Origin: Henricia sp. BOLD:AAB3569
Lineage: Eukaryota > Echinodermata > Asteroidea > Spinulosida > Echinasteridae
Direction: 5' to 3'
Assembly: GCA_037783545.1 (NCBI GenBank)
Contig: JBBELK010000370.1
Location: forward strand, 682,001-746,000
DNA: 64,000 nucleotides
The translations under genes and the position numbers were made by a program. Below, piece by piece: positions 1 through 64,000 of this stretch. The notes beneath the pieces were generated by a model. The model ran no database searches, was not told the DNA's origin, and was given only the letters and a program-made list of their open reading frames with translations. The number at the start of each line of letters is the position of its first letter. The stretch's first letter is position 1.

Positions 1-1126
1 TATGGCCTAAGTGTTTGCCTCTGCTCGTACACAATCGGCAGAACGCTTATGGAAGGTCATGTTTTGTACATAAAATCAGGAGTGTTTAGATTTTGATTAG
101 TTCCAAATTAAACAAAAAGAAGGGTTCTGGGACTTGTGATTATAATTAACCTGTAATATATTCAATGAAATTTAATGAATATATTAATATATTAACACAA
201 ACTCCCTAGTGTGTATGTAAAATCATATTGAAGATTGAGTGTTGGGTTAATACGAAATACGTCCAACGACATTTTTTTTTTTCACAGCCATTTTGAATTT
301 GCATTTTATACAAGCACTTTGGCTTTCAGTATCTTTCAACGAAATGGGTGAGGGTAGTGAATATGTTTTGTTGTTTGATTAGCTCATGAGCGCCTGGCAG
401 CTGTAGATACGACTCCCCAAAGAGCTAAAAATTGTAAAATTAGGGAATTTTATTAAGAGCCCAATGACCAGGGGAATAAAGTAAAACACCATGATATACG
501 TGATATGCTATATATCCACATTATTCATGCCACATAGTAGACTAAAATACCAAATCCTCCTGTTGCTGTGGTTTCCGTAGGAAGAATCACAATGGTTTGA
601 GTCATCGGTGAATAACATGCCTATGATATAGGAGACTTGAGATAAGAGCTTCCTGTCAGGGGTCTACATACCGTACCATTGATCAAACATACAAGCTAGG
701 GTCCACCTGTTGGGCTGACTTACATTCCCACTTTTAAAGAAGCGTGTCCAGATCACATTTTTATGTCTCCCATTTTTTCTTTTCTATGGGTCTTAAAATT
801 TGGATGCCATATCATTGCCATATATTTTTCCTCATTAACATTCTGAAATTTCACGTTTTCAATCCGTATGTTTTCAAGGATATCGTCAAACTAATTTATC
901 CAGTTACGTAAGGCACTGGAGTGATTGCACCAATATCCTTCAAAATCAATACAATTTTACATGCACCATAGAGAGTTGGGGTTAACGCAGTTCAACTGTA
1001 TTGTATAAGTAATTACCGGTAGCTAGTGATTGCATGAATCCTATTTCAATATATTCAGGACTCCAATTTCAATATATTTTGCACACACCTTATGGGTTTA
1101 GGGTTAACAATTGGGTTTTTTTTTTC

Positions 1127-1417
1127 AAGATATAAAATATATTGAAAAGATCGCAGGTCTGGCCTCAGGTCAGCTCCAAGTTCACATGTTCAGTTGTGAA
1201 TTTGGCGTTCCCACTGCGTAAATCAAACAGAGTCTGTGCCAACAATCTTCCACTGTCTGATATTGTGGTAGTGAGAGACGAAGCCCTGATACATTTATCT
1301 AAACAATATTACATAGTATTTTTGATTCAAACAAACGCCACCAACTGGCAAATCTTATCTTGGAATCGATTCCAATGGTTTCCAATGGTGAAATGAGACG
1401 AAGTACAGGAACAGTTT
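1127..1417 (+). repeat. IGF2BP intronic repeat, copy A (long form)
   Basis: This shares the core GATCGCAGGTCTGGCCTCAG ... GTTCACATGTTCAGTTGTGA ... GAGACGAAGTACAGGAACAG with copies at 2876-3166, 4225-4472, 5279-5513 and 7686-7927. Copies A and B carry an extra middle part of roughly 100 bp that is absent from C-E. Confidence 0.85.
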
Positions 1418-1719
1418 AAAGAATCTGCATTCAGAAGTCAACACTTCTAGTAGAAAAATTAAAAACAACATTCCACCATTACTTTGTGAGGTAAGAATAG
1501 AGCCATTAAATATTGCTACAGATCTTGTTCAAAACATGAGACTAGCTAAAAATAAACAAATAAATATCGGAAGTGTTTCTGAGACGAGCTTAATTTTTTG
1601 CTATTCCTAAGTTTGGAGTTTTTGCATCAAATGTACACTTTACAATTTTTATCTTTTTTGAAATAATCAATGGTCGCATGTTTGTTTAACAACTGCTAAA
1701 AACCTTTTCTGTTCTGCAG

Positions 1720-1762
1720 AATTGACATCCACCGTCGTGAGAACCCTGGCTCGGGCGAGAAG
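1720..1762 (+). CDS. IGF2BP: IGF2BP exon, KH1 middle
   Basis: This 43-nt exon follows a ttctgcag acceptor and ends at a gtgaga donor. Its first base completes a codon from the upstream exon. It reads [14 protein letters not shown], matching the KIDVHRKEN segment of vertebrate IGF2BP KH1. Confidence 0.88.
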
Positions 1763-4700
1763 GTGAGAAATGTTTTACAGTTTCACAGACACAATCTGTA
1801 AAAATTTGTCAAATGAACCCCTTAAAATGGCAGGGTTTAACCCTAGCCAGCCAGATGTTAATACACGTAGAAAACAAGTCCAAGCTTTCCCAGGTAATCT
1901 GCCTCGTAAGTCTAAATTATGCTATCGCCGGAGATGCTACCAAGAATTAGGTGAAATGTGTGAATACATTGGCCTGGAAGAGATGAGAATTTCACTGGTG
2001 CTTCAACATGTAACACCTTTAGTCAAGTCTAAAGTTTAGCTCACTTGTGCGTCTGGCCAGTGGGGGAAAAAGTTAAAGAAACCCCCGAACAGTAACCAGG
2101 GGCCAATTTCATAAAGCTGTTTGGCAGAAAAATTTGCCTAATCCAAAATTTGTTTGCTTTATAAAAATGGGTTAATAGTATGCCAACTTGTGTTTAGCAG
2201 AACACCAGTCAATTGTATTGAAAACCACGCATTTTTATAAAGCAAACAAATTTTTGATTAAGCAAATTTTTCTGCTAAACAACCTTATGAAATTGGCACC
2301 TGTATAGCAACATAGAAGTTCACACAATGAATTGATCAATTTGACAAATTATGTGGATAACAATTGTTTTCTTCTTTTGGTCGGTAAAAGATGACTTCAC
2401 TGTTTTGACCCTTCATTGACTGCCTTGTTCAAACGTGGTACATATGTCCAAGTGTAACCCACAAAACCCAATTTGTCATGCCGTCATTTAGAATGCCCTT
2501 GTGAAACGGGGTTAGTTTATTGCTATAATTTTACAAAATCCGACTTACAATTGTGCGATTTGTAACTTTCTTTTCTTTAAAGGCCGTAACCACTTTCGGT
2601 AGTCCAGAAGATTGCACCGCTGCTTGCAGGAAAGTTGTGGAAATCTTGAATAAGGAGTGTGCTCAGAAAGGGTAAGGTCAAGTCAAGGGTCATGTCAATG
2701 GTCATGCACTGTTTTTTTTTAAATTGTTTTTTAATTTTTTAATATTTATCTTTAGAGGAAAGGAGGAAACTATCATTTTCAAAAATGTACAACGTCTGGC
2801 TTTTAGTTTAGCTTCACAAGTGCAACTTTGTGCCCTTTTAACAGTTTACAAACAATACAAATCGTGGAAGTAAAGATTTTATAGTCGCAGGTCTGGCCTC
2901 AGGTCAGCTCCAAGTTCACATGTTCAGTTGTGAATTTGGCGTTCCCACTGCGTAAATCAAACAGAGTCTGTGCCAACAATCTTCCACTGTCTGATATTGT
3001 GGTAGTGAGAGACGAAGCCCTGATACATTTATCTGAACAATATTACATGTAGTATTTTTGATTCAAACAAACTCCACCAACTGGCAAATCTTCTTATCTT
3101 GGAATATATTCCAATTAATTCCAATGGTTTCCAATGGTGATATGAGACCAAGTACAGGAACAGTTTTAGAACTCAACACTTCTAGTGCCTTTGTGCCCTT
3201 TAACAGTTTACAAACAATATTGATTCTCATTAAATTTTCAGAATGACTATTAAGGGCCCACTATCATTTGCAATGACCCTAAAACTTAATTAACGCGTTG
3301 ACAGGGAAAACCTTCAAAGTAAAGATTGAACTGGTAGCAACTATCCAATGAAATGTTTCCGCCCGAGATGATATAATTTTACCAAAAAAAATAGTCCGGG
3401 CAGTCCGAAATGGGCGCTGTGTTCTGCGTGTATGCTGTACCAGCGAAAAAATGCATCGCGTGGGTCGCGGCGGCGCACACATGCAGTATATGACGTGCGC
3501 AAAGACCGGCAAAACGCATATGGATTTTCATTTGACAGCTGAAATTTCTTTGGATGAGTTTGTTGATGTCCTTCTTTTGATTTACAATAGTTTTATTCCC
3601 AGAATCACCCCAAAACAGATCATCTATAGGGCCTTTAAAGGGTCAAGGGATTTTTCGATACAGGGAAAAACAATATAATTTTAAACGTAGAAGGCAAATC
3701 ATTCTGTGGCGGTGTTTGATGTGCAATGTTCAGAAATTCTTTAACATAATCAGTTTGAAATTTTTCACAACTTAAAAATTGTTCTATTGTGCCATAACAC
3801 CTTCTTCACCCCCTCCCCTCAATTTAAACAAGTTGACACAGAATTTTGCATTTTTCATTTGCAGTACCCAGCCCGCACTGAAGCTACTGGCCCACAATGC
3901 GCTGGTCGGGCGCCTTATCGGTAAAGGAGGCAGCTCCCTCAAACACATCATGCAGGAGTCTGGGACCGCCATCACCATCTCATCGTAAGTAGGCTTGCTT
4001 CCAAGGCTGTATGAGATAACAGTAACCAATCATTCTTTGTGTCTGGAGCTTGTGGCTTGAACTGAAGCCAAACTTGCAACCTGTGATGGCGCTAAAATGT
4101 TAAATGTTGAATTATTTCTGTGTTACATCCCAAACCATTTTGAATTTTTTTTGCCCTTGACAACCCCATGAATTAACAGTACTAAAAAATTGCGAGTGAC
4201 AGAAATTTAAAACCATCACTTGTCACAAAATCCACGGGCAGACGTCAACTAAAAGGAATATAGTGCTTTAAGATTGACAATTAAAGTTGGTTTTTTCTTC
4301 CCAGATACAAAATATTATATTAAAAAAGATCGCAGATCTGGCTAAAGGCCAGCTCCAAGTTCACATGTTCAGTTGTGAAGTTGGCGTTCCCGCTGCGAAA
4401 ATAAAAAATCTGTGCCGCTATCTTGTAGTGCCTCTTCTAATGGTGATATGAGACGAAGTACAGAAACAGTTTAAAAATTAAGACAAAATGCCTCGGTCAT
4501 CGCAAGTTTTAAGAAAATCTAGATAATTTCTATCAAAATTCACAATTTTACAGAACGTAGTATTTTTCAAGACTCTCTTCCCTCTCTCTGAAATACTACT
4601 TATCAACATCTTTTGTCAGTACCATGAAATGCCAACATTTTAAAGTGCATGTTAAGTCGTACGTGGCCCTCGACTCCCCTCCCACGCCCTGTAGACCCGT

Positions 4701-7700
4701 GAAAAGGTTGACAACTTTGGACAGCCTCTTAATCCCTGAATGAATATTCATCAACCATTTCCCCGCCCACAGCTTGCACGAGCTGACCATCTGTAACCCT
4801 GAACGCACCATCACTGTTAAAGGCACCGCCTCTTAATCCCTTAATGAATATTCATCAACCATTTCCCCGCCCACAGCTTGCACGAGCTGACCATCTGTAA
4901 CCCTGAACGCACCATCACCGTTAAAGGCACCGTTGAGCAGCAATCCAAGGCAGAATCCCTGATCACGGCCAAGCTGCGTACAGCCTATGAGCAGCATATG
5001 CAGGGCATGCAAAACCAACAACAGCATAACATGTTTCCTGGTATCAATCAAATGTCCATGTTTTCTGGCTCCGGCGAGCCCAACCTCGGTGGATATCCTA
5101 ATCAGAACATGGGAGTAAGTAATTTGCATTTTTATGGCTACAGTGTTCTCCACTGGTCCAAATTTTTTCCGGGCGCGCTGACGTCGCTCAGTGGGGGGGG
5201 GGTGGGTTTACAGGGGCACGCACGCAACCACCGGTACGTACGGAGCGGCATGCACCGTACGTAGTGCTTGGCATGCACCGCCCATGGGCAGACGTCAACT
5301 AAATGGAATGTAGTGCTTTAGGATTGACAATAATTTTTTTCCCAGATACAAAATATTATATTAAAAAAGATCGCAGATCTGGCCAAAGGCCAGCTCCAAG
5401 TTCACATGTTCAGTTGTGAAGTTGGCGTTCCCGCTGCGAAAATCAAAAATCTGTGCCGCTATCTTGTACTGCCTCTTCTAATGGTGATATGAGACGAAGT
5501 TCAGAAACAGTTTCGAAGATTATGTCCGCGCGGAACGCCCGGACAAAACCGGCAGTGGAGAACACTGGGCTACCTGATAAAATTATACATGAGTAAATTT
5601 TGAGTGGTCAATAAGGTCACAAGTCCTCGGAAGTCTCTGGGTCTTAATTCAAGTCGGAAGCTATTCAAATGAACTCCAACAAAGGCAGTCTTTTGTGCGT
5701 GTTCATCCTTTGCTTCTTGTTACTGGACTTGTCACGGAGTTGTGATTTTTATAGTCTCTGGACTTGTGATAGACTTGTGATGGACTCGACTACAACCCTG
5801 TTAGTTTGATAAGCGCTGTATACTCGGTACTTTCCCGAGACAATATGAGGGAAAAACTTCATCGCATGCTTGGGTGGGACAAGAACCCTCGACCTCTTGC
5901 ATACTATGCAGATGTCTTAACATGTATGATGTACAACATATTTGGTGGTGTCAAGACACACGAGGATAAAAAGCCTATTATTGCAATTTTCATTGATTGA
6001 TTTTTAAAGTTTTTGTGTAATTCATTGAACAGGGTTCACTGTCTGGAATGTACCAGCCTGGATTTGGGGACCCGCGCACTCAACAGTACCCCATGCATGT
6101 GAGTACATGTACCAAGTCAAAAATATATAACAGGGCTCAAATTTCATGCCAATTTTACAAAACTTTGTGCAACTGCATAAGCCCACTTAACAGTAGAGGA
6201 CCAATACTCGATTGAGCGGCGCGGAGACATCCCTCAATCGAGCGACCTCCCTCAATTGAGCGCAATATGTCTGCCGATATACGACACGTGTCCTCATAAA
6301 CATGTCAATGCGTCTCTTAATTGAGCGACGTCGCTCAATCCAGCGACGCTTTCAACCTCAAAACTCGCCTGAAATTGTAACTTCCAACTTCCAGACAAAA
6401 GTGTGAATAATCTACACGATAGAATGTAAAATGCTGCAGTAGATCGTTAAATGTTTCAAAGAATATATTTTCGCAGTCCCCACTTTAGCACATCCTTATT
6501 TTAATCGCAAGTCCGATTATCCGAGCTGCTCTCTATTTCCCAAGGCACAATTCATAGGGTTAGGATATAATATTGGCAGCTATGGGCTTAACAGACTGGT
6601 ATTCAGCCAAACATATTTGTAATAAGTGAGATAGGGGCGAACGTGTCTTTACTCGAACAGTGATTGTGTCCCTCGATTGAGGGACGTCTCGCTCAATCTA
6701 TGGTTGGTCCCCTACTGCTTAAACGACATTTGATTGTGCAAGTTTCACAACGATCGTGTGATGAGTACACCCAAGCTATGACATTTTCAAAAGTTGTGTA
6801 AGCTACACTTTCATGAAATCGGCCAGAGAACAAAGAAAACAAAGAAAAATCTTGTAGGAATCTTCCAAAATAAAGTGGGATTCAGTTTACAGATCTTTTT
6901 GGTCTTTTTAGTAGATATGAGAATGTCGCTCATTAAAGAATACCAAACTCTCGTATCATCCTCAAACCCATACAATATTATATAAGTATCTTATTACTCC
7001 CCAGATGTTATTGTAGCACTCTTCCTGGGACCGAAATAATTTGAACTTTATATCCAGAGAGCGCTATAACCAATGCATACACAACGCAGAGAATAATGGC
7101 TGGGACTTAGAAAAAGGAGCTTTTTATCAGGGGGCGTTATACCGAGAGTTTACTGTATAGAGCTTCTGCACGAGCGGCCACGACAGGGGGCAGGTTTTCT
7201 TATTTAGATTATGTAACAATAGAACCTACTCATGCCTGGCACATAGTAACAATGTGACTGCCCCCTGTCATGGCCGCCGTGCAAAGGCTCTATTGAGCAA
7301 CCATGAATTGTGCCCATTAACTTATCTTGCTTTTTTCCTAACAATGAACACTTTGTGATATTTTTCTTGACTGCAGCAAAACGAGACGTGCTACCTGTAC
7401 ATCCCCAAAGAGGCCGTGGGTGCGATCATTGGGATTAAAGGTGACATCATCAAGAACATGAGCCGACAGGCTAATGCCTCCATCAGAGTAAGTACAAAAA
7501 AACCTCAAGTTGAACTTGAGCCCTGCTTAACCGCTTGACGCTGGGGAGAGGTGTATGTATAGTCACTTGACAGTATAGTCACTGGACGGCAGTGTTGTAG
7601 TACTAGAGTCCAAGACTCGGACTTGAGTCAGACTCGGACTTGAGTCTGACTCGAGTCACAATTTTTGTGACTTGGACTCGACACAAAATCCATGGGCAGA

Positions 7701-10700
7701 CGTCAACTAAATGGAATGTAGTACTTTAGGATTGACAATTAAAGGTTTTTTTCCCCAGATACAAAATATTATATTAAAAAAGATCGCAGATCTGGCCAAA
7801 GGCCAGCTCCAAGTTCACATGTTCAGTTGTGAGGTTGGCGTTCCCGCTGCGAAAATCAAAAATCTGTGCTCGCTATCTTGTACTGCCTCTTCTAATGGTG
7901 ATATGAGACGAAGTACAGAAACAGTTTCAAAAATTAAGACAAAAATGCCTTGGTCATCGCAAGTTTTAAGGAAATCTTGATAATTTCTATCATCATTTTG
8001 ATGATTCTACGGAACGTAGTATTTTTCAAGACTCCCTTCCCTCTCTCTGAAATACTACTTATCAACATCTTGTCAGTACCATGAAATGCAAACATTTTAC
8101 AGTGTTATGTAAACTCCCTCTTCCCACGCCTTGTGAAAATGTTGACAACTTTGGACAGGCAATATTATACAAGTATCTTATTGCTCCCCAAATGTTACTA
8201 AAGTGCGAGCGAAAAGATTTTGCACATGTTTTTATATTGAGCAACCATGAATTGTGCCCATGAACTTATCTCGCTTTTTTCGTAACATCAGAATAAGTAC
8301 AAAAAACCTTGAGTTGAACTTGAGCCTTGCTTAACCGCTTGATGCCGGGGAGACGTGTATGTATAGTCAGTGGACGGTATAGTCACTGGACGGCAGTGTT
8401 GTAGTACTTCTTGAGTCCAACTCGAGTCACAATTTTCGTGACTCGGACTCGACTAGAGTCACATTGGAAAATGACTCGGGCTCGACCATGATGACTCTGT
8501 GGAACATGTTTTATAAATTGCACCTTATCATTTCATAATTGATGTTTTGACGAAATTACTTTCATATGTAACTGGATCTTTCTCTGGTCTCAACCAGTAG
8601 AGCCCAAGATATTCCTACAAATGCTTCTCTCAAATTGAAGAAATATCTTTAACTTGTTCAAAGAAGATAACTTATGAACATGGTATTAGTTCCTTATCGA
8701 CCATATCGAATAGCTGCCATCTTGTAGGGCAACTTTTATTATGCCCAGTACGATATGACAAAGAGACTCCCCTCTAATGCTCATATACCTCAACACATTC
8801 TTCCCTTTGTTTAACGCACCCCCCAAAATAACCTGAAAAGAATTCCTGTGAAATTCCTTTTATGTTTGAGACACAATGGGGCAAAAATGGAAGGGGTACC
8901 CTCTGTCACATATAGAGCTTCTGCACCGGCGGCCATGACAGGAGGCAGGTTTTCTTATTTAAATGTGTTTACTAAAAAACCACAAAGCACCTACTCATGC
9001 ATGACACACGGTGACAATGTGACTGCCCCTGTCATGGCCGCCGTGCAAAGGCTCTATTGTGCTGCATGACTTTTATTGTTTAAATTGGTCAACAATGTAA
9101 GCACAAAATGTGCAACCATGCATGTCCTCGAGGAACAATGAAACTGCTCTACAAGTCTATTTTGAGAGAATAGGAAAACTGGCTGTGGACCATAGAAAGA
9201 TCCATTTGTATGTATAAATGCACTCAAGATGTACATAAAATTGCACCTGCCATTAATTCACCCCTTCCCTTTCTCCCTAATCCCTTCAGATTGCCCCACG
9301 AGAGGAAGAGGTAAATACATGTGTATGTCTGTAGAGTCGGTGTTTAGGGGGAACCTTAACCCAAGAGTTGCTTTTTAAAATTGTTGATTTTTTTCTTTTG
9401 CACTAATTTAAACAAGGTGCTTGGGACACAAGTTCGCATATTATTCCTGGTCGCTGGGCTCCATTATACCATTCAATTAAACCTCATCTTTCTGGGGAGC
9501 ATGTTATCCCAACGGCCTAGATTCGAACTCGCAATCAGTAGAATTGAACAGAAGTGTTCAGTATGATGCACCATATTTCTAGACCACAATATTTGGCCAC
9601 ATTTCTCGGATAAAATAATTGAAAAATGTATGATAGATGGATCAAAAGCAGAAAATGCCAGAAAAGGATGTGCAATTTGGCGTGTTTGTTTGTTTTTCTT
9701 TTTTGTTGCTATACGCTCTTGTAGAAGTATTCATAGCTATTTCAATTAATTGTTATGTAAGGAAAGCTGATATACTTTGACAAATTTGGATTATCCCAAG
9801 AGCCCATAGATGGGATGTCATAAAGTCTTGCTGTTCAGCCAAAATCTAACATATAAATTCTGCTAACACAACTTGGCTTGTTCTCAGCTAAAAGCATTCA
9901 AATACTTAGCAAACTATGTACAAGTGTGACCCAATCTACGAAAATGGCTCGGATTTCATACAGCCAGAACTAGAAAGTATAACTAGAAATCCTTAGCAGA
10001 TTGGAGCCAAGCTCATGAAAATACAAAAACACAATGTATATTTCGAGCAGTACCCAGATACTGCCTGCAATTTCCAGGTGCTACTAGAAATTTCCATTCT
10101 ATTTTTGTATTTTAATGAGGCTGGATCAGTTGCCGATTTTTAGTTATGCACGCAAACATTGGCCGAGTCTGTGTGACAGATGACTAGTGTTCGTAGAGTG
10201 AGTCACAATATGCTTTATTCAAAAACACGTTTACCTCGAAATATCCTCCGAGGATTAACTTGAAGGAGCATGTTCAGATTTTTTCCGATGGGTTTGTAGG
10301 GAAATCGTGTCATAATTTTTCTCATTGCCATTCTGAATTTGTGAGCTCTCAATCTGTATATTTCCAGGGATATTGTCAAAAATTCACCGAAGTTTAGTCA
10401 ACTAATTTGTCCGGTTACATAAAGTAGTGCAGTGACTACACCAACGTTTTTGCTTCCATATCCAAATTGGAGATTGCAAATTTCCCATCTTCTACCCATG
10501 GATAGTATTTCGGAGAGCATTTTATATGATTGTTGTGTTAGAACTAAATCTATTTCCTGGAAAAATCTGGACAAGCTTCTTTAACTTAAAAACATGTGTA
10601 CCCAATAATTTCCTTTGATTACCCATGATGTCACTGCGATCATTTCAGATAGCGCAGCCAGAAAGCGATGGTGCCATGGAGCGTAAAGTCACCATCATCG

Positions 10701-13393
10701 GCTCCCCAGAGTCCCAGTGGGCCGCCCAATTCTCCCTGTTTGATAAGATTCGCCAGGAGGGGTTGTTTGATGCCCGGGAGGAGCAGCTCCGCTGCGAGAT
10801 TGGTGTACCTTCTAAGATGGTTGGTCGCATCATCGGCAAAAAGGGTGCCAAGGTCGGTGGGAGTTTGGTCTTAACGTCCGATTAGTTAAAATTAGAAGGA
10901 ACTCGATGGTCACATCTCGGACACTGTCTAGTCCAAATCTTTCCAGCTGTTGAGACATGCATGCAGGATTTGGAATGTCCTGAAACTGTTTGATTGGATA
11001 AACTTTTCTCAAATGGAAGATAGAAAGTGATTGTTTTTTAGAATGTTAATTTAAGATAAATTTATACAGGGTGGATACAGAAACAAAACCTAGATATTAT
11101 TGCTAATTGTAACTAAAAGTATGGCAGATGTGAATCAAAGGGAGATATCTTGTGTTAGAGTTGAATCTCCTCTTTAAAATGACACCCTGATCATGTCATT
11201 ATGTTTCCGGTTGACTGAGCAGTGACCAATGTTCTACAGTGGTCTAGTTTGGGATTTGTGCCACTTTTGTTAATGGCGTTCAGTGGTTTCTCCTATCAAC
11301 ATTTTATCAGCATGTTAATTTCTGATGCCTCCGACACGCCGTTTACACTCGATTCGCCTTTGCCGAATCGAACTCCGCAATTTCCAAAAAGGGGAGTTGA
11401 AGCCGGGTAGGCACTAAGTGTAAACGCAAAAGGTGAATTGAAAAAGGCGGATCAGACCCGGGTCTGATTCGCCTTTTTCAAGTCACCTTTGGGGTAGGGT
11501 TGAACCCCGCAAGTGCGGTGTTGAACCCTGCAATCGTCAAGGTCGCTTGTAGTGTAAACGCTACCCGAATACAGATTCGGCAATTTGAGTGTCCTTGGGG
11601 CGGTGCCCGCAGTGTAGTAGATTTAATTGACCAATCTGGCACTAGTGCAGCAACACCTAACGGCTCACGCATGCGCTGCAGTTACATTTAGTGGCGACTT
11701 TTGCGGTTTCTGAAGCGATTTGGGGTGTAGTGTAAACGCGGCAAATGTTCAGTTTTGTGGTCGCAATAAAAATGCTGGATCTGTATCCACCTTTGCCGAT
11801 TCGAGTGTAAACGCGGTGCGAGACTTTGCCAATTAAAGAAAGTGGCGCAAATCCCAAACTAGACCATTGCATAACATTGGTCACTGCTCGGTCAACCGAA
11901 AACATAATGACATGATCAGTGTCATTTTAAAGAGGAGATTCAACCCTAACCGAGGATATCTCCCTTTGCTTCATATGTGCCCTACTTATTAGCAATAATA
12001 TCTCGGTTTCGGTTTGTTTTTTTATCGACCCTGTATAAGTATGTGAGCACTTTTATTTTTACAATGGTGACCTCTGAGTAAAACTAATCTGCTGACTACC
12101 GTTGTGTTATGACTATTTTCTGCAAATGTAGATGAGGTACTGACTCGGCTTATACATAGGTTGTTTTTTTATCATACACAGGAGATAACGCTGTTTGTGA
12201 CAGTTTTCCAATTGTATAATCTATTTTTAACCCTCCAATATCAATTTGGACCAAGGTTGGCCGTGGTTTTCCTCCAGTTATTTTGGTGACCTGCGAAATT
12301 CAGACAATGCCGAGGTGACCCGCTGTCTATTTTCTTAACGTCAAGGCCTAAAGCTGTATGCTGGTTACAAACTGCTTTCTGATTATACAACAGGGAGTCT
12401 TCATGCCTTATTGTACCTTGTTATTTCCAGGTACGTGACCTGCAGCGCATGACTCTTGCCCGTATTGAAGTCCCACGCGCCAAGGAAAATGAAGACGAAA
12501 ACCAAGAGGACCCAGAAAGCGAGGTCATGGTCAAGATTTATGGCCACTTCTATTCCATGCAGGTCAGTATTGGGTTTCCCAATTCCTACTCCCTCCCCCA
12601 CCCCATTCCCGACCCCTTGCACGGTCGCATTCAAAACCAGGCTTTCCTGGCATACGTCATATTTTACACTGGACAAAAGTCACAGGAACCGACATGGTAA
12701 CGATGCGAGGGAGTCATTGTTCATGCAAGGAAAGCCTCGCTGTTTTGCCAATATGAATTCCCCACCCCCTGTGTGATCTAGAATGTCTATACAGTCTTGT
12801 TAACTCCATTGTACATTCCTAAGCCCATCACAACATCTACAGTAAAAGGTAGTTGTTTCATAAATCTACTTGCTCATTCAGCCGGTAATCCATAGCATTG
12901 GATGAAAGAAAAATTATATTCTAAATCAGAATTCAAACGGAGACCCGACTCTCCAGGCAGATGCTCTATCTGCTGGGCTATGAGGCACAGTAGTATTCTC
13001 CCTCAGGATTTCCCAATTTTTCTTTGTTCACATCATGGAGAAACGGAGTATTGCTACTCCCCCGGATGGGATGGCAGTCCATCACAATTTTACCCCGGTA
13101 ATTAATTAGGTTTCTACAGTTTGCTACTACCATTTAAATCGCATGTTAAATCAAATCTGCCATTGCTGAATTTTCTGTAATCTTAAATTTCTGAAGTGGG
13201 TTTTTATAAGATTTTGAAGTTTAAAGATTTATTTCCTCCACTGCCCCTCCCCCTCCCCCCATAATAGGCTGCACAGCGTCGTCTGCGCAAACTGATCTAC
13301 GATTTCAACCAACGTGACAGTCAGAACCAGTATGGCTTTGGCTACGGTGGCGGATATCGGCGTCGCGGACGTATGAACGGAATGCAACAGTAA
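1720..13393 (+). CDS. IGF2BP: Insulin-like growth factor 2 mRNA-binding protein (IGF2BP/IMP), 3' part, 10 exons
   Basis: This is a cytoplasmic RNA-binding protein of the IGF2BP/IMP/VICKZ family, which binds target mRNAs and controls their transport, stability and translation. Exons seen: 1720-1762, 2583-2671, 3865-3984, 4877-5114, 6033-6098, 7377-7487, 9290-9310 (micro-exon), 10649-10852, 12431-12562 and 13268-13393. All have AG/GT borders and matching phases, and the sum is 382 residues plus TAA. The family has two RRMs followed by four KH domains. Here one sees the end of KH1, then KH2 (GRLIGKGG), KH3 (GAIIGIKG) and KH4 (GRIIGKKG), and a short Gly/Tyr/Arg tail. The first visible exon starts mid-codon, so the RRMs and the KH1 loop lie upstream of base 1. 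Invertebrates usually have a single IGF2BP gene, so no paralogue number is given. Family assignment is confident; use of the micro-exon is inferred. Confidence 0.93.
2099..2300. mobile_element. MITE, GGGGCCAATTTCATA family
   Basis: An inverted-repeat element running from GGGGCCAATTTCATAAAGC to TTATGAAATTGGCACC, about 200 bp. Related copies are at 17921-18127, 27139-27625, 51310-51534, 52744-52950 and, cut by the window end, 63967-64000. No coding capacity. Confidence 0.8.
2583..2671 (+). CDS. IGF2BP: IGF2BP exon, end of KH1
   Basis: This 89-nt exon has a ctttaaag acceptor and a gtaagg donor. It reads [17 protein letters not shown] and then [13 protein letters not shown], the last strand and C-terminal helix of KH1 (family: STPEGCSSACKMILEIM). 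It ends two bases into a codon. Confidence 0.9.
2876..3166 (+). repeat. IGF2BP intronic repeat, copy B (long form)
   Basis: Nearly identical to copy A through the middle part. It is flanked on both sides by a sequence reading TTTGTGCCC..TTTAACAGTTTACAAACAATA (about 2821-2855 and 3189-3220), a direct repeat that may mark insertion or local duplication. Confidence 0.85.
3865..3984 (+). CDS. IGF2BP: IGF2BP exon, KH2 core
   Basis: This 120-nt exon has a tttgcag acceptor and a gtaagt donor. It encodes [18 protein letters not shown] followed by [21 protein letters not shown] is the canonical GXXG RNA-binding loop of a KH domain, and [13 protein letters not shown] is diagnostic for IGF2BP KH2. Confidence 0.93.
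4225..4472 (+). repeat. IGF2BP intronic repeat, copy C (short form)
   Basis: Begins CACGGGCAGACGTCAACT and passes through cttcccagATACAAAATATT, an acceptor-like junction followed by about 48 open codons. Similarity to copy E continues past the core to about 4723. Confidence 0.85.
4724..4931 (+). repeat. 104-bp perfect-register tandem duplication across an IGF2BP splice acceptor
   Basis: Copy 1 is 4724-4827 and copy 2 is 4828-4931. They differ at two positions. Each copy holds the intron end, the cccacag acceptor and the first 55 bases of the KH2-end exon. 104 is not a multiple of three, so the two acceptors are not equivalent. Confidence 0.95.
4877..5114 (+). CDS. IGF2BP: IGF2BP exon, end of KH2 and Gln/Met-rich linker
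   Basis: This 238-nt exon has a cccacag acceptor and a gtaagt donor. It starts [18 protein letters not shown], matching the family's [12 protein letters not shown], then gives the KH2 C-terminal helix and a Gln/Met/Gly/Asn-rich linker to KH3. The acceptor and the first 55 bases are tandemly duplicated just upstream (4724-4827). Only this downstream acceptor keeps the frame open: starting at the upstream copy (4773) reaches TAA at 4834-4836. Confidence 0.92.
5279..5513 (+). repeat. IGF2BP intronic repeat, copy D (short form)
   Basis: Same core and same left end (CATGGGCAGACGTCAACT) as copies C and E, but the similarity stops right after the AGAAACAGTTT word. Confidence 0.85.
5616..5800. repeat. 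Interspersed repeat ending GGACTCGACTACAACCCTG
   Basis: Contains CATCCTTTGCTTCTTGTTAC and ends GATGGACTCGACTACAACCC. Related copies are at 18193-18336, 18572-18840 and 40464-40676. Better copies start GGTTGTAGTCGAGTCC, so the ends are inverted repeats. Confidence 0.65.
6033..6098 (+). CDS. IGF2BP: IGF2BP exon, KH2-KH3 linker
   Basis: This 66-nt exon (22 codons, phase 0 at both ends) has a ttgaacag acceptor and a gtgagt donor. It reads [17 protein letters not shown] and then QYPMH, a Gly/Gln/Tyr-rich flexible linker. Being a phase-0 cassette, it could be skipped without changing the frame. Confidence 0.8.
6187..6722. mobile_element. Foldback element with amplified CTCAATYGAGCG word
   Basis: The terminal inverted repeats are about 30 bp: TTAACAGTAGAGGACCAATA at the left, and a right end whose complement reads TTAAGCAGTAGGGGACCAAC. 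Inside, CTCAATCGAGCG or CTCAATTGAGCG recurs in both orientations. It lies in an IGF2BP intron. Confidence 0.75.
7158..7292. mobile_element. MITE, TAGAGCTTCTGCAC family, copy 1
   Basis: TAGAGCTTCTGCAC..GCGGCC opens the element and GGCCGCCGTGCAAAGGCTCTA closes it, with GACAGGGGGCAG mirrored as CTGCCCCCTGTC. About 135 bp. Flanking TA fits a Tc1/mariner-type target. Confidence 0.85.
7377..7487 (+). CDS. IGF2BP: IGF2BP exon, KH3 core
   Basis: This 111-nt exon has a ctgcag acceptor and a gtaagt donor. It encodes the KH3 strand [16 protein letters not shown] and the following helix [15 protein letters not shown]. Vertebrate IGF2BP has IPAQAVGAIIGKKG here. The GXXG loop is GIKG rather than GKKG, so one basic RNA-facing residue is replaced by Ile. 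Confidence 0.93.
7590..7690. repeat. GACTCGGACTTGAGTC word repeat
   Basis: The word GACTCGGACTTGAGTC and variants recur in direct and inverted order over about 100 bp. A partial copy is at 8393-8490 inside the decayed duplication. Confidence 0.6.
7686..7927 (+). repeat. IGF2BP intronic repeat, copy E (short form)
   Basis: Same core as copies C and D. It forms the left part of a patchwork (7686-8490) that matches 4225-4723, 6973-7013 and 7297-7690 in order. Confidence 0.85.
7686..8490 (+). repeat. Decayed segmental duplication of IGF2BP 4.2-7.7 kb
   Basis: Three blocks follow in the same order as their sources: 7686-8158 matches 4225-4723, about 8158-8208 matches 6973-7013, and 8230-8490 matches 7297-7690. 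The exons at 4877, 6033 and 7377 are missing. Only ATCAGA of the KH3 exon remains, followed by ataagt in place of the gtaagt donor. Confidence 0.75.
8913..9056. mobile_element. MITE, TAGAGCTTCTGCAC family, copy 2
   Basis: Same termini as the element at 7158-7292 and slightly longer inside. A fragment related to the 20111-20245 MITE follows at about 9059-9150. Confidence 0.85.
9290..9310 (+). CDS. IGF2BP: IGF2BP candidate 21-nt micro-exon (IAPREEE)
   Basis: ATTGCCCCACGAGAGGAAGAG lies between a strong pyrimidine tract ending in cccttcag and a gtaaat donor. It is phase 0 and encodes IAPREEE. It sits between the KH3 core exon (...ASIR) and the next exon (IAQPESDG...). Vertebrate KH3 reads SIKIAPPE here. 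Skipping gives SIRIAQPE and inclusion gives SIRIAPREEEIAQPE, so both isoforms are in frame. Splicing is inferred, not shown. Confidence 0.6.
10649..10852 (+). CDS. IGF2BP: IGF2BP exon, end of KH3 and start of KH4
   Basis: This 204-nt exon has a catttcag acceptor and a gtcggt donor. It contains [16 protein letters not shown] (KH3 end; family VIITGPPEAQFKAQ) and then [19 protein letters not shown], the first strand, helix and canonical GKKG loop of KH4. Confidence 0.93.
11066..12034. mobile_element. Foldback element of about 970 bp with inverted arms of about 200 bp
   Basis: The left arm begins ACAGGGTGGATACAGAAACA and runs to about 11275. The right arm begins near 11830 and ends TTATCGACCCTGT. 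Both arms share GTGGTCTAGTTTGGGATTTG (inverted at the right). The inner part holds several GTTTACACT/AGTGTAAAC words and CGATTCGCCTTT words. It sits in the intron that splits KH4. TATA flanks fit a TA target. Confidence 0.8.
12431..12562 (+). CDS. IGF2BP: IGF2BP exon, KH4 centre
   Basis: This 132-nt exon has a tttccag acceptor and a gtcagt donor. It encodes [15 protein letters not shown], an acidic loop ([14 protein letters not shown]) and [13 protein letters not shown], matching VIVKIIGHFYASQ of vertebrate KH4. A MITE begins about 50 bp downstream of the donor. Confidence 0.93.
12613..12775. mobile_element. MITE with TTGCACGGT ends next to an IGF2BP exon
   Basis: An imperfect inverted repeat: AGGCTTTCCTGGCAT at the left, ATGCAAGGAAAGCCTCG at the right. 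A clearer copy is at 56757-56943 in a myosin intron. Confidence 0.65.
12940..13040 (-). repeat. tRNA-derived repeat unit, single copy
   Basis: CCAGGCAGATGCTCTATCTG and GGCTATGAGGCACAGTAG..TTCTCCCTCAGG match the unit tandemly repeated at 31319-31710 and 46320-46635. Read on the minus strand, the TAGAGCATCTGCC part resembles a tRNA D-arm and anticodon arm. Confidence 0.6.
13268..13393 (+). CDS. IGF2BP: IGF2BP terminal coding exon
   Basis: After a ccataatag acceptor this exon encodes [15 protein letters not shown] (C-terminal helix of KH4) and then a Gly/Tyr/Arg tail containing [13 protein letters not shown] and NGMQQ, ending at TAA 13391-13393. The RG-rich tail is a lineage feature and may add non-specific RNA affinity. 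A pyrimidine tract precedes the acceptor. Confidence 0.92.
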   Translation, partial: AAQRRLRKLIYDFNQRDSQNQYGFGYGGGYRRRGRMNGMQQ

Positions 13394-16300
13394 AAACTTC
13401 ACCCACCCCACCGCCAACCCCCTCCCTACCCTGTACCATTCAGGTTTGTAATGTAACAAATTGTCGAGGCATTGATTTTCTGTTAAATTTATAGAGGAAC
13501 CGGCTCCCATTTCGCAAAAATTCTGCATCCTGTTTTGGATCAAAAGTTTTTTTAAAATGAAAATGCGGTATAGCACAAGCTTACCACAATGTTGGAGACG
13601 GGAAATAATTTCCTTTTTTAAAACTAATTTGGACTAAGCAGAAAATCAATGCCTCTTTATTTCATCCTGATCAGTAAATTGGAAACGAAAAAAAGAAAAA
13701 ATTACGATACTCTGGATTCCTTTGACCTTTGAAGTTGGTTAGTTAACTTGAGGTCCCAAAGATAAAAATTGTTCATTTCATGTCAGAAAATCAAGGGAGG
13801 GGGTTTCACTATTAGGAACCAGGATCAATATTAAAACACTTCAGTTTTTTCTGATGTGGCCGCTTTAGGAGAAAAACAAATCTGGGGCCAGAGGATGAGT
13901 TGAGCACTATTTGAAAGATGAATTTAAAAATAAAAACCACCAAATGAGATTTCAGCTGTCGCGTGTGGCTCGTTGATCTGAAATGTTTTTTTTTTATTAT
14001 TAAGACTCGAAGCCAGCGTTGTATTGCTCATGAATGAGGAGTTAATACCACCCACCTATGACAGCCAAGTTGCTGTCTGATTTTTGATTACTAACGTGAC
14101 AGATTATTAAAAAAAAACTGGTTCTTCTGCTTGTTTTTAGTCCCTCCGAAATTTCCTTGATTTGTCACTTCTTCGTGGAAGAGAGGTGCAAATTCGAGGT
14201 GTCGACTTGCAATGTTTGCAAGTTTTAAGTTTTAGGTTTTATTGCCTTTTTTAATCTGAGGGATGAACGGATAATTTTTGGCTGAAGTTATGATGAAAAG
14301 TTGAAGGGATACAAAATTAAGAGGTATTAAATATGGCATTCCGGCACAAAAGTTATGGGAGAATATTTTTAAAAATAAAAAAAAAATAGTAAAACTAAAA
14401 AAAAAAAAGAAAAAAAAATAGAAAAATGTCAACAAAAAATGTAAAAAAAAAAGAAATATATATGAAAAATAAATTTAGTTTAAAACAATATTGGCCATTA
14501 TTTTGTGCAGAGAATTGTATATTATGGCCATATTTGTTTATTTTTTACTTTTGATAAAAAAAAATTAAAAATACAAAAAAAATGAAGATTCCATCCAGTG
14601 CTACCTCTTGTCCAAAGTCTGCAATCAATAATTTTTTTCCAGCATTTGGGAAATAAATTACAAGACACAAACTTGGCACGAAAACCAGCAAAATTGTTGA
14701 ATAGTTCCAACACAAAACTTGACAATGGCTGCTGCATTGGAGTAATCTACATTTTTTGACTTCATTAAATAAGACAACTAAACTGTCCCGTCAAGAATTG
14801 TCACAAAGACACAAAAGAAACAAAAATTGGAAATTGTCACAAAGAAATTCTTTGGCATAAAGAAAAGTTTCGAAAATAGGGCCAGTATGTAAACGTCTTT
14901 CCTCACCGTTAACGAAAAATGTGAAAACAAATCTTGCAAATTAGGATTCTGTTTGACTATAAAGTCTAACACCAAGAAATTAACTTGTTTAGAAATAACT
15001 GCCCAGGCATCGTGTTTTATACGGGTAGAATGTTTCACGTATTATGTTGTATACTTGTTTAAAACCCAACTTGCTAAAGAAATTGTCTTACATTACGATG
15101 TTACGAAACGTAAAAACTCCCATTTCATTCTAAATGGGTGGACTACAGCAAACAAACTGCAACACTCGAGAAACGGAAAGTAGTCCCTTTATTTTCAGTG
15201 CCGTATAATGTTTAAATCGGGCCTTTTCAAAGCCTACCTCTTTTTTTCCTCTATTAAAATCGTCGTTTTCTGAGACCAATTTGCATACTCAACTCTGACA
15301 TTTTTGTCGGTCTCAGAATTCAGGATTTACCAATCTGTAAGTAGCAGGCTTGTCCGAGCAGTTCTTTCAAAGATACTCGACTTCAGTTAAGTATACTGTA
15401 CGGACAACAAGCCGCATGCTTTTTATTGCTGTTTGCAGACTGGGAACTTTTCATGTATAACGATATCAGAATGGAACTGCTGGGATTTTCCTGCATAGGA
15501 TTATCCTTTTATGGAAACCCAATGTTACATTTTGTGGGACACGAGAGACGAGGGATGTGGGATAAATACTTATTCATATTTTTTTGTTTTTTTAAGGATT
15601 TTATTGGTCGATAACTTAAAACAAAAACTAAACAGACAACCAGAAGACAAAACAAGCAGATTAAACTTGTAGGGGGAAAATCTGCATTGTTTAATTTTTC
15701 TTTAAAAGTTTTTGGTCAAAGGACAGTTTGTCACTCTAAGGTGGCAAAATTGTGACCAAAAACATTGTCAAAGCAAATGTTTGACGGGCTTAGATAGACC
15801 ATTTAATTCCATTCATTGGGTCCTTGTATCTGGTATTTTCAAGACCTGCCCATCTTGGTCTCCTGCACGGAATAATGTGAAAATGGAGTGGTATGTACAA
15901 GAACAAAACCATTTTGTGACAAGTTGTTAACATTTTTGTTGAGCCACCTTCAACTTGGGCATACAGGGAGCCAAATGCGACTCATTCTGGCAAAATGAGT
16001 CGGATGTCACACAATCTGGGTCGGGTTTTTGCGACAAGTTCTATAAATCAGCAGTGATCCGGGAGCTTTAAAATACGAAAATACAATAGAAATCCTGGAC
16101 GGTGCCCAAAAATTCAAGGCGTTTACCCGGGTACTGCCAGAATATCTATTTCATGTTCGCACTTTAATGGCTGGATCCACCGCTGATTTCTAGATATGGT
16201 TGGTAAAACTTCACCCAGACAGCGCGACTTCAGATTCATATCGCCAGACTGGGTCACAAAATGATTAATGTAGACCTTGAAAATACTGGCACTCTGGTCT

Positions 16301-17548
16301 TCTAAGTCTTGTTGTTAAGGACAGTCGAGTACCTGCCGGTCAAAGAATACGAGAAGAGGCGGGTATCATGAATTTACCAGTCAGTATTTTGAGAGTATGA
16401 ATAAGATTGAAATACTGAATACCAATCGGACATTAGTGAACGATCAAGGCAAGTACTCATGACTTGTAGCGTTGTGATTCGGGGGTTCCATGCCATGTTA
16501 TTGAAACTTGAAGGAAAAAGTCCAAAACAAATGCTAAAACGAATGAAGATTTAAAGGTACACGACCCAAGGGCTCATTTTCTTTTAGCATCTGTTTCAAA
16601 CGGGCAAAATTTTTTCTTTTCTGATTTGTTAGTATTTTAATGCAAACGGGCTTTATTTTAATTTTGTTGTTTTCAGTCATTACTATTCATACTTACGTAA
16701 AATATTTACCATTCCGTAGTTAAATAAGGGAATTACGTACGCGCCAAGTCCTCGTACTTCGGCAGTATTCGCCCTGTAGTAGTTGTAGTCACAAGGACTG
16801 GATTCAAATTTTTGAAGTTGTTGATGGTGAAAAAAACCGAAAGAAAAATTCAGGCTTTGGAGCCTAGCGATAACATGTTGTATCATTCTAGTTGAGTAGA
16901 TTAATCCATTAATGTTGCACTTTGTTTAAGGAATTGACATAAATTCTTTTCATTCCGATTACTTGTTACTGTTCCAGTTAGTAGAATAGTATCTGTACTT
17001 CAAGAAAGATGAATATCATAGTTTAAGTAGTCTTGCATCTTGTTTCGACCGCACCCTTCTCAAAGAGTTAAATTTAATTTTGAGAATCGATTGCATCATC
17101 CATCCTAAACTGGGTCAAGCGGCACACTCGGCAAGATCGTATTTGATTTAACTGTATTTACATTTATAAACCAGACATGTTTACACATAAAAGATCTCGT
17201 TAGTAATTAAGAGTATCCGTATGTTATTAACCAAGTAATATTTGGAGACAATTCTAAACTTGTAATACGTAAGAGAAATAATTTGCATTCTTTGCACTTG
17301 TACAATTGTGATTGCATTGTTACGTAGTTTTGATGAACTTTATGAACTGGACTGAGAATAACATGGCATGGAACATTTTTTGAAACTTTGTACCAATTTT
17401 TGTGCTATTGGGGCAATCTAGCAACACATCATTTTTAAAAATTACCTTCAATTTATTGTGATTTCAGTCGTAATTGTGGATTTCACGCCGACAGACAAAT
17501 GAAATTTGTGCCACAAAAAACGACCAGAATTCTGATGTCTCTACTTCT
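13394..17548 (+). other. Probable long 3' UTR of IGF2BP
   Basis: About 4.1 kb directly after the stop codon is AT-rich and has no convincing ORF. Unlike everything around it, it contains none of the inverted-repeat or SINE elements that appear every 1-2 kb elsewhere; the first, at 17549, marks its edge. Long 3' UTRs are usual for IGF2BP genes. An A-rich stretch lies at 14380-14450. The true cleavage site is unknown, and it may be as early as about 14.5 kb. Confidence 0.45.
14468..14473 (+). promoter_or_regulatory. Candidate polyadenylation signal AATAAA
   Basis: AATAAA lies 1.07 kb after the IGF2BP stop codon; a second AATAAA is at 14652-14657. Either could end a short 3' UTR isoform. The surrounding A-rich sequence makes chance occurrence likely. 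Confidence 0.25.
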
Positions 17549-17715
17549 CATAGAGTTATATAGTAAACTAGAGTGTGCACAACGCTATGAGTGCAAAGTG
17601 AGCAACGCAGCTTTGCCCACCGAGCATCCATAGCGTTAAGCCACAATGGCGGCGTCCATATCGGCACATCATGTATTGGGAGTGCGCACTCTAGTTTACT
17701 ATATATAACTCTATG
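17549..17715. mobile_element. MITE with 30-bp inverted ends
   Basis: It runs from CATAGAGTTATATAGTAAAC to GTTTACTATATATAACTCTA and G, about 167 bp. The arms are almost perfect and the middle contains no ORF. Confidence 0.85.
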
Positions 17716-17920
17716 CTACTTCTGGTACTTTAGAGAGAAATTTTGAAATGAACTTGAATTCGAAGCATTGAGCAGGCCTTGTGTTGAATTTCAAATCAGT
17801 ATTCTCGTTTTTCTTGTGGGTCAAATGTAACAGGTGGTTTATGGTAAGGAACGGTCACAGGTTTCTACTTATCTGTGATCATAAGCTGGTGTGAAGAAAT
17901 AGAAATGCGTTTTATAAGCA

Positions 17921-18127
17921 GGGGCCAATTTCATAGGTGTTTAAGCACACAAATTTGCTTAAGTACAAAAAACAATTGCTTAGTAAAGAACGTTTACAGT
18001 GAAATCCTCATGTGCTAGAAATAGTGTATGACCAGTTTTAGAGGACTGTTTCGTTACCATGACAATGACTTGAGATTTTTGGTGGTAACCTCATTTTATC
18101 AAGCTGCAGCTCTATGAAATTGGGCCC
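17921..18127. mobile_element. MITE, GGGGCCAATTTCATA family
   Basis: It begins GGGGCCAATTTCATAGGTG and ends CTATGAAATTGGGCCC. About 207 bp, non-coding. Confidence 0.7.
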
Positions 18128-18192
18128 TGGTCTCGCTTGGCCAAGTTAGTGTATTTATAAGGGTATTTTGCCAGTGAGGATTGATGGCAAGC

Positions 18193-18336
18193 AGGGTTGT
18201 AGCCGAGTCCACAAGTCCAGTAACAAGAAGCAAAGGATGAACACTCACAAAAGAATGCCTTTGTTGGAGTTCATTTGAATAGCTTATGATTTGAATTAAG
18301 ACCCGGAGACTTGTGATGGACTCGACTAGAACCCTG
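18193..18336. repeat. Interspersed repeat GGTTGTAGCCGAGTCC...GGACTCGACTAGAACCC
   Basis: Inverted ends around CAGTAACAAGAAGCAAAGGA and TTGGAGTTCATTTGAATAGC. Same family as 5616-5800. Confidence 0.65.
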
Positions 18337-18571
18337 ATAGCAAGTTTAGTGGATGCTGAACAGGAAAGTTACATCAGTAAATTCGTTTTGGATAAATGTA
18401 CGGGTGTTTATTTGAACTTGACTGTTAATGTAATTAATGAGCAGGTGTCCTTTCCACTTATAAGATCAGTGGAACTTGCTCTCAAATTGATTTTATAGCA
18501 ACAGGTGATTTATTCAGTCAGGGTCGTACTCGTCAAGCAGGTTGTGATACTAAAATGGTGCTGATTGTGTC

Positions 18572-18840
18572 CGGGTTGTGGTCGAGTCTATCGCAAGTCT
18601 TCACACTATGAGCAACTAACAGGGAAATTGGGCACATCATTGTTATTAACAATGGTGTGTGCCCAATTTCCATTGTTAGTTGCTCATAGTGTCACAAGTC
18701 CACCACAAGTCCCTGGGTCTTAATTCAAGTGCATTATTTTGTGTGTCCATCCTTTGCTTCGTGATACTGGACTTGTGTGAACTTGTGATTTTATCGGCTC
18801 TGGGCTTATGAAAGACTTGATGGTCTCGATTACAACCCTG
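18572..18840. repeat. Interspersed repeat of the same family with a nested hairpin
   Basis: GGTTGTGGTCGAGTC at the left and GATTACAACCCTG at the right. The nearly perfect hairpin at 18602-18693 (ACTATGAGCAACTAAC ... GTTAGTTGCTCATAGT) is inserted inside it. Confidence 0.6.
18602..18693. mobile_element. Hairpin MITE of about 90 bp
   Basis: ACACTATGAGCAACTAAC pairs with GTTAGTTGCTCATAGTGT and GGGAAATTGGGCACA pairs with GTGTGCCCAATTTCC, leaving only a short loop. Confidence 0.8.
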
Positions 18841-19538
18841 GATTGTGTGGTTTGGGTTTCCACTGAATTGGGTTTCCACTCTATAGACCTTTATCACGGT
18901 GCGGCCATTTTCCCTTTTCCCCTATTAAAATGAACGTAACGAAAGCGAGGCTTGCCGAAATAAAATAGTTTGGCCCCGTGTTGGAAATGTTAATTGTGTG
19001 CATCACAATGACATGCGCGCGGTGCGATCAAGAAAACGCGCAGCGCAGACACGCACACCCACTGATCACGCACACTGCACGGGCTATCGCGCAGATACGC
19101 ACACGCACTGATCATGCCCGACACGTACACGTATGCAGTGGGGAACAAGACGAAGATGGACGCACCGTGATAAAGGTCTATTACCCACGTGGACGTTCAA
19201 GGGTGTCGGCAGTATTGTGGGAATGTAAGCAAGACTTACTGATGTTTTGGAAAATGATGGTGTAGGAACATAAACACTTGCATACAAAAAATGCAGTTTC
19301 TGAATTGAAGAAGAAATGGTCCAACAACATTTTGTGCAAACGGAATCGTAAACGGAATAGGGTCTTGTTTGGCCTTGCCAACATTTCTGAAAATTCGCTT
19401 CAAATGTGTCGCCCCGAAAAGTACGGTTGTTATTAAAAGAATTTGGCCAGTATTCAGTGTTGAGCAAAGATGTTAGTAAGCAAGTTTTAAGATTCAAGAA
19501 GTGGGTGTTCAAGAAGGTGATTTTTACATCTGATCATA

Positions 19539-19683
19539 TAGAGCTTCTGCACCGGCGGCCATGACAGGGGGCAGGATTTCTTATTTAAATGATGTAACAA
19601 TAGAATCACAAAGCACCTACTCATGCATGACGCACGGTGATAATGTGACTGCCCCCTGTCATGGCCGCCGTGCAAAGGCTCTA
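19539..19683. mobile_element. MITE, TAGAGCTTCTGCAC family, copy 3
   Basis: The best-preserved copy: 145 bp, near-perfect terminal inverted repeats of about 35 bp, TA on both sides. Confidence 0.9.
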
Positions 19684-20110
19684 TACATGTATTGTATTTA
19701 CTTTAAAATATTGTCTGTTCTCAAATGATTTCACTTCATAACCGAATATTTCGATACAATAATTCACGGTCGAAAATAATTAACTGAACATACGGGAACT
19801 CCTTAAGTGACAACAAATATGCCAAATGTTGCATTTTTGTTCGTATGAACAACCTCACGTTGGTTGTTCGAAATGTGTAACATTGAGATGCTGGTAATTA
19901 CCCACTTTCTTGTTTTTGAAGTGACATTATTTCTGAGGAGACAATATCTGTGAGGCTTCAGAGCCGGTCTTTGTTACAAAACACTGACATTATGGTTTTT
20001 TTGCTAGATTGAGCTCAGTAAATTGTTATGAAATTGGGGGCAACAACCTGGAAGGTGCCTAGTATAGACCTGAGACAGACGTCACTGTTTGTTTACATGT
20101 ACACTTTTCT

Positions 20111-20245
20111 ATAGACCGTATCGAACAGCCGCCATTTCGTGGGGCACCTTTTATTACTTAAACCGTTCAACAATGGAAGCACAATATGTGCAACCATGCA
20201 TGTTCTCGAGGAACAAAGAAATGGCGGCTGTTCGATACGGTCTAT
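20111..20245. mobile_element. MITE, ATAGACCGTATCGAAC family
   Basis: Perfect inverted ends: ATAGACCGTATCGAACAGCC ... and its complement GGCTGTTCGATACGGTCTAT. 135 bp. Partial copies are at 35540-35647 and about 9059-9150. Confidence 0.9.
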
Positions 20246-20689
20246 AACCCTATGAACCGCCTGGCTCTTTGAGACTCGCGTAGAAATGCGAACATGTAAA
20301 GAAACCGTGGGTATTATTGATTGGGTAAACTGTCTTGTTACTGAAGCGTCTTCACTTGTTTGTTCACGTTGCTCCCATTTTCCAAACAATCTCAAGCGGT
20401 GGTGCTCGGTCCCACCGCTTGTACATGTATTTACCGCCCGTTTGCTAGTTCTCATTTACCCATTTTGTTTACTCTTGCTGGATTAAATCGGATTATTCAT
20501 GTTCAGTTTGGTGTTACTGTGGTTATTTTATCTCGTTGGTCACACTTTTCTAAAAGTCGTAATTTTATTCGACGAAGATATTGCAAGTTGTCGCCAAATT
20601 CTGAGACGGTGTTACCTTTCTCTTGTCTGTAATCTGCACATAGATGGCGCACTTGTTTCTGACCGCAACACACTAACCTCAATACACAT

Positions 20690-21022
20690 GTACACAATAC
20701 ACATTATTATTATTTCTTTCTGGTATTCATACCAAGGATTCCACAATAGTGCTCATTGCACTGTCACTCGCAAGCGTGAGGAAACCCATGAAGAATTAGA
20801 ATTAGAAATGGCCAGAGACACCGGGGAATCCCCTTGCTCTTCACGAAAGAATGCTCTGGGATCTTTCCTAACACACTGGACCAACGGCTTTACATCTGGA
20901 GCAAGTGTGGTTGAGTGCCTTGCCCAAGGGCACAGGTACCGCAGCCGGAATCGAACCCGCAACCCCAGGTTTTCACCAATGATTGCGAGTCAATGGCCCT
21001 AACCACTCGGCCACGGTACCCC
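20690..21022 (-). mobile_element. tRNA-derived SINE, minus strand
   Basis: On the minus strand the head reads TGGCCGAGTGGTTAGGGCC (A box of a Ser/Leu-type tRNA), then GGGTTCGATTCCGGC (B box). The body contains the complement of GAGTGCCTTGCCCAAGGGCA, and the tail is AAT repeats. Related copies are at 54550-54915. Confidence 0.8.
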
Positions 21023-22270
21023 ACATGCCGAGGGCCTTTTGATTTTGTCCTTATAATTGAATACTAGCATTATTTTCAGTGAACGTGCAAAATAAAAACC
21101 ACAATTGCCTTGCATAACGTGACCGCTTATGCGATTCACAAAAATATTAAAAAGTCGGCGGTGAGTTGAAACTCGAAAGTTATTCTGCGCATGCGTTAAA
21201 CTTAGTTGCGGTTTATCAATCCGAATCTACCTATGCATGATGCGAAAATATCGCACGTCATATGCGCACTGTATGTATGCACTGCTGGGTGGTGTCCTGT
21301 ACGTACGAAAGACTCGTCGGGAGGATTTATCTGCAAAAAAATGGCTGTTTTCTTGAAAGGTAAGACCTTAATTGTTGCTAACCCATGAAATATTATGATA
21401 ACAGACACCAGTAGGTACTCGTACCCGAGTCTGGAGCTGTGTGATGGTTGCTAGGAGGAGAAAAACCTAGCAAAATTTTACCCGATTCACGTTGGCTTTG
21501 GGTCTTCGGCCCTTGCCTGCGCTATGCTAGTGCTACGGCTACGCGCTTTTGCATACGGCCACTTGCACGAGACCGCCACTTTTCTAGCATAATTTGTGGT
21601 TTTTTAACTTATACTCCCTTTCTTTGTGGTTGTACAAATTGTAGAGCAAGGAAACATAGTGCCGTTTCCTTGCTTGATGTACAATAATATGTGTGAATTT
21701 AGTCTGATAAATGAAATTGAAGGTGCACTGTACATTATCTGCATGCTATTGGCTATTGCATGCAAATTTGCAATGCAAGGTATTTTTTGCGTACGTCACT
21801 ATGTGTACCGGGTACATTGAACAAAGATTAGAATGAAATTACTTAATCAACAGATCATCCAATTCTAGGATATACTTCCCACTTGCACTTCTGTCGGGAA
21901 ATGTTGCATTTCTGAGATAAATAAATAACAATTAACATTACTGCATAAAGTAATGCACAAAATTACGGCGCGAGAGGTCCGTGCGCAAGCGCGACCACAG
22001 AGGGTGCTGTGCGCGTGCATGAATGATTATCTTGTGCACTACTGAATTCAATTTTTGAAGGAGAAAATGTGATTTTTCTACACGAAAACATTTGCGACAA
22101 AAGTGCAAGTGGGAAATATCTTAAAATTAGATTATCTGTTGATTCTATTATAACTAGGTAATTTCCTTTAAATCTTTGTTCAATGTATACGGAAAAATAA
22201 TCCAATACAAAAACACTTTCAGGGAGTACAAAATAAGAAAAGAAGAAAGAATTCCGTTTACTAGCACTAG

Positions 22271-22452
22271 CAGGTGGCCACTTATTCTCCTTGTTGAAAC
22301 TTGTATAGTGGCCACCCTCGGGACCATAAGAACTGGCCACTATAAACAGGTGGCCTCTTTATAGAGGTTGTTTAAGCAAATACAAATGGCATTTGGGACC
22401 AAATACGGGTGGCCACTATAAACAGGTGGCCTTAATAGCAGGTTTCACTGTA
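22271..22452. repeat. GTGGCCACTATAAACAGGTGGCC repeat
   Basis: Three GTGGCCACTATAAACAGG-type words, ending AATAGCAGGTTTCACTGTA. A related copy at 47717-47880 ends in the same words. Confidence 0.65.
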
Positions 22453-24811
22453 ATATTTTAAAGGGAAGTCATTTTAGGAGTGAAAAACAATTAACAATTT
22501 CCTTAAAGAAACTTTTTCTGCCATGTTCCATAGACTCAACACACGGCATCTCAGTAGCGAATGAAATTCATGCCCATAATTTATCCTAAATATTAGAAAG
22601 GATTGAACTTTGGAAATCTCTGACCTGGGTGAGAGGAAAATCTCGCTCAAAGTACATGTACATGTACGGTACATACATACAGCAAATTCGCTACAAAAAA
22701 ATATGGCCGCGGTTAACCGCTCTGGCCGTCATGTGTGACAGCCAGAGGCATTCGGGCTAGTTATCCCCCAACAATGCCAACTTATTGTTATGGGTTTTCA
22801 ACCATACCTGGCCCAACCATTGCTAAAGTAGCCCTACATGTACATGTAGCTTATTGTTAAAAACAAACCTTAACAATAAATTGGGACAGTTGGCGTAGAT
22901 GGGGCGTAACAGAATCGCATTTGCTCTGCTTTTGTGGATGCAGTGCTTCAACTTGTGCAGTGGACGATGTCATCTCAATCTGTTTATTAATTTGAAGGTT
23001 ACACATTGATGTCTAATTAACCCATGATTCACTCTTCGCAATGCATGACTGATTTCTTATTGGGGTTGTTGCACTAGACCGTAATAGATGGAGCAGACCT
23101 AATTAAAAATTTAATGTTAACATGATCTTGTCAATCCACCACCAAAACTTGTACATTGGTTTGTAAACATTAATCATCTCAAAAGAATGTGATTCATGAA
23201 CAGTTTTGGAAGATTGTCCATAAACAACCTCGGACATTTGTTTATAATCTAAATGCAGGGGCGGATCAAGGATTTTCTGAGGGGGGAGGGGTAAAATGTT
23301 TAAGCCAGAAATGGTGAAGACAACAAAATTGCGAGCGTGTAGTGCATAGCCCTAACGGCGTGGGGCCAAGCGGGCAATATTCAACCACTTTAAGAAGGCA
23401 AAAGTGTGATGTCATATGAGGCAGATACTTCAACGGTTGCAAAAGTTATCGATAATTTAAAAAAAAAATTCATTCTGTTTTCGGGCCAAGCACATACTGT
23501 GTTGTTAGTTTGGTCCAGTTGCGTGCATCCATGCAACACGGAAGAAACATTTTAATTAAAGATGTTGTTCTTAGGGAAACCTGAGGCAATGTAATACCAC
23601 TGTGCCAAAGAGGCCAGCATTAATACGTTCTACTGATCAAGATACACCAACCAGTAAGGAATCCTTGATTAGTAGTATGTAGATCCTTGGTTTAGTCATA
23701 GATCTGTTCCTTGCTCTATGGTTTACCAGTAGTATAAAGCAACAACTGACCACCTCCATGCTCACAGGGAGGATTCCTACAGGTCAATTATCTCAGGCAT
23801 AGTACAGTATGCATACCAAAACTACATGTTACTAGCAGGTGACCACACACGTCTCCCCCACAGGTGTCCCTAGTATTAGCATTATTTTCACATGTGTTAC
23901 ATCTATTGAAATCCTTGCATTTCCTGTCCTATTGACAATTTGCATACTATACGTCTAACTGTAAGGGATCATTGACCATTACCGGTGCAGCATTTCCTGC
24001 TGAACAGGATTTAGGAAGAATATTGAAACTGATCTTCCTTCAAAGCACGAAGTGATCACCTTGTTTACCTTGTACCACAAAGAATATTTGTCAATATTTT
24101 GTTTGCATTAAATAGTAAAGTGAATACATCACTAAGGCCGAGTCCATTCAAATAGTTTACTGTTTATACCACGAAATGTTTGATCGAATTTCGAAAATTT
24201 GTTTATATTGATTTAGTCATGATTTATTAGACCTGTGTACATTTTCAAATTAGCCTACTCCATGGCATACCATAGTGGAAATTTTTAATGCAGCAACTAA
24301 ATTAGATCAATCTACATGTAGGCCTACATGTAGATTCTAGAAATGCACTGAATCCGCTGCATACATTTGGAGCATGTATACCATTGTTGTAGCAACTTAG
24401 AGAATACACCTTTCTTTTAAAAGTACATTTCTTTTCTCTAGTTTTACTTTTCAAATATGAATAGGTGCTAAAAATGTTATTCGAATATTTAGTTATCGAT
24501 CGAATATTCAAATATTTGGCACAGCCCTATACATCACCCTTACATTGCCGCGATTTATATCAGTGGGCTAATTTGCAAAATTGTAAGATTCGTCTTAAGA
24601 AGAGTTACTCGTCTTGTCTTGGGACCAAGCCAGGGTAATCACTAAACATAAGACGCGTCCAATGCATACTGTTGTGTTCAAGGTTCTCGGCAACGAATTT
24701 ACACCTGTTGGAAACTTAATATTGTCCTCATCCAATAACTGATAAATAAATTATTAGCAATTGTGACTCGTCTCGTAAAAAAATGCCTTTACTGAAATTG
24801 ATAACAGGATG

Positions 24812-25000
24812 CATCTAAAGGCCTTTTCACACTTTGAACGTTCGACCCGTGTCGAAATCTACACGGTTCCACCCCGTGTAGACTTTTTAAAATTTCAACA
24901 CGGGTCCAATCGGCTACGTTTTCACACTACTAAAAGCAACACCGGCATTTTTTCTACACATGTAAGGTTTCCACCTGTGTATCGTGCAATTTCAGACGAA
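24812..25000. repeat. Element with TTTTCACACT ends and ACACGGGT words
   Basis: CCTTTTCACACTTTGAACG opens it. CCCGTGT, ACACGGT and ACACGGG recur inside, and GTTTTCACACTACTA occurs near 24920. The right border is unclear. Confidence 0.4.
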
Positions 25001-25744
25001 ATAAATTCACAGAATGATTAAGTACCGGTACCATTACCATCTTGATAACAAGTATTAGTAAGCTTAAAGATAATAATTCAGAATTTTTTTGGAGGGTAAA
25101 ATTACTAAACAAGTAGACTACCTTTAAAATGAGTCTTGTGAATTTGACAATTATGCGCTAAAAAAAACCAAAACCCAAGGCTTTTTTCGGTGCATTTGTA
25201 ATGACCAGCCACTGTTAACTCATTGCCTTGGCAACTGATCCACATTAGTCTGTTTTACAACCTTGAAAATAATGAAAGGGAATAGAGGACAAAGCAAAGG
25301 TGCTCATGAGTAATTCCTGGAATTAGGGGTCTCAAAGTGTGACATTTAAAAATGTGTTAAAATGAAGCTTTTTAGTTCTATACAAGTTTAGTACAGTGTC
25401 TGAATGTAACCATGGAGGAAGAAACATGATCCATGTGTACATGTACAATGTAACCCAAATCTGGTTGAACCATAAACCCACCAATGCATTTCCTGACAAG
25501 GCATGTTGCAAATAGGGTATTTATTGTGCAGGTAAAAATACTCCTTATTTGTAACACGATAGCAGATAAATCATTCACTATTCATAGAGAGCATAGCCTA
25601 CAGCCTAGGGAATATACTCTGCATTTTCTCTTATCATTGCGGCTTCTTTAAAAAGTTGAATTATAGACACGACCTGTATCGTTTTTATTACATGACAGTT
25701 TGAATGTACAGACTCAGAGAAGACAGTAATGGCTGTCAGATGGA

Positions 25745-25985
25745 GTTTTGACCTCATTTTTTTGGGAGGTTTTACTGAGAGATGGTAAAATTACAAATGG
25801 CTAAATTTTACTGCTGTCCGCATTTTGACTTCTTGACACAGTAACATTTTACAGAGACCGTGGGAGAGCATGCGCAGTGTCCGTTTGCAGGTTGCTCTTC
25901 ACTGCCCGGACTTACGCTTCTAGAGCGCTTTTACCGTCAATTTTCCTGGGCAGAAGTTGTCCAGGAAAAGTAACCACTGGAATAC
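25745..25985. repeat. Diverged relative of the 26573-27001 element
   Basis: Shares AATGGCTAAATT, TACTGCTGTCCGCATTT, GAGAGCATGCGCAGTGTCC and CCTGGGCAGAAGTT with 26660-26890 in the same order. Ends not resolved. Confidence 0.6.
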
Positions 25986-26572
25986 ATAGTTGAAAATGCA
26001 TGTAAACAATTGTAGTTTTTGTCCATTTTATTGATTGTCCCTCGCGCATAAAAACAACCTCTGCATAAAACTGTAAAGTCAATTTCAACATGTGATAAAC
26101 TGGGTGTGTGTATTAACATCAGTAGCAGGTAAACATACAGGTTCACTTTAGTTTTTGATTGTTGTATTGACTCAGGAAAGGCATTTGTCTCTTAACTTCC
26201 ATCCCTCACGTGAGGGACGGAATTAGATCACGCTCTAATTGTTATGCTAATAAAGATGACATCACATGCATAACTAAAAGCAAATGAGGCAAAGGCTATC
26301 CTTTTGAAACTGATAGTGTACTTTTATGGTTTTGCAAACAAAAACATACATATTATATCAAGATCATAATTCAGTTTGTACCACACAGCAACTGTAATCT
26401 AGTACTTGTCTATTTCGTAACAAGTGAATCATACCATGGAGGAAGTTCCTTCCTCTATGATCATACACACAATCATATTTCAAAACATCATTGATGATAA
26501 GGGCTCTGTGACCAAGTTTGATTCAGATACCATGTGATGTGATATGATCAGCTAGTCACAACCTTAACCATA

Positions 26573-27001
26573 TGTCGGCATTGGACTTGTTTTTTCGGGA
26601 GGTTTAGCCATTTTTAATTTTAACATCATCTTGGTAAAACCGTTTTACCAAGACGATGTTAAAATTAAAAATGGCTAAATTCTACTGCTGTCCGCATTTA
26701 GACTTTTTGACACAGTAAACTTTTACCGAGACCTTAGGAGAGCATGCGCAGTGTCCCTTCACAGTTCGACCTTCACGGCCCGGACATACGCTTCCAGACT
26801 GCTTTTACCGACTCGCTGTGTCCGCATTGGACTTTTCGTCTTGGAAAAAAGTTCCCTGGTAAATTTTCCTGGGCAGAAGTTAGCCAGGAAAGGTAACCGC
26901 TGGAGGAAAACTTCCAAGGCTGTCCGCGTTGGCCTTAAAATGGGAAAAGTACCCATTGTCTCGGTAAGTTTTCCCAATAAAAGTCCAATGCAGACAGGCC
27001 T
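26573..27001. mobile_element. Foldback element with GCATTGGACTT ends and a central palindrome
   Basis: The left end is TCGGCATTGGACTTG and the right end AAGTCCAATGCAGACAGG. GCATTGGACTT also occurs internally near 26823. A near-perfect palindrome with 38-bp arms fills 26603-26679. Confidence 0.65.
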
Positions 27002-27138
27002 TTATTGTCATCTGTTATCTGTTAAAAGCTGGAGGGAGAAATTACTCTAAATCATAATGAAAGTATTTTTTGGATCATCAAGTATTGACTCTTAAGATCA
27101 ATGTCAAGCATGCTGCAAGTTTTGTAGAAAGGTTATCT

Positions 27139-27625
27139 GGGGCCAATTTCATAAAACATGTTACGCTTAATCAAAAATTTTAATTAAGCATAGCACGAAT
27201 ATTCGCTCAAGCAAGGGCCTATTTCATAAAACTTGTTGTTCTAAGCGCGCGTAGAGAGTGCGCGCGCAACGCTGTCGTCTGTTTTGTTCGAACGCGTTCA
27301 TCGTCTGCTTTCATAAGTCAACGGCAACATTTTCAAAGTACCATCATTGGTTATGTTTCCATTTTGGGATGATTATCACTACCACAGATGACCCTTGCCT
27401 GTCGCTGACTGGAATATTTCAACAACAGCTGAAAGTTGGGAATCTGTTGGAAAATGTGTCTCGAATTTTGCCGAGAATGCCGAAGAAAAAAGATGGCGTC
27501 ACGTTAGCAAAAAATCGGTAGGTTAGCATGCCGTTTGGTTTGCTAGTGCTTAAACAGTTTTATGAAATGGAGAGAGCGCTGCTTAATCAAAATCGGGTGC
27601 TAACACGTTTTATGAAATTGGCCCC
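27139..27625. mobile_element. MITE, GGGGCCAATTTCATA family, long or nested copy
   Basis: GGGGCCAATTTCATAAAACA at the left and TTTTATGAAATTGGCCCC at the right. A second CCTATTTCATAAAACTTG lies inside, so one element is probably inserted in another. Confidence 0.7.
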
Positions 27626-27640
27626 ATTGACAAAGTGCTA

Positions 27641-27800
27641 ATAGACTGCCAAAGTGAATACGTCACCTTTTGTTGGTTGCCTAGGCAATTGGATCTAAAC
27701 TAAAAATCACTCAACCGTGTTCCAATGGTATTTTCCCCGACAGGCATGATAGTTTGGATCCAATTGCCATGGCAACGCACGTCACACTTCGGCTGTCTAT
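27641..27800. mobile_element. Imperfect inverted-repeat element
   Basis: AATAGACTGCCAAAGTG pairs with CACTTCGGCTGTCTATT, and GCCTAGGCAATTGGATC pairs with GGATCCAATTGCCATGGC. About 160 bp. Confidence 0.55.
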
Positions 27801-28978
27801 TGGAACAAACAACCGTGACCATCCACCATGTACATGAATATTGCGTTGCGACATCAAATATTTTTGGCAGTAGAAACACTCCGGAATGAATATTGGCTAT
27901 TTAGCCGATACTAATTCAGGATACTGATGCATGAGTAATGTCACTTGTGCACAGCCAATTTTTCTGATTAGAATGCATGAATTCCAAGCTAATGTAGTTA
28001 ACGAGTCACTTGTGGGCCTGTAAGATTATCTTCCTCGGTAAATGACTCGGAGGACATGATGCATGGAAGATAGGCCTACATCTGATGGTCATTCACAGTA
28101 TAGGGAAAGGTCATTGTCTTCCACATGATGTGCCAGGTAATACAGTTGAACCACGTTGAGAGGTCCTTGGGACTTTCCAGACGGCCTTGTTATAACAGGA
28201 ACCTTGTATTATCAGGAATGAAAACAATGCAGAATTTGTACATAACCTAAAATCTCCCTTTTTTTTTAACCTGCTCTTATAATATTATCGAAGTTTGACT
28301 GTACAGCTTTTTTATTCCAGTTGAATTCTAAGGACATAAAATTGTACAACTACAAGAAAGGACACAGCTTTGTTCCTGCCAAACCAAAGCTATTCATTTG
28401 AGGTTAGAAATTGTATGGTATTGATTGCTTTCGATGACGTAGAACATCCGGGAATGTGTGGTGGGCAACAGTCCGCCAATAGACGCACATGAACCTCCAT
28501 AAAAAATACTCGCCAGCGTATTTTCATTCAAAGATGCCGCACGCGGGCGTTGTGATACGTTTAAATTATTGAGCATGCACTCGGCTTGTAAAAACAAAAG
28601 CGCTTTTAGTTGATCACGATTTTTAGGCTGAAGAAATGCGTTTTTGTCTTTCTCGATACATAAAGCAAGGTTAAGCAACAAAGGTATCGTAAGTGCAACC
28701 AATGCGCTTTTCTTGCTCTTTTTGCCGGTTATTACTCGAGCCACTTGGGTCATGAAAAATGCCCACCAAAATGGTGGATGGAAGGGGTGACGTCACCGAA
28801 AAGCAATCAATAGCTTTTATCATGGTACGACCATCTTCATCTTGTTGCCCGTACATGTACGTGTCCAGCATACTGCGTGCCAGTGCATTAGTGTGTGTAA
28901 TATCTACCGTTGTTGTCAATATACTAAAAGAATCACTGTCCACGCTGTGTTTGCCCGATCGTGCTATGTGTGTGACAT

Positions 28979-29399
28979 TAGGTCTTTTCCCAATAGACAA
29001 ATTCTCAGAGGTGGCCCCGGGGCGAAACACCGGGGTGAAAATAAGCCCTGATTCCCACTTGCAAGTCTCACCCCCTGTGCTCCCCCCTGAGCCACCCCCG
29101 AGATTTATTATTCCCCGGGGCGAGTTTAACCCTGCTCGGGACCAGGGTTTAAAAATTTGGCCCTGGGGCGAGACACTTTCCCAGGAGCGAAAACGGTAGT
29201 GGGAAAAAGGGGCAAGGGATAGTTCTCACTTGTTCAAGTGAGGGATGAGGTGCCGATCTCTGGGGTGAGTTCGCCCCGGGGCGAGATTCAGAACAACAAG
29301 TGTGAATCGACGCGGGGTTGAATCCAGGGGTGAGTCACCCCGGGGTGGCCCCGGGGCGAGTTCACCCCGGGGTTTGATGTTCTAGTGAGAAAAGGCCTA
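28979..29399. mobile_element. Foldback element with amplified CCCCGGGGCGAG word
   Basis: The left end is TAGGTCTTTTCCCAATAG; the right end CTAGTGAGAAAAGGCCTA is its complement with three changes. GC-rich inside, with CCCCGGGGCGAG or CACCCCGGGG repeated many times. Related fragments are at 32689-32805 and 34523-34828. The long ORF across it is a by-product of the GC-rich repeat. Confidence 0.75.
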
Positions 29400-29860
29400 T
29401 TGTGATACACACACGACAATTTCAACACCGGACCTACATGTATTTTTCTGCAATTTCGCTTTCAATTATAATAAAAGAAAGGTCAATTGCATGCAACCAT
29501 TTCACATTCCACAGCATCAGATGCAAGAAAAAGGTCCAAGGACTAAAACAATTCACTCACCTCCCCCACATTCAAAACCTGATAACTCCAAGGGTCAATT
29601 TCTTCCCACACCCCCTTTGCCAAAACAACAGTGAAGGCCTTCATGTGCCAGTTGTGTATATTTGAGCCCATAATAAACATTGGTACTAGTTTCAAGGACA
29701 TTGACTCAAGAAATATTAGACCTTTCCCATAACTGTGGAAACCATCCCTGTGTGTCTGCCCATGGGGGATGCGGTCAGTGCATGAACTACTGTACATGCG
29801 TTATGCGATGATGCTCATTGTGTTGTTACTTCGAACAATTCGCGTGTTTGTTGTAATGGT

Positions 29861-30190
29861 GAATTCACACTGAGCCTTTACGCGCGTGCAGAATTGGGAC
29901 GCACGTCACTTTGGAAAGAAGCGATGAGGAGGGAATTTTGAGTGAAACGATGCACTGAAAATCACTGAATTATGAAGACTTTCTGTTCAACATGTCCTTA
30001 AGCTAATTATGTGGTTTTCGGTGCATTGTTTCGCCACCAAAATCCTTCCACAGAAATAGCTTGGACTGAAAGTGTTTTCACAATTTAGTGATTTTCAGTG
30101 CATCGTTTTACTCAAAATTCCTTCTACACTGCTTTTTCTCGAGGTGACGCGCGTGGCAATCACGCGCAAATCTGGCTAAGTGTGAATTTG
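29861..30190. mobile_element. Foldback element with GAATTCACACTGAGCC ends
   Basis: The right end GGCTAAGTGTGAATTT mirrors the left end. A second pair of arms (TTTGAGTGAAACGATGCACT and AGTGCATCGTTTTACTCAAA) lies inside. A diverged relative begins at 30915 (GATTCACACTTAGCC). Confidence 0.75.
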
Positions 30191-30914
30191 TGTGTGCGAA
30201 GAGCGCATTGCGCATGCATGGATGCGCAAAACGCACAGTCGATGCACTGGAAAAAGCTGCATCCCAGCTATGGCGGACGTGTACAGGTAATGCGTCCTGG
30301 TAAAGGTTAGATAGTAATTGCCTCTGTGACACTATACATGGCTCACCAAAATTGTGAAATGATGATGGAAATTTGTTGGTTTTTACAGGTAAATTCACAC
30401 TTCATTTCATAATTTATACATGTACATGTATGTATACTGTGTACTTATAATATAATTACTGAAAGCGAAAGAAAATGTAATTTGAAACAAGCAAAAACTG
30501 TTCACTTCAAAACATGTTTTTCAAAAGTAATCTTTCTGTGTGGACATGTACTTCCTGCAAAAATGTTGGCTCTACGTGACTGGATGGTTGATCGATAATG
30601 AAAGACCTGTACATGTATAGGCCGGGTGCGTACTGCATAGGTGTGAATGTAACGTTATCGGTCGTTCCACTGGAACAAACTGTGTTATGCAGCATGGCTG
30701 GAACCACTGTACATGTAGTTGGTAGTGCAGTAATCAAACCTGGCCATGCCCAGGGCATAGGGTGTTTTGATTTCAGAAAGACCTATTGTACATGAATTGT
30801 GTTTCTTTTTATAGAGGATTTCTGGACTAGTGAGGGTGTTGTTTATTTTAGTTGCCTGGAATCTGTTCAGGTGTGATTTCATGTCCTTTCTCTTTCAGTT
30901 TTGGGTTTTGACAT

Positions 30915-31100
30915 GATTCACACTTAGCCTTTCGTGCGTAAATGTGACGTGCATTGCTTTAAGAAAAAGCATTGTGGATGGAATTTGGAGTGATACGACG
31001 CATTGAAAATCACAGAATCAACAGGGCAGAAGGTATTTTTTGTGATTCTGTAGTTTTTAGTGCATTATTTCACTCCAAATTCCCTCCTTTTTCTCAAAGC
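30915..31100. repeat. Diverged relative of the 29861-30190 element
   Basis: Left end GATTCACACTTAGCC; inner arms GGAATTTGGAGTGATACGAC and TTATTTCACTCCAAATTCC. Right end not found. Confidence 0.5.
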
Positions 31101-31249
31101 GATGCCAGTCAAAATTATGCACAAAATAAATAATTGTCAATCCACCATAACGGGAGAGGGTGGGGGAAGGAGAACTATGGAATTACCATAATTATGACCT
31201 TTGATGTTTAAAATACACACATAAAAAACTTGGGATGAGAGAAAAATCG

Positions 31250-31712
31250 TAAGGGCTTTCTCGGGATTCGAACCTGAGACCTCCGACTCACCGAGCAGAT
31301 CTACCAGCTGAGCTACAGTATGAGGCAAAGTGGTATACTCCCTCAGATTTTCCCCAAGACCTCTGACACACTGGGCAGATGCTCTACCAGCTGAGCTATA
31401 AGGCACAGTGGTATACTCCCTCAGGTTTTCCCAAGACCTTTGACACTCCAGGCAGATGCTCTACCAGCTGAGCTATAAGGCACAGTGGTATATATAGTTT
31501 TTCCCAAGACCTCCGACACTCCAGGCAGATGCTCTACCAGCTGAGCTATGAGGCACAGTGGTATACTCCCTCAGGTTTTTCCCAAGACCTCTGACACTCC
31601 AGGCAGATGCTCTACCAGCTGAGCTATGAGGCACAGTGGTATACTCCCTCGGGTTTTTCCCAAGACCTCCGACACTCCAGGCAGATGCTCTACTAGCTGA
31701 GCTATGACCCCA
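31250..31712 (-). repeat. tRNA-derived head and tandem array of 77-80-bp units
   Basis: On the minus strand 31257-31317 reads GTAGCTCAGCTGGTAGATC ... CAGGTTCGAATCCCG, with tRNA A and B boxes. It is followed on the + strand by about five units of CAGATGCTCTACCAGCTGAG plus AGGCACAGTGGTATACTCCC. Reading frames through the array give repeated SSAGRAS peptides with no protein meaning. Further arrays are at 43690-43830 and 46320-46635. Confidence 0.8.
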
Positions 31713-32688
31713 AATTGCGTTCGACACATAAAAAGGGAAATTAGTTTGGATAATTACTGTAGGTTTGCAGTATCTTTCTGGATATTTTCAGTTGAGGCAA
31801 CATCAATCATCTAATGTTAAAATAAGAAGCTAGGCTTGTGTAGTCCAGAAAGGGCCAAAGAGGCCTACGTGTTTACGGTACGTTTGCGTACAATGTATAG
31901 TATGGTACAGAGACCCTTAAGTTGTCAGGTGCAAACGCTGCATACGTTTAAATAATCAATTCTATTTTCAGACGAGCTGAAAACCCCTTTCATTGTAGAC
32001 TACCTATAGAACGACCGTCAGTCTATAACTGCAAGTTTTGCTTAGGGCTATGTTTTCGTCGGAAGAAGTTCCACTGACACACTAACCTGCCTTGAGCAAT
32101 TAACGCTCCTATTTATTTTAGCATGATTATATCTTATGGTGAATACATGTAGCAGTAGGAGAATTTAAAGGGCATGAAACACTAAATAACTTTATGCGCA
32201 GTCTTTGCTGCATATGAGGGATTATTTGTTTTTTAAGGTTAAATAAATTAAACGTAGCTTTTCAATTTTTAAAATTTCTTCACGGAAAGAGGGCCTTGTT
32301 TATAGCATGTCACTTTAGGAACACACAAGAGAAGTGTATGACCTACTCCAAGTAAAACATTTAAATGCAAAACTCCAACTTTAACAATGAACTCCACCAA
32401 ACATCCATTTTATGGAAACTGAAGGTTGGAGAAGTGATCTCCGTTCTCTGACACAGGAAGATGGTCAGTTTGATTACAAACGTCTGCGTGCATGAGTAAA
32501 CCAGGAAATGGTGGGTTCAAATCCCACAACAGGATGTCTGAGGAAACATTCATCATTACTCCTGGCATGGAATGCTGCATGGTGGGCCAGGGTGAAATCT
32601 AACTGTGCCAAAATAGGCAAATGGTGATTGTTTTAAAATTGAAACATTTTACTTTTTCAGTTTTAAGGGTACATGTACCACTAATTTC

Positions 32689-32805
32689 ACATTAGAAGGG
32701 GGGTGCGGGGCTGGGTAGTCACCCCTGGGCGGCCCCGAAACATCACCCCTGGGCGGCCCAGGGGCAAACCCGAGGGATGGTTGTTCTAGTGGGAAAATGC
32801 TTTAT
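32689..32805. repeat. Fragment of the CCCCGGGG-type foldback family
   Basis: CACCCCTGGGCGGCCC occurs twice and the right end GTTCTAGTGGGAAAATG matches that of 28979-29399. Confidence 0.5.
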
Positions 32806-32839
32806 AGTACAACACCAAAATACACACTTTAAAAGGCAT

Positions 32840-33489
32840 AAGGCGCGTTCCCATTGGACTTCTTTTTACGCGCCCTCGCGGGAACTTTCCGCGACACCCT
32901 GTAAACATTCCTTCCTGTAAATCTCCCGTGCGTTCCTACTAACATATATTTTACACGACGCGAGCGGAAAATTTAGCTATTTGGCTGGCCATATGTGGTC
33001 AATTGAGGGCGTAGTTTACATAACCTTTGACCTAACAGGAGTTTCGTTTTCAGGAAACCCAATCAAATTTCGAACAACTTCTATTAAACTTGCCATTATA
33101 TTTGCGAAGAAATGAGCATGAAAAAAACACGTGCGTACGTACGTACATGGCATGTACAGTACATAATAACGGAACAAGAATTTTCGCGCAATGTGTGGTG
33201 GGATTGCACAATGCAGGAAGTGACGTCATCCATTTGGCATTTTACACAGCGGTAGCGGTAGTTCTACAGGGCGGCGCTGTTCCCATTGGCTTTTTCGAGG
33301 GCCCTGTAAAACTCCCGCGGCTGAGCGGAAAGTTTCCGCGGACTCTTTTACCCTGTAAGTTTTACATCGTGGTCGCGGTAACTTTACAGGGACGCTAATT
33401 CTCCGTGCGTCCCCATTGGACTAAATTTTGCTACTCTCCCGCACAACCACGGGAGTTTAACCAAAAATAGTCCAATGGGAACACCACTT
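32840..33489. mobile_element. Foldback element with CGTTCCCATTGGACT ends
   Basis: The left end AAGGCGCGTTCCCATTGGAC and the right end GTCCAATGGGAACACCACTT are inverted repeats. Versions of TCCCATTGG and of CCGCGG and CCTGTAA words recur inside. About 650 bp. Confidence 0.75.
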
Positions 33490-33909
33490 TAGCCTACTGG
33501 TACAGGTCTACAAGTGTACAGGTACAGGTACATGTACCCACCACCAGGGACAAATTCTGCATTTCCTTTGACAAATGAGAATAATAATATCCTTATTGTT
33601 AGACAGGAAACCACAAGGGTCATGCTGTGGGGACACCTTGGGTGGTATTTTGCAAGTCTAAAAAGCAACACTGTAGTATTGTAGGCCCTACCCATTTTAA
33701 TGCCTTGTGTATAGTGATTCATAAAAGAAAAATGTAGTTACCAAATCTTTTAAAAGGCTCAGACAAGTTTGGGTTTTTTGTGGTGTTAATTATATTAAAT
33801 AAACCATGTACCTGTAGGCCTGTGTACATGTACATGTACCCGCAAGGTCAATGGTTTTTCTTTCTTTTTTCTTAAAAAAATAATTTCATTTTGTTTGAAG
33901 TCTAATGCC

Positions 33910-34493
33910 TTGGTCACACCTTTGCGTATATTGTTGCGTATTGCTGCGCTATGCGGGGTATATCAATACGCAGCCGTACCCAACAATACGCGGCAAATTT
34001 GAAGGTAGCAGTCACACTATTGCGTATGCCTACGGTTGCCTATGGCCACGCTATAGCTCGCTTTTGCTCATAGCAGTACGATTCAATACGCAGTTTGCTC
34101 GCCTCGTTGCGTATGTAGCTCGTTCTTTGTTCGTTTGCTGCTCGCTAGCCGCTCGCACCAGTTGGTCTCATTGCGTCTCACTGCGTGTTTCCTCGCTTTA
34201 GCTCGTCTGTAGTTCGTACTGCTGCGTGCTAGCTCGCTGTACGGCTTAGTCACTCGCTGTTGCTCGCATTCACTGGTTGCCACTTGATCCGCTCGTAGGC
34301 GAATTGACCTTGCGATTGCTTGCGATAGTTTTAAAACTAGCGAGCGACTAGCGCAGGCCTATGCGCTAGTCTGCGTATTGAGTACGTACATGTAGTGAGC
34401 ACGTTTCATTGCGCTTTATTGGGTATGACTGCCTATGTCTGCGTTAGGGCAATATGCAGCATCACGCAAGCCAAATACGCAAAGGTGTGACCC
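33910..34493. mobile_element. Foldback element with GGTCACACCTTTGCGTA ends and amplified TGCGTA/GCTCG words
   Basis: The 17-bp ends (33912-33928 and 34476-34492) are perfect inverted repeats. Inside, TTGCGTA, ATACGC and GCTCGC recur dozens of times in both orientations. About 584 bp. Confidence 0.85.
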
Positions 34494-34522
34494 TCGCATA
34501 ACTGTGGTCAACAAAAGAGGTC

Positions 34523-34828
34523 TCATTAGACCAGTAGTGTGAAATGGTGTGGGCGTTGAGTTCGCCCCGGGGGCGAGCAATGACGAAGGTCACTTAAAAG
34601 CGCGCTAAGTTCGATTTGCGTGAAGACCATAATAAAAGCGCAACATGAACGCATACTTTTTAATTGCATGTATATCCATGCTACAGTACATACGATGGCA
34701 AAACAGTTTTCAACACGTGCGATTCTGTCTTTGGAGTTTCATTGCCCAGTCAAAAATTGCGCGTCGCCCCGGGGTGGCCCAGGGGCGAGTTCGCCTCGGA
34801 GTTTGACGTTCTAGTGGGAAAAGGCCTA
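34523..34828. repeat. Fragment of the CCCCGGGG-type foldback family
   Basis: Has TTCGCCCCGGGGGCGAG near the left and the right end CTAGTGGGAAAAGGCCTA as in 28979-29399. The left terminal repeat is not clear. Confidence 0.5.
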
Positions 34829-35539
34829 TAGCGTAGTATCTGACAGTAGCTACGGTACCTGTGTCCAACATGATTATAATTTGCAAATTTTCTATTCAGT
34901 TGTTATAATGCAGACCTGTACCCTACCGTTGTAGGCCTACTGTAATCACTAGTTCTGTGACCTGTCATAAGAAACACTGCATAAATGCATGAGCTACCGT
35001 ACTACTGTCAACGCGATAGTCAGAATCTATCATTCCCATTCCGAGTAGTGGTGACTGAAATTGCTCTACAGTCTGGGAGAGAGAATCCTCTTCAAGTGGG
35101 CATCTGTAACTTGACACCCAACGAGATGACCGGACGGTCTCTTGATAGTCGCTTTAAGCTCGTGAGTCATTGTGATATCATTGGATGAATAGGGGAATTC
35201 TGAGCCGGTGTTGACCCCAGTCCGAATTTAGAGCATATTGTGATGGATTGTACAGAAATGAAAAGTAATTTAATCACTTTAAATTTCACAGAAAAGTTGA
35301 AAACTAAAGATATACAAACAATTCTTGGCTTGCTTGACCCATGGCAACAAAATACTGTGTTATACCGAAGTACAGTGCTTGAAGAACATTTCACATCCAT
35401 TTTGATTAATTTTGACTGAACATATTTGTGAAGAAAATTTGTTTACTTCTTTTGTTGCTCGTTATAAAAATGTAGACCAAATTTAAATGTTTACCAAATT
35501 TAATCAGTACTTGTGTTTTTCCCTGTACACTGGTACTTG

Positions 35540-35647
35540 GTAGGGCACCTTTTATTACTTAAACTGTTCAACAATGGAAGCACAATATGTGCAACCAAAA
35601 AACAAAGAAACTGCCCCACGAAATGGCGGCTATTCGATACGGTCCAT
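35540..35647. mobile_element. Truncated MITE, ATAGACCGTATCGAAC family
   Basis: GGGCACCTTTTATTACTTAA to GGCGGCTATTCGATACGGTC matches 20111-20245. The left inverted end is missing. Confidence 0.75.
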
Positions 35648-37132
35648 ACATTCTCTTTAATGCCTACATTACCATACATGTACCGGGGTATGTCATGGGA
35701 ATTGGTGAACTTGTGATGCTTGCAGTCTATCATGCCCAGCGAGACCCATTATCACCCGAACATGACCAATGTACAGTATGTACTGTTGCGGAAATCCCAT
35801 GGGAAGCATTGACATTTTGGCATCCAGTGGCACAAATAGAAGGAGGAAAGTATTTCCGGTTCTTGTGTACAAGGATGTGGAATTCCGAGCGAGAAAGCAG
35901 ACAGCAGACTGTGCATTTAGACATGCAGACTTTGTGTATTATTAATTACTATAGACACCACTGTAACCAACATTCTGCTATAATGTTCGTTATGAATTTT
36001 GTAGTACATTTTTCTAGAAAATTCAATGATTTTTGCAAAAGCTTTTTACATACGGTACACGGTATCGATGTGCTATAATTTAAAGCAATTTTCTGCACAA
36101 AATATACATACATGTAGACTTCCAAATGTTAAAGCCATGTCCACCTCTTCAATATGGAAGTGCCCAAAATCATAGTTTTAATTTGGCTAAAAACATAATT
36201 TCCTTGGCAGAAATGAAAAGAATTTAAATGAGAGAAATTGTTGCCTGTAAACAGGAACAGATTACATACTGAAAACAGGGGTCGATTTGGACAAAAAAAA
36301 GTTTGCATACACAAATGTGATTTTTTCTTGAAAATTGGCTGAATTTTGCATGCACAGATGAAATTTTACATAAATATGTAAATATGCTCTAAATCGACCA
36401 CTGACTGAAAACCGTCAACGACTAGCTGGATTTAGTTTAACTTATATAGAAAATGCACGCATTTTGTCTTGGGACAGAATGTTGACGTGTACGAGCACGT
36501 ACTGTAACCTGCCGTGTGTACATTTAGTTTACTTCCATGCGCATCAGTCATTCCACGGTATAAACTCGGCTTTCAGCGACCACTTGATTTTCAGCAAATG
36601 GAGCTCACGTTGAGAGCAATTTTTATCAGCGCACCAGGGTTGGACTTGGCCCCTTTAGGCTTTTCTGATGAGTAACAAAGACTTTTGTAATTAGTCAGAG
36701 TAGAGGAGGGATTGAGGTGGAGTCGGCGAGGCGACGCTTTCTGCGACGGGAACCAATCATCGATCAAGCCTTGGCCGTCTTGGCCGGGGCTGTTGGCTGA
36801 TCCATCTGAACTGTTACGCGACATCATAATGACATACTGGGCCGACTGGTTCTATATACCATGTCATTTGAAAAACTTGGAGTTTGCACTAAGAAATGTT
36901 CATGTAATTGAGCTTTCAAATGAATGATGCCGTGCATACTCATCACAGTGAAATTTTTAAATATATTATTCCTCTGTCACAAAAAGTATGTCTTGATACT
37001 TGTCAAACTTAGATACATTGGGTTAAAAATGCTGTTAACTCGAAACATGAATCATTTCCCATCAAAGTTTTAACCAAGCTTACTTGTATCTCTGCGTAAA
37101 GTGTTAGGTATAAACTGTTCATCTCATGGAAG

Positions 37133-37462
37133 CGCGTGTGGTCTAGTGGGTATGAAGCGGGACTCCCAATGAATCAGAGGTTGGGGGTTCGAGCCCCACT
37201 TCGACCAACGTGTCTGTGTCCCTGGGCAAGGCACTTAATCCCAGTTGCCTCGTCAACCCAAGCGATATATGGGAAGCTGTTAAGGGGAATGCCACAATCT
37301 AACTGCTGATAGGGTTGTGCGCCTGGCCAGCAGCCACCTAGTTGAAGCGAAATGGTTCTGGTGATTCTCTGATGGCAGCGGTAATAATGGTAACAGCGCC
37401 TTGAGCACCCTGCAGGGTGGATATGTGCGCTATACAAATCTAATCATTATTATTATTATTAT
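37133..37462 (+). mobile_element. tRNA-derived SINE with Deu-like core and ATT tail
   Basis: The head GTGTGGTCTAGTGGGTATGA is A-box-like and GGGGGTTCGAGCCCCAC is B-box-like. A central part CCCTGGGCAAGGCACTTAAT follows, then a CR1/L2-type tail GCGCTATACAAATCTAATC and (ATT)n. The combination is typical of deuterostome SINEs. Confidence 0.8.
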
Positions 37463-38853
37463 CTCAGTTAATTCATCAAAAACGGCTTTGAGCAAAGTGG
37501 TGGGTACATAGTGTAAGTGCTTTGGGTTTTTATCCTATGTATGGTAAGGTTCTCAGTACAAGTTCAATGAAATAATGCAAAAACAAACTGTAATGGTAGT
37601 TGACAAAATACATGCATAGTCAGTTTAGTTTGAAAATTCATCTACATGTATGTATACATGTATGTGGACTAAACCGTAACATTGAAAGTGAAATGGAAAC
37701 AGCCAAGTCCTTGTGAACGTGTTTACCTACCGGTACATGTAATGGAACAGGATTTGAGAGATTAAAGTTAGTTTTTAGGAACTGAAAGATCATTGTTTAT
37801 GTGCACAGTGTGTATGTGGTAAGATTGTGCATGTTTAATTTCATTTTGTTCAATTAATTGACAGACTACTAGAGTGTGATATCAGTTGCCAGGTTAAATT
37901 GTATGGGTGCCTACCGGTATGCCCTCTGTAGTACACTACCCTATCTTGTATAATGGGGATCTCTTTCCTCCAGGCACCTTTATGCCTCATTGGTGTCCCA
38001 GCTACCGCTAGATTCCTTCAAAGTGCCTCCGTCTCCTCAGTTACTGTCTTGGAAGTTGTTGAAACAGCCTGTGAGCATGCATGTCAGTCAACATCGTTAG
38101 TCATGGTTGGTAATGTGGGTTGGCGGAGCTTAAGTTATGAGAGGAGTGTTGAATAGGCCTTCTATGTACATGTACATGTACATGTACCTCTCTGAAGTTG
38201 ATTAAAATTCATTCTAATTTGGAAAGCGGAATTGCAATTTTGTCTTTTGGAGGAATCGTTTAATTACTGAAAGGTACTTTATATGCAGAAAATAAGGTAA
38301 TATAAATAATTTTCATTACAAACATAGAAAAAGGAAATCGGTGACCAATATTTTTTTCCTGTGACTTCAAAGGAAAATAAGTCATGATAAATACTCGGCA
38401 ACACTGCAGGAAAAAGTTCAATTTAAATACAGTGTACATTTCATACTAATTAATTATTACTTCGGTCTGGTAGAATCCATATGTATGCCAAAGCCACATG
38501 TACATGTACATGTAATGTAAAGAAACACATTGCGCTTTTAAGCTACAGTATGTTGTTTATGAAGTCAAGGTTGTAAACACACAAAATGGATGCACAGTGG
38601 AGCAGACAAAATAAACCATGTACATTATCAAAACAATTAATCTAGCTACACAGACTTTGATCTCTGGTCTTGTGTCAAGTCTTCTTCGTGTTGTCTTGAC
38701 CACAGTGTTGACTTTAGTTCCTGTTACTACTGCATGTTCTGCTGATTAGATAAATGTGATTCCAGTTTTAGCATCTCTTCTGGATAAAGTCAGACGACAT
38801 TTTATTTGTTGTCATTAAACAGTATTGTTTTTTATTGCTGATTAAAAGTCTAT

Positions 38854-39216
38854 TGTATCATTTGCAATGACCCAATTTTGTTTTTCATGAGTTGACAAGA
38901 AAAACCTTACTCAAAGCGTTGATAGCAATGGTAACAAACACCACAATAATTTATTTCCCTCCAAAATGGTATTTCATGCTGGAAATTGACAACCGAAGGT
39001 GGTTTTCTAAAAAAAAGTCTCGTGCACAAGACTTTTTTACCATTCACTTTTACACAAAATCCTATATAGATTTCAAGGTTTTCTAAAGCATTGATGCATC
39101 TAAGTACATGTAGCTAAAATTTCTTCAGGCTAGTTTACCAACATTCTTCCTTAGATACCGGTATGTTACACTCTTATTCCACGAATCTTTAAAAAGTTTT
39201 ATCTTGCAAATGATAC
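38854..39216. mobile_element. Non-autonomous element with TGTATCATTTGCAA ends
   Basis: Begins TGTATCATTTGCAATGACCC and ends TTGCAAATGATACA. A close copy lies at 57178-57494. Fragments of the left end recur at about 3250 and 39235. The internal ORF is not protein-like. Confidence 0.8.
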
Positions 39217-40463
39217 AGTAGGGCTTTTAAAGGTCTATTGTATCATTTGCATTGGCCAAATTCATGAGTTCACAAGAAAAAAAACCTTCTTTAAAGTGTT
39301 CATACATGTAGCAATGGTAAAAACTGTTTTCTGTTCAAAACTGAAGATACTGGTACTAGTTCATTTACTTGACATGTACTTTGGTGTCCATCTTGAAGTA
39401 ATAGAGCACGCTTTGTGTTTCGGTCACTAGATCGCGACCACCGATGCATGCAAGTCGTACTGCTAACACATCCCATCTGTTTCTTGTGTTATTCAACAGA
39501 CCTCCTTTTGACACCCAAGAAAATGACTTTGTAAACAAACTCAATAGGTGTGACATGAGTTTCCTTTGCAGAAGATTGCATCGTATTGATGTTTTCAAAG
39601 TCTTAGTTTCTTTATGGTCAAAATCTAATGTTCGACACACACAAATAAAAAAAAAAATGAAAAAGGGGTAGTACTGTATAATGTAAATTTTGTTTGTTTG
39701 TTGTAGCTCTGCTTTGTTTATGTCCAAAAACTCTGATTTGCACAATAGTATTTTATAACTTATTGTGACTACAGAGCAATCTTTTTACAGGTTTTTTTGA
39801 CAATTTTGTGCAAAAACATTAGAAGGAAAGGTTTACCTGCATTTTCCAACAAATTTTTATTTAAAAATGAAAACAATTTTCATCTGCACACATTTGTTAT
39901 TATAACAGTTTTTCCTGTGAAACTCATGAAAACTTAGCTCACTCGCATGGTGTTGTCATAAACTGATGGCTCAAGATACAGATGTTATTTGAAACTGAAA
40001 AAAACTATTGCAGCTTGCATGCTGTGTCATCGTGTTTTCATTAGGCCTAGTGCTGAAAGAAGATATCTCTCTTCAAGTCTTTTGGTTCCTCCAGCAAATT
40101 CTTTTGAAAGATTGGATATGTTTCTCCACCCCATAGGGTCGCTTGAACCACCACCCCCCCTCCCCCTTTGAAAATTGTAAACTGAGACAGTCAGTCTGAA
40201 TTGGGTTAAAATATCAGACGGGTAATAATAAATATGGAGCCGAATGTAATAGATACATCAAATCGTCAACAACCAGGCCAGTACAAAGTGGGGATCATAC
40301 TGGAATCTTTAATCAAGAAAACATGATACCCAAACCATTTTGACTGCTATTTTGGCAGGATTTATTAAAAATCATGTTTTTCCACCGCCCTAGTTAGAAC
40401 TGTACATGTATGTATACTTAAATATGTTTTTACATGCATGTGTACTGTATACTGTACATGTAG

Positions 40464-40676
40464 CAAGGTTGTAGTCGAGTCCATCAAAAGTCTATCACAA
40501 GTCCAGAGCCGATAAAATCTTAAATCCGTGACAAATCCCGCACAAGTCCATGACAAGTCCAGTAACAAGAAGCAAAGGATGAACATGCACAAAATAATGT
40601 CTCAGTTGGAGTTCATTTGAATACCGGTAGCTTGTGACTTGAATTAAGACCCAGGGACTTGTAAAGACTTGTGAAG
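40464..40676. repeat. Interspersed repeat GGTTGTAGTCGAGTCC family
   Basis: AAGGTTGTAGTCGAGTCC, CAGTAACAAGAAGCAAAGGA and GACTTGAATTAAGACCC are shared with 18193-18336. Confidence 0.65.
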
Positions 40677-41454
40677 TTAACCACTGGTTTCAGTCTATAA
40701 ACATGATAAAAAGGGTCCCCGTTATTTCTCTTGTTCTAATATTGTATTGATCCCTCTTTACACTGTACATTTATGAACTTTTCAAATGTAGGAGGAAGTA
40801 CATGTACATGTAGGCCTACATGAACATATAATATGTAGAATTAAAATGGTATTTTGCCGACTTCCTTTTGGATGATACAGTACTGTAAATGATATACCTG
40901 TTTATAGTGTAACTTGTACAGTGTACGGTACATGTATGTACCGCAACACACCTGATCTACTGAATAAAATGCTGCAGGAAATACATATACGTAGACCTAG
41001 TTTTTGTTTGCTTACTGTTTGCTTACATATGAAACTTGCAAAACTTCTAACCCTGCATGCATCTACATAATTTCTCATATTATTTTTCTTTCCTTTTCGT
41101 ACATGTACAGTATGTACTGTAAGTTGATTTTCACTATTTTCTATTTGCATGAGGAAAATATCACATTTCTCAACTGTCTTCATTTAATTGCGAGGGTGGT
41201 AAAATGAAAGAGGATGTTCTCTTGATCAAAACTGAAATCCTAAACAGATGCCTTTGATATTCGTGTTTACATGTATGTACAATGTAGGCGTGATGTCCAT
41301 GTGTGATTTCATATTACATAAAATATAGGTACCGGTACCGGTACATTAGATTCACAAGATATCTTTTTAGAGTTTAATAATAATTGAAAGTGAATTTATA
41401 TGTGCGCACACATTTTTTTACAAGGATGCCCTCATGTGAAAGAAACTGTATGTA

Positions 41455-41900
41455 AGACATGTTTACACTGAGCTCGGGATCAATATTGATCCCCTGATAA
41501 GAATGTGTCAGTGTTAACCGCAATGATCCTGAGTGCCGCGTTTACATTCTGTAGTTGATCCCGAGCGCAGTGCCAGAAGTTGCAGTCAAAGGTCATGCTC
41601 TATGTACTGATCAATGTGTGCATGGGTTGTGCAAGTACAGTGTACAAGGCCACTTGAATTTCGAGGGCTTTTCCCCCGCTATGGCTGTGGAGTGGATGCG
41701 GTAAAGATAAATTGCTTATCTAACCGCAAACTGATCCCGAGCTCGGGATCGAACCCTCCGCCAACACGAGACCAAAATCTTGGGGTCTGATCCGGGGCCA
41801 ATTTGGTCCTGAGAGTGTTTACACTCAGTTTGTGATCCGGGGCTGATCCCGAGCTCGGTGTTCGACCCCGAGCTCGGGATTAAGTGTTATGTAAATAGGG
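41455..41900. mobile_element. Foldback element with amplified GATCCCGAGCTCGGGATC word
   Basis: GTTTACACTGAGCTCGGGAT opens it. TGATCCCGAGCTCGG and relatives occur at least eight times in both orientations, and GTGTTTACACTCAG is repeated near 41815. The right end lies near CCGAGCTCGGGATTAAGTG. End pairing is imperfect. Confidence 0.6.
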
Positions 41901-42401
41901 TGTGAATTGTGTAGAATCCTTTACATGTACATGAAGGCCTGTCCACATACATGCACTTATTCCAAGGACAGTAAAATATCAGCAATAAGTGAAAAAATAT
42001 CAGTAGAATGCCTTTATGTAATTATTGATTTCAAGAGGAAATTTACAGGGGTTTTTTTGGTACTCATGTTGTACTCATACTACATACATGTAAATGTACA
42101 ATTGTTAATCCATTACTACAGAAACGTTTTGTGGGTACCGGTACTGTACTTCTTAATTTGGCGTCCATGTACAGTAGCATCAGTATTTATGGAAGTCATG
42201 CAGATTTTGAATTGGTATGGTATTTTTGGTGCTGATGTGTAGAAATTGCCTCTTTGTTTCTTAACCAGCAACATATAGGCTAACTAAAATTGGAAAAGAA
42301 AAAGAAAAATACCACTTTTGAAATTTTGACACCAATGTCGCACTTTTCGCCCCAACTTTGTGGAGAGACCCATGACGTGTACATGTATCTGTACAGTTGT
42401 A

Positions 42402-42578
42402 CAGTAGTCAGAAGTTTACATACAACTGTGTTAAAACTGGCGTGATTTTGAGGAATTCCTCACGTGCTTGCAGTACCATACCTGGTAGCTTGCACACCTT
42501 GAAATGGTTCGGGTAGTCCTGTTTACCATTTTGGGTGATGATGGTGGTGGTGTACATGTAAACTTCTGACTTCAACTG
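42402..42578. mobile_element. Tc1/mariner-type MITE
   Basis: CAGTAGTCAGAAGTTTACAT at the left and GTAAACTTCTGACTTCAACTG at the right, with TA on both sides. This is the CAGTTGAAGTCGGAAGTTTA terminus known from Tc1-like transposons. 177 bp, no transposase. Confidence 0.8.
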
Positions 42579-42887
42579 TATGCACATCTGTGTATATAAA
42601 ATATTAAATGTAAGCCTGTGTAAAACCCATGAAACAAACATAAACTGCTTTAAATGACATCTGTACATTTACATGTATGTAGGAAAACTAGAATTTTAAA
42701 CTGCTACTATGAATACTGATTTGTTATCTCTGCATTTTCTATTCCTTCCAGACTAATTTGAATGCACCTATCCATCTCATCAGCCACATGACACCAAATC
42801 AGCACTCTTCACGCCTCCCTTCAATGACTGCCTAGATTTCCTCCCCCCATTTTCTTCTGGTGTGGAAAGCGGAAATCATCAGTAACC

Positions 42888-43004
42888 ATGGTGATGCTTC
42901 AGTCATCCTCGGTCGGCCTGGAGGACATGGCCAAGCTGACCGACCTGAAAGACGAAAGCATCTTGGAGAATTTACAGCTCAGATACGAACACAACCAGAT
43001 TTAT
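42888..43004 (+). CDS. MYO10: MYO10 exon with candidate start codon
   Basis: ATG at 42888 has an ideal context (ACCATGG), and the exon ends TAT|gtgagt. It encodes [20 protein letters not shown] and then RYEHNQIY, matching VDDMASLTEL...RYKRNQIY of human MYO10. The frame stays open upstream to a TGA near 42826, and SVTM before the ATG resembles KVTAM of the family, so this may instead be an internal exon spliced from an upstream one. An acceptor-like ttccttccag ends at 42750. Confidence 0.75.
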
Positions 43005-46000
43005 GTGAGTAACTCACTTGAAACAACATTGGTTCAGTTGTGAGTCAAATTTGATTTTTATCCCGGACTGCCGAGCGACAACAGTCCGAGGGCACTGTGA
43101 TGAATTCATTACATCCATAATGTATTTACGAGCGGCAAACTCTTCAGGCTAGAGTAATCTGGAGGCAAGTCGGCTGAATTGGATCTGTCACAAAGATTTA
43201 TCAGTGTTTGGAAAGTAGGTTTCTAAATTTGCTGGCGTTTGAGAGGGAGCAGCGCTGAATTTATCAAACAACCTGATCGAAAAAGGGTACCTTTGCCAAT
43301 TTTTTGGTTGGCATACACTGGCGTAAACACAATTTTTGGAGAATGTACACAGTTTGTAAAATACTACATGCTGCGGGCAGGTTTTTTTCTACTGGAAAAA
43401 GGCTGTTTTGATGCCCATCCATTTTTTTTATTACTGAAAATGAAAATGCTAAAAAATGTTAAACAGGGTCTGACAAAAAAAGAAAAACAATTTGCCACAT
43501 TTCATTAATATGATTTATTATTTTTTTTTTTTGATTTTTTTTTTTGGTTTCGCTTTTCACCAATGGAATGTCTTAGATTACAATTGGTCAACATTTGCTA
43601 CTTTGGACAAACTAGGTTGTACATGTGTATACATACACATGGTATGGTGCCTGATCACCATTGAAATGAAACAACCAAATTTGGGACGGGAGAAAAATAG
43701 TAAGGGACTTATCGGGATTTGAACCCGAGACCTCTGACTCACTAGGCAGATGCTCTACCAGCTGAGCTACATGTACATGTATAAGGCACAGTTTGTATAC
43801 ATACATACACCGTCAGGTTTTCCCTATAGACCCAATTCTTCTCTTGGTGTTGCATGGTGGCGCAAAATTGAGCAAAGTAATGAACACAACATCTGGTACA
43901 TGTATAGTGCCATATTAACATTGAAATGAAACATGTAGAAAAACAAACAATTCCAATCAAAACCAAAATTTGTTTAATGGCAAGCTCAGCATACATGTAC
44001 ATTAGACCTAAATGCCAACCCAGTTGGGTACATTGTGTAATTTTACAAGCGTACTCCACAAATGACAAATTAGCCTGTTACTGTTAGAGATGACAAGATT
44101 TATTGATCACTACTTGTCGACTGCACGTAAACATCATGTCTGTAGATTCATCATATCTGTCATGTAAAAGTCAAATTCAAGATGCGAGTGGCCTGAAAAT
44201 TGCAACCACATCCTGTCAAAAGGGCTGCTGTCCTCGAGCAGTGCACATCTTGAAATAATAAGGGCAGTGCTGTGATTTTTCTTCCCCCACACCCAAACCC
44301 AGGCTTCCTTAAATCAAGTTAATTTCACTGTGTCACGATGTGTTTGTTAGATTATTTCTGACAGTGAATTTCCCCCAAATGCCCTCCTTCTTTTTTCAGG
44401 TGTGCCTGATATTTAAATCTTGTTAGGTGATACATGTACACTTCGTGGCTACAGTATCAATTGGAATGAACATTACTCCGGGCTATGTCATTGCTGGAAT
44501 ATTCTATAGCATTGTCAGAAATCAATCGGAGGCTTACGTATAAGAATACTCATTTCATGTCTCAATATCTTCTGATCTGAATTGTCTTGAGGTCATTCCA
44601 TGAAGTGGAGGTTCAATTTCCCTGTTATAGTTCAAACCATTTTCGCCCGCGATCACCCCTTGAATCAATAGTACTCTGAAATTTCAGCTGCCAAATAGAA
44701 GAATTGGAGAAAGAAAAAAAATCATTACTTGCAACAAAATGCACAAGCAGACATCAACTAAATTGAATTTATGCAAGTATTGCATTTGGTGTTTTTCAAC
44801 AGATTTTCTTGAACCACACAGATATTGAAGTTAAAATCATCTAAATTAAAATGAAAGAGGCTTGGTTAGTTTGAGAATAGTGATTTACATTTGGAGTCAG
44901 AATGAAAGAAGTTCCACAACCACGACTTTGTTAAATAATTCAAAATGGCCGTACTATGTCAAAACTGGAGACTTTAAAATAACCCCCAAACAGACCTTTA
45001 ATTTTTTTCTACACTATCATACTTTTGTCTGACAGGCATTGTCTGTTGGACAAAAATCTGTGCAGACGGACCCTAAGCCACAACATTATACAAATTATTG
45101 TATCTCCTTTTTTATTGACCAATGTGTGGAAATAAAGAAATGTCACACCTCATGCTTCATTTTCATGGGATGACCCCTAGGGAAATCAGCCTAAGGCAAA
45201 GTTGTGAAGTCAAATTTGTATCTTCTCAATTGGATTTTGTTTTAGCGTACTATGAGTTTAAAACATAAATCATCCCAAACTCAGGTGACTTAATCAGTTT
45301 ATTCTTGCTTTTGCACAGTGCTTCAGGTCATAAAATTCATGCAGTTTAATGCAGAGAAAACAAACATTTCCCCAAGGAATTGATAGAAATCTGCATTACA
45401 AATTTTAAGATGAAATTGAGCATTTTAGATTTTAAAATCCTGAATGTACATTTAAATGTGTGTACTGTAATATGACTAATAATGTATTTGTGTATTTCCC
45501 GTCTCTAGAGCCCCTTTTGGATATTGAGGTAAAATTTTCCTACAAATATTTGTTCATGTAGGTTTTTTCTCTAAGTACCGGTAGAAGAAATAAAGTCTGA
45601 TGACATACATGTACCATACTGTACCTTCCTAAAAGGTACAGTATGTACAAATGTCTGTACACATTTGTGGCTGTGGCAAACACTGCAGGTTTGAAAGTGT
45701 TATCACTGAAATTTCTGAAATAATGGGTTTGAAATCAATGTGTACACCAGGCAGATGCTCTACAATGGTGCACTTCTTCAGGTTTCCTCTGAGGAATGAA
45801 CTTAACATTTTGTATCCATTATTGTCTAGACCTACATTGGGTCCATCTTGGCCGCACTCAACCCCTACCAATCCATCCCAGGCTGCTACGATAAAGACAT
45901 GATGTTGGCCTACAACAAACGTCACATTGGCGAGTTGCCACCACACATCTATGCCATTGCGAATGACTGCTACTATGCCATGTGGAAACGCAACGATAAT

Positions 46001-49000
46001 CAATGTGTACTCATCAGGTGAGAGTGAAGTCTTTTTCCCACTAACCCCAAGATTATCTGGGTTAATCGCTGCATTCCCACAAACAAAACTTAGGGTTACA
46101 AAGTATCTTAAATTATGGTAGTTTTTAGCCTGGCTTTCTGTAGTTACCTGAGTAAAACGCTACTTAGGCCTCAGCTGGGTAGTGTGAAAATGTGTTGCAG
46201 ATTGATGCATTCTCTTGTTACATGTGTGGCTTTTTGAACTGTATTTATGTAAATGTTTTTTGCTATATTAATGTAAAAGTATTCAGCATGTAACGTGAGA
46301 ATGACCCCCATCAATATTTGAACCTAAGACCTCCAAGACAATGGGCAGATGCTCTATCATCTGAGCTGTGAGGCACAGAAGTATACTCTCTGAAGTTTCC
46401 CCCAAGACCTTTGACCCTGGGCAGAAATGCTCTACCAGCTGAGCTATGAGACAGTGATTTTCTCCCTCAGTTTCCCCAAGACCTCTGACACACCGGGCAG
46501 ATGCTCTACCAGCTGAGCTATGAGGCACAGTGGTATACTTCCTGAGGTTTCTCCCAAGACCTCTGACACACCAGGCAAATGCTCTACTAGCTGAGCTATG
46601 AGGCACAGTGGTATACTCCCTCAGGTTTTCCCCCAAGAACCATAGCTTTTAGTTCTACATACATGCACAGCTGCATTCAAATTTTTATGGTTAATTTGAA
46701 AAATAAGAAACTTCCATAAACAAAATAATTATTTACTTAGTCATATTTTGGTTACCACAATAAAATGCAAGCGTGTTCCTTTAATTTTTGAAAAATAAAA
46801 AACTTCCAAAATAGAATGATTTACGTAATCATATTTCAGTTGCCATGATATAATGCAAGCGTGTTCCCTTAATTTTCGAGCAAGTATAGTTGATGCTTTA
46901 CCAGCATCTTGATTACATTAAGTCCCTTCCACAGCTCAAAGCTCACTGATGCATGATGATGATGTGACTCGCTACTCTGTGTACAAATTAGAGAATCCCT
47001 CCCTCGGTAATCAGTCTTAAATGTCACATCAACTATTCATTATCTCTTCTTCTTTGTAATTCCCCCCCAGCGGGGAGAGCGGTGTGGGGAAAACGGAAAG
47101 TACTAAATTCATCCTGAACTTCCTGTCTGAGATGAGCAAAGCATCTACTCAAGGCAGTGTTCCTGTGACGTCTCCGTCTGGGTCCAAACTTCAGGTGGAG
47201 CAGGCAATTCTTCAAAGCAGGTGGGTTCAATAAAGGGCACTGGAGACAAATTTTAAACAAAGCGAAACAAAAAGTATAATTTGTTGAGTTAACATATTTT
47301 TGTAATATGTGAGACATTTTGGCAAAATCAAAGGTCAAAATTGTGGTTTCAGTTTTATTATGAAAGTGATTAACATTCGCTTTCAAATAATGTTTGTCAC
47401 GATTTTAGGACATTTTGTCAATTTGTTTTTTCTTTTGAAGTTTGTATTTATGGGGGATGTCAGAAAAATGGGGGAAAGGGCTGCTGAAGTGACTACCAGT
47501 TTGAACTTGCTAAAAGAATACTTATTTCATTTGTTTATTTCAACTCATTAGAATACGTATTTTAAACATATCAATGATGACAAATATCAGATAATAATTG
47601 TGTGCTCATTCCTTACAACAAGAACCGTCTATTATTAGGAATGATAATATCGAAGAATAAGGAATTTATACCTGAAATTTCCCTTGTTATAAGTAGAAGG
47701 TTGTATAATGTATAAAGTGGCCACTATAAACAGGTGGCCCCTTTATAAAGGTTGCATTGGCATTATGGCATTTAGGACTAGATAGGTGGCCTCTTGACCA
47801 AGGTGGCCTTTTGACCAAGGTGGCCTTTTGACCAAGGTGGCCTTTTGACCAAGGTGGCCATAATAGCAGGTTTCACTGTATTAACATTGTTCTTATTGTC
47901 AAAGTTCAAATGTATATTTTAAATTCAAAACAGTTTGCAATCATTTGCGATTTTGAGTGAATACTCATGTTGTTGAATGTTTATTTACTTAGTCCCATAA
48001 TGGAAGCATTCGGCAATGCTAAAACCATCTACAACAACAACTCCAGTCGCTTCGGCAAGTTCATCCAGCTGCAGTTCTCACAAGAAGGCAACATCCAAGG
48101 AGGAAGGATTCAAGACTGTATCCTTTACATCTTTAAAACGTTTAATTGCATAAGTGGCTTATTATGGTGTATTGTTTGTTTTGTATAATTTCATGCCCAT
48201 CACTATTCCAGCAATTTTTATTTTTTATTTTTAAGATTACATGTACATGTAGATGAGATTCTTTATTATGTCCGCATTTCAAAAATACAGAAAATTGTCC
48301 TCCATTGGCAATTAAAAACAACATACATCTCAACAATAAAATATAGAAGATACACACCAATTACAATTTTACGCTTTACCTGCTTAAAAAAAATGCTTAT
48401 TTTGTTGAGCAGTCACTAAACATAAACACAGATTTTAAAGGTTTTCTGAAACACAGCTGTACCTCTGGAGCTAAAATTTCTGCAAGCCAGTTATGAAACA
48501 TTCTTCTTTAAATCTCATTGTACCAGGAATTTCAAAAGTTCCAACTGCTGATGATGTATTGGCTTTCAATGGAGCCATGTGGCCATTGAGGAAAACAAGT
48601 TAAAACAAATTTTATATCTGCTTGTTTAAGGCTGCAAATATTATTCTTTACTCTTATTTTGGGGTTTGCGTCTGTTTTGAAATAATTTCCTGTTTTTATT
48701 TATTTTTTTACATTTTCCCTTTTGCTTCTGGGTTTTTACTTTGTTTTTGCAAATGGTCTACTTTACAGGTACTAAATTTAACCAATTCTATCCATGAGAA
48801 AGATTTTGTTATGCTCAAAATCTCAGTTTGGAACAGGAAATTTGCCAATTGTGTTTTTAACTTTTGATGATCCAACTGTTTTTCATCAGGTTTTTTCCTT
48901 AACAGAGCAATTTCCTCTTTTGTAAAGACCTTCTTGAGAAAGTGAGTATTACGGTGATTGTAAAATGTTCCCTTTGTTTTTGCTGAGTTCGTGACAACTG

Positions 49001-52000
49001 TGGGGTCCTAAGAACATGCATGTTTGTATTAATATTTACAGAACAAATGGCTGCACATTGCACGGATGTCGGGTTTTATTCCAAGAAAGTAAATGTTTGA
49101 TTTTGCATCATTTCAGAATCGTGTTGTCGGTCAGAATCCCCAAGAAAGGAACTACCACATCTTCTACTGTCTGCTGGCTGGGGGCTCTGATGAACTTAAG
49201 AGTAAGTAGGGATAGCTTAAATTTTAGTTGATAATCTGTTGACAATTTCGCAGTGTAATTAAAGCCTGGTTTCCATATCATCGCAACAAACACAGAGATC
49301 ACCGCAAACTAGCAACGCAAACAGTAATGCAGACAGTCGACAAAGTTGAACCAAGTTTAACTTTGCTGATCGTTTCCGTCAGTATTTGCGTTGCAGTTGT
49401 TTGCATCTAGTCTGCATGCACAAGTTACGATTATATAAAAACTAGGCTTTATTTACACTGTGCGTGCCACAGTGTGCTCGGGTTGGTCTTGATCCTGTAG
49501 CATCTTGCATTTGAAACTGGACGTCTTGACCGCTGAACTACAGATCTGCAGGCAGGGGGAGGAGGTGTTTTGTCAAAGAGGACATGTTTCCCCTTTGCAA
49601 TGACCAATCATGTCGTAAGAAGCTACATGTAGGATGTCATGAAAAACGCCCAAACACAATAATGAGCAGATATCAGGCTCCAGATTGGGGGAAGGGGTGT
49701 TGGGATGTCAAGCAAATTAGAAATGTCATGTCATTAAGTTACCCAAATATGATGATCAAACCTTGGGCAATAAGCCTGGAGCTGTCAAACAGACTTCAGT
49801 AGTACTTAAGTAGTGGGTACTGCAACATATCGAGGATGGCTTACATTGTGTTGATACATGGATACATTTTAATCATAAATTGTTCGTACTTTGCTGATGT
49901 ATTTTTTTGTACTACATGTACATGTATATATGTATTTCTCCTGTTTACAGAGAAACTGTACCTGAAAGATCCCTCGTCCTACCGCTATATGAACCGCAGT
50001 GGTTGTATATCAGACCCAACCATCAATGACAAGGAAAACTTCCAGGCTGTTTTGGTAAGCTCACTCAATTCACAACAACACCTGTTTTGGTTTATTAACA
50101 GATTTCTATCGTTACTTCAGCCACAAAACTGATCATTGTATCAAAGGAAAAGTGGGGTTACAGTCCCCTGGAATCCAATGTATTCCTGTATTTTAATGAG
50201 GCTGGATCCGCCACTGGAAAGACGTTTTTGGAACCAATTCTGGAAGATCATTAAAATGCAAAATACAATAGAAATTCTGGGGTGGTACCTACATATACTC
50301 TCCAACAAAAGAAACTGTGCATGGTAAAAATTGCTGTATTTTTTCAAGAAGGTGGAAAATAAACACCAAATTCCCAGACAATATTCTCTGACATTGTTAG
50401 AAAAAGGTTATGCACTCAAAACCTGCTCATGGCATAGTGCAGGACTTAGGCATGCCTGGGTGTTGATTTCACAATAGGGGTCCTACAGGTTGTTATGTAA
50501 CAGAATTCCATAAAGTTCAGGTCTTGTTAGCAAGCCGTACAAAAGGACTACCCAAAAGTCAATATTCTCTTTCATGCGCGTGTCATTGGCTCCATGAGGC
50601 GAAGATGCACAGCAGTGATTAATGCACAAGGGGGACACACTCGATACTGACTTTGTGACTTCAATATTGGCAAGTCAGTTTTCAGCAACCTCTGAGAACA
50701 CGAAGAACACATTTTGTACATTTCAAGTTCGGTTAACCATTTGAAAGATTTCATGGACTTTCATTAACAGTTTATTCCAGCGAGTTATCTGCCATGGCTG
50801 AAAAAAATACAGCAATTTTTATCATGCACAGTTTCTTTTGTTGGAGAGTATATCACTCATATTTTCACATTTTTCCGCCGCTGAATTATGGTTATGGTCA
50901 TGAAAATTCAGCCTAGACTGTGCATCATCCAACTCATTTTGCCAGAATGGGTTTCTTATTACGATTATTGATGTAATGTTTCCCCTTTTGTTTATCAGGA
51001 TGCCTTCAGTGTATTGCAAATCAACCAGGAACAGATCAATGACATTCTCTCTCTCCTGTCGGCCATCTTGAATATTGGTAACATCCAATTCATCACAGCG
51101 GGAGGCGCTCAAGTCAAGGACATGCAACGTAAGTACCTATTGGTTTTAGAATCTGATGCTAAAATTGCATTTCCAATGTATGTCCATGCATTAGAGAACC
51201 ATGGCCGAGCGGTTGGGGTCATTGACATCAGTAGTCTTGTACCCAGACCTGCTGGGGAAGCTCGCTCAACAGGTCTAGTCAGTAAATTAGCCTATTGCCA
51301 AATTAACCAGGGGCCAATTTCATAAAGCCGTTTAGCAGAAGAATTTGCTTAATCCAAAATTTGTTTGCTTTATAAAATGGGTTTTCAGTCAAAATCTTAG
51401 ATGATGTGCAATACAATTGACTGGTGTTCTGCTATTCTTGCTAAAAACACTAGTTGACATACAATTTTGACTATTAACCAATTTTTATAAAGCAGACAAA
51501 TTCTTTTGCTAAACAGCTTTATGAAATTCGCCCCAGGCCTGTTGGGCAAGCATCCCCAGCAAGTCTGGGTACGAGACTATTATATCAGGTGGAAACGCCT
51601 TTAAAGGTTGTGGGTTCTAAACCACTCGAGGTTTAAGTGCATTCCAATTGCTTCATTGAACAAGGGGAGCATTCACAGTACAATTTCGCTTTGTCAAATA
51701 AAATGATTTATTTTGCTTCAAACAAAGAGATTCTAATCTTCATCGAATGAAGACGTGTGTTCAGAACAGAGAGCAGGGGTAATAATGACCGGGGTAATAA
51801 TGCTGTAAAGTGCCACGAGTACCTTACTTGGAAGATATGTACCGTACGTTATAGAAAATGTCGCAATAGGAATGAGGAACAATTGCAATATCGTGTTTGG
51901 AGACCACCGGCTAGCTTCATAGCTCAATTGATAGACCGTCTACACGTTAAGCAGTATGTCCGCAGTTCGAATCCCGGTGGAGCCAAGTTGCTTTTCACTG

Positions 52001-55000
52001 CATCAAGATTTGTATACCAAGAGAATTAGTAAGCTTGCATTGTAGGAGTTTACCCTTTTTTTTTATTATTGCTACCAATGCAGCTATTGAGATTGTATCA
52101 TCGTTACTCATGTTGGATGAATACCAGCTATGTGACGCTTTGACCCAGAAGACACGTCTCCTACGAGGGGAAGTGATCAGCACACCGCTGGATGTTGATC
52201 AGGTATTGTGCTGCCGGTAGGCCAGTGGGGGTGGGGGGACCATTTTAGCATCTGCAGGAGACATGCGTTTTCTGCATGTTTGAGCAGGTTTAGACTAAAG
52301 CACGCTTCGTAAAGTGGTGCAACGTGTAACGCTTGTATGAGATACTGTATTTTGACCGTGACTTTATTTTTCTTCTTTTTTCTTGGATTTGACAGAAAAT
52401 TAGGCAAATAATTCTATCGCTCTGTCGGTGTCTCGAATATCTGGCAAATAGTCAAATATTTAGTCTTATCGGCCGTCTTATTTGTTATTTGCAGGCAGCT
52501 GATTCCGTTGATTCCCTATCCATGAACCTGTACGGTCGCTGCTTCAAGTGGATCATTGATCGTATCAACAGGTGCATCAGAGGCAAAGAATTCTATCGCT
52601 CCGTCGGTGTCTTGGATATCTTCGGCTTCGAGAATTTTGAGGTGAGCTCTTGTTACTAATTGCAATTAGTTCACCCAGAGGTTGGGTCGCATAGTAGTAC
52701 AAAATACTTCTTATAGTTAACTTAAGTCTAATGTATGTGACCTGGGGCCAATTTCATAAAACATGTTAGCACCCGATTTTTGATTAAGCGGTTGATGGCA
52801 TTTCATAAAAGAATTAAGCAGTCGTTTTTTGCTTAAAGCCCTTATTTAGCAAGCCAAATCGCATGCTAACGCCGTCGCTTGAGCAAATTTTCGTGCTACG
52901 CTTAATCAAACATTTTGATTAAGCATAACATGTTTTATGAAATTGGCCCCTGTTCTGTCACACAGTTGGGTCATGTTTTTGCGACCATAAGTAGAAACTA
53001 CATAACAAAAACGTAGTGAAAATCCTGGGTGATATCTGGGTGTCGCATGGATTTTCCGAGCTCAGCATGGAGTTTTCGTATCTGACGCTTCACATTTTTA
53101 AAGTTTTCGTTGCAAAAAGTCGGCCTAAACTGTGACATATGACGCAATTCCCTATAATGGGTCATATTTGCTTGGCAGCTCATTGCATGGAAATGAAATA
53201 ACTAATTTTTTTTCATTGATATTTTTCTAGAAACATAAAAGTTATTCGCTTTCAAATGAGACATCAACGGAAAAATCGACCAACATTTAGTTATCGAACA
53301 ATTAATGTCAATACCTGTCAGGACTAAAACCGAGCTACTTTTTTTTTCTTTCATGAAGGTGAACCGCTTTGAGCAATTCAACATCAACTTTGCCAATGAG
53401 AAACTCCAGGAATACTTCAACAAACACATCTTCTCCTTGGAACAGCACGAGTACAACACAGAAGGCTTAGAGTGGGTGGACATCGACTGGCAAGACAATG
53501 GGGAATGTCTGGACTTGGTGGAAAGGGTACAGAATTTTTGTATTTATGTTTTATATAATAAGATTTTTTTTCTTTCTTTAATGTAAGTGAATTGGGATAT
53601 TTACATGTATAGTTATCTATGATGGTTGTAGAAAATAAAGAATCTTGAATCTTGACTGCACCCACAGTGGGTAGAGAAGGGGGTTTCCGTGGGGGTTGGG
53701 GAGGGCAGGATAATGGGGAATGTCTTCTAGACTTGGTGGAAAGGGTATGAACTGCACTGTTTGAAAGGGGAAACAAACGATTTCCAGATAAAGTGCTTAG
53801 AAAAAGCTAGGCATTCTTGTTTAAAAAAATTTAACAGAAATTTAGCTGTATTATCTATACTGAGCAAAAATATAAACGCCCCATGTAAATTATTTATGTA
53901 ACATGATTTTAATATATTTTGCAACCCCTAAGGCTAATAAAAGTTTCAAAGTGTCACATGGGGCGTTTATAATTTTGTTCAGTGTAATTTTTAAAAACAA
54001 ATCTCAAAAATATTGTAAAAAAAACCTGCTGTTTTGTGTTCCTGTGTTTAGAAACTCGGTATACTGGCCCTCATCAGTGAAGAAAGCCGGTTTCCGAAGG
54101 GTACCGATGATTCCATGCTGGAGAAACTACATAGCAACCATGCTGTGAGTACCATGTCTGGCCTCGGACCCACAGTTTCTTCAAGCATTTATTTTACCCA
54201 ATATGTTCAATATTCAATTTTGAAGATCAAATTTTTTGTCCCATTGATCACGTTCAAATGACGTCACTTACTACAAATTGTCACGTGCATCAGGATTTTA
54301 AGCGTAATTTTTTGTGATGCGCTTCGGTTGCGCCGTATTTCGAACAAATTTCAAGCAACACGTACGCGTGTTTGGAACATTTTTCAGGGTATGCGTGCGC
54401 TTACTTGATGGTGTTTAATACGCGTATATACGCAGTAGCATTTTTCCTATGAAGATGGCGTCTGTGAGAGTGGTCAATTATGGGTTTATTGAACATCAAA
54501 ATACTTAGATGGGTGGCGCAGAGATACAAGGTAATTCCTTTACTCTACACAAATGAATGCTCTGGGATCTTTTAAGTGCATTACACAACACACTGGACCA
54601 ACAGCTTTACATCCCTTCCTAAGGTTGGAGCAATTGTGGTTATTATTATTATTATTATTTCTTTCTGGTATTCATACCAAGGATTCCCCAATAGTGCTCA
54701 TTGCACTGTCACTCGCAAGCGTGAGGAAACCCATGAAGAATTAGAATTAGAAATGGCCAGAGACACCATTACCTAACACAATGGACCAACAGCTTATCAT
54801 CCCTTCCGAAGGATGGAGCAAGTGTGGTTGAGTGCCTTGCCCAAGGGCACAGGTACCACAGCCGGATTCGAACCCGCAACTCCAAGTTTTCACCCATGAT
54901 TGCGAGTCACGGTACCCCATATGTTAAATTCCTTGCTCAAGGGCACAGGTACTATGACCAGGTACCGAACCCGCCAAACCACTTGGTCACAGAACCCTAC

Positions 55001-58000
55001 AGAGTCCTCCAAGATTCAATATCGCCTTCTTGAATGTTTCTTACCAACAGAAAAATGCTTTCTACATCAAGCCCAAGGTGTCAGACGGCCGTTTTGGGAT
55101 TCGACACTACGCTGGGGAAGTCTTCTATCACACTAAGGGTTTTCTGGAGAAGAATCGGGACATGTTCCGGGATGATATCCTGACGGCACTCAAAGAAAGC
55201 AGGTAAAGCAATTGTGGTAAATTGCCTTGCACAAGGTGCTCAACCGGGTATCGAACCCGCAACACTAAGTTTTTACTTAAATATTGCAGGTCAACGACCC
55301 AAACCATAATAATTGATGCCTTGTTTATTTCCTCTCAACAGGTCTGACTTCATCTATGACCTCTTTGAGTCAATGCTTCACTCCAAGAATCTTGGGGATG
55401 ATAAGATGATGCGCAAGAAACCAACCGTCAGCTCACAGTTCCGGGTGAGAAACGTGACTCAGTTGTCATGAGTCAAGGGCCATCTAGGAAATAAGCAACT
55501 TGTGCGAAGGTCTGGAGTGGTCAAGCCTTCCACCTCAACTTTAAACTCAAAAGAACAGCCGATTTCACATAATCTTACACAGTTGCACGAGTCTGCTTGC
55601 CCCAAATTTTATAGCATAAGCGTCAACCTTGTAATAAATACATGAAAGTAACGCCATTTTTAAGGGTTGGTGTTAGTGAGGAGAAAAAATACAGCAGAGA
55701 AATAGCCCTGTGCATTTTCGAAATAATTTGATTTTGGCAAAAAAGTTTGCCGTGAAATTAATTGATTTTTGCACATCCGAACTCACAGGAAGTTACAGCA
55801 GCCTTTTTTAGTGTGACACCAATTAAAGCGGCCATTTCGGAGACAGAAAAAGGATTTTCACATCTTCCTGACGGAATGACATGCTTTGTATGGAGTGGAA
55901 AAGCACATACTGAATATTCAATTCGGTAAACTGTTATTCGAATATTCGATTCGTTAGGCACAGCCTTACCGAGAAAAGAATTTCGAGTAGCGAAGCACAT
56001 GCAATTTCCGTCCATCTCTTTGTCTGTCTCTCCATCTGTCCATGTGAAAATGGCAACCTCACCGCTCTAGTTAACACCTAGGCTAAATACTTTTGTCTGG
56101 TCTCAAAATAAAAGAAGTTTTAGTTGTTCCGAAGAGATAACTTAGGCCCCAAAAGGGTTACAAATTTCCAATATACGCTCGTAACTGGGACGGACACTTT
56201 AGGCCATCCTTGTTATAAGCGTATATTGGAAATTTGTACACAGGGATTTTAGAAAGGCATGTTGTCACACTATTTATAACCTTTTTTGGGCCTACGTTAT
56301 CCCTTCAGAACAACTGAAACTTATTTCTTTTATTTTGAGACCAGACAAAGGTATTTCCTCGAAAATATGGTCAAATTGCCAAAATGCCCCCTTTACTGTG
56401 GAAAGACCAATGCCAGCAACTGATAGTTCCTGGTTTGTATGAAACTGAAATGGTTTGATAAACAATTTTCCTTTTGTTACAGGAATCGCTGCATTCTCTC
56501 ATGTCAACGCTCAACACTTGCAACCCGTACTTTGTGCGCTGTGTGAAACCCAATCCACATAAGGTCAGAGGAAAATACATCACATGTGTATTTTTGTTGT
56601 TAGTACAGATAATACACCTCTTGAACATTTTCACATTTTATTCTTAAATCAGTAAAACCAGTCTTATTTAATTTGACCGATGCGGTAAAAACTAAATAAT
56701 GTCATCTTGGTAGCTTTTGTGTACTTTTTACATGCAGCGTGACAACTAAACATGGTTTTATTTGCCACTTGCACGGTGCCGCCATATTGGCAAAACAGCG
56801 AGGCTTTCCTTGCATGAACAACGACTCCTTTGCATTGTTACCATGTCGGTTGCTGTGACGTTGACTTTCGTCCATTGTAAAATATGACGCATGCAAGGAA
56901 AGCCTCGTTTTGAGCGCAACCGTGCAAGAGGCGAATTAAAACCAAGGTTATGACTCAAGGAGTCAGAGAATATAAAACAAAAGACATTATTAGTCTTAAA
57001 AATAATGGAAAGGTATAAATTGTTTGAATTACCCTGACCACTGTGTGTACAGTGTAATTGTTATCACATTGGAGGTATCCAGAATTTTAGTTGGGTAGAT
57101 TTCTGGACAGCATACATGTACATTTAATACAGGGAAAAATGAGACACTGATTCTAGTTAAGCAGAGTAAAGGCCCCTTGTATCATTTGCAATGACCCAAT
57201 TTTGTTTTTCAAGAAAAATCTTACTCAAAGTGTTGATAGCAATGGTAACAAACACCACATGAATGTATTTCCATCCAAGATAGTATTTCATGCTGGAAAT
57301 TGACAACCGAAGGTGGTTTTCAAAAAAAAGTCCCATGCACGGGACTTTTTTACCTTTCACTTGTACACAAAATCCATATATATATTTTCTGAAGCATTGA
57401 TGCATCTTCAGGCTAGTTTACCAACATTCTTCCTTAGATATGTTACACTCTTATTCCACGAATCTGTAAAAAGTTTTATCTTGCAAATGATACATTATGT
57501 ATAAGTTTGATTTGTCAAGAGTTTTACTTCACTGCAAGTACTTTTTCACAGTACCTGGGCCTATTTGTATACAGAATAAACTTTACAATTTGGTACTATT
57601 TGGCTGCAACAGTACTTAGTATTTTATATATATTGGCCTGTCGGGCAAATGAATGCCATGGACACTAGGGTTAAAAGAAATGTTTTATAAACACAAAATA
57701 AATAAGTTAAAAGAATTTAAAGAGGAAGAATCCCCCCTGACGAAAATCCAGCATTTAGGCTTTTTTCGATAGTCCAAACATCCCTCTTGCCGACGTGGAT
57801 TTTTATTATTTTTTAATTGTCGGTTTTAAGTGGATAAATTGCAAGCAAAAGTCGCTTTTCGAAAATGAGATTTTCGCGATTTCTGAAACGCTAATTGGGT
57901 ATTCATGATATGCGCGTATGCGCGTGACCCCGTGACGCAATCCTGAGAAAGAGAAGTCAACACGATTGTTAGCTCCCTACGTTTACACGCAAAAAACTTG

Positions 58001-61000
58001 GAAAACCGTCTCTGTTAGATGGTGTTTTTTGAAGAATTTTGTTGGTCCAAAAAGCCAGAGATATGCCCAGTAGCTGCGTGGTTGTATGTTTTACCAGACA
58101 CTATGAAAAAAAAAGAGCAGAAAGATTTTCTTTTCTATTACCAAGAGAGAGAAAAATTAGTCGCTCATTCTATAACTTGTACGGCCGATGGTCAAACACG
58201 TGGGAACTACGCCCGCAGGGGACCCATACCATGCTGTACACAGACCGCTGTGAATGCCGTTCGTTCCGTGACAAAACCACCCGTCGCAATGCACCAGTAT
58301 TTACTTCAAAAGAACTTCATAGTGAGCCACAATTTTATCGTTTTTTCACAAAACAGGTAATAGTAGATTGTTGTCATATTACATGAAGTGTTTTTCACGT
58401 TTGTATTTTGAATTACAAGGACAAAACAGGAATGATAAACATTCACTTATTGGGATTCCATTCAATACTGCACAGACCGTTTTGTATGTTTCTCAGGATG
58501 ACGTCAAAACCCTGTTGATAAACAAGCCAAGTGACCTCGAGCGTTTCAGAATTTCGGGTGAAGAGGGTCGGAACTGCTTTACGTTTTAAGCAAAAGCCTG
58601 TCGATTTTTTGTGAAAAACAAGTTGTGATGGTGTTGTAGACACATACACCTCCATGATAAACAGAAAAACTAAGGGGGGATTCTAGCTGTTTAAAAATAC
58701 AAAATTTATTTTGATTTCATACTGTTTGTTTTTTTATTTCAACTACAAAGGCTCCCAACCAGTTTGACTCCAATCTCGTCGTCAACCAGCTCCGTTACTC
58801 CGGCATGTTGGAGACCGTCAAGATCCGTAAAGCTGGTTTCCCAGTCCGTCGGCCATTCCTAGAATTCGTCCAGCGCTACAAGGCCATCTTCTGCAAGCAG
58901 GACCTTAAGCAGCAGCCAGCTCAGCTCTGCAGTCGTCTACTGATGCAACTTGACGACAAGAAACAAACTTGGCAGATGGGAAAGACCAAGGTTTTCTTGA
59001 AGGAAACGCTGGAGACGAAACTGGAAAAAGATCTGAAGAAGCAACTTGAGAAGTTAGCTGACAAGATCAAGGCGTACATCAAGGGGTACCTGGCGAGGTA
59101 AAAAATGTGACCATCTACCATTTTGTCCGAAAGAGCACTGAGGCCAACTGGAGGAACACCACAGCCAACTTTGCTTTAGATGTACTGGGTACAAGCCTCA
59201 ATTTAAGAGGATATGGCATGCTGGCCAAGTGGGCCTCAAAAAGTGTATATCTTGAAGCGGTATCAGGGCCAACTCAGCAGGGCATGATGCCATTGGCCTT
59301 TGTGGCCTTGGGTAATGACAAGGCCTGGAATATGGCATGCTGGCCAAGTTGGCCTCAGAAAGTGTATATCTTGAAGAGACATTGAGGCCAACCCAGCAGA
59401 GCATGATGCCATTGGCCTTGGTGGCCTTGGTTAATGTCAAGGCCTGGAATAGGGCATGCTGGCCAAGTTGGCCTCAGAAAGTGTATATCTTGAAGAGACA
59501 TTGAGGCCAACCCAGCAGTGCATGAGTCCATTAGTCTTGGTGGCCTTGGTTAATGTCAAGGCCTGGAATGTGGCATGGTGGCCAAGTTGGCCTCAGAAAG
59601 TGTATCTTGAAGAGACATTGAGGCCAACCCAGCAGTGCATGAGTCCATTGGCCTTGGTGACCTTGGTGAACATGTTTATATGTAAGGTGCACTCTATAAC
59701 TGTAATATATATATCATTTTGTTCATTTCTATTTCCTCCCAACAGGAAGAGATTCAAGAGGATATTAGCACAGATTGTCATCATACAGAAGACATTGCGA
59801 GTAGGTTTTTATAGAAATATCTACCTAATTTATTTTCAAGTCTTATATTGTGCATTTCATGTCTGCCGATATCTCAATGCATTCTAATTGACTAAGCATT
59901 GACATGCATAGGTGGGCGGTGCCTTTGGCAGCCAAGTCAGAAACACTGAGGAGAACCCGTTTTCTATGCAAACGAATGCTCTAGGATCTTTTAAGTGCAT
60001 TAAACAACACACAGGACCCAAGGATTGAGCAGTTTGAGTTAAAGCGCCTTGCTCAAACCTTCAACCTGGGGCCATTATCGGCATCCAGTAATATTTTATC
60101 AAATATGGGTTCAGAGAAAAACATATGGTTCTTATTGGGATTTGAATCCAAGACCTATGACACATTTACGCCCCAAAGCTTTCCCTGATAGCCGCTGTTC
60201 CTCAAAACTCGGTGGGTAGAACATCTTGCCACTGTGTCGAGGTCTCAGAATTTTTAAAATAATATTCAATAATTGAAAATTTTAACATTGTGAATATTAA
60301 ATTCCATGGCAAATTTTGTTTCTTCTCCATTAGATGCAGCGTTGCAGAAGACGATACCTCAAGATCAGATGGGCAATCATAGTCTTCCAGAAATACGAAC
60401 GAGCTCGCACGGCACGAAAGGTCCTGGACTATCTGAAAGAGGAGAAACGGAAGGAGGAAGAGCGATTGAAGGAAGAGCAGAGGCAGAGGGTGGAACAAGA
60501 AAGAAGGTAATAGCCTCATTCAATTGAATACAGTTGAAAGTCGCTGTAACTAACAACACTATAGGGCGGTTTCATGCTGTCAAGGGTCACTAAACATCTC
60601 CCGTCTTTGTCCTCCAGATCGAAGAGAGAACAATAGAGCCACGTACAGAAACGCACGTGGCTGCTAGCAGAAAAGCATGAGGCTCTATTGTTCTCTTCCC
60701 TATCTGGAGGACAAACACGGGAGATGTTTAGTGACCCTTGACAGCGTGAAAACGTTCTATATTTCAAACTGAAATATTTTGGATTCAAAGAATTATCAAA
60801 ATGAGCAATTCTGTTTTAGAAGTGTGATTTTATTTATTTATTTATTTGTTGCACAAAAAAATTGTAATTTTACTTTTTGATTTTTTTTCATTTGGTAATT
60901 TTACTGTTTTCCTCCACAGAGAACTTGAAAGGCTGAAGGCTGAAGCCAAAATGAGGGAACTGGAAGAGCTGACCCAGAAGGTACCAAGATTTTCCCAGGA

Positions 61001-63846
61001 TTTTGGGAGCTTAGTTTTAATTATTCAGACTATTAGGACAGTGCCACAAGGCTTTCCCAGTTTAAAAAGGAACTTATGTTGATTTATTTGGTAAAGGTAA
61101 TAACAATGCCAATCAAATGGTATCATTGAGTATTGCTCTTTATTTGCATCCAATGACCATATGCAGAGCTGCCAACCCTCCCGGATTTTGCAACAGATTC
61201 TTCGAAAAATTAATAATTTTGTGAGTCCTGACATGGATAAAAACCCTCCTGGATTGTCGATTAACAACCTTGGGGATTTTTAGATGTGTTTGGATCCATG
61301 GAATGAACCTGTTTTCCGAGATGTCCTCCCCAAAATCCGGGAGGGTGGCAGCTCTGCATATGGCAGATATTACCATTTCAGTTTTTTTTTCAGCTAAGCC
61401 TAGCTTTAATGGTTGGGGGGTAAACCCTATTCACAAGTGCCCTTATACAACTCATAATGTCAAGAAAGGGCTGAAAACCCAATTCCCATACTCGGCAAAA
61501 CAAGATTCTAACTTGGGCTACAGAGGTGGAAGATGAGAAAAGTACCTCAAAACAACCAAATTCTTCTTTTTTTGTACTCGCTTTCTTCAGCTTGAGGAGG
61601 AGGCTAAACAGAGACAAAAAGTGGAAGAAGACCAGCGGAGGTTGGAGGAGGAACAAAGGCAAGCAGACTTGGAGAAGGTCCGACAACTGGAGATCGCTAG
61701 GAAACAGGAGGAACAGGAGTCTAGGAGGAAAGTAAGTTGTCAAGATCATTGTGGGTGTCATTCTAGCAAGACTTTGAGGCCCAACATTGTCGGCCAACAA
61801 GGATAAAACTAGTTGGGCAATGCATTGATCCACACAACCCAATTTGATCAAAAATATCTCAACTCCAGTTGGTTGCTGCGTTCATGTGACAGGCATTGTC
61901 ATCAGCTATTGGTTCATTTCATCTAACCAGCTTCAGCAAAGTTGGGAGATAGCTACATGGCCCATCTTGTCGGATGATGTTGGACGTTGTCTGGAGTGGC
62001 ATCCACACCATCCAACTTTTGGTCGGCCAACATCGTCGGACAAATGTTGGTCCTTGTTGGCCAAAAAAATGTTAGTCGTGCAGACAGGCCTTTAGAATCA
62101 TAGGTAGAATTTAGGTTAATACATTCACAAATATTGCAAAACTAAACACTTGTCGTGTCTTCAGGCTGAGGAGCAACGCCTAGCTCATGAAGAGGAGACC
62201 AAGAAGCTAGCGGAGAAACAGGAGAAACTAAAGATAGAGGAAGAAGAACGAAGACTCCTTGAGGAGGTCGAGAGTCACCAGTTAGAGTTGGATCGATTAA
62301 GAGCTGAACAGCTGGAACGAGCCGAGAAACAAATCATGAGCGAGTTTGACTCTTCCTTGGCACAGGTAGGTCGGCATTCTCAAATGAGTCACTTCGTTGT
62401 GAGTGTGGTATGAGTGTTTAAAACTTAGATCAAACTTTAAAGGTTTGACCATACACTCTCTGGCACAGGTGCAGATTGTAACGGAAGCAAAAATGTGGGA
62501 CGTGGGACTATATCGGCAAATAAATTCTTGAACCCTTTAGTGACCATAGCAGTCAAAAAAGGTCTAAAATGTAGTGCGCATAACGGCCGTAACGGCCACC
62601 GGCCCCTACTTCACATGTACATGCTGTACTCAACATGTCATAGTTTTTAATTTTGTTTAATGTAGTTTAATGTATTTTGTACGGATGTGAAGATTTTTGC
62701 ATTCGTAACCAGTGACATCTAATTTTCATGGTGTGAGTTTTGACACATACACTACTCACAATAAAAATAGCGATATTAGTACATGTATGTTGTGTTTTGG
62801 GAATTTTTTTTCTTCAAATGACTGTTTTCACCTATTCCTGTGACAAGGTGTGTCTGTCATGCAGATACAATTGTCTAAACATATATAAAATCATTCAAGT
62901 GTAGTGCATACCCTCAATAAAATATTTGCGTACACCCCACATTATTCCTAACTTATTGTGAGTAGTATAGCTGTATACGTGAACAATTGAAATTCGTCTG
63001 GAGCTTGTATGAGTGGAACTTATACTTATCAAAGTCTTGTAAACTCCGGACCAGAAGTTTTTGATGACCATTGAGTTGTTTTCAATGCTAAAAAAACTTA
63101 AAGTGTTTTCTCCCCTTCATCATATACCCAGTTATCCCTTGTCCTGTGTTGTCTTAAGTGATCCACTTCATCTATTTCACTCTAGTCTGGGCCCTGTATT
63201 TGTGACCGTAATAACCAAACTAACAACTTTCAACAAAACGAAACCCCCAATCCCCCCCACCCATCCCTCTTGCCTTCCCTTCCAGTCACACTCTTTTAAA
63301 ACCTGAAATGCCTCCCTGATCATCTCTAGGGCTGTATGAGAGACACCCAGATGCAGTGGTCAGCTCATCCCATGCGGGTTCAATCAAGTTAAAACCCAGC
63401 AAAATTGGGGTTTTTTGTGAGCTCTTAACTGCAGGAATCGTCCACAAACAGAAAATGTCGCATTTCATTGCTGTGGGAATCACGTTTCTTCAAACGGGTC
63501 CACTTGGACCTGGAGGAAATCACTGAGGAAAAACAGTCTTGAAAGCGATTCCAAAGTGATTGGTAGATCAGTGCCTTGTTATCCACAAGTTCACTGTATT
63601 CAACAAACTTATGTTCTGATCAAGAATTGATATTTCAAGAAAATTGTGTTTCTGTTTTGGAAGATTATACTTTCACCAAAAAAAACCCTTCGATCCTCCC
63701 ACCCATCCCCCTTGCCTTCCCTTCCCTCATCCCCCTCGTTACCTTTGTCTCACATTAATGTCCTCTTGTTACCTCTTCCTCTGCTATCCCCCGCTGCCTA
63801 GCTTGCAGCTCAGGAGTCACATGAGTTTTACTCAGCTTTGGAGCAG
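42888..63846 (+). CDS. MYO10: Unconventional myosin-X, motor, IQ motifs and start of SAH, 22 exons
   Basis: An actin-based motor of the MyTH4-FERM myosin-X class, which in vertebrates moves along bundled actin to filopodial tips. The 22 exons sum to 933 codons with consistent phases. Landmarks in order: [26 protein letters not shown]-loop GESGVGKT, switch [21 protein letters not shown], switch II/relay [57 protein letters not shown], three IQ motifs, and an (E/K/R/Q)-rich single-alpha-helix region. LTDALTQ/LRGEE of human MYO10 is matched by LCDALTQ/LRGEV. The TEDS-rule position is Glu, an acidic state that needs no phosphorylation. PH, MyTH4 and FERM exons lie beyond the window. The charged helix after the third IQ argues for class X over VII or XV. 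Confidence 0.88.
43005..45829 (+). other. MYO10 first visible intron
   Basis: Apart from the tRNA-like repeat at 43690-43830 this intron is AT-rich with T-runs near 43510. A short fragment at 44740-44790 resembles the left part of the IGF2BP intron repeat (AGCAGACATCAACTAAATTG). CAGGCAGATGCTCTACAATG near 45750 is a lone piece of the tRNA-derived unit. Nothing else recognised. Confidence 0.6.
43690..43830 (-). repeat. tRNA-like SINE head and one repeat unit
   Basis: The minus strand reads GTAGCTCAGCTGGTAGAGC (perfect D-stem) and CGGGTTCAAATCCCG (perfect T-arm). The anticodon stem is one base too long and no acceptor stem forms, so this is a derived repeat, not a tRNA gene. Confidence 0.75.
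45830..46017 (+). CDS. MYO10: MYO10 exon, motor N-terminal core
   Basis: 188 nt, acceptor tgtctag, donor gtgaga. Encodes [18 protein letters not shown] and then [18 protein letters not shown] and DNQCVLI, ending two bases into the codon before the P-loop. Confidence 0.93.
46320..46635 (-). repeat. Tandem array of about five tRNA-derived units
   Basis: Repeats of GGGCAGATGCTCTACCAGCT plus GAGCTATGAGGCACAGTGGT plus TCCCTCAGGTTTTCCC, about 77 bp each, in a myosin intron. Same unit as 31319-31712. Confidence 0.8.
47071..47220 (+). CDS. MYO10: MYO10 exon, P-loop
   Basis: 150 nt, acceptor cccccag, donor gtgggt. Encodes [20 protein letters not shown], a Ser/Thr-rich surface loop, and [10 protein letters not shown]. 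The P-loop is GESGVGKT, while nearly all myosins have GESGAGKT. Confidence 0.93.
47717..47880. repeat. GTGGCC repeat with four 17-bp tandem units
   Basis: Four units of AGGTGGCCTTTTGACCA (the first with CTCTTG) at 47784-47851, inside a copy of the family at 22271-22452. Both end AATAGCAGGTTTCACTGTA. Confidence 0.8.
47993..48117 (+). CDS. MYO10: MYO10 exon, switch I
   Basis: 125 nt, acceptor acttag. Encodes [20 protein letters not shown] and then [20 protein letters not shown]. Donor gtatcc is weak and splits the Tyr codon of DYLLEK. Confidence 0.93.
48928..48941 (+). CDS. MYO10: MYO10 14-nt micro-exon (completes DYLLEK)
   Basis: ACCTTCTTGAGAAA between tgtaaag and gtgagt. Its first two bases complete the Tyr codon left by the upstream exon (T+AC) and then read LLEK. 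The family motif DYLLEKNRVV cannot be rebuilt without it, and the phases match exactly on both sides. Confidence 0.85.
49117..49201 (+). CDS. MYO10: MYO10 exon, [17 protein letters not shown]
   Basis: 85 nt, acceptor atttcag, donor gtaagt. Encodes [20 protein letters not shown] and then AGGSDELK, matching human [22 protein letters not shown]. Confidence 0.93.
49262..49405. repeat. Element with GGTTTCCAT end and GCAACGCAAAC words
   Basis: CCTGGTTTCCATATCATCGC opens it. ATCACCGCAAAC, GCAACGCAAAC and their complements (TATTTGCGTTGC) recur. The right border is unclear. Confidence 0.4.
49951..50054 (+). CDS. MYO10: MYO10 exon, upper 50K domain
   Basis: 104 nt, acceptor gtttacag, donor gtaagc. 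Encodes [20 protein letters not shown] and then [14 protein letters not shown]. Confidence 0.9.
50295..50852 (+). mobile_element. Tc1/mariner-superfamily element with transposase tail remnant
   Basis: The long inverted ends are TATACTCTCCAACAAAAGAA at the left and TTCTTTTGTTGGAGAGTATA at the right. Inside, 50558-50650 translates to [20 protein letters not shown] then AQGGHTRY and TGA. I recognise this MRRRC.AVINA.GGHTRY end from IS630/Tc1/mariner-type transposases. The catalytic domain is gone. Confidence 0.7.
50999..51128 (+). CDS. MYO10: MYO10 exon, upper 50K domain
   Basis: 130 nt, acceptor tatcag, donor gtaagt. Encodes [20 protein letters not shown] and then [27 protein letters not shown] is identical in kind in human MYO10 and helps separate class X from other classes. 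Confidence 0.92.
51180..51580. mobile_element. Foldback with nested MITE
   Basis: Outer arms: TCTTGTACCCAGACCTGCTG (about 51234) and CAGCAAGTCTGGGTACGAGA (about 51557). A GGGGCCAATTTCATA MITE (51310-51534) sits between them. CATGGCCGAGCGGTTGGGG at 51200 is a tRNA-Ser/Leu-like A box, so the host element is probably a SINE or tRNA-derived foldback. Confidence 0.65.
51310..51534. mobile_element. MITE, GGGGCCAATTTCATA family
   Basis: GGGGCCAATTTCATAAAGCC to CTTTATGAAATTCGCCCC, about 225 bp. Confidence 0.8.
51905..51987 (+). repeat. tRNA-like sequence (pseudo-tRNA or SINE head)
   Basis: ATAGCTCAATTGATAGACCG and GCAGTTCGAATCCCGG give A and B boxes. The base before the GTT at the anticodon position is C rather than T, and the acceptor stem is only partly paired. 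Confidence 0.5.
52084..52202 (+). CDS. MYO10: MYO10 exon with acidic TEDS site
   Basis: 119 nt, acceptor atgcag, donor gtattg. Encodes [20 protein letters not shown] and then [10 protein letters not shown]. The Glu of RGE lies 16 residues before the DSLS motif, the TEDS position. Confidence 0.9.
52402..52441 (+). pseudogene. Partial copy of a MYO10 exon in the preceding intron
   Basis: Matches 52581-52620 at 36 of 40 bases. One change turns GAA into TAA. An acceptor-like tttgacag lies 11 bases upstream. Confidence 0.85.
52495..52641 (+). CDS. MYO10: MYO10 exon, switch II
   Basis: 147 nt (49 codons), acceptor ttgcag, donor gtgagc. Encodes [20 protein letters not shown] and ends [12 protein letters not shown], the switch II segment. 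A 40-bp copy of part of it lies in the preceding intron at 52402-52441. Confidence 0.93.
52744..52950. mobile_element. MITE, GGGGCCAATTTCATA family
   Basis: Both ends are intact (GGGGCCAATTTCATAAAACA and its complement), 207 bp. Confidence 0.85.
53359..53526 (+). CDS. MYO10: MYO10 exon, relay helix
   Basis: 168 nt (56 codons), acceptor tgaag, donor gtacag. Encodes [20 protein letters not shown] and ends [11 protein letters not shown]. Its last 40 bases are copied, with synonymous changes, at 53703-53750 in the next intron. Confidence 0.93.
53703..53750 (+). pseudogene. Partial copy of a MYO10 exon end with donor site
   Basis: Copies 53489-53530: QDNGEC, then LLDLVER instead of LDLVER (3-base insertion), followed by gtatga. 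CAA to CAG and GAC to GAT are synonymous. Confidence 0.85.
53857..53987. mobile_element. MITE with ACTGAGCAAAAATATAAACG ends
   Basis: Left ACTGAGCAAAAATATAAACG CCCC; right GGGGCGTTTATAATTTTGTT CAGT. TA on both sides, about 131 bp. The ACTGARCAAAAATATAAACGC terminus is widespread in animal Tc1/mariner-like MITEs. Confidence 0.85.
54052..54144 (+). CDS. MYO10: MYO10 exon
   Basis: 93 nt, acceptor gtttag, donor gtgagt. Encodes [20 protein letters not shown] and then [11 protein letters not shown], matching human KLGLLALINEESHFPQATDS. Confidence 0.92.
54550..54915 (-). mobile_element. Two nested or adjacent tRNA-derived SINE copies
   Basis: AATGCTCTGGGATCTTTT, (ATT)n at about 54640, TTCTTTCTGGTATTCATACC and GAGTGCCTTGCCCAAGGGCA repeat the content of 20690-21022. 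B-box-like GGATTCGAACCCGCAAC is at about 54865. Confidence 0.7.
55051..55202 (+). CDS. MYO10: MYO10 exon, lower 50K domain
   Basis: 152 nt, acceptor ccaacag, donor gtaaag. Encodes [20 protein letters not shown] then [16 protein letters not shown] and [13 protein letters not shown]. Confidence 0.92.
55205..55310 (-). repeat. SINE fragment
   Basis: ATTGCCTTGCACAAGGTGC and CGGGTATCGAACCCGCAACA, a truncated relative of the SINE at 54550-54915, directly after a myosin donor. Confidence 0.55.
55342..55444 (+). CDS. MYO10: MYO10 exon, actin-binding region/loop 2
   Basis: 103 nt, acceptor caacag, donor gtgaga. Encodes [16 protein letters not shown], a short basic loop (DDKMMRKK), and PTVSSQFR. Confidence 0.92.
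56090..56350. mobile_element. MITE with CTTTTGTCTGGTCTCAAAAT ends
   Basis: 261 bp. The right end ATTTTGAGACCAGACAAAG mirrors the left. The second pair of arms, AATTTCCAATATACGC and GCGTATATTGGAAATTTG, is closer to the centre. Confidence 0.85.
56483..56563 (+). CDS. MYO10: MYO10 exon, FVRCVKPN
   Basis: 81 nt (27 codons), acceptor gttacag, donor gtcaga. Encodes [20 protein letters not shown] and VKPNPHK. Confidence 0.93.
56757..56943. mobile_element. MITE, TTGCACGGT family
   Basis: ACAGCGAGGCTTTCCTTGCA pairs with TGCAAGGAAAGCCTCGTTTT, and TTGCACGGT pairs with ACCGTGCAA. Copy at 12613-12775. Confidence 0.8.
57178..57494. mobile_element. Non-autonomous element, TGTATCATTTGCAA ends, copy 2
   Basis: Same ends and body as 38854-39216, with about 50 bp less in the middle. 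Confidence 0.85.
57727..58684 (+). mobile_element. Element of about 958 bp containing a THAP-domain remnant
   Basis: The ends AGAATCCCCCCT and AGGGGGGATTCT are perfect inverted repeats. Inside, from ATG 58063, the frame reads [20 protein letters not shown] and then [11 protein letters not shown]. It resembles the start of THAP zinc-finger domains (MPSSC...C...F..P). The later Cys/His ligands are not found. P-element transposases carry THAP domains. Confidence 0.45.
58751..59097 (+). CDS. MYO10: MYO10 exon, converter and start of IQ1
   Basis: 347 nt, acceptor acaaag, donor gtaaaa. Encodes [20 protein letters not shown], the converter, [20 protein letters not shown], and [11 protein letters not shown] that opens the first IQ motif. 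Confidence 0.93.
59130..59664 (+). repeat. Tandem array, 119-bp unit, four copies plus a partial
   Basis: GGCATGCTGGCCAAGTTGGC starts units at about 59214, 59333, 59452 and 59571, exactly 119 bp apart. It is in the intron between the IQ1 exons. Confidence 0.9.
59746..59800 (+). CDS. MYO10: MYO10 exon, IQ1 end and IQ2 start
   Basis: 55 nt, acceptor caacag, donor gtaggt. Encodes [18 protein letters not shown], matching human KQYRKVLYCVVIIQKNYR. Confidence 0.9.
59960..60110 (-). repeat. SINE fragment
   Basis: GAATGCTCTAGGATCTTTTA and AGTGCATTAAACAACACACA match the SINE at 54550-54915, truncated. Confidence 0.55.
60334..60506 (+). CDS. MYO10: MYO10 exon, IQ2-IQ3 and helix start
   Basis: 173 nt, acceptor cattag, donor gtaata. 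Encodes [20 protein letters not shown] then [20 protein letters not shown]. The IQ motifs bind calmodulin-type light chains. Confidence 0.9.
60561..60760. mobile_element. Hairpin MITE of about 200 bp
   Basis: The long arms pair across almost the whole element: GTCAAGGGTCACTAAACATC with GATGTTTAGTGACCCTTGAC (one mismatch), and AGAGAACAATAGAGCC with GGCTCTATTGTTCTCT. Confidence 0.9.
60920..60980 (+). CDS. MYO10: MYO10 exon, charged helix
   Basis: 61 nt, acceptor ccacag, donor gtacca. Encodes [20 protein letters not shown], with alternating acidic and basic residues as in the single alpha helix (SAH). Confidence 0.85.
61158..61362. mobile_element. MITE with CATATGCAGAGCTGCC ends
   Basis: CATATGCAGAGCTGCCAACC and GGTGGCAGCTCTGCATATG, then CTCCCGGATTTT and AAAATCCGGGAG. 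About 205 bp. Confidence 0.9.
61591..61731 (+). CDS. MYO10: MYO10 exon, charged helix
   Basis: 141 nt (47 codons), acceptor tcttcag, donor gtaagt. Encodes [20 protein letters not shown] and continues E/K/R/Q-rich to EQESRRK. Confidence 0.88.
62165..62365 (+). CDS. MYO10: MYO10 exon, charged helix and coiled coil
   Basis: 201 nt (67 codons), acceptor tcttcag, donor gtaggt. Encodes [20 protein letters not shown], then [20 protein letters not shown], where heptad-like leucines appear, and FDSSLAQ. Confidence 0.88.
62751..62966. mobile_element. MITE with ACTACTCACAATAA ends
   Basis: The right end TTATTGTGAGTAGT is a perfect inverted repeat of the left. About 216 bp, no ORF. Confidence 0.75.
63802..63846 (+). 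CDS. MYO10: MYO10 exon, helix end
   Basis: 45 nt (15 codons) after gctgcctag, donor gtatgt. Reads [15 protein letters not shown], resembling RAAQEFLESLNFDEI of human MYO10. An AG eight bases further in (63807-63808) would shift the frame, so the upstream acceptor is preferred. Confidence 0.7.
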
Positions 63847-63966
63847 GTATGTTGGGCTATTAACACTCTATGGCACGTTAAACCATGAACAGTAGTTAAC
63901 CACAGTTTGACCAATGTCTCTTAAAGTGCGAATATTGCCCACCTTTTAAGGGACTGTGGTACACCT

Positions 63967-64000
63967 GGGGCCAATTTCATAGAGCTGTTTAACAGCCCAT
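63967..64000. mobile_element. MITE, GGGGCCAATTTCATA family, cut by window end
   Basis: GGGGCCAATTTCATAGAGCT is the left end only. Confidence 0.7.

Follow-up and report, generated by a model that had tools for sequence, protein, structure and literature searches.

PIF/Harbinger elements typically generate TWA target-site duplications (TSDs), hAT elements generate TSDs of 8 bp, and the P superfamily (Galileo) is characterized by a P-type transposase and TSDs of 7–8 bp. The plant-type PIF TIR motif is given as G(N)5GTT, and Medicago PIF elements are described as carrying subterminal repeats able to fill the whole element (extracts of PMC2213677). For Harbinger3_DR, recognition of a 9-bp subterminal motif by a Myb-like protein is reported in the available part of PMC9710019. 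The repeats of Foldback/Galileo elements are proposed as secondary transposase sites in the portion of PMC3573991 used here.

The DNA analysed is a window of 64 kb, meaning the whole stretch at its full length. A preliminary description had placed eight or more foldback elements of the window in one group, with a common end word near the element ends and a private word amplified within each element. We consider it likely that a core of this group, the elements at 28980, 24817, 33906 and 11335 (Table 1), consists of non-autonomous PIF/Harbinger-type (PHIS) MITEs with arrays joined by internal deletion. The elements at 41458 and 49261 probably also belong to the core. The grouping stands for the core, but not for an outsider at 6.2 kb or for the nested composite at 11.1–12.0 kb.

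Table 1. Elements located in the 64-kb window.
Feature	Positions	Strand	Ends and private word	TSD or flanks
Outsider	6191..6717		TIR CAGTAGRGGACCAA; private word CTCAATYGAGCG	CTTAA/CTTAA
Outer element holding 11335..11818	11062..12038		TTATACAGGGTSGATA ends	
Nested element, 484 bp	11335..11818		CACGCCGTTTACACT / CACCGCGTTTACACT; private word CGATTCGCC	CGA/CGA
hAT-like region	18192..18336		CAGGGTTGTAG	8-bp flanks ATGGCAAG/ATAGCAAG, 7/8 match
Truncated copy	24817..24965 (right limit approximate)	+	left end AAAGGCCTTTTCACACT; private word ACACGGGT	
Element absent from the preliminary description	26566..27004		right end AAAGGCCTGTCTGCATTGGACTT; left end decayed	
GGGCCAATTTCATAAA element	27140..27624			CTG/CAT, no exact TSD
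Element	28980..29398		AGGYCTTTTCYCA; private word CCCCGGGGCGAG	ATT/ATT
Hairpin-like element	29862..30188		AATTCACACTKAGCC	unclear, TG only
Truncated relative of 29862..30188	30915..31142			
Decayed relative of 28980..29398	32680..32806 (limits approximate)		right end GCATTTTCCCACTAGAACA	
Element	32840..33489		GTTCCCATTGGACT	no exact TSD at called boundary
Element	33906..34498		TGCCTTGG/TGCGAGGG-TCACACCTTTGCGTA; private word TTGCGTA	TAA/TAA
Third copy of 28980..29398 family	34520..34827 (left limit approximate)		right end AGGCCTTTTCCCACTAGAAC	
Element	41458..41902		window ends decayed, two genome copies start CACCCTGTTTACACTGAGCTCGG; private word GAGCTCGGGATC	
Short element	49261..49450		AAAGCCTRGTTTYYAT	ATT/ATT
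GGGCCAATTTCATAAA element	51311..51533		word repetition not significant (p = 0.074)	CAG/CAG
GGGCCAATTTCATAAA element	52745..52949			CTG/CTG

Word statistics were calculated within the window against shuffles. TTYNCACT occurs 49 times (30.1 in dinucleotide shuffles) and forms 16 inward pairs 100–1000 bp apart against 3.2 expected, and the looser TTYNCAYT forms 50 inward pairs against 22.2, with internal words as well as ends entering both pair counts. This pairing agrees with a common word near the element ends, but the 6187 element has CAGTAGRGGACC ends, unlike the core set. Amplification of a private word was recovered for most of the named elements. 7-mers present at least three times exceeded all 500 shuffles at 11342, 41461, 28979, 33912, 32846 and 6187 and were in weak excess at 29861 (p = 0.004, 500 shuffles); at 24812, 20 pairs of repeated 7-mers (shuffled mean 3.0, maximum 11) exceeded all 300 shuffles. 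Amplification was not borne out at 49268, without any 7-mer present three times, or at 30915, with no repeat excess (16 pairs versus 8.8, shuffle maximum 26). By eye, some private words (ACCCGGGTTGAA, ACACGGGT) read as variations on a single theme. GCC stands upstream of the end word at 5/13 of the ends first listed and 7/106 others (Fisher p = 0.004, window alone), a test superseded by the genome copies. A mirrored right end of the 24812 element was sought in the window and none was found. The tRNA and Rfam searches of the window returned the same single tRNA. Pattern scans of viral contigs with three ends gave 0, 3 and 1 stretches and a scan of a collection of genome contigs with the GGCCAATTTCATAAARC pattern gave 78; all were taken as chance matches. 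Between 22 and 28% of window positions equal 49268, 30915 and 6187 in repetitiveness, as would be expected if non-mobile, low-complexity or structure-prone DNA had been misread as elements; the copies found across the genome, which have definite ends, TSDs and empty sites, make that reading extremely improbable.

Exact copies of AAAGGCCTTTTCACACT number 144 in the 740.7-Mb host genome, and the reversed word has none. This one exact 17-bp end precedes several different inner sequences, of which 84 distinct 60-mers form nine single-linkage clusters (the largest with 38 and 37). The shared end of the genome copies reaches outward past the word first noted (AGGCC-TTTTCACACT; CACCCCG-TTTACACT). Genome-wide counts for the ends of other families were 965 (11335–11818 type), 155 (28980–29398), 11 (33906) and six (41458–41902), each against 0 for a reversed-pattern control, and a second copy of the 33906 family at C164 has TTA/TTA flanks. 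A mirrored end (at most two mismatches of 14) was found for 48 of the 85 distinct AGGCC-group starts read and was not found for the other 37. Flanking triplets agree in 20 and disagree in 28 of the 48 mirrored copies, which include related copies and loci read from both strands (shuffled mean agreement 11.7). After removal of related rows they agree in 15 of 34 (shuffled mean 7.8, p = 0.00015) and disagree in 19. The agreeing triplets of this reduced set are TAA/TAA (nine) and AAA/AAA (six), never crossed, and none agree when the boundary is shifted by one or two bases. The AGGCC-group copies have TAA or AAA triplets, two of the three left letters having been fixed by the search word. Four elements of the preliminary description (11335, 28980, 33906 and 49261) have the triplets CGA, ATT, TAA and ATT, at boundaries chosen with the flanks known. 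The suggested check for TSDs was answered positively in these two sets, but an exact 3-bp TSD was not found at 32840, 29862 or 27140.

Empty sites were found in the same genome for two window insertions, 11335–11818 and 28980–29398. The region 11066–12034, previously taken as one element, is an outer element with arms of about 160 bp starting TTATACAGGGT, which we take to be mariner-like by its ends, and a nested element to which GTTTACACT is confined. At C340:1119250–1119790 a locus copy of 93–97% identity, read with its flanks, represents the outer element without the nested insertion. In this empty allele, CTA/TAA stands in place of the window's CGA; the locus may represent the second haplotype or a duplication. 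The empty-site pattern taken alone gave 14 matches (seven for a control), among which the flanks bore out C340 alone; three other candidates, inspected by eye, had no outer-element flanks and were rejected. The rejoined site of 28980–29398 is present at 330 places within three mismatches (control 2), the best with one mismatch and none exact; uninterrupted versions lie elsewhere in the genome. The 17-bp end, the nine inner clusters, the TSDs and the empty sites support the original idea of a mobile group with shared ends and an amplified word that differs by family.

A full-length relative of 7.7 kb with ends AGCCC-(T/C)TTTCACACT was found on another contig (C1742:24277–31966). It contains a DDE_Tnp_4 transposase ORF (PF13359, E = 1.3e-33) and a Myb/SANT-like second ORF (PF13837, E = 1.5e-21), and as a two-ORF PIF/Harbinger-type element it shows that the kind is not an unnamed one; the preliminary description had known of no named family with this pattern. 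The relative matches the window families in end type but not in private word, since its word, CCCGGGAA, differs from that of every window family. Its flanks, TGT/TAT, differ and share two of three letters. All ten of its CCCGGG words lie within 178 bp of an end, and CCCGGG stands 10–16 bp after five of six subterminal end words and none of three interior ones. Some genome copies of the 24817 (AAAGGCC) group carry a Myb/SANT-like ORF remnant; tblastn matches to it below 1e-3 lie in 12 of the places read besides the query's own, and it has 99 matches in the genome. By itself the remnant gave no match against Pfam. Transposase and Myb-like matches face each other within about 5.2 kb at at least six places (C1742, C899, C127, C715, C570 and C104, by eye among the matches listed), to which C154 may perhaps be added. 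By eye, also among the matches listed, no transposase place lies within 10 kb of the AAAGGCCTTTTCACACT places. At C666:1009468–1013658, TTGCGTA-type ends form a mirrored pair of 4191 bp; among the matches listed this 4.2-kb stretch has no PF13837 match and no match to the C1742 transposase, distant relatives being incompletely covered.

The end pattern of 32840–33489 has 1814 matches genome-wide against two for a control. Another two-ended GGGCCAATTTCATAAA copy lies near 2098–2301. The ends at 18192–18336 are presumably hAT-like; ACTTGTG is repeated across 18192–18842 and not within 18192–18336 alone. Because words are amplified in hAT-like and GGGCCAATTTCATAAA/CWG elements as well, the design alone is not a marker of common descent. 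Alternatively, several unrelated superfamilies could be present, with end words shared by convergence or chance and subterminal arrays of independent origin. Private words are amplified in the hAT-like region, at 6191 between CTTAA flanks, and in two of the three elements of CWG type, which agrees with this, as do the unclear TSDs at 32840 and 29862 and the description of multiple binding sites as a convergent trait (in the part of PMC3573991 available). We nevertheless regard it as quite unlikely: many copies with different interiors have exactly one 17-bp end in common, 3-bp TSDs occur in the genome sample and, at boundaries set with the flanks in view, in four of the elements first listed, and the full-length relative connects such ends with a transposase of PIF type. 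TSD length and transposase led us to reject both a single unnamed superfamily and hAT or P-type membership of the core; the core has 3-bp TSDs, not the 8 bp of hAT, a length approached (7/8) at 18192–18336 only.

If the core elements are PIF/Harbinger-type MITEs, their parent would have a short conserved end used by the cut-and-paste machinery. Next to each end, on its inner side, would lie an array in which a word particular to the family, in many cases palindromic, is repeated along with the end word. Two proteins would be encoded, a DDE transposase and a DNA-binding protein of Myb/SANT-like type. Loss of the central coding part would join the two subterminal arrays, so that a short copy would resemble a foldback patch full of one private word. 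Such copies would be mobilized in trans by the parent proteins, duplicating 3 bp of target. We infer that the family's Myb-like protein (or the transposase) may bind the private word, that arrays may be retained since many sites would recruit the machinery better, and that words may diverge as protein and word change together. The arrays might grow by slippage or abortive gap repair. A related proposal is that these replication or repair processes copied end words inward and that the arrays are by-products with no binding role. End words are indeed reiterated inside the MITE rows (66 versus 7.9 expected in 30 rows, among which two loci count twice, once per strand), genome copies differ in element length, and the extracts of PMC2213677 link abortive gap repair to how many subterminal repeats the PIF elements of Medicago have. 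However, confinement of the array in the full-length element to 178 bp at both ends, and recurrence of arrays in several families, fit retained function, and we hold the by-product reading to be rather unlikely. It bears on how the arrays arose rather more than on what they do, and may hold alongside the MITE explanation, with repair copying as one possible route of array growth. A fixed unit of end word and private word in the MITEs was unsupported, repeated 6-mers being hardly richer after internal end words (0.257) than at random positions (0.240).

It is possible, and is proposed here tentatively, that the MITEs and their parents use a two-part address code in which the transposase reads the conserved end and a matching Myb-like protein reads the exchangeable, fast-evolving array word. 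One genome would then run many mutually insulated PIF/Harbinger families differing mainly in word and Myb domain. The set observed is ordinary in kind and unusually clear as a system. The MITE reading accounts for conspicuous patches of an animal genome that are GC-rich and resemble foldback elements. The same end type with different private words, one full-length relative and hundreds of copies forms a natural series, which allows tests of self-recognition by a transposon that relies on two proteins, and of the way in which specificity of DNA binding becomes diverse.

The core, taken together with the full-length relative, resembles PIF/Harbinger (PHIS) elements and Tourist-like MITEs, as presented in the available parts of PMC4482050, PMC2836001 and PMC9710019, in its DDE_Tnp_4 transposase and Myb/SANT-like second ORF, and also in its 3-bp TSD, MITE derivatives and AGGCC-group TIR starting with A or G. 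It seems to differ in that the TSD is not strictly TWA: TAA and TTA of the 33906 family fit, whereas ATT (28980) and CGA (11335) do not, and AAA also occurs. Several families here also have TTYNCACT-type ends with arrays of GC-rich, often palindromic words. By eye, G(N)5GTT is absent from AGGCCTTTTCACACT, with near forms in GGCGCGTTCCC and GCCTGGTTT. Medicago MtPH-A6-4, a plant element, is described in extracts of PMC2213677 with tandem 60-bp subterminal units containing a AAACNNCTTATT motif; here, dispersed short palindromes occur in many families. Judged by TSD and end only, and against the available part of PMC4482050, the GGG-starting elements at 51311 and 52745 resemble PHIS NuwaI (CWG TSD in two of three two-ended GGGCCAATTTCATAAA copies, CAG/CAG and CTG/CTG, the third having CTG/CAT), and 28980, with ATT and AGGYC, resembles Pangu (ANT TSD, AG/GG start). 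Long internally repetitive inverted ends are shared with Foldback/Galileo, but Galileo is classed with P elements in the portion of PMC3573991 used, whereas the TSDs found here measure 3 bp, and DDE_Tnp_4 is the linked transposase. Coral CMITEs, as far as the available text of PMC2872659 describes them, are likewise MITE families of one animal genome that are alike in one part and different in another; in those piggyBac-like elements (TSD TTAA) the interior is common and the TIRs differ, whereas here the ends are common and the interior differs.

The host genome spans 740.7 Mb in 2104 contigs, and the window (C370:682001-746000) contains myosin-X exons and, judging from ORFs and sequence, putative KH-domain exons (IGF2BP-like), which makes the host an animal. 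Window elements are named by start position. The preliminary description held that they carry TTYNCAYT-like end words near both ends and that a family-specific private word is amplified inside each. End words of the form TTYNCACT were found in excess, with 16 inward pairs against 3.2 expected. Amplification, assessed by repeated 7-mers against shuffled sequence, was confirmed for six of the described elements, which exceeded all shuffles, and weakly for 29861; 24812 showed an excess in a separate test, and 49268 (7-mers) and 30915 (repeated words) showed no excess over shuffles. The region 11066-12034, described as one element, is instead a 484-bp element nested within another, and 6187 was removed from the set, its ends being unrelated and its flanks CTTAA.

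Exact ends were counted genome-wide using the reversed pattern in the same genome as a control. No control matches were obtained for AAAGGCCTTTTCACACT (AGGCC group; 144 matches), GGCCTTTTCYCACTAGAAC (28980-29398; 155), CGTTTACACTCGATTCG (11335-11818; 965), GGTCACACCTTTGCGTA (33906-34498; 11, including four mirrored pairs) or GTTTACACTGAGCTCGG (41458-41902; six); GTTCCCATTGGACTT (32840-33489) gave 1814 matches versus two. The inner sequences following AAAGGCCTTTTCACACT differ (84 distinct 60-mers in nine clusters), and some of their private words resemble modified forms of a common motif. In the fetched stretches L131 and L132, AAAGGCCTTTTCACACT copies recur in a single orientation every 3-4 kb and thus sit in tandem duplications; L132 also shows, by eye, a C-type-lectin-like ORF.

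Target-site duplications (TSDs), which the preliminary description proposed to look for, were seen as matching triplets flanking part of the AGGCC copies. From listed places among the 144, 88 stretches around AAAGGCCTTTTCACACT were sampled and 87 used, L144 lying within L151. A mirrored end (within 1.5 kb, at most 2/14 mismatches) was present for 48 of 85 distinct starts and absent for 37. The triplets directly outside AGGCC...GGCCT were identical in 20/48 (shuffled mean 11.7, maximum 19), counting two loci read from both strands and several related copies; without these rows the agreement was 15/34 (shuffled mean 7.8, p 0.00015). Shifting both boundaries by one or two bases left 0 agreements. 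The search word itself set two letters of each left triplet, so the informative signal lies in the remaining one: a T there is matched by TAA on the right (9/22) and an A by AAA (6/11), with no crossed case.

Empty sites, which the preliminary description proposed to seek in related individuals, were found within the same genome. The second copy of the locus on contig C340, possibly the other haplotype, is convenient for presence/absence comparison; it lacks the nested 11335-11818 element, with flanks 97% and 93% identical, and reads uninterrupted GCCTCCTAAACTTTGCC at the point where the window is longer by the 484-bp element and a further 3 bp. Both flanking triplets in the window are CGA, and the empty copy shows CTA (or TAA), which leaves the precise letters of the target in doubt. 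An empty-site pattern search gave 14 matches versus seven in the control, the C340 match alone being borne out. The 28980-29398 site, rejoined without the element and one ATT, matched 330 genome places with at most three mismatches (control two; best, one mismatch), comparing matched letters alone; the element has therefore inserted into a repeat, and the other copies of that repeat run through this point without a break. Flanking triplets of the 33906 family are TAA/TAA in the window, where element boundaries were set with the flanks already known, and TTA/TTA on contig C164.

A search with a Myb-like remnant from short non-autonomous (MITE) copies (L144, L102) led to contig C1742, where a transposase match lies 5 kb from a Myb-like match. 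In place of the autonomous copy with the same ends that the preliminary description proposed to search for, a two-ORF relative was found, from outside the window families. CCCGGG occurs ten times in it, always within 178 bp of an end, and stands 10-16 bp after 5/6 subterminal versus 0/3 interior end words. Its flanking triplets are unlike (TGT, TAT). Genome-wide, at least 151 matches to PF13359 (150 of 606 candidates scored) and at least 49 to PF13837 were obtained; among the matches listed, six places were seen by eye with both kinds facing each other within about 5.2 kb.

Coordinates of the C1742 element and of other features observed (window positions unless a contig is named)
Feature	Position	Ends or words	Content
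Full-length element	C1742:24277-31966	AGCCCTTTTCACACT and AGCCCCTTTCACACT	DDE_Tnp_4 transposase ORF (E 1.3e-33); convergent Myb_DNA-bind_4 ORF (E 1.5e-21)
Candidate full-length partner of 33906-34498	G000:C666:1009468-1013658	TTGCGTA-family, mirrored, 4191 bp apart	
Part of window again, inverted	G000:C340:1089976-1119790	41458, 33906 and 34520 ends, order kept	
Tandem arrays, perhaps SINE-derived	31319-31707; 46343-46638	tRNA-like words (CTCTACCAGCTGAGCTAT)	~78-bp unit
Patches, presumably hAT-like	7545-7680; 8360-8470	CAGTGTTGTAGTACT...; GACTCGAGTC / GACTTGAGTC, both orientations	
Repeats	22267-22440; 47784-47859	GGTGGCCACTATA / AGGTGGCCTTTTGACCA	
Further MITE-like type	20110-20246; 18883-19181	TATAGACC..., mirrored	

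Given the arrays at the C1742 ends, the TSDs and the empty sites, the simplest reading of the private words is as subterminal arrays belonging to a PIF/Harbinger-type element with two proteins; the patches in the window, leaving 32840 and 29862 aside, would be internally deleted, mobilized relatives of that element. Elements 41458 and 49261 were provisionally assigned to this group by likeness of ends or TSD alone. The private words would be bound by the element's own protein. A test for a fixed composite unit in MITEs was negative. This set of families was not found in the published literature searched, Repbase lying outside that search. A 9-bp subterminal motif of zebrafish Harbinger3_DR is recognized by a Myb-like protein (PMC9710019), a repeated subterminal motif of Herves is bound by its transposase (PMC3143072) and the repeats of Medicago PIF elements can span almost the whole element (PMC2213677).
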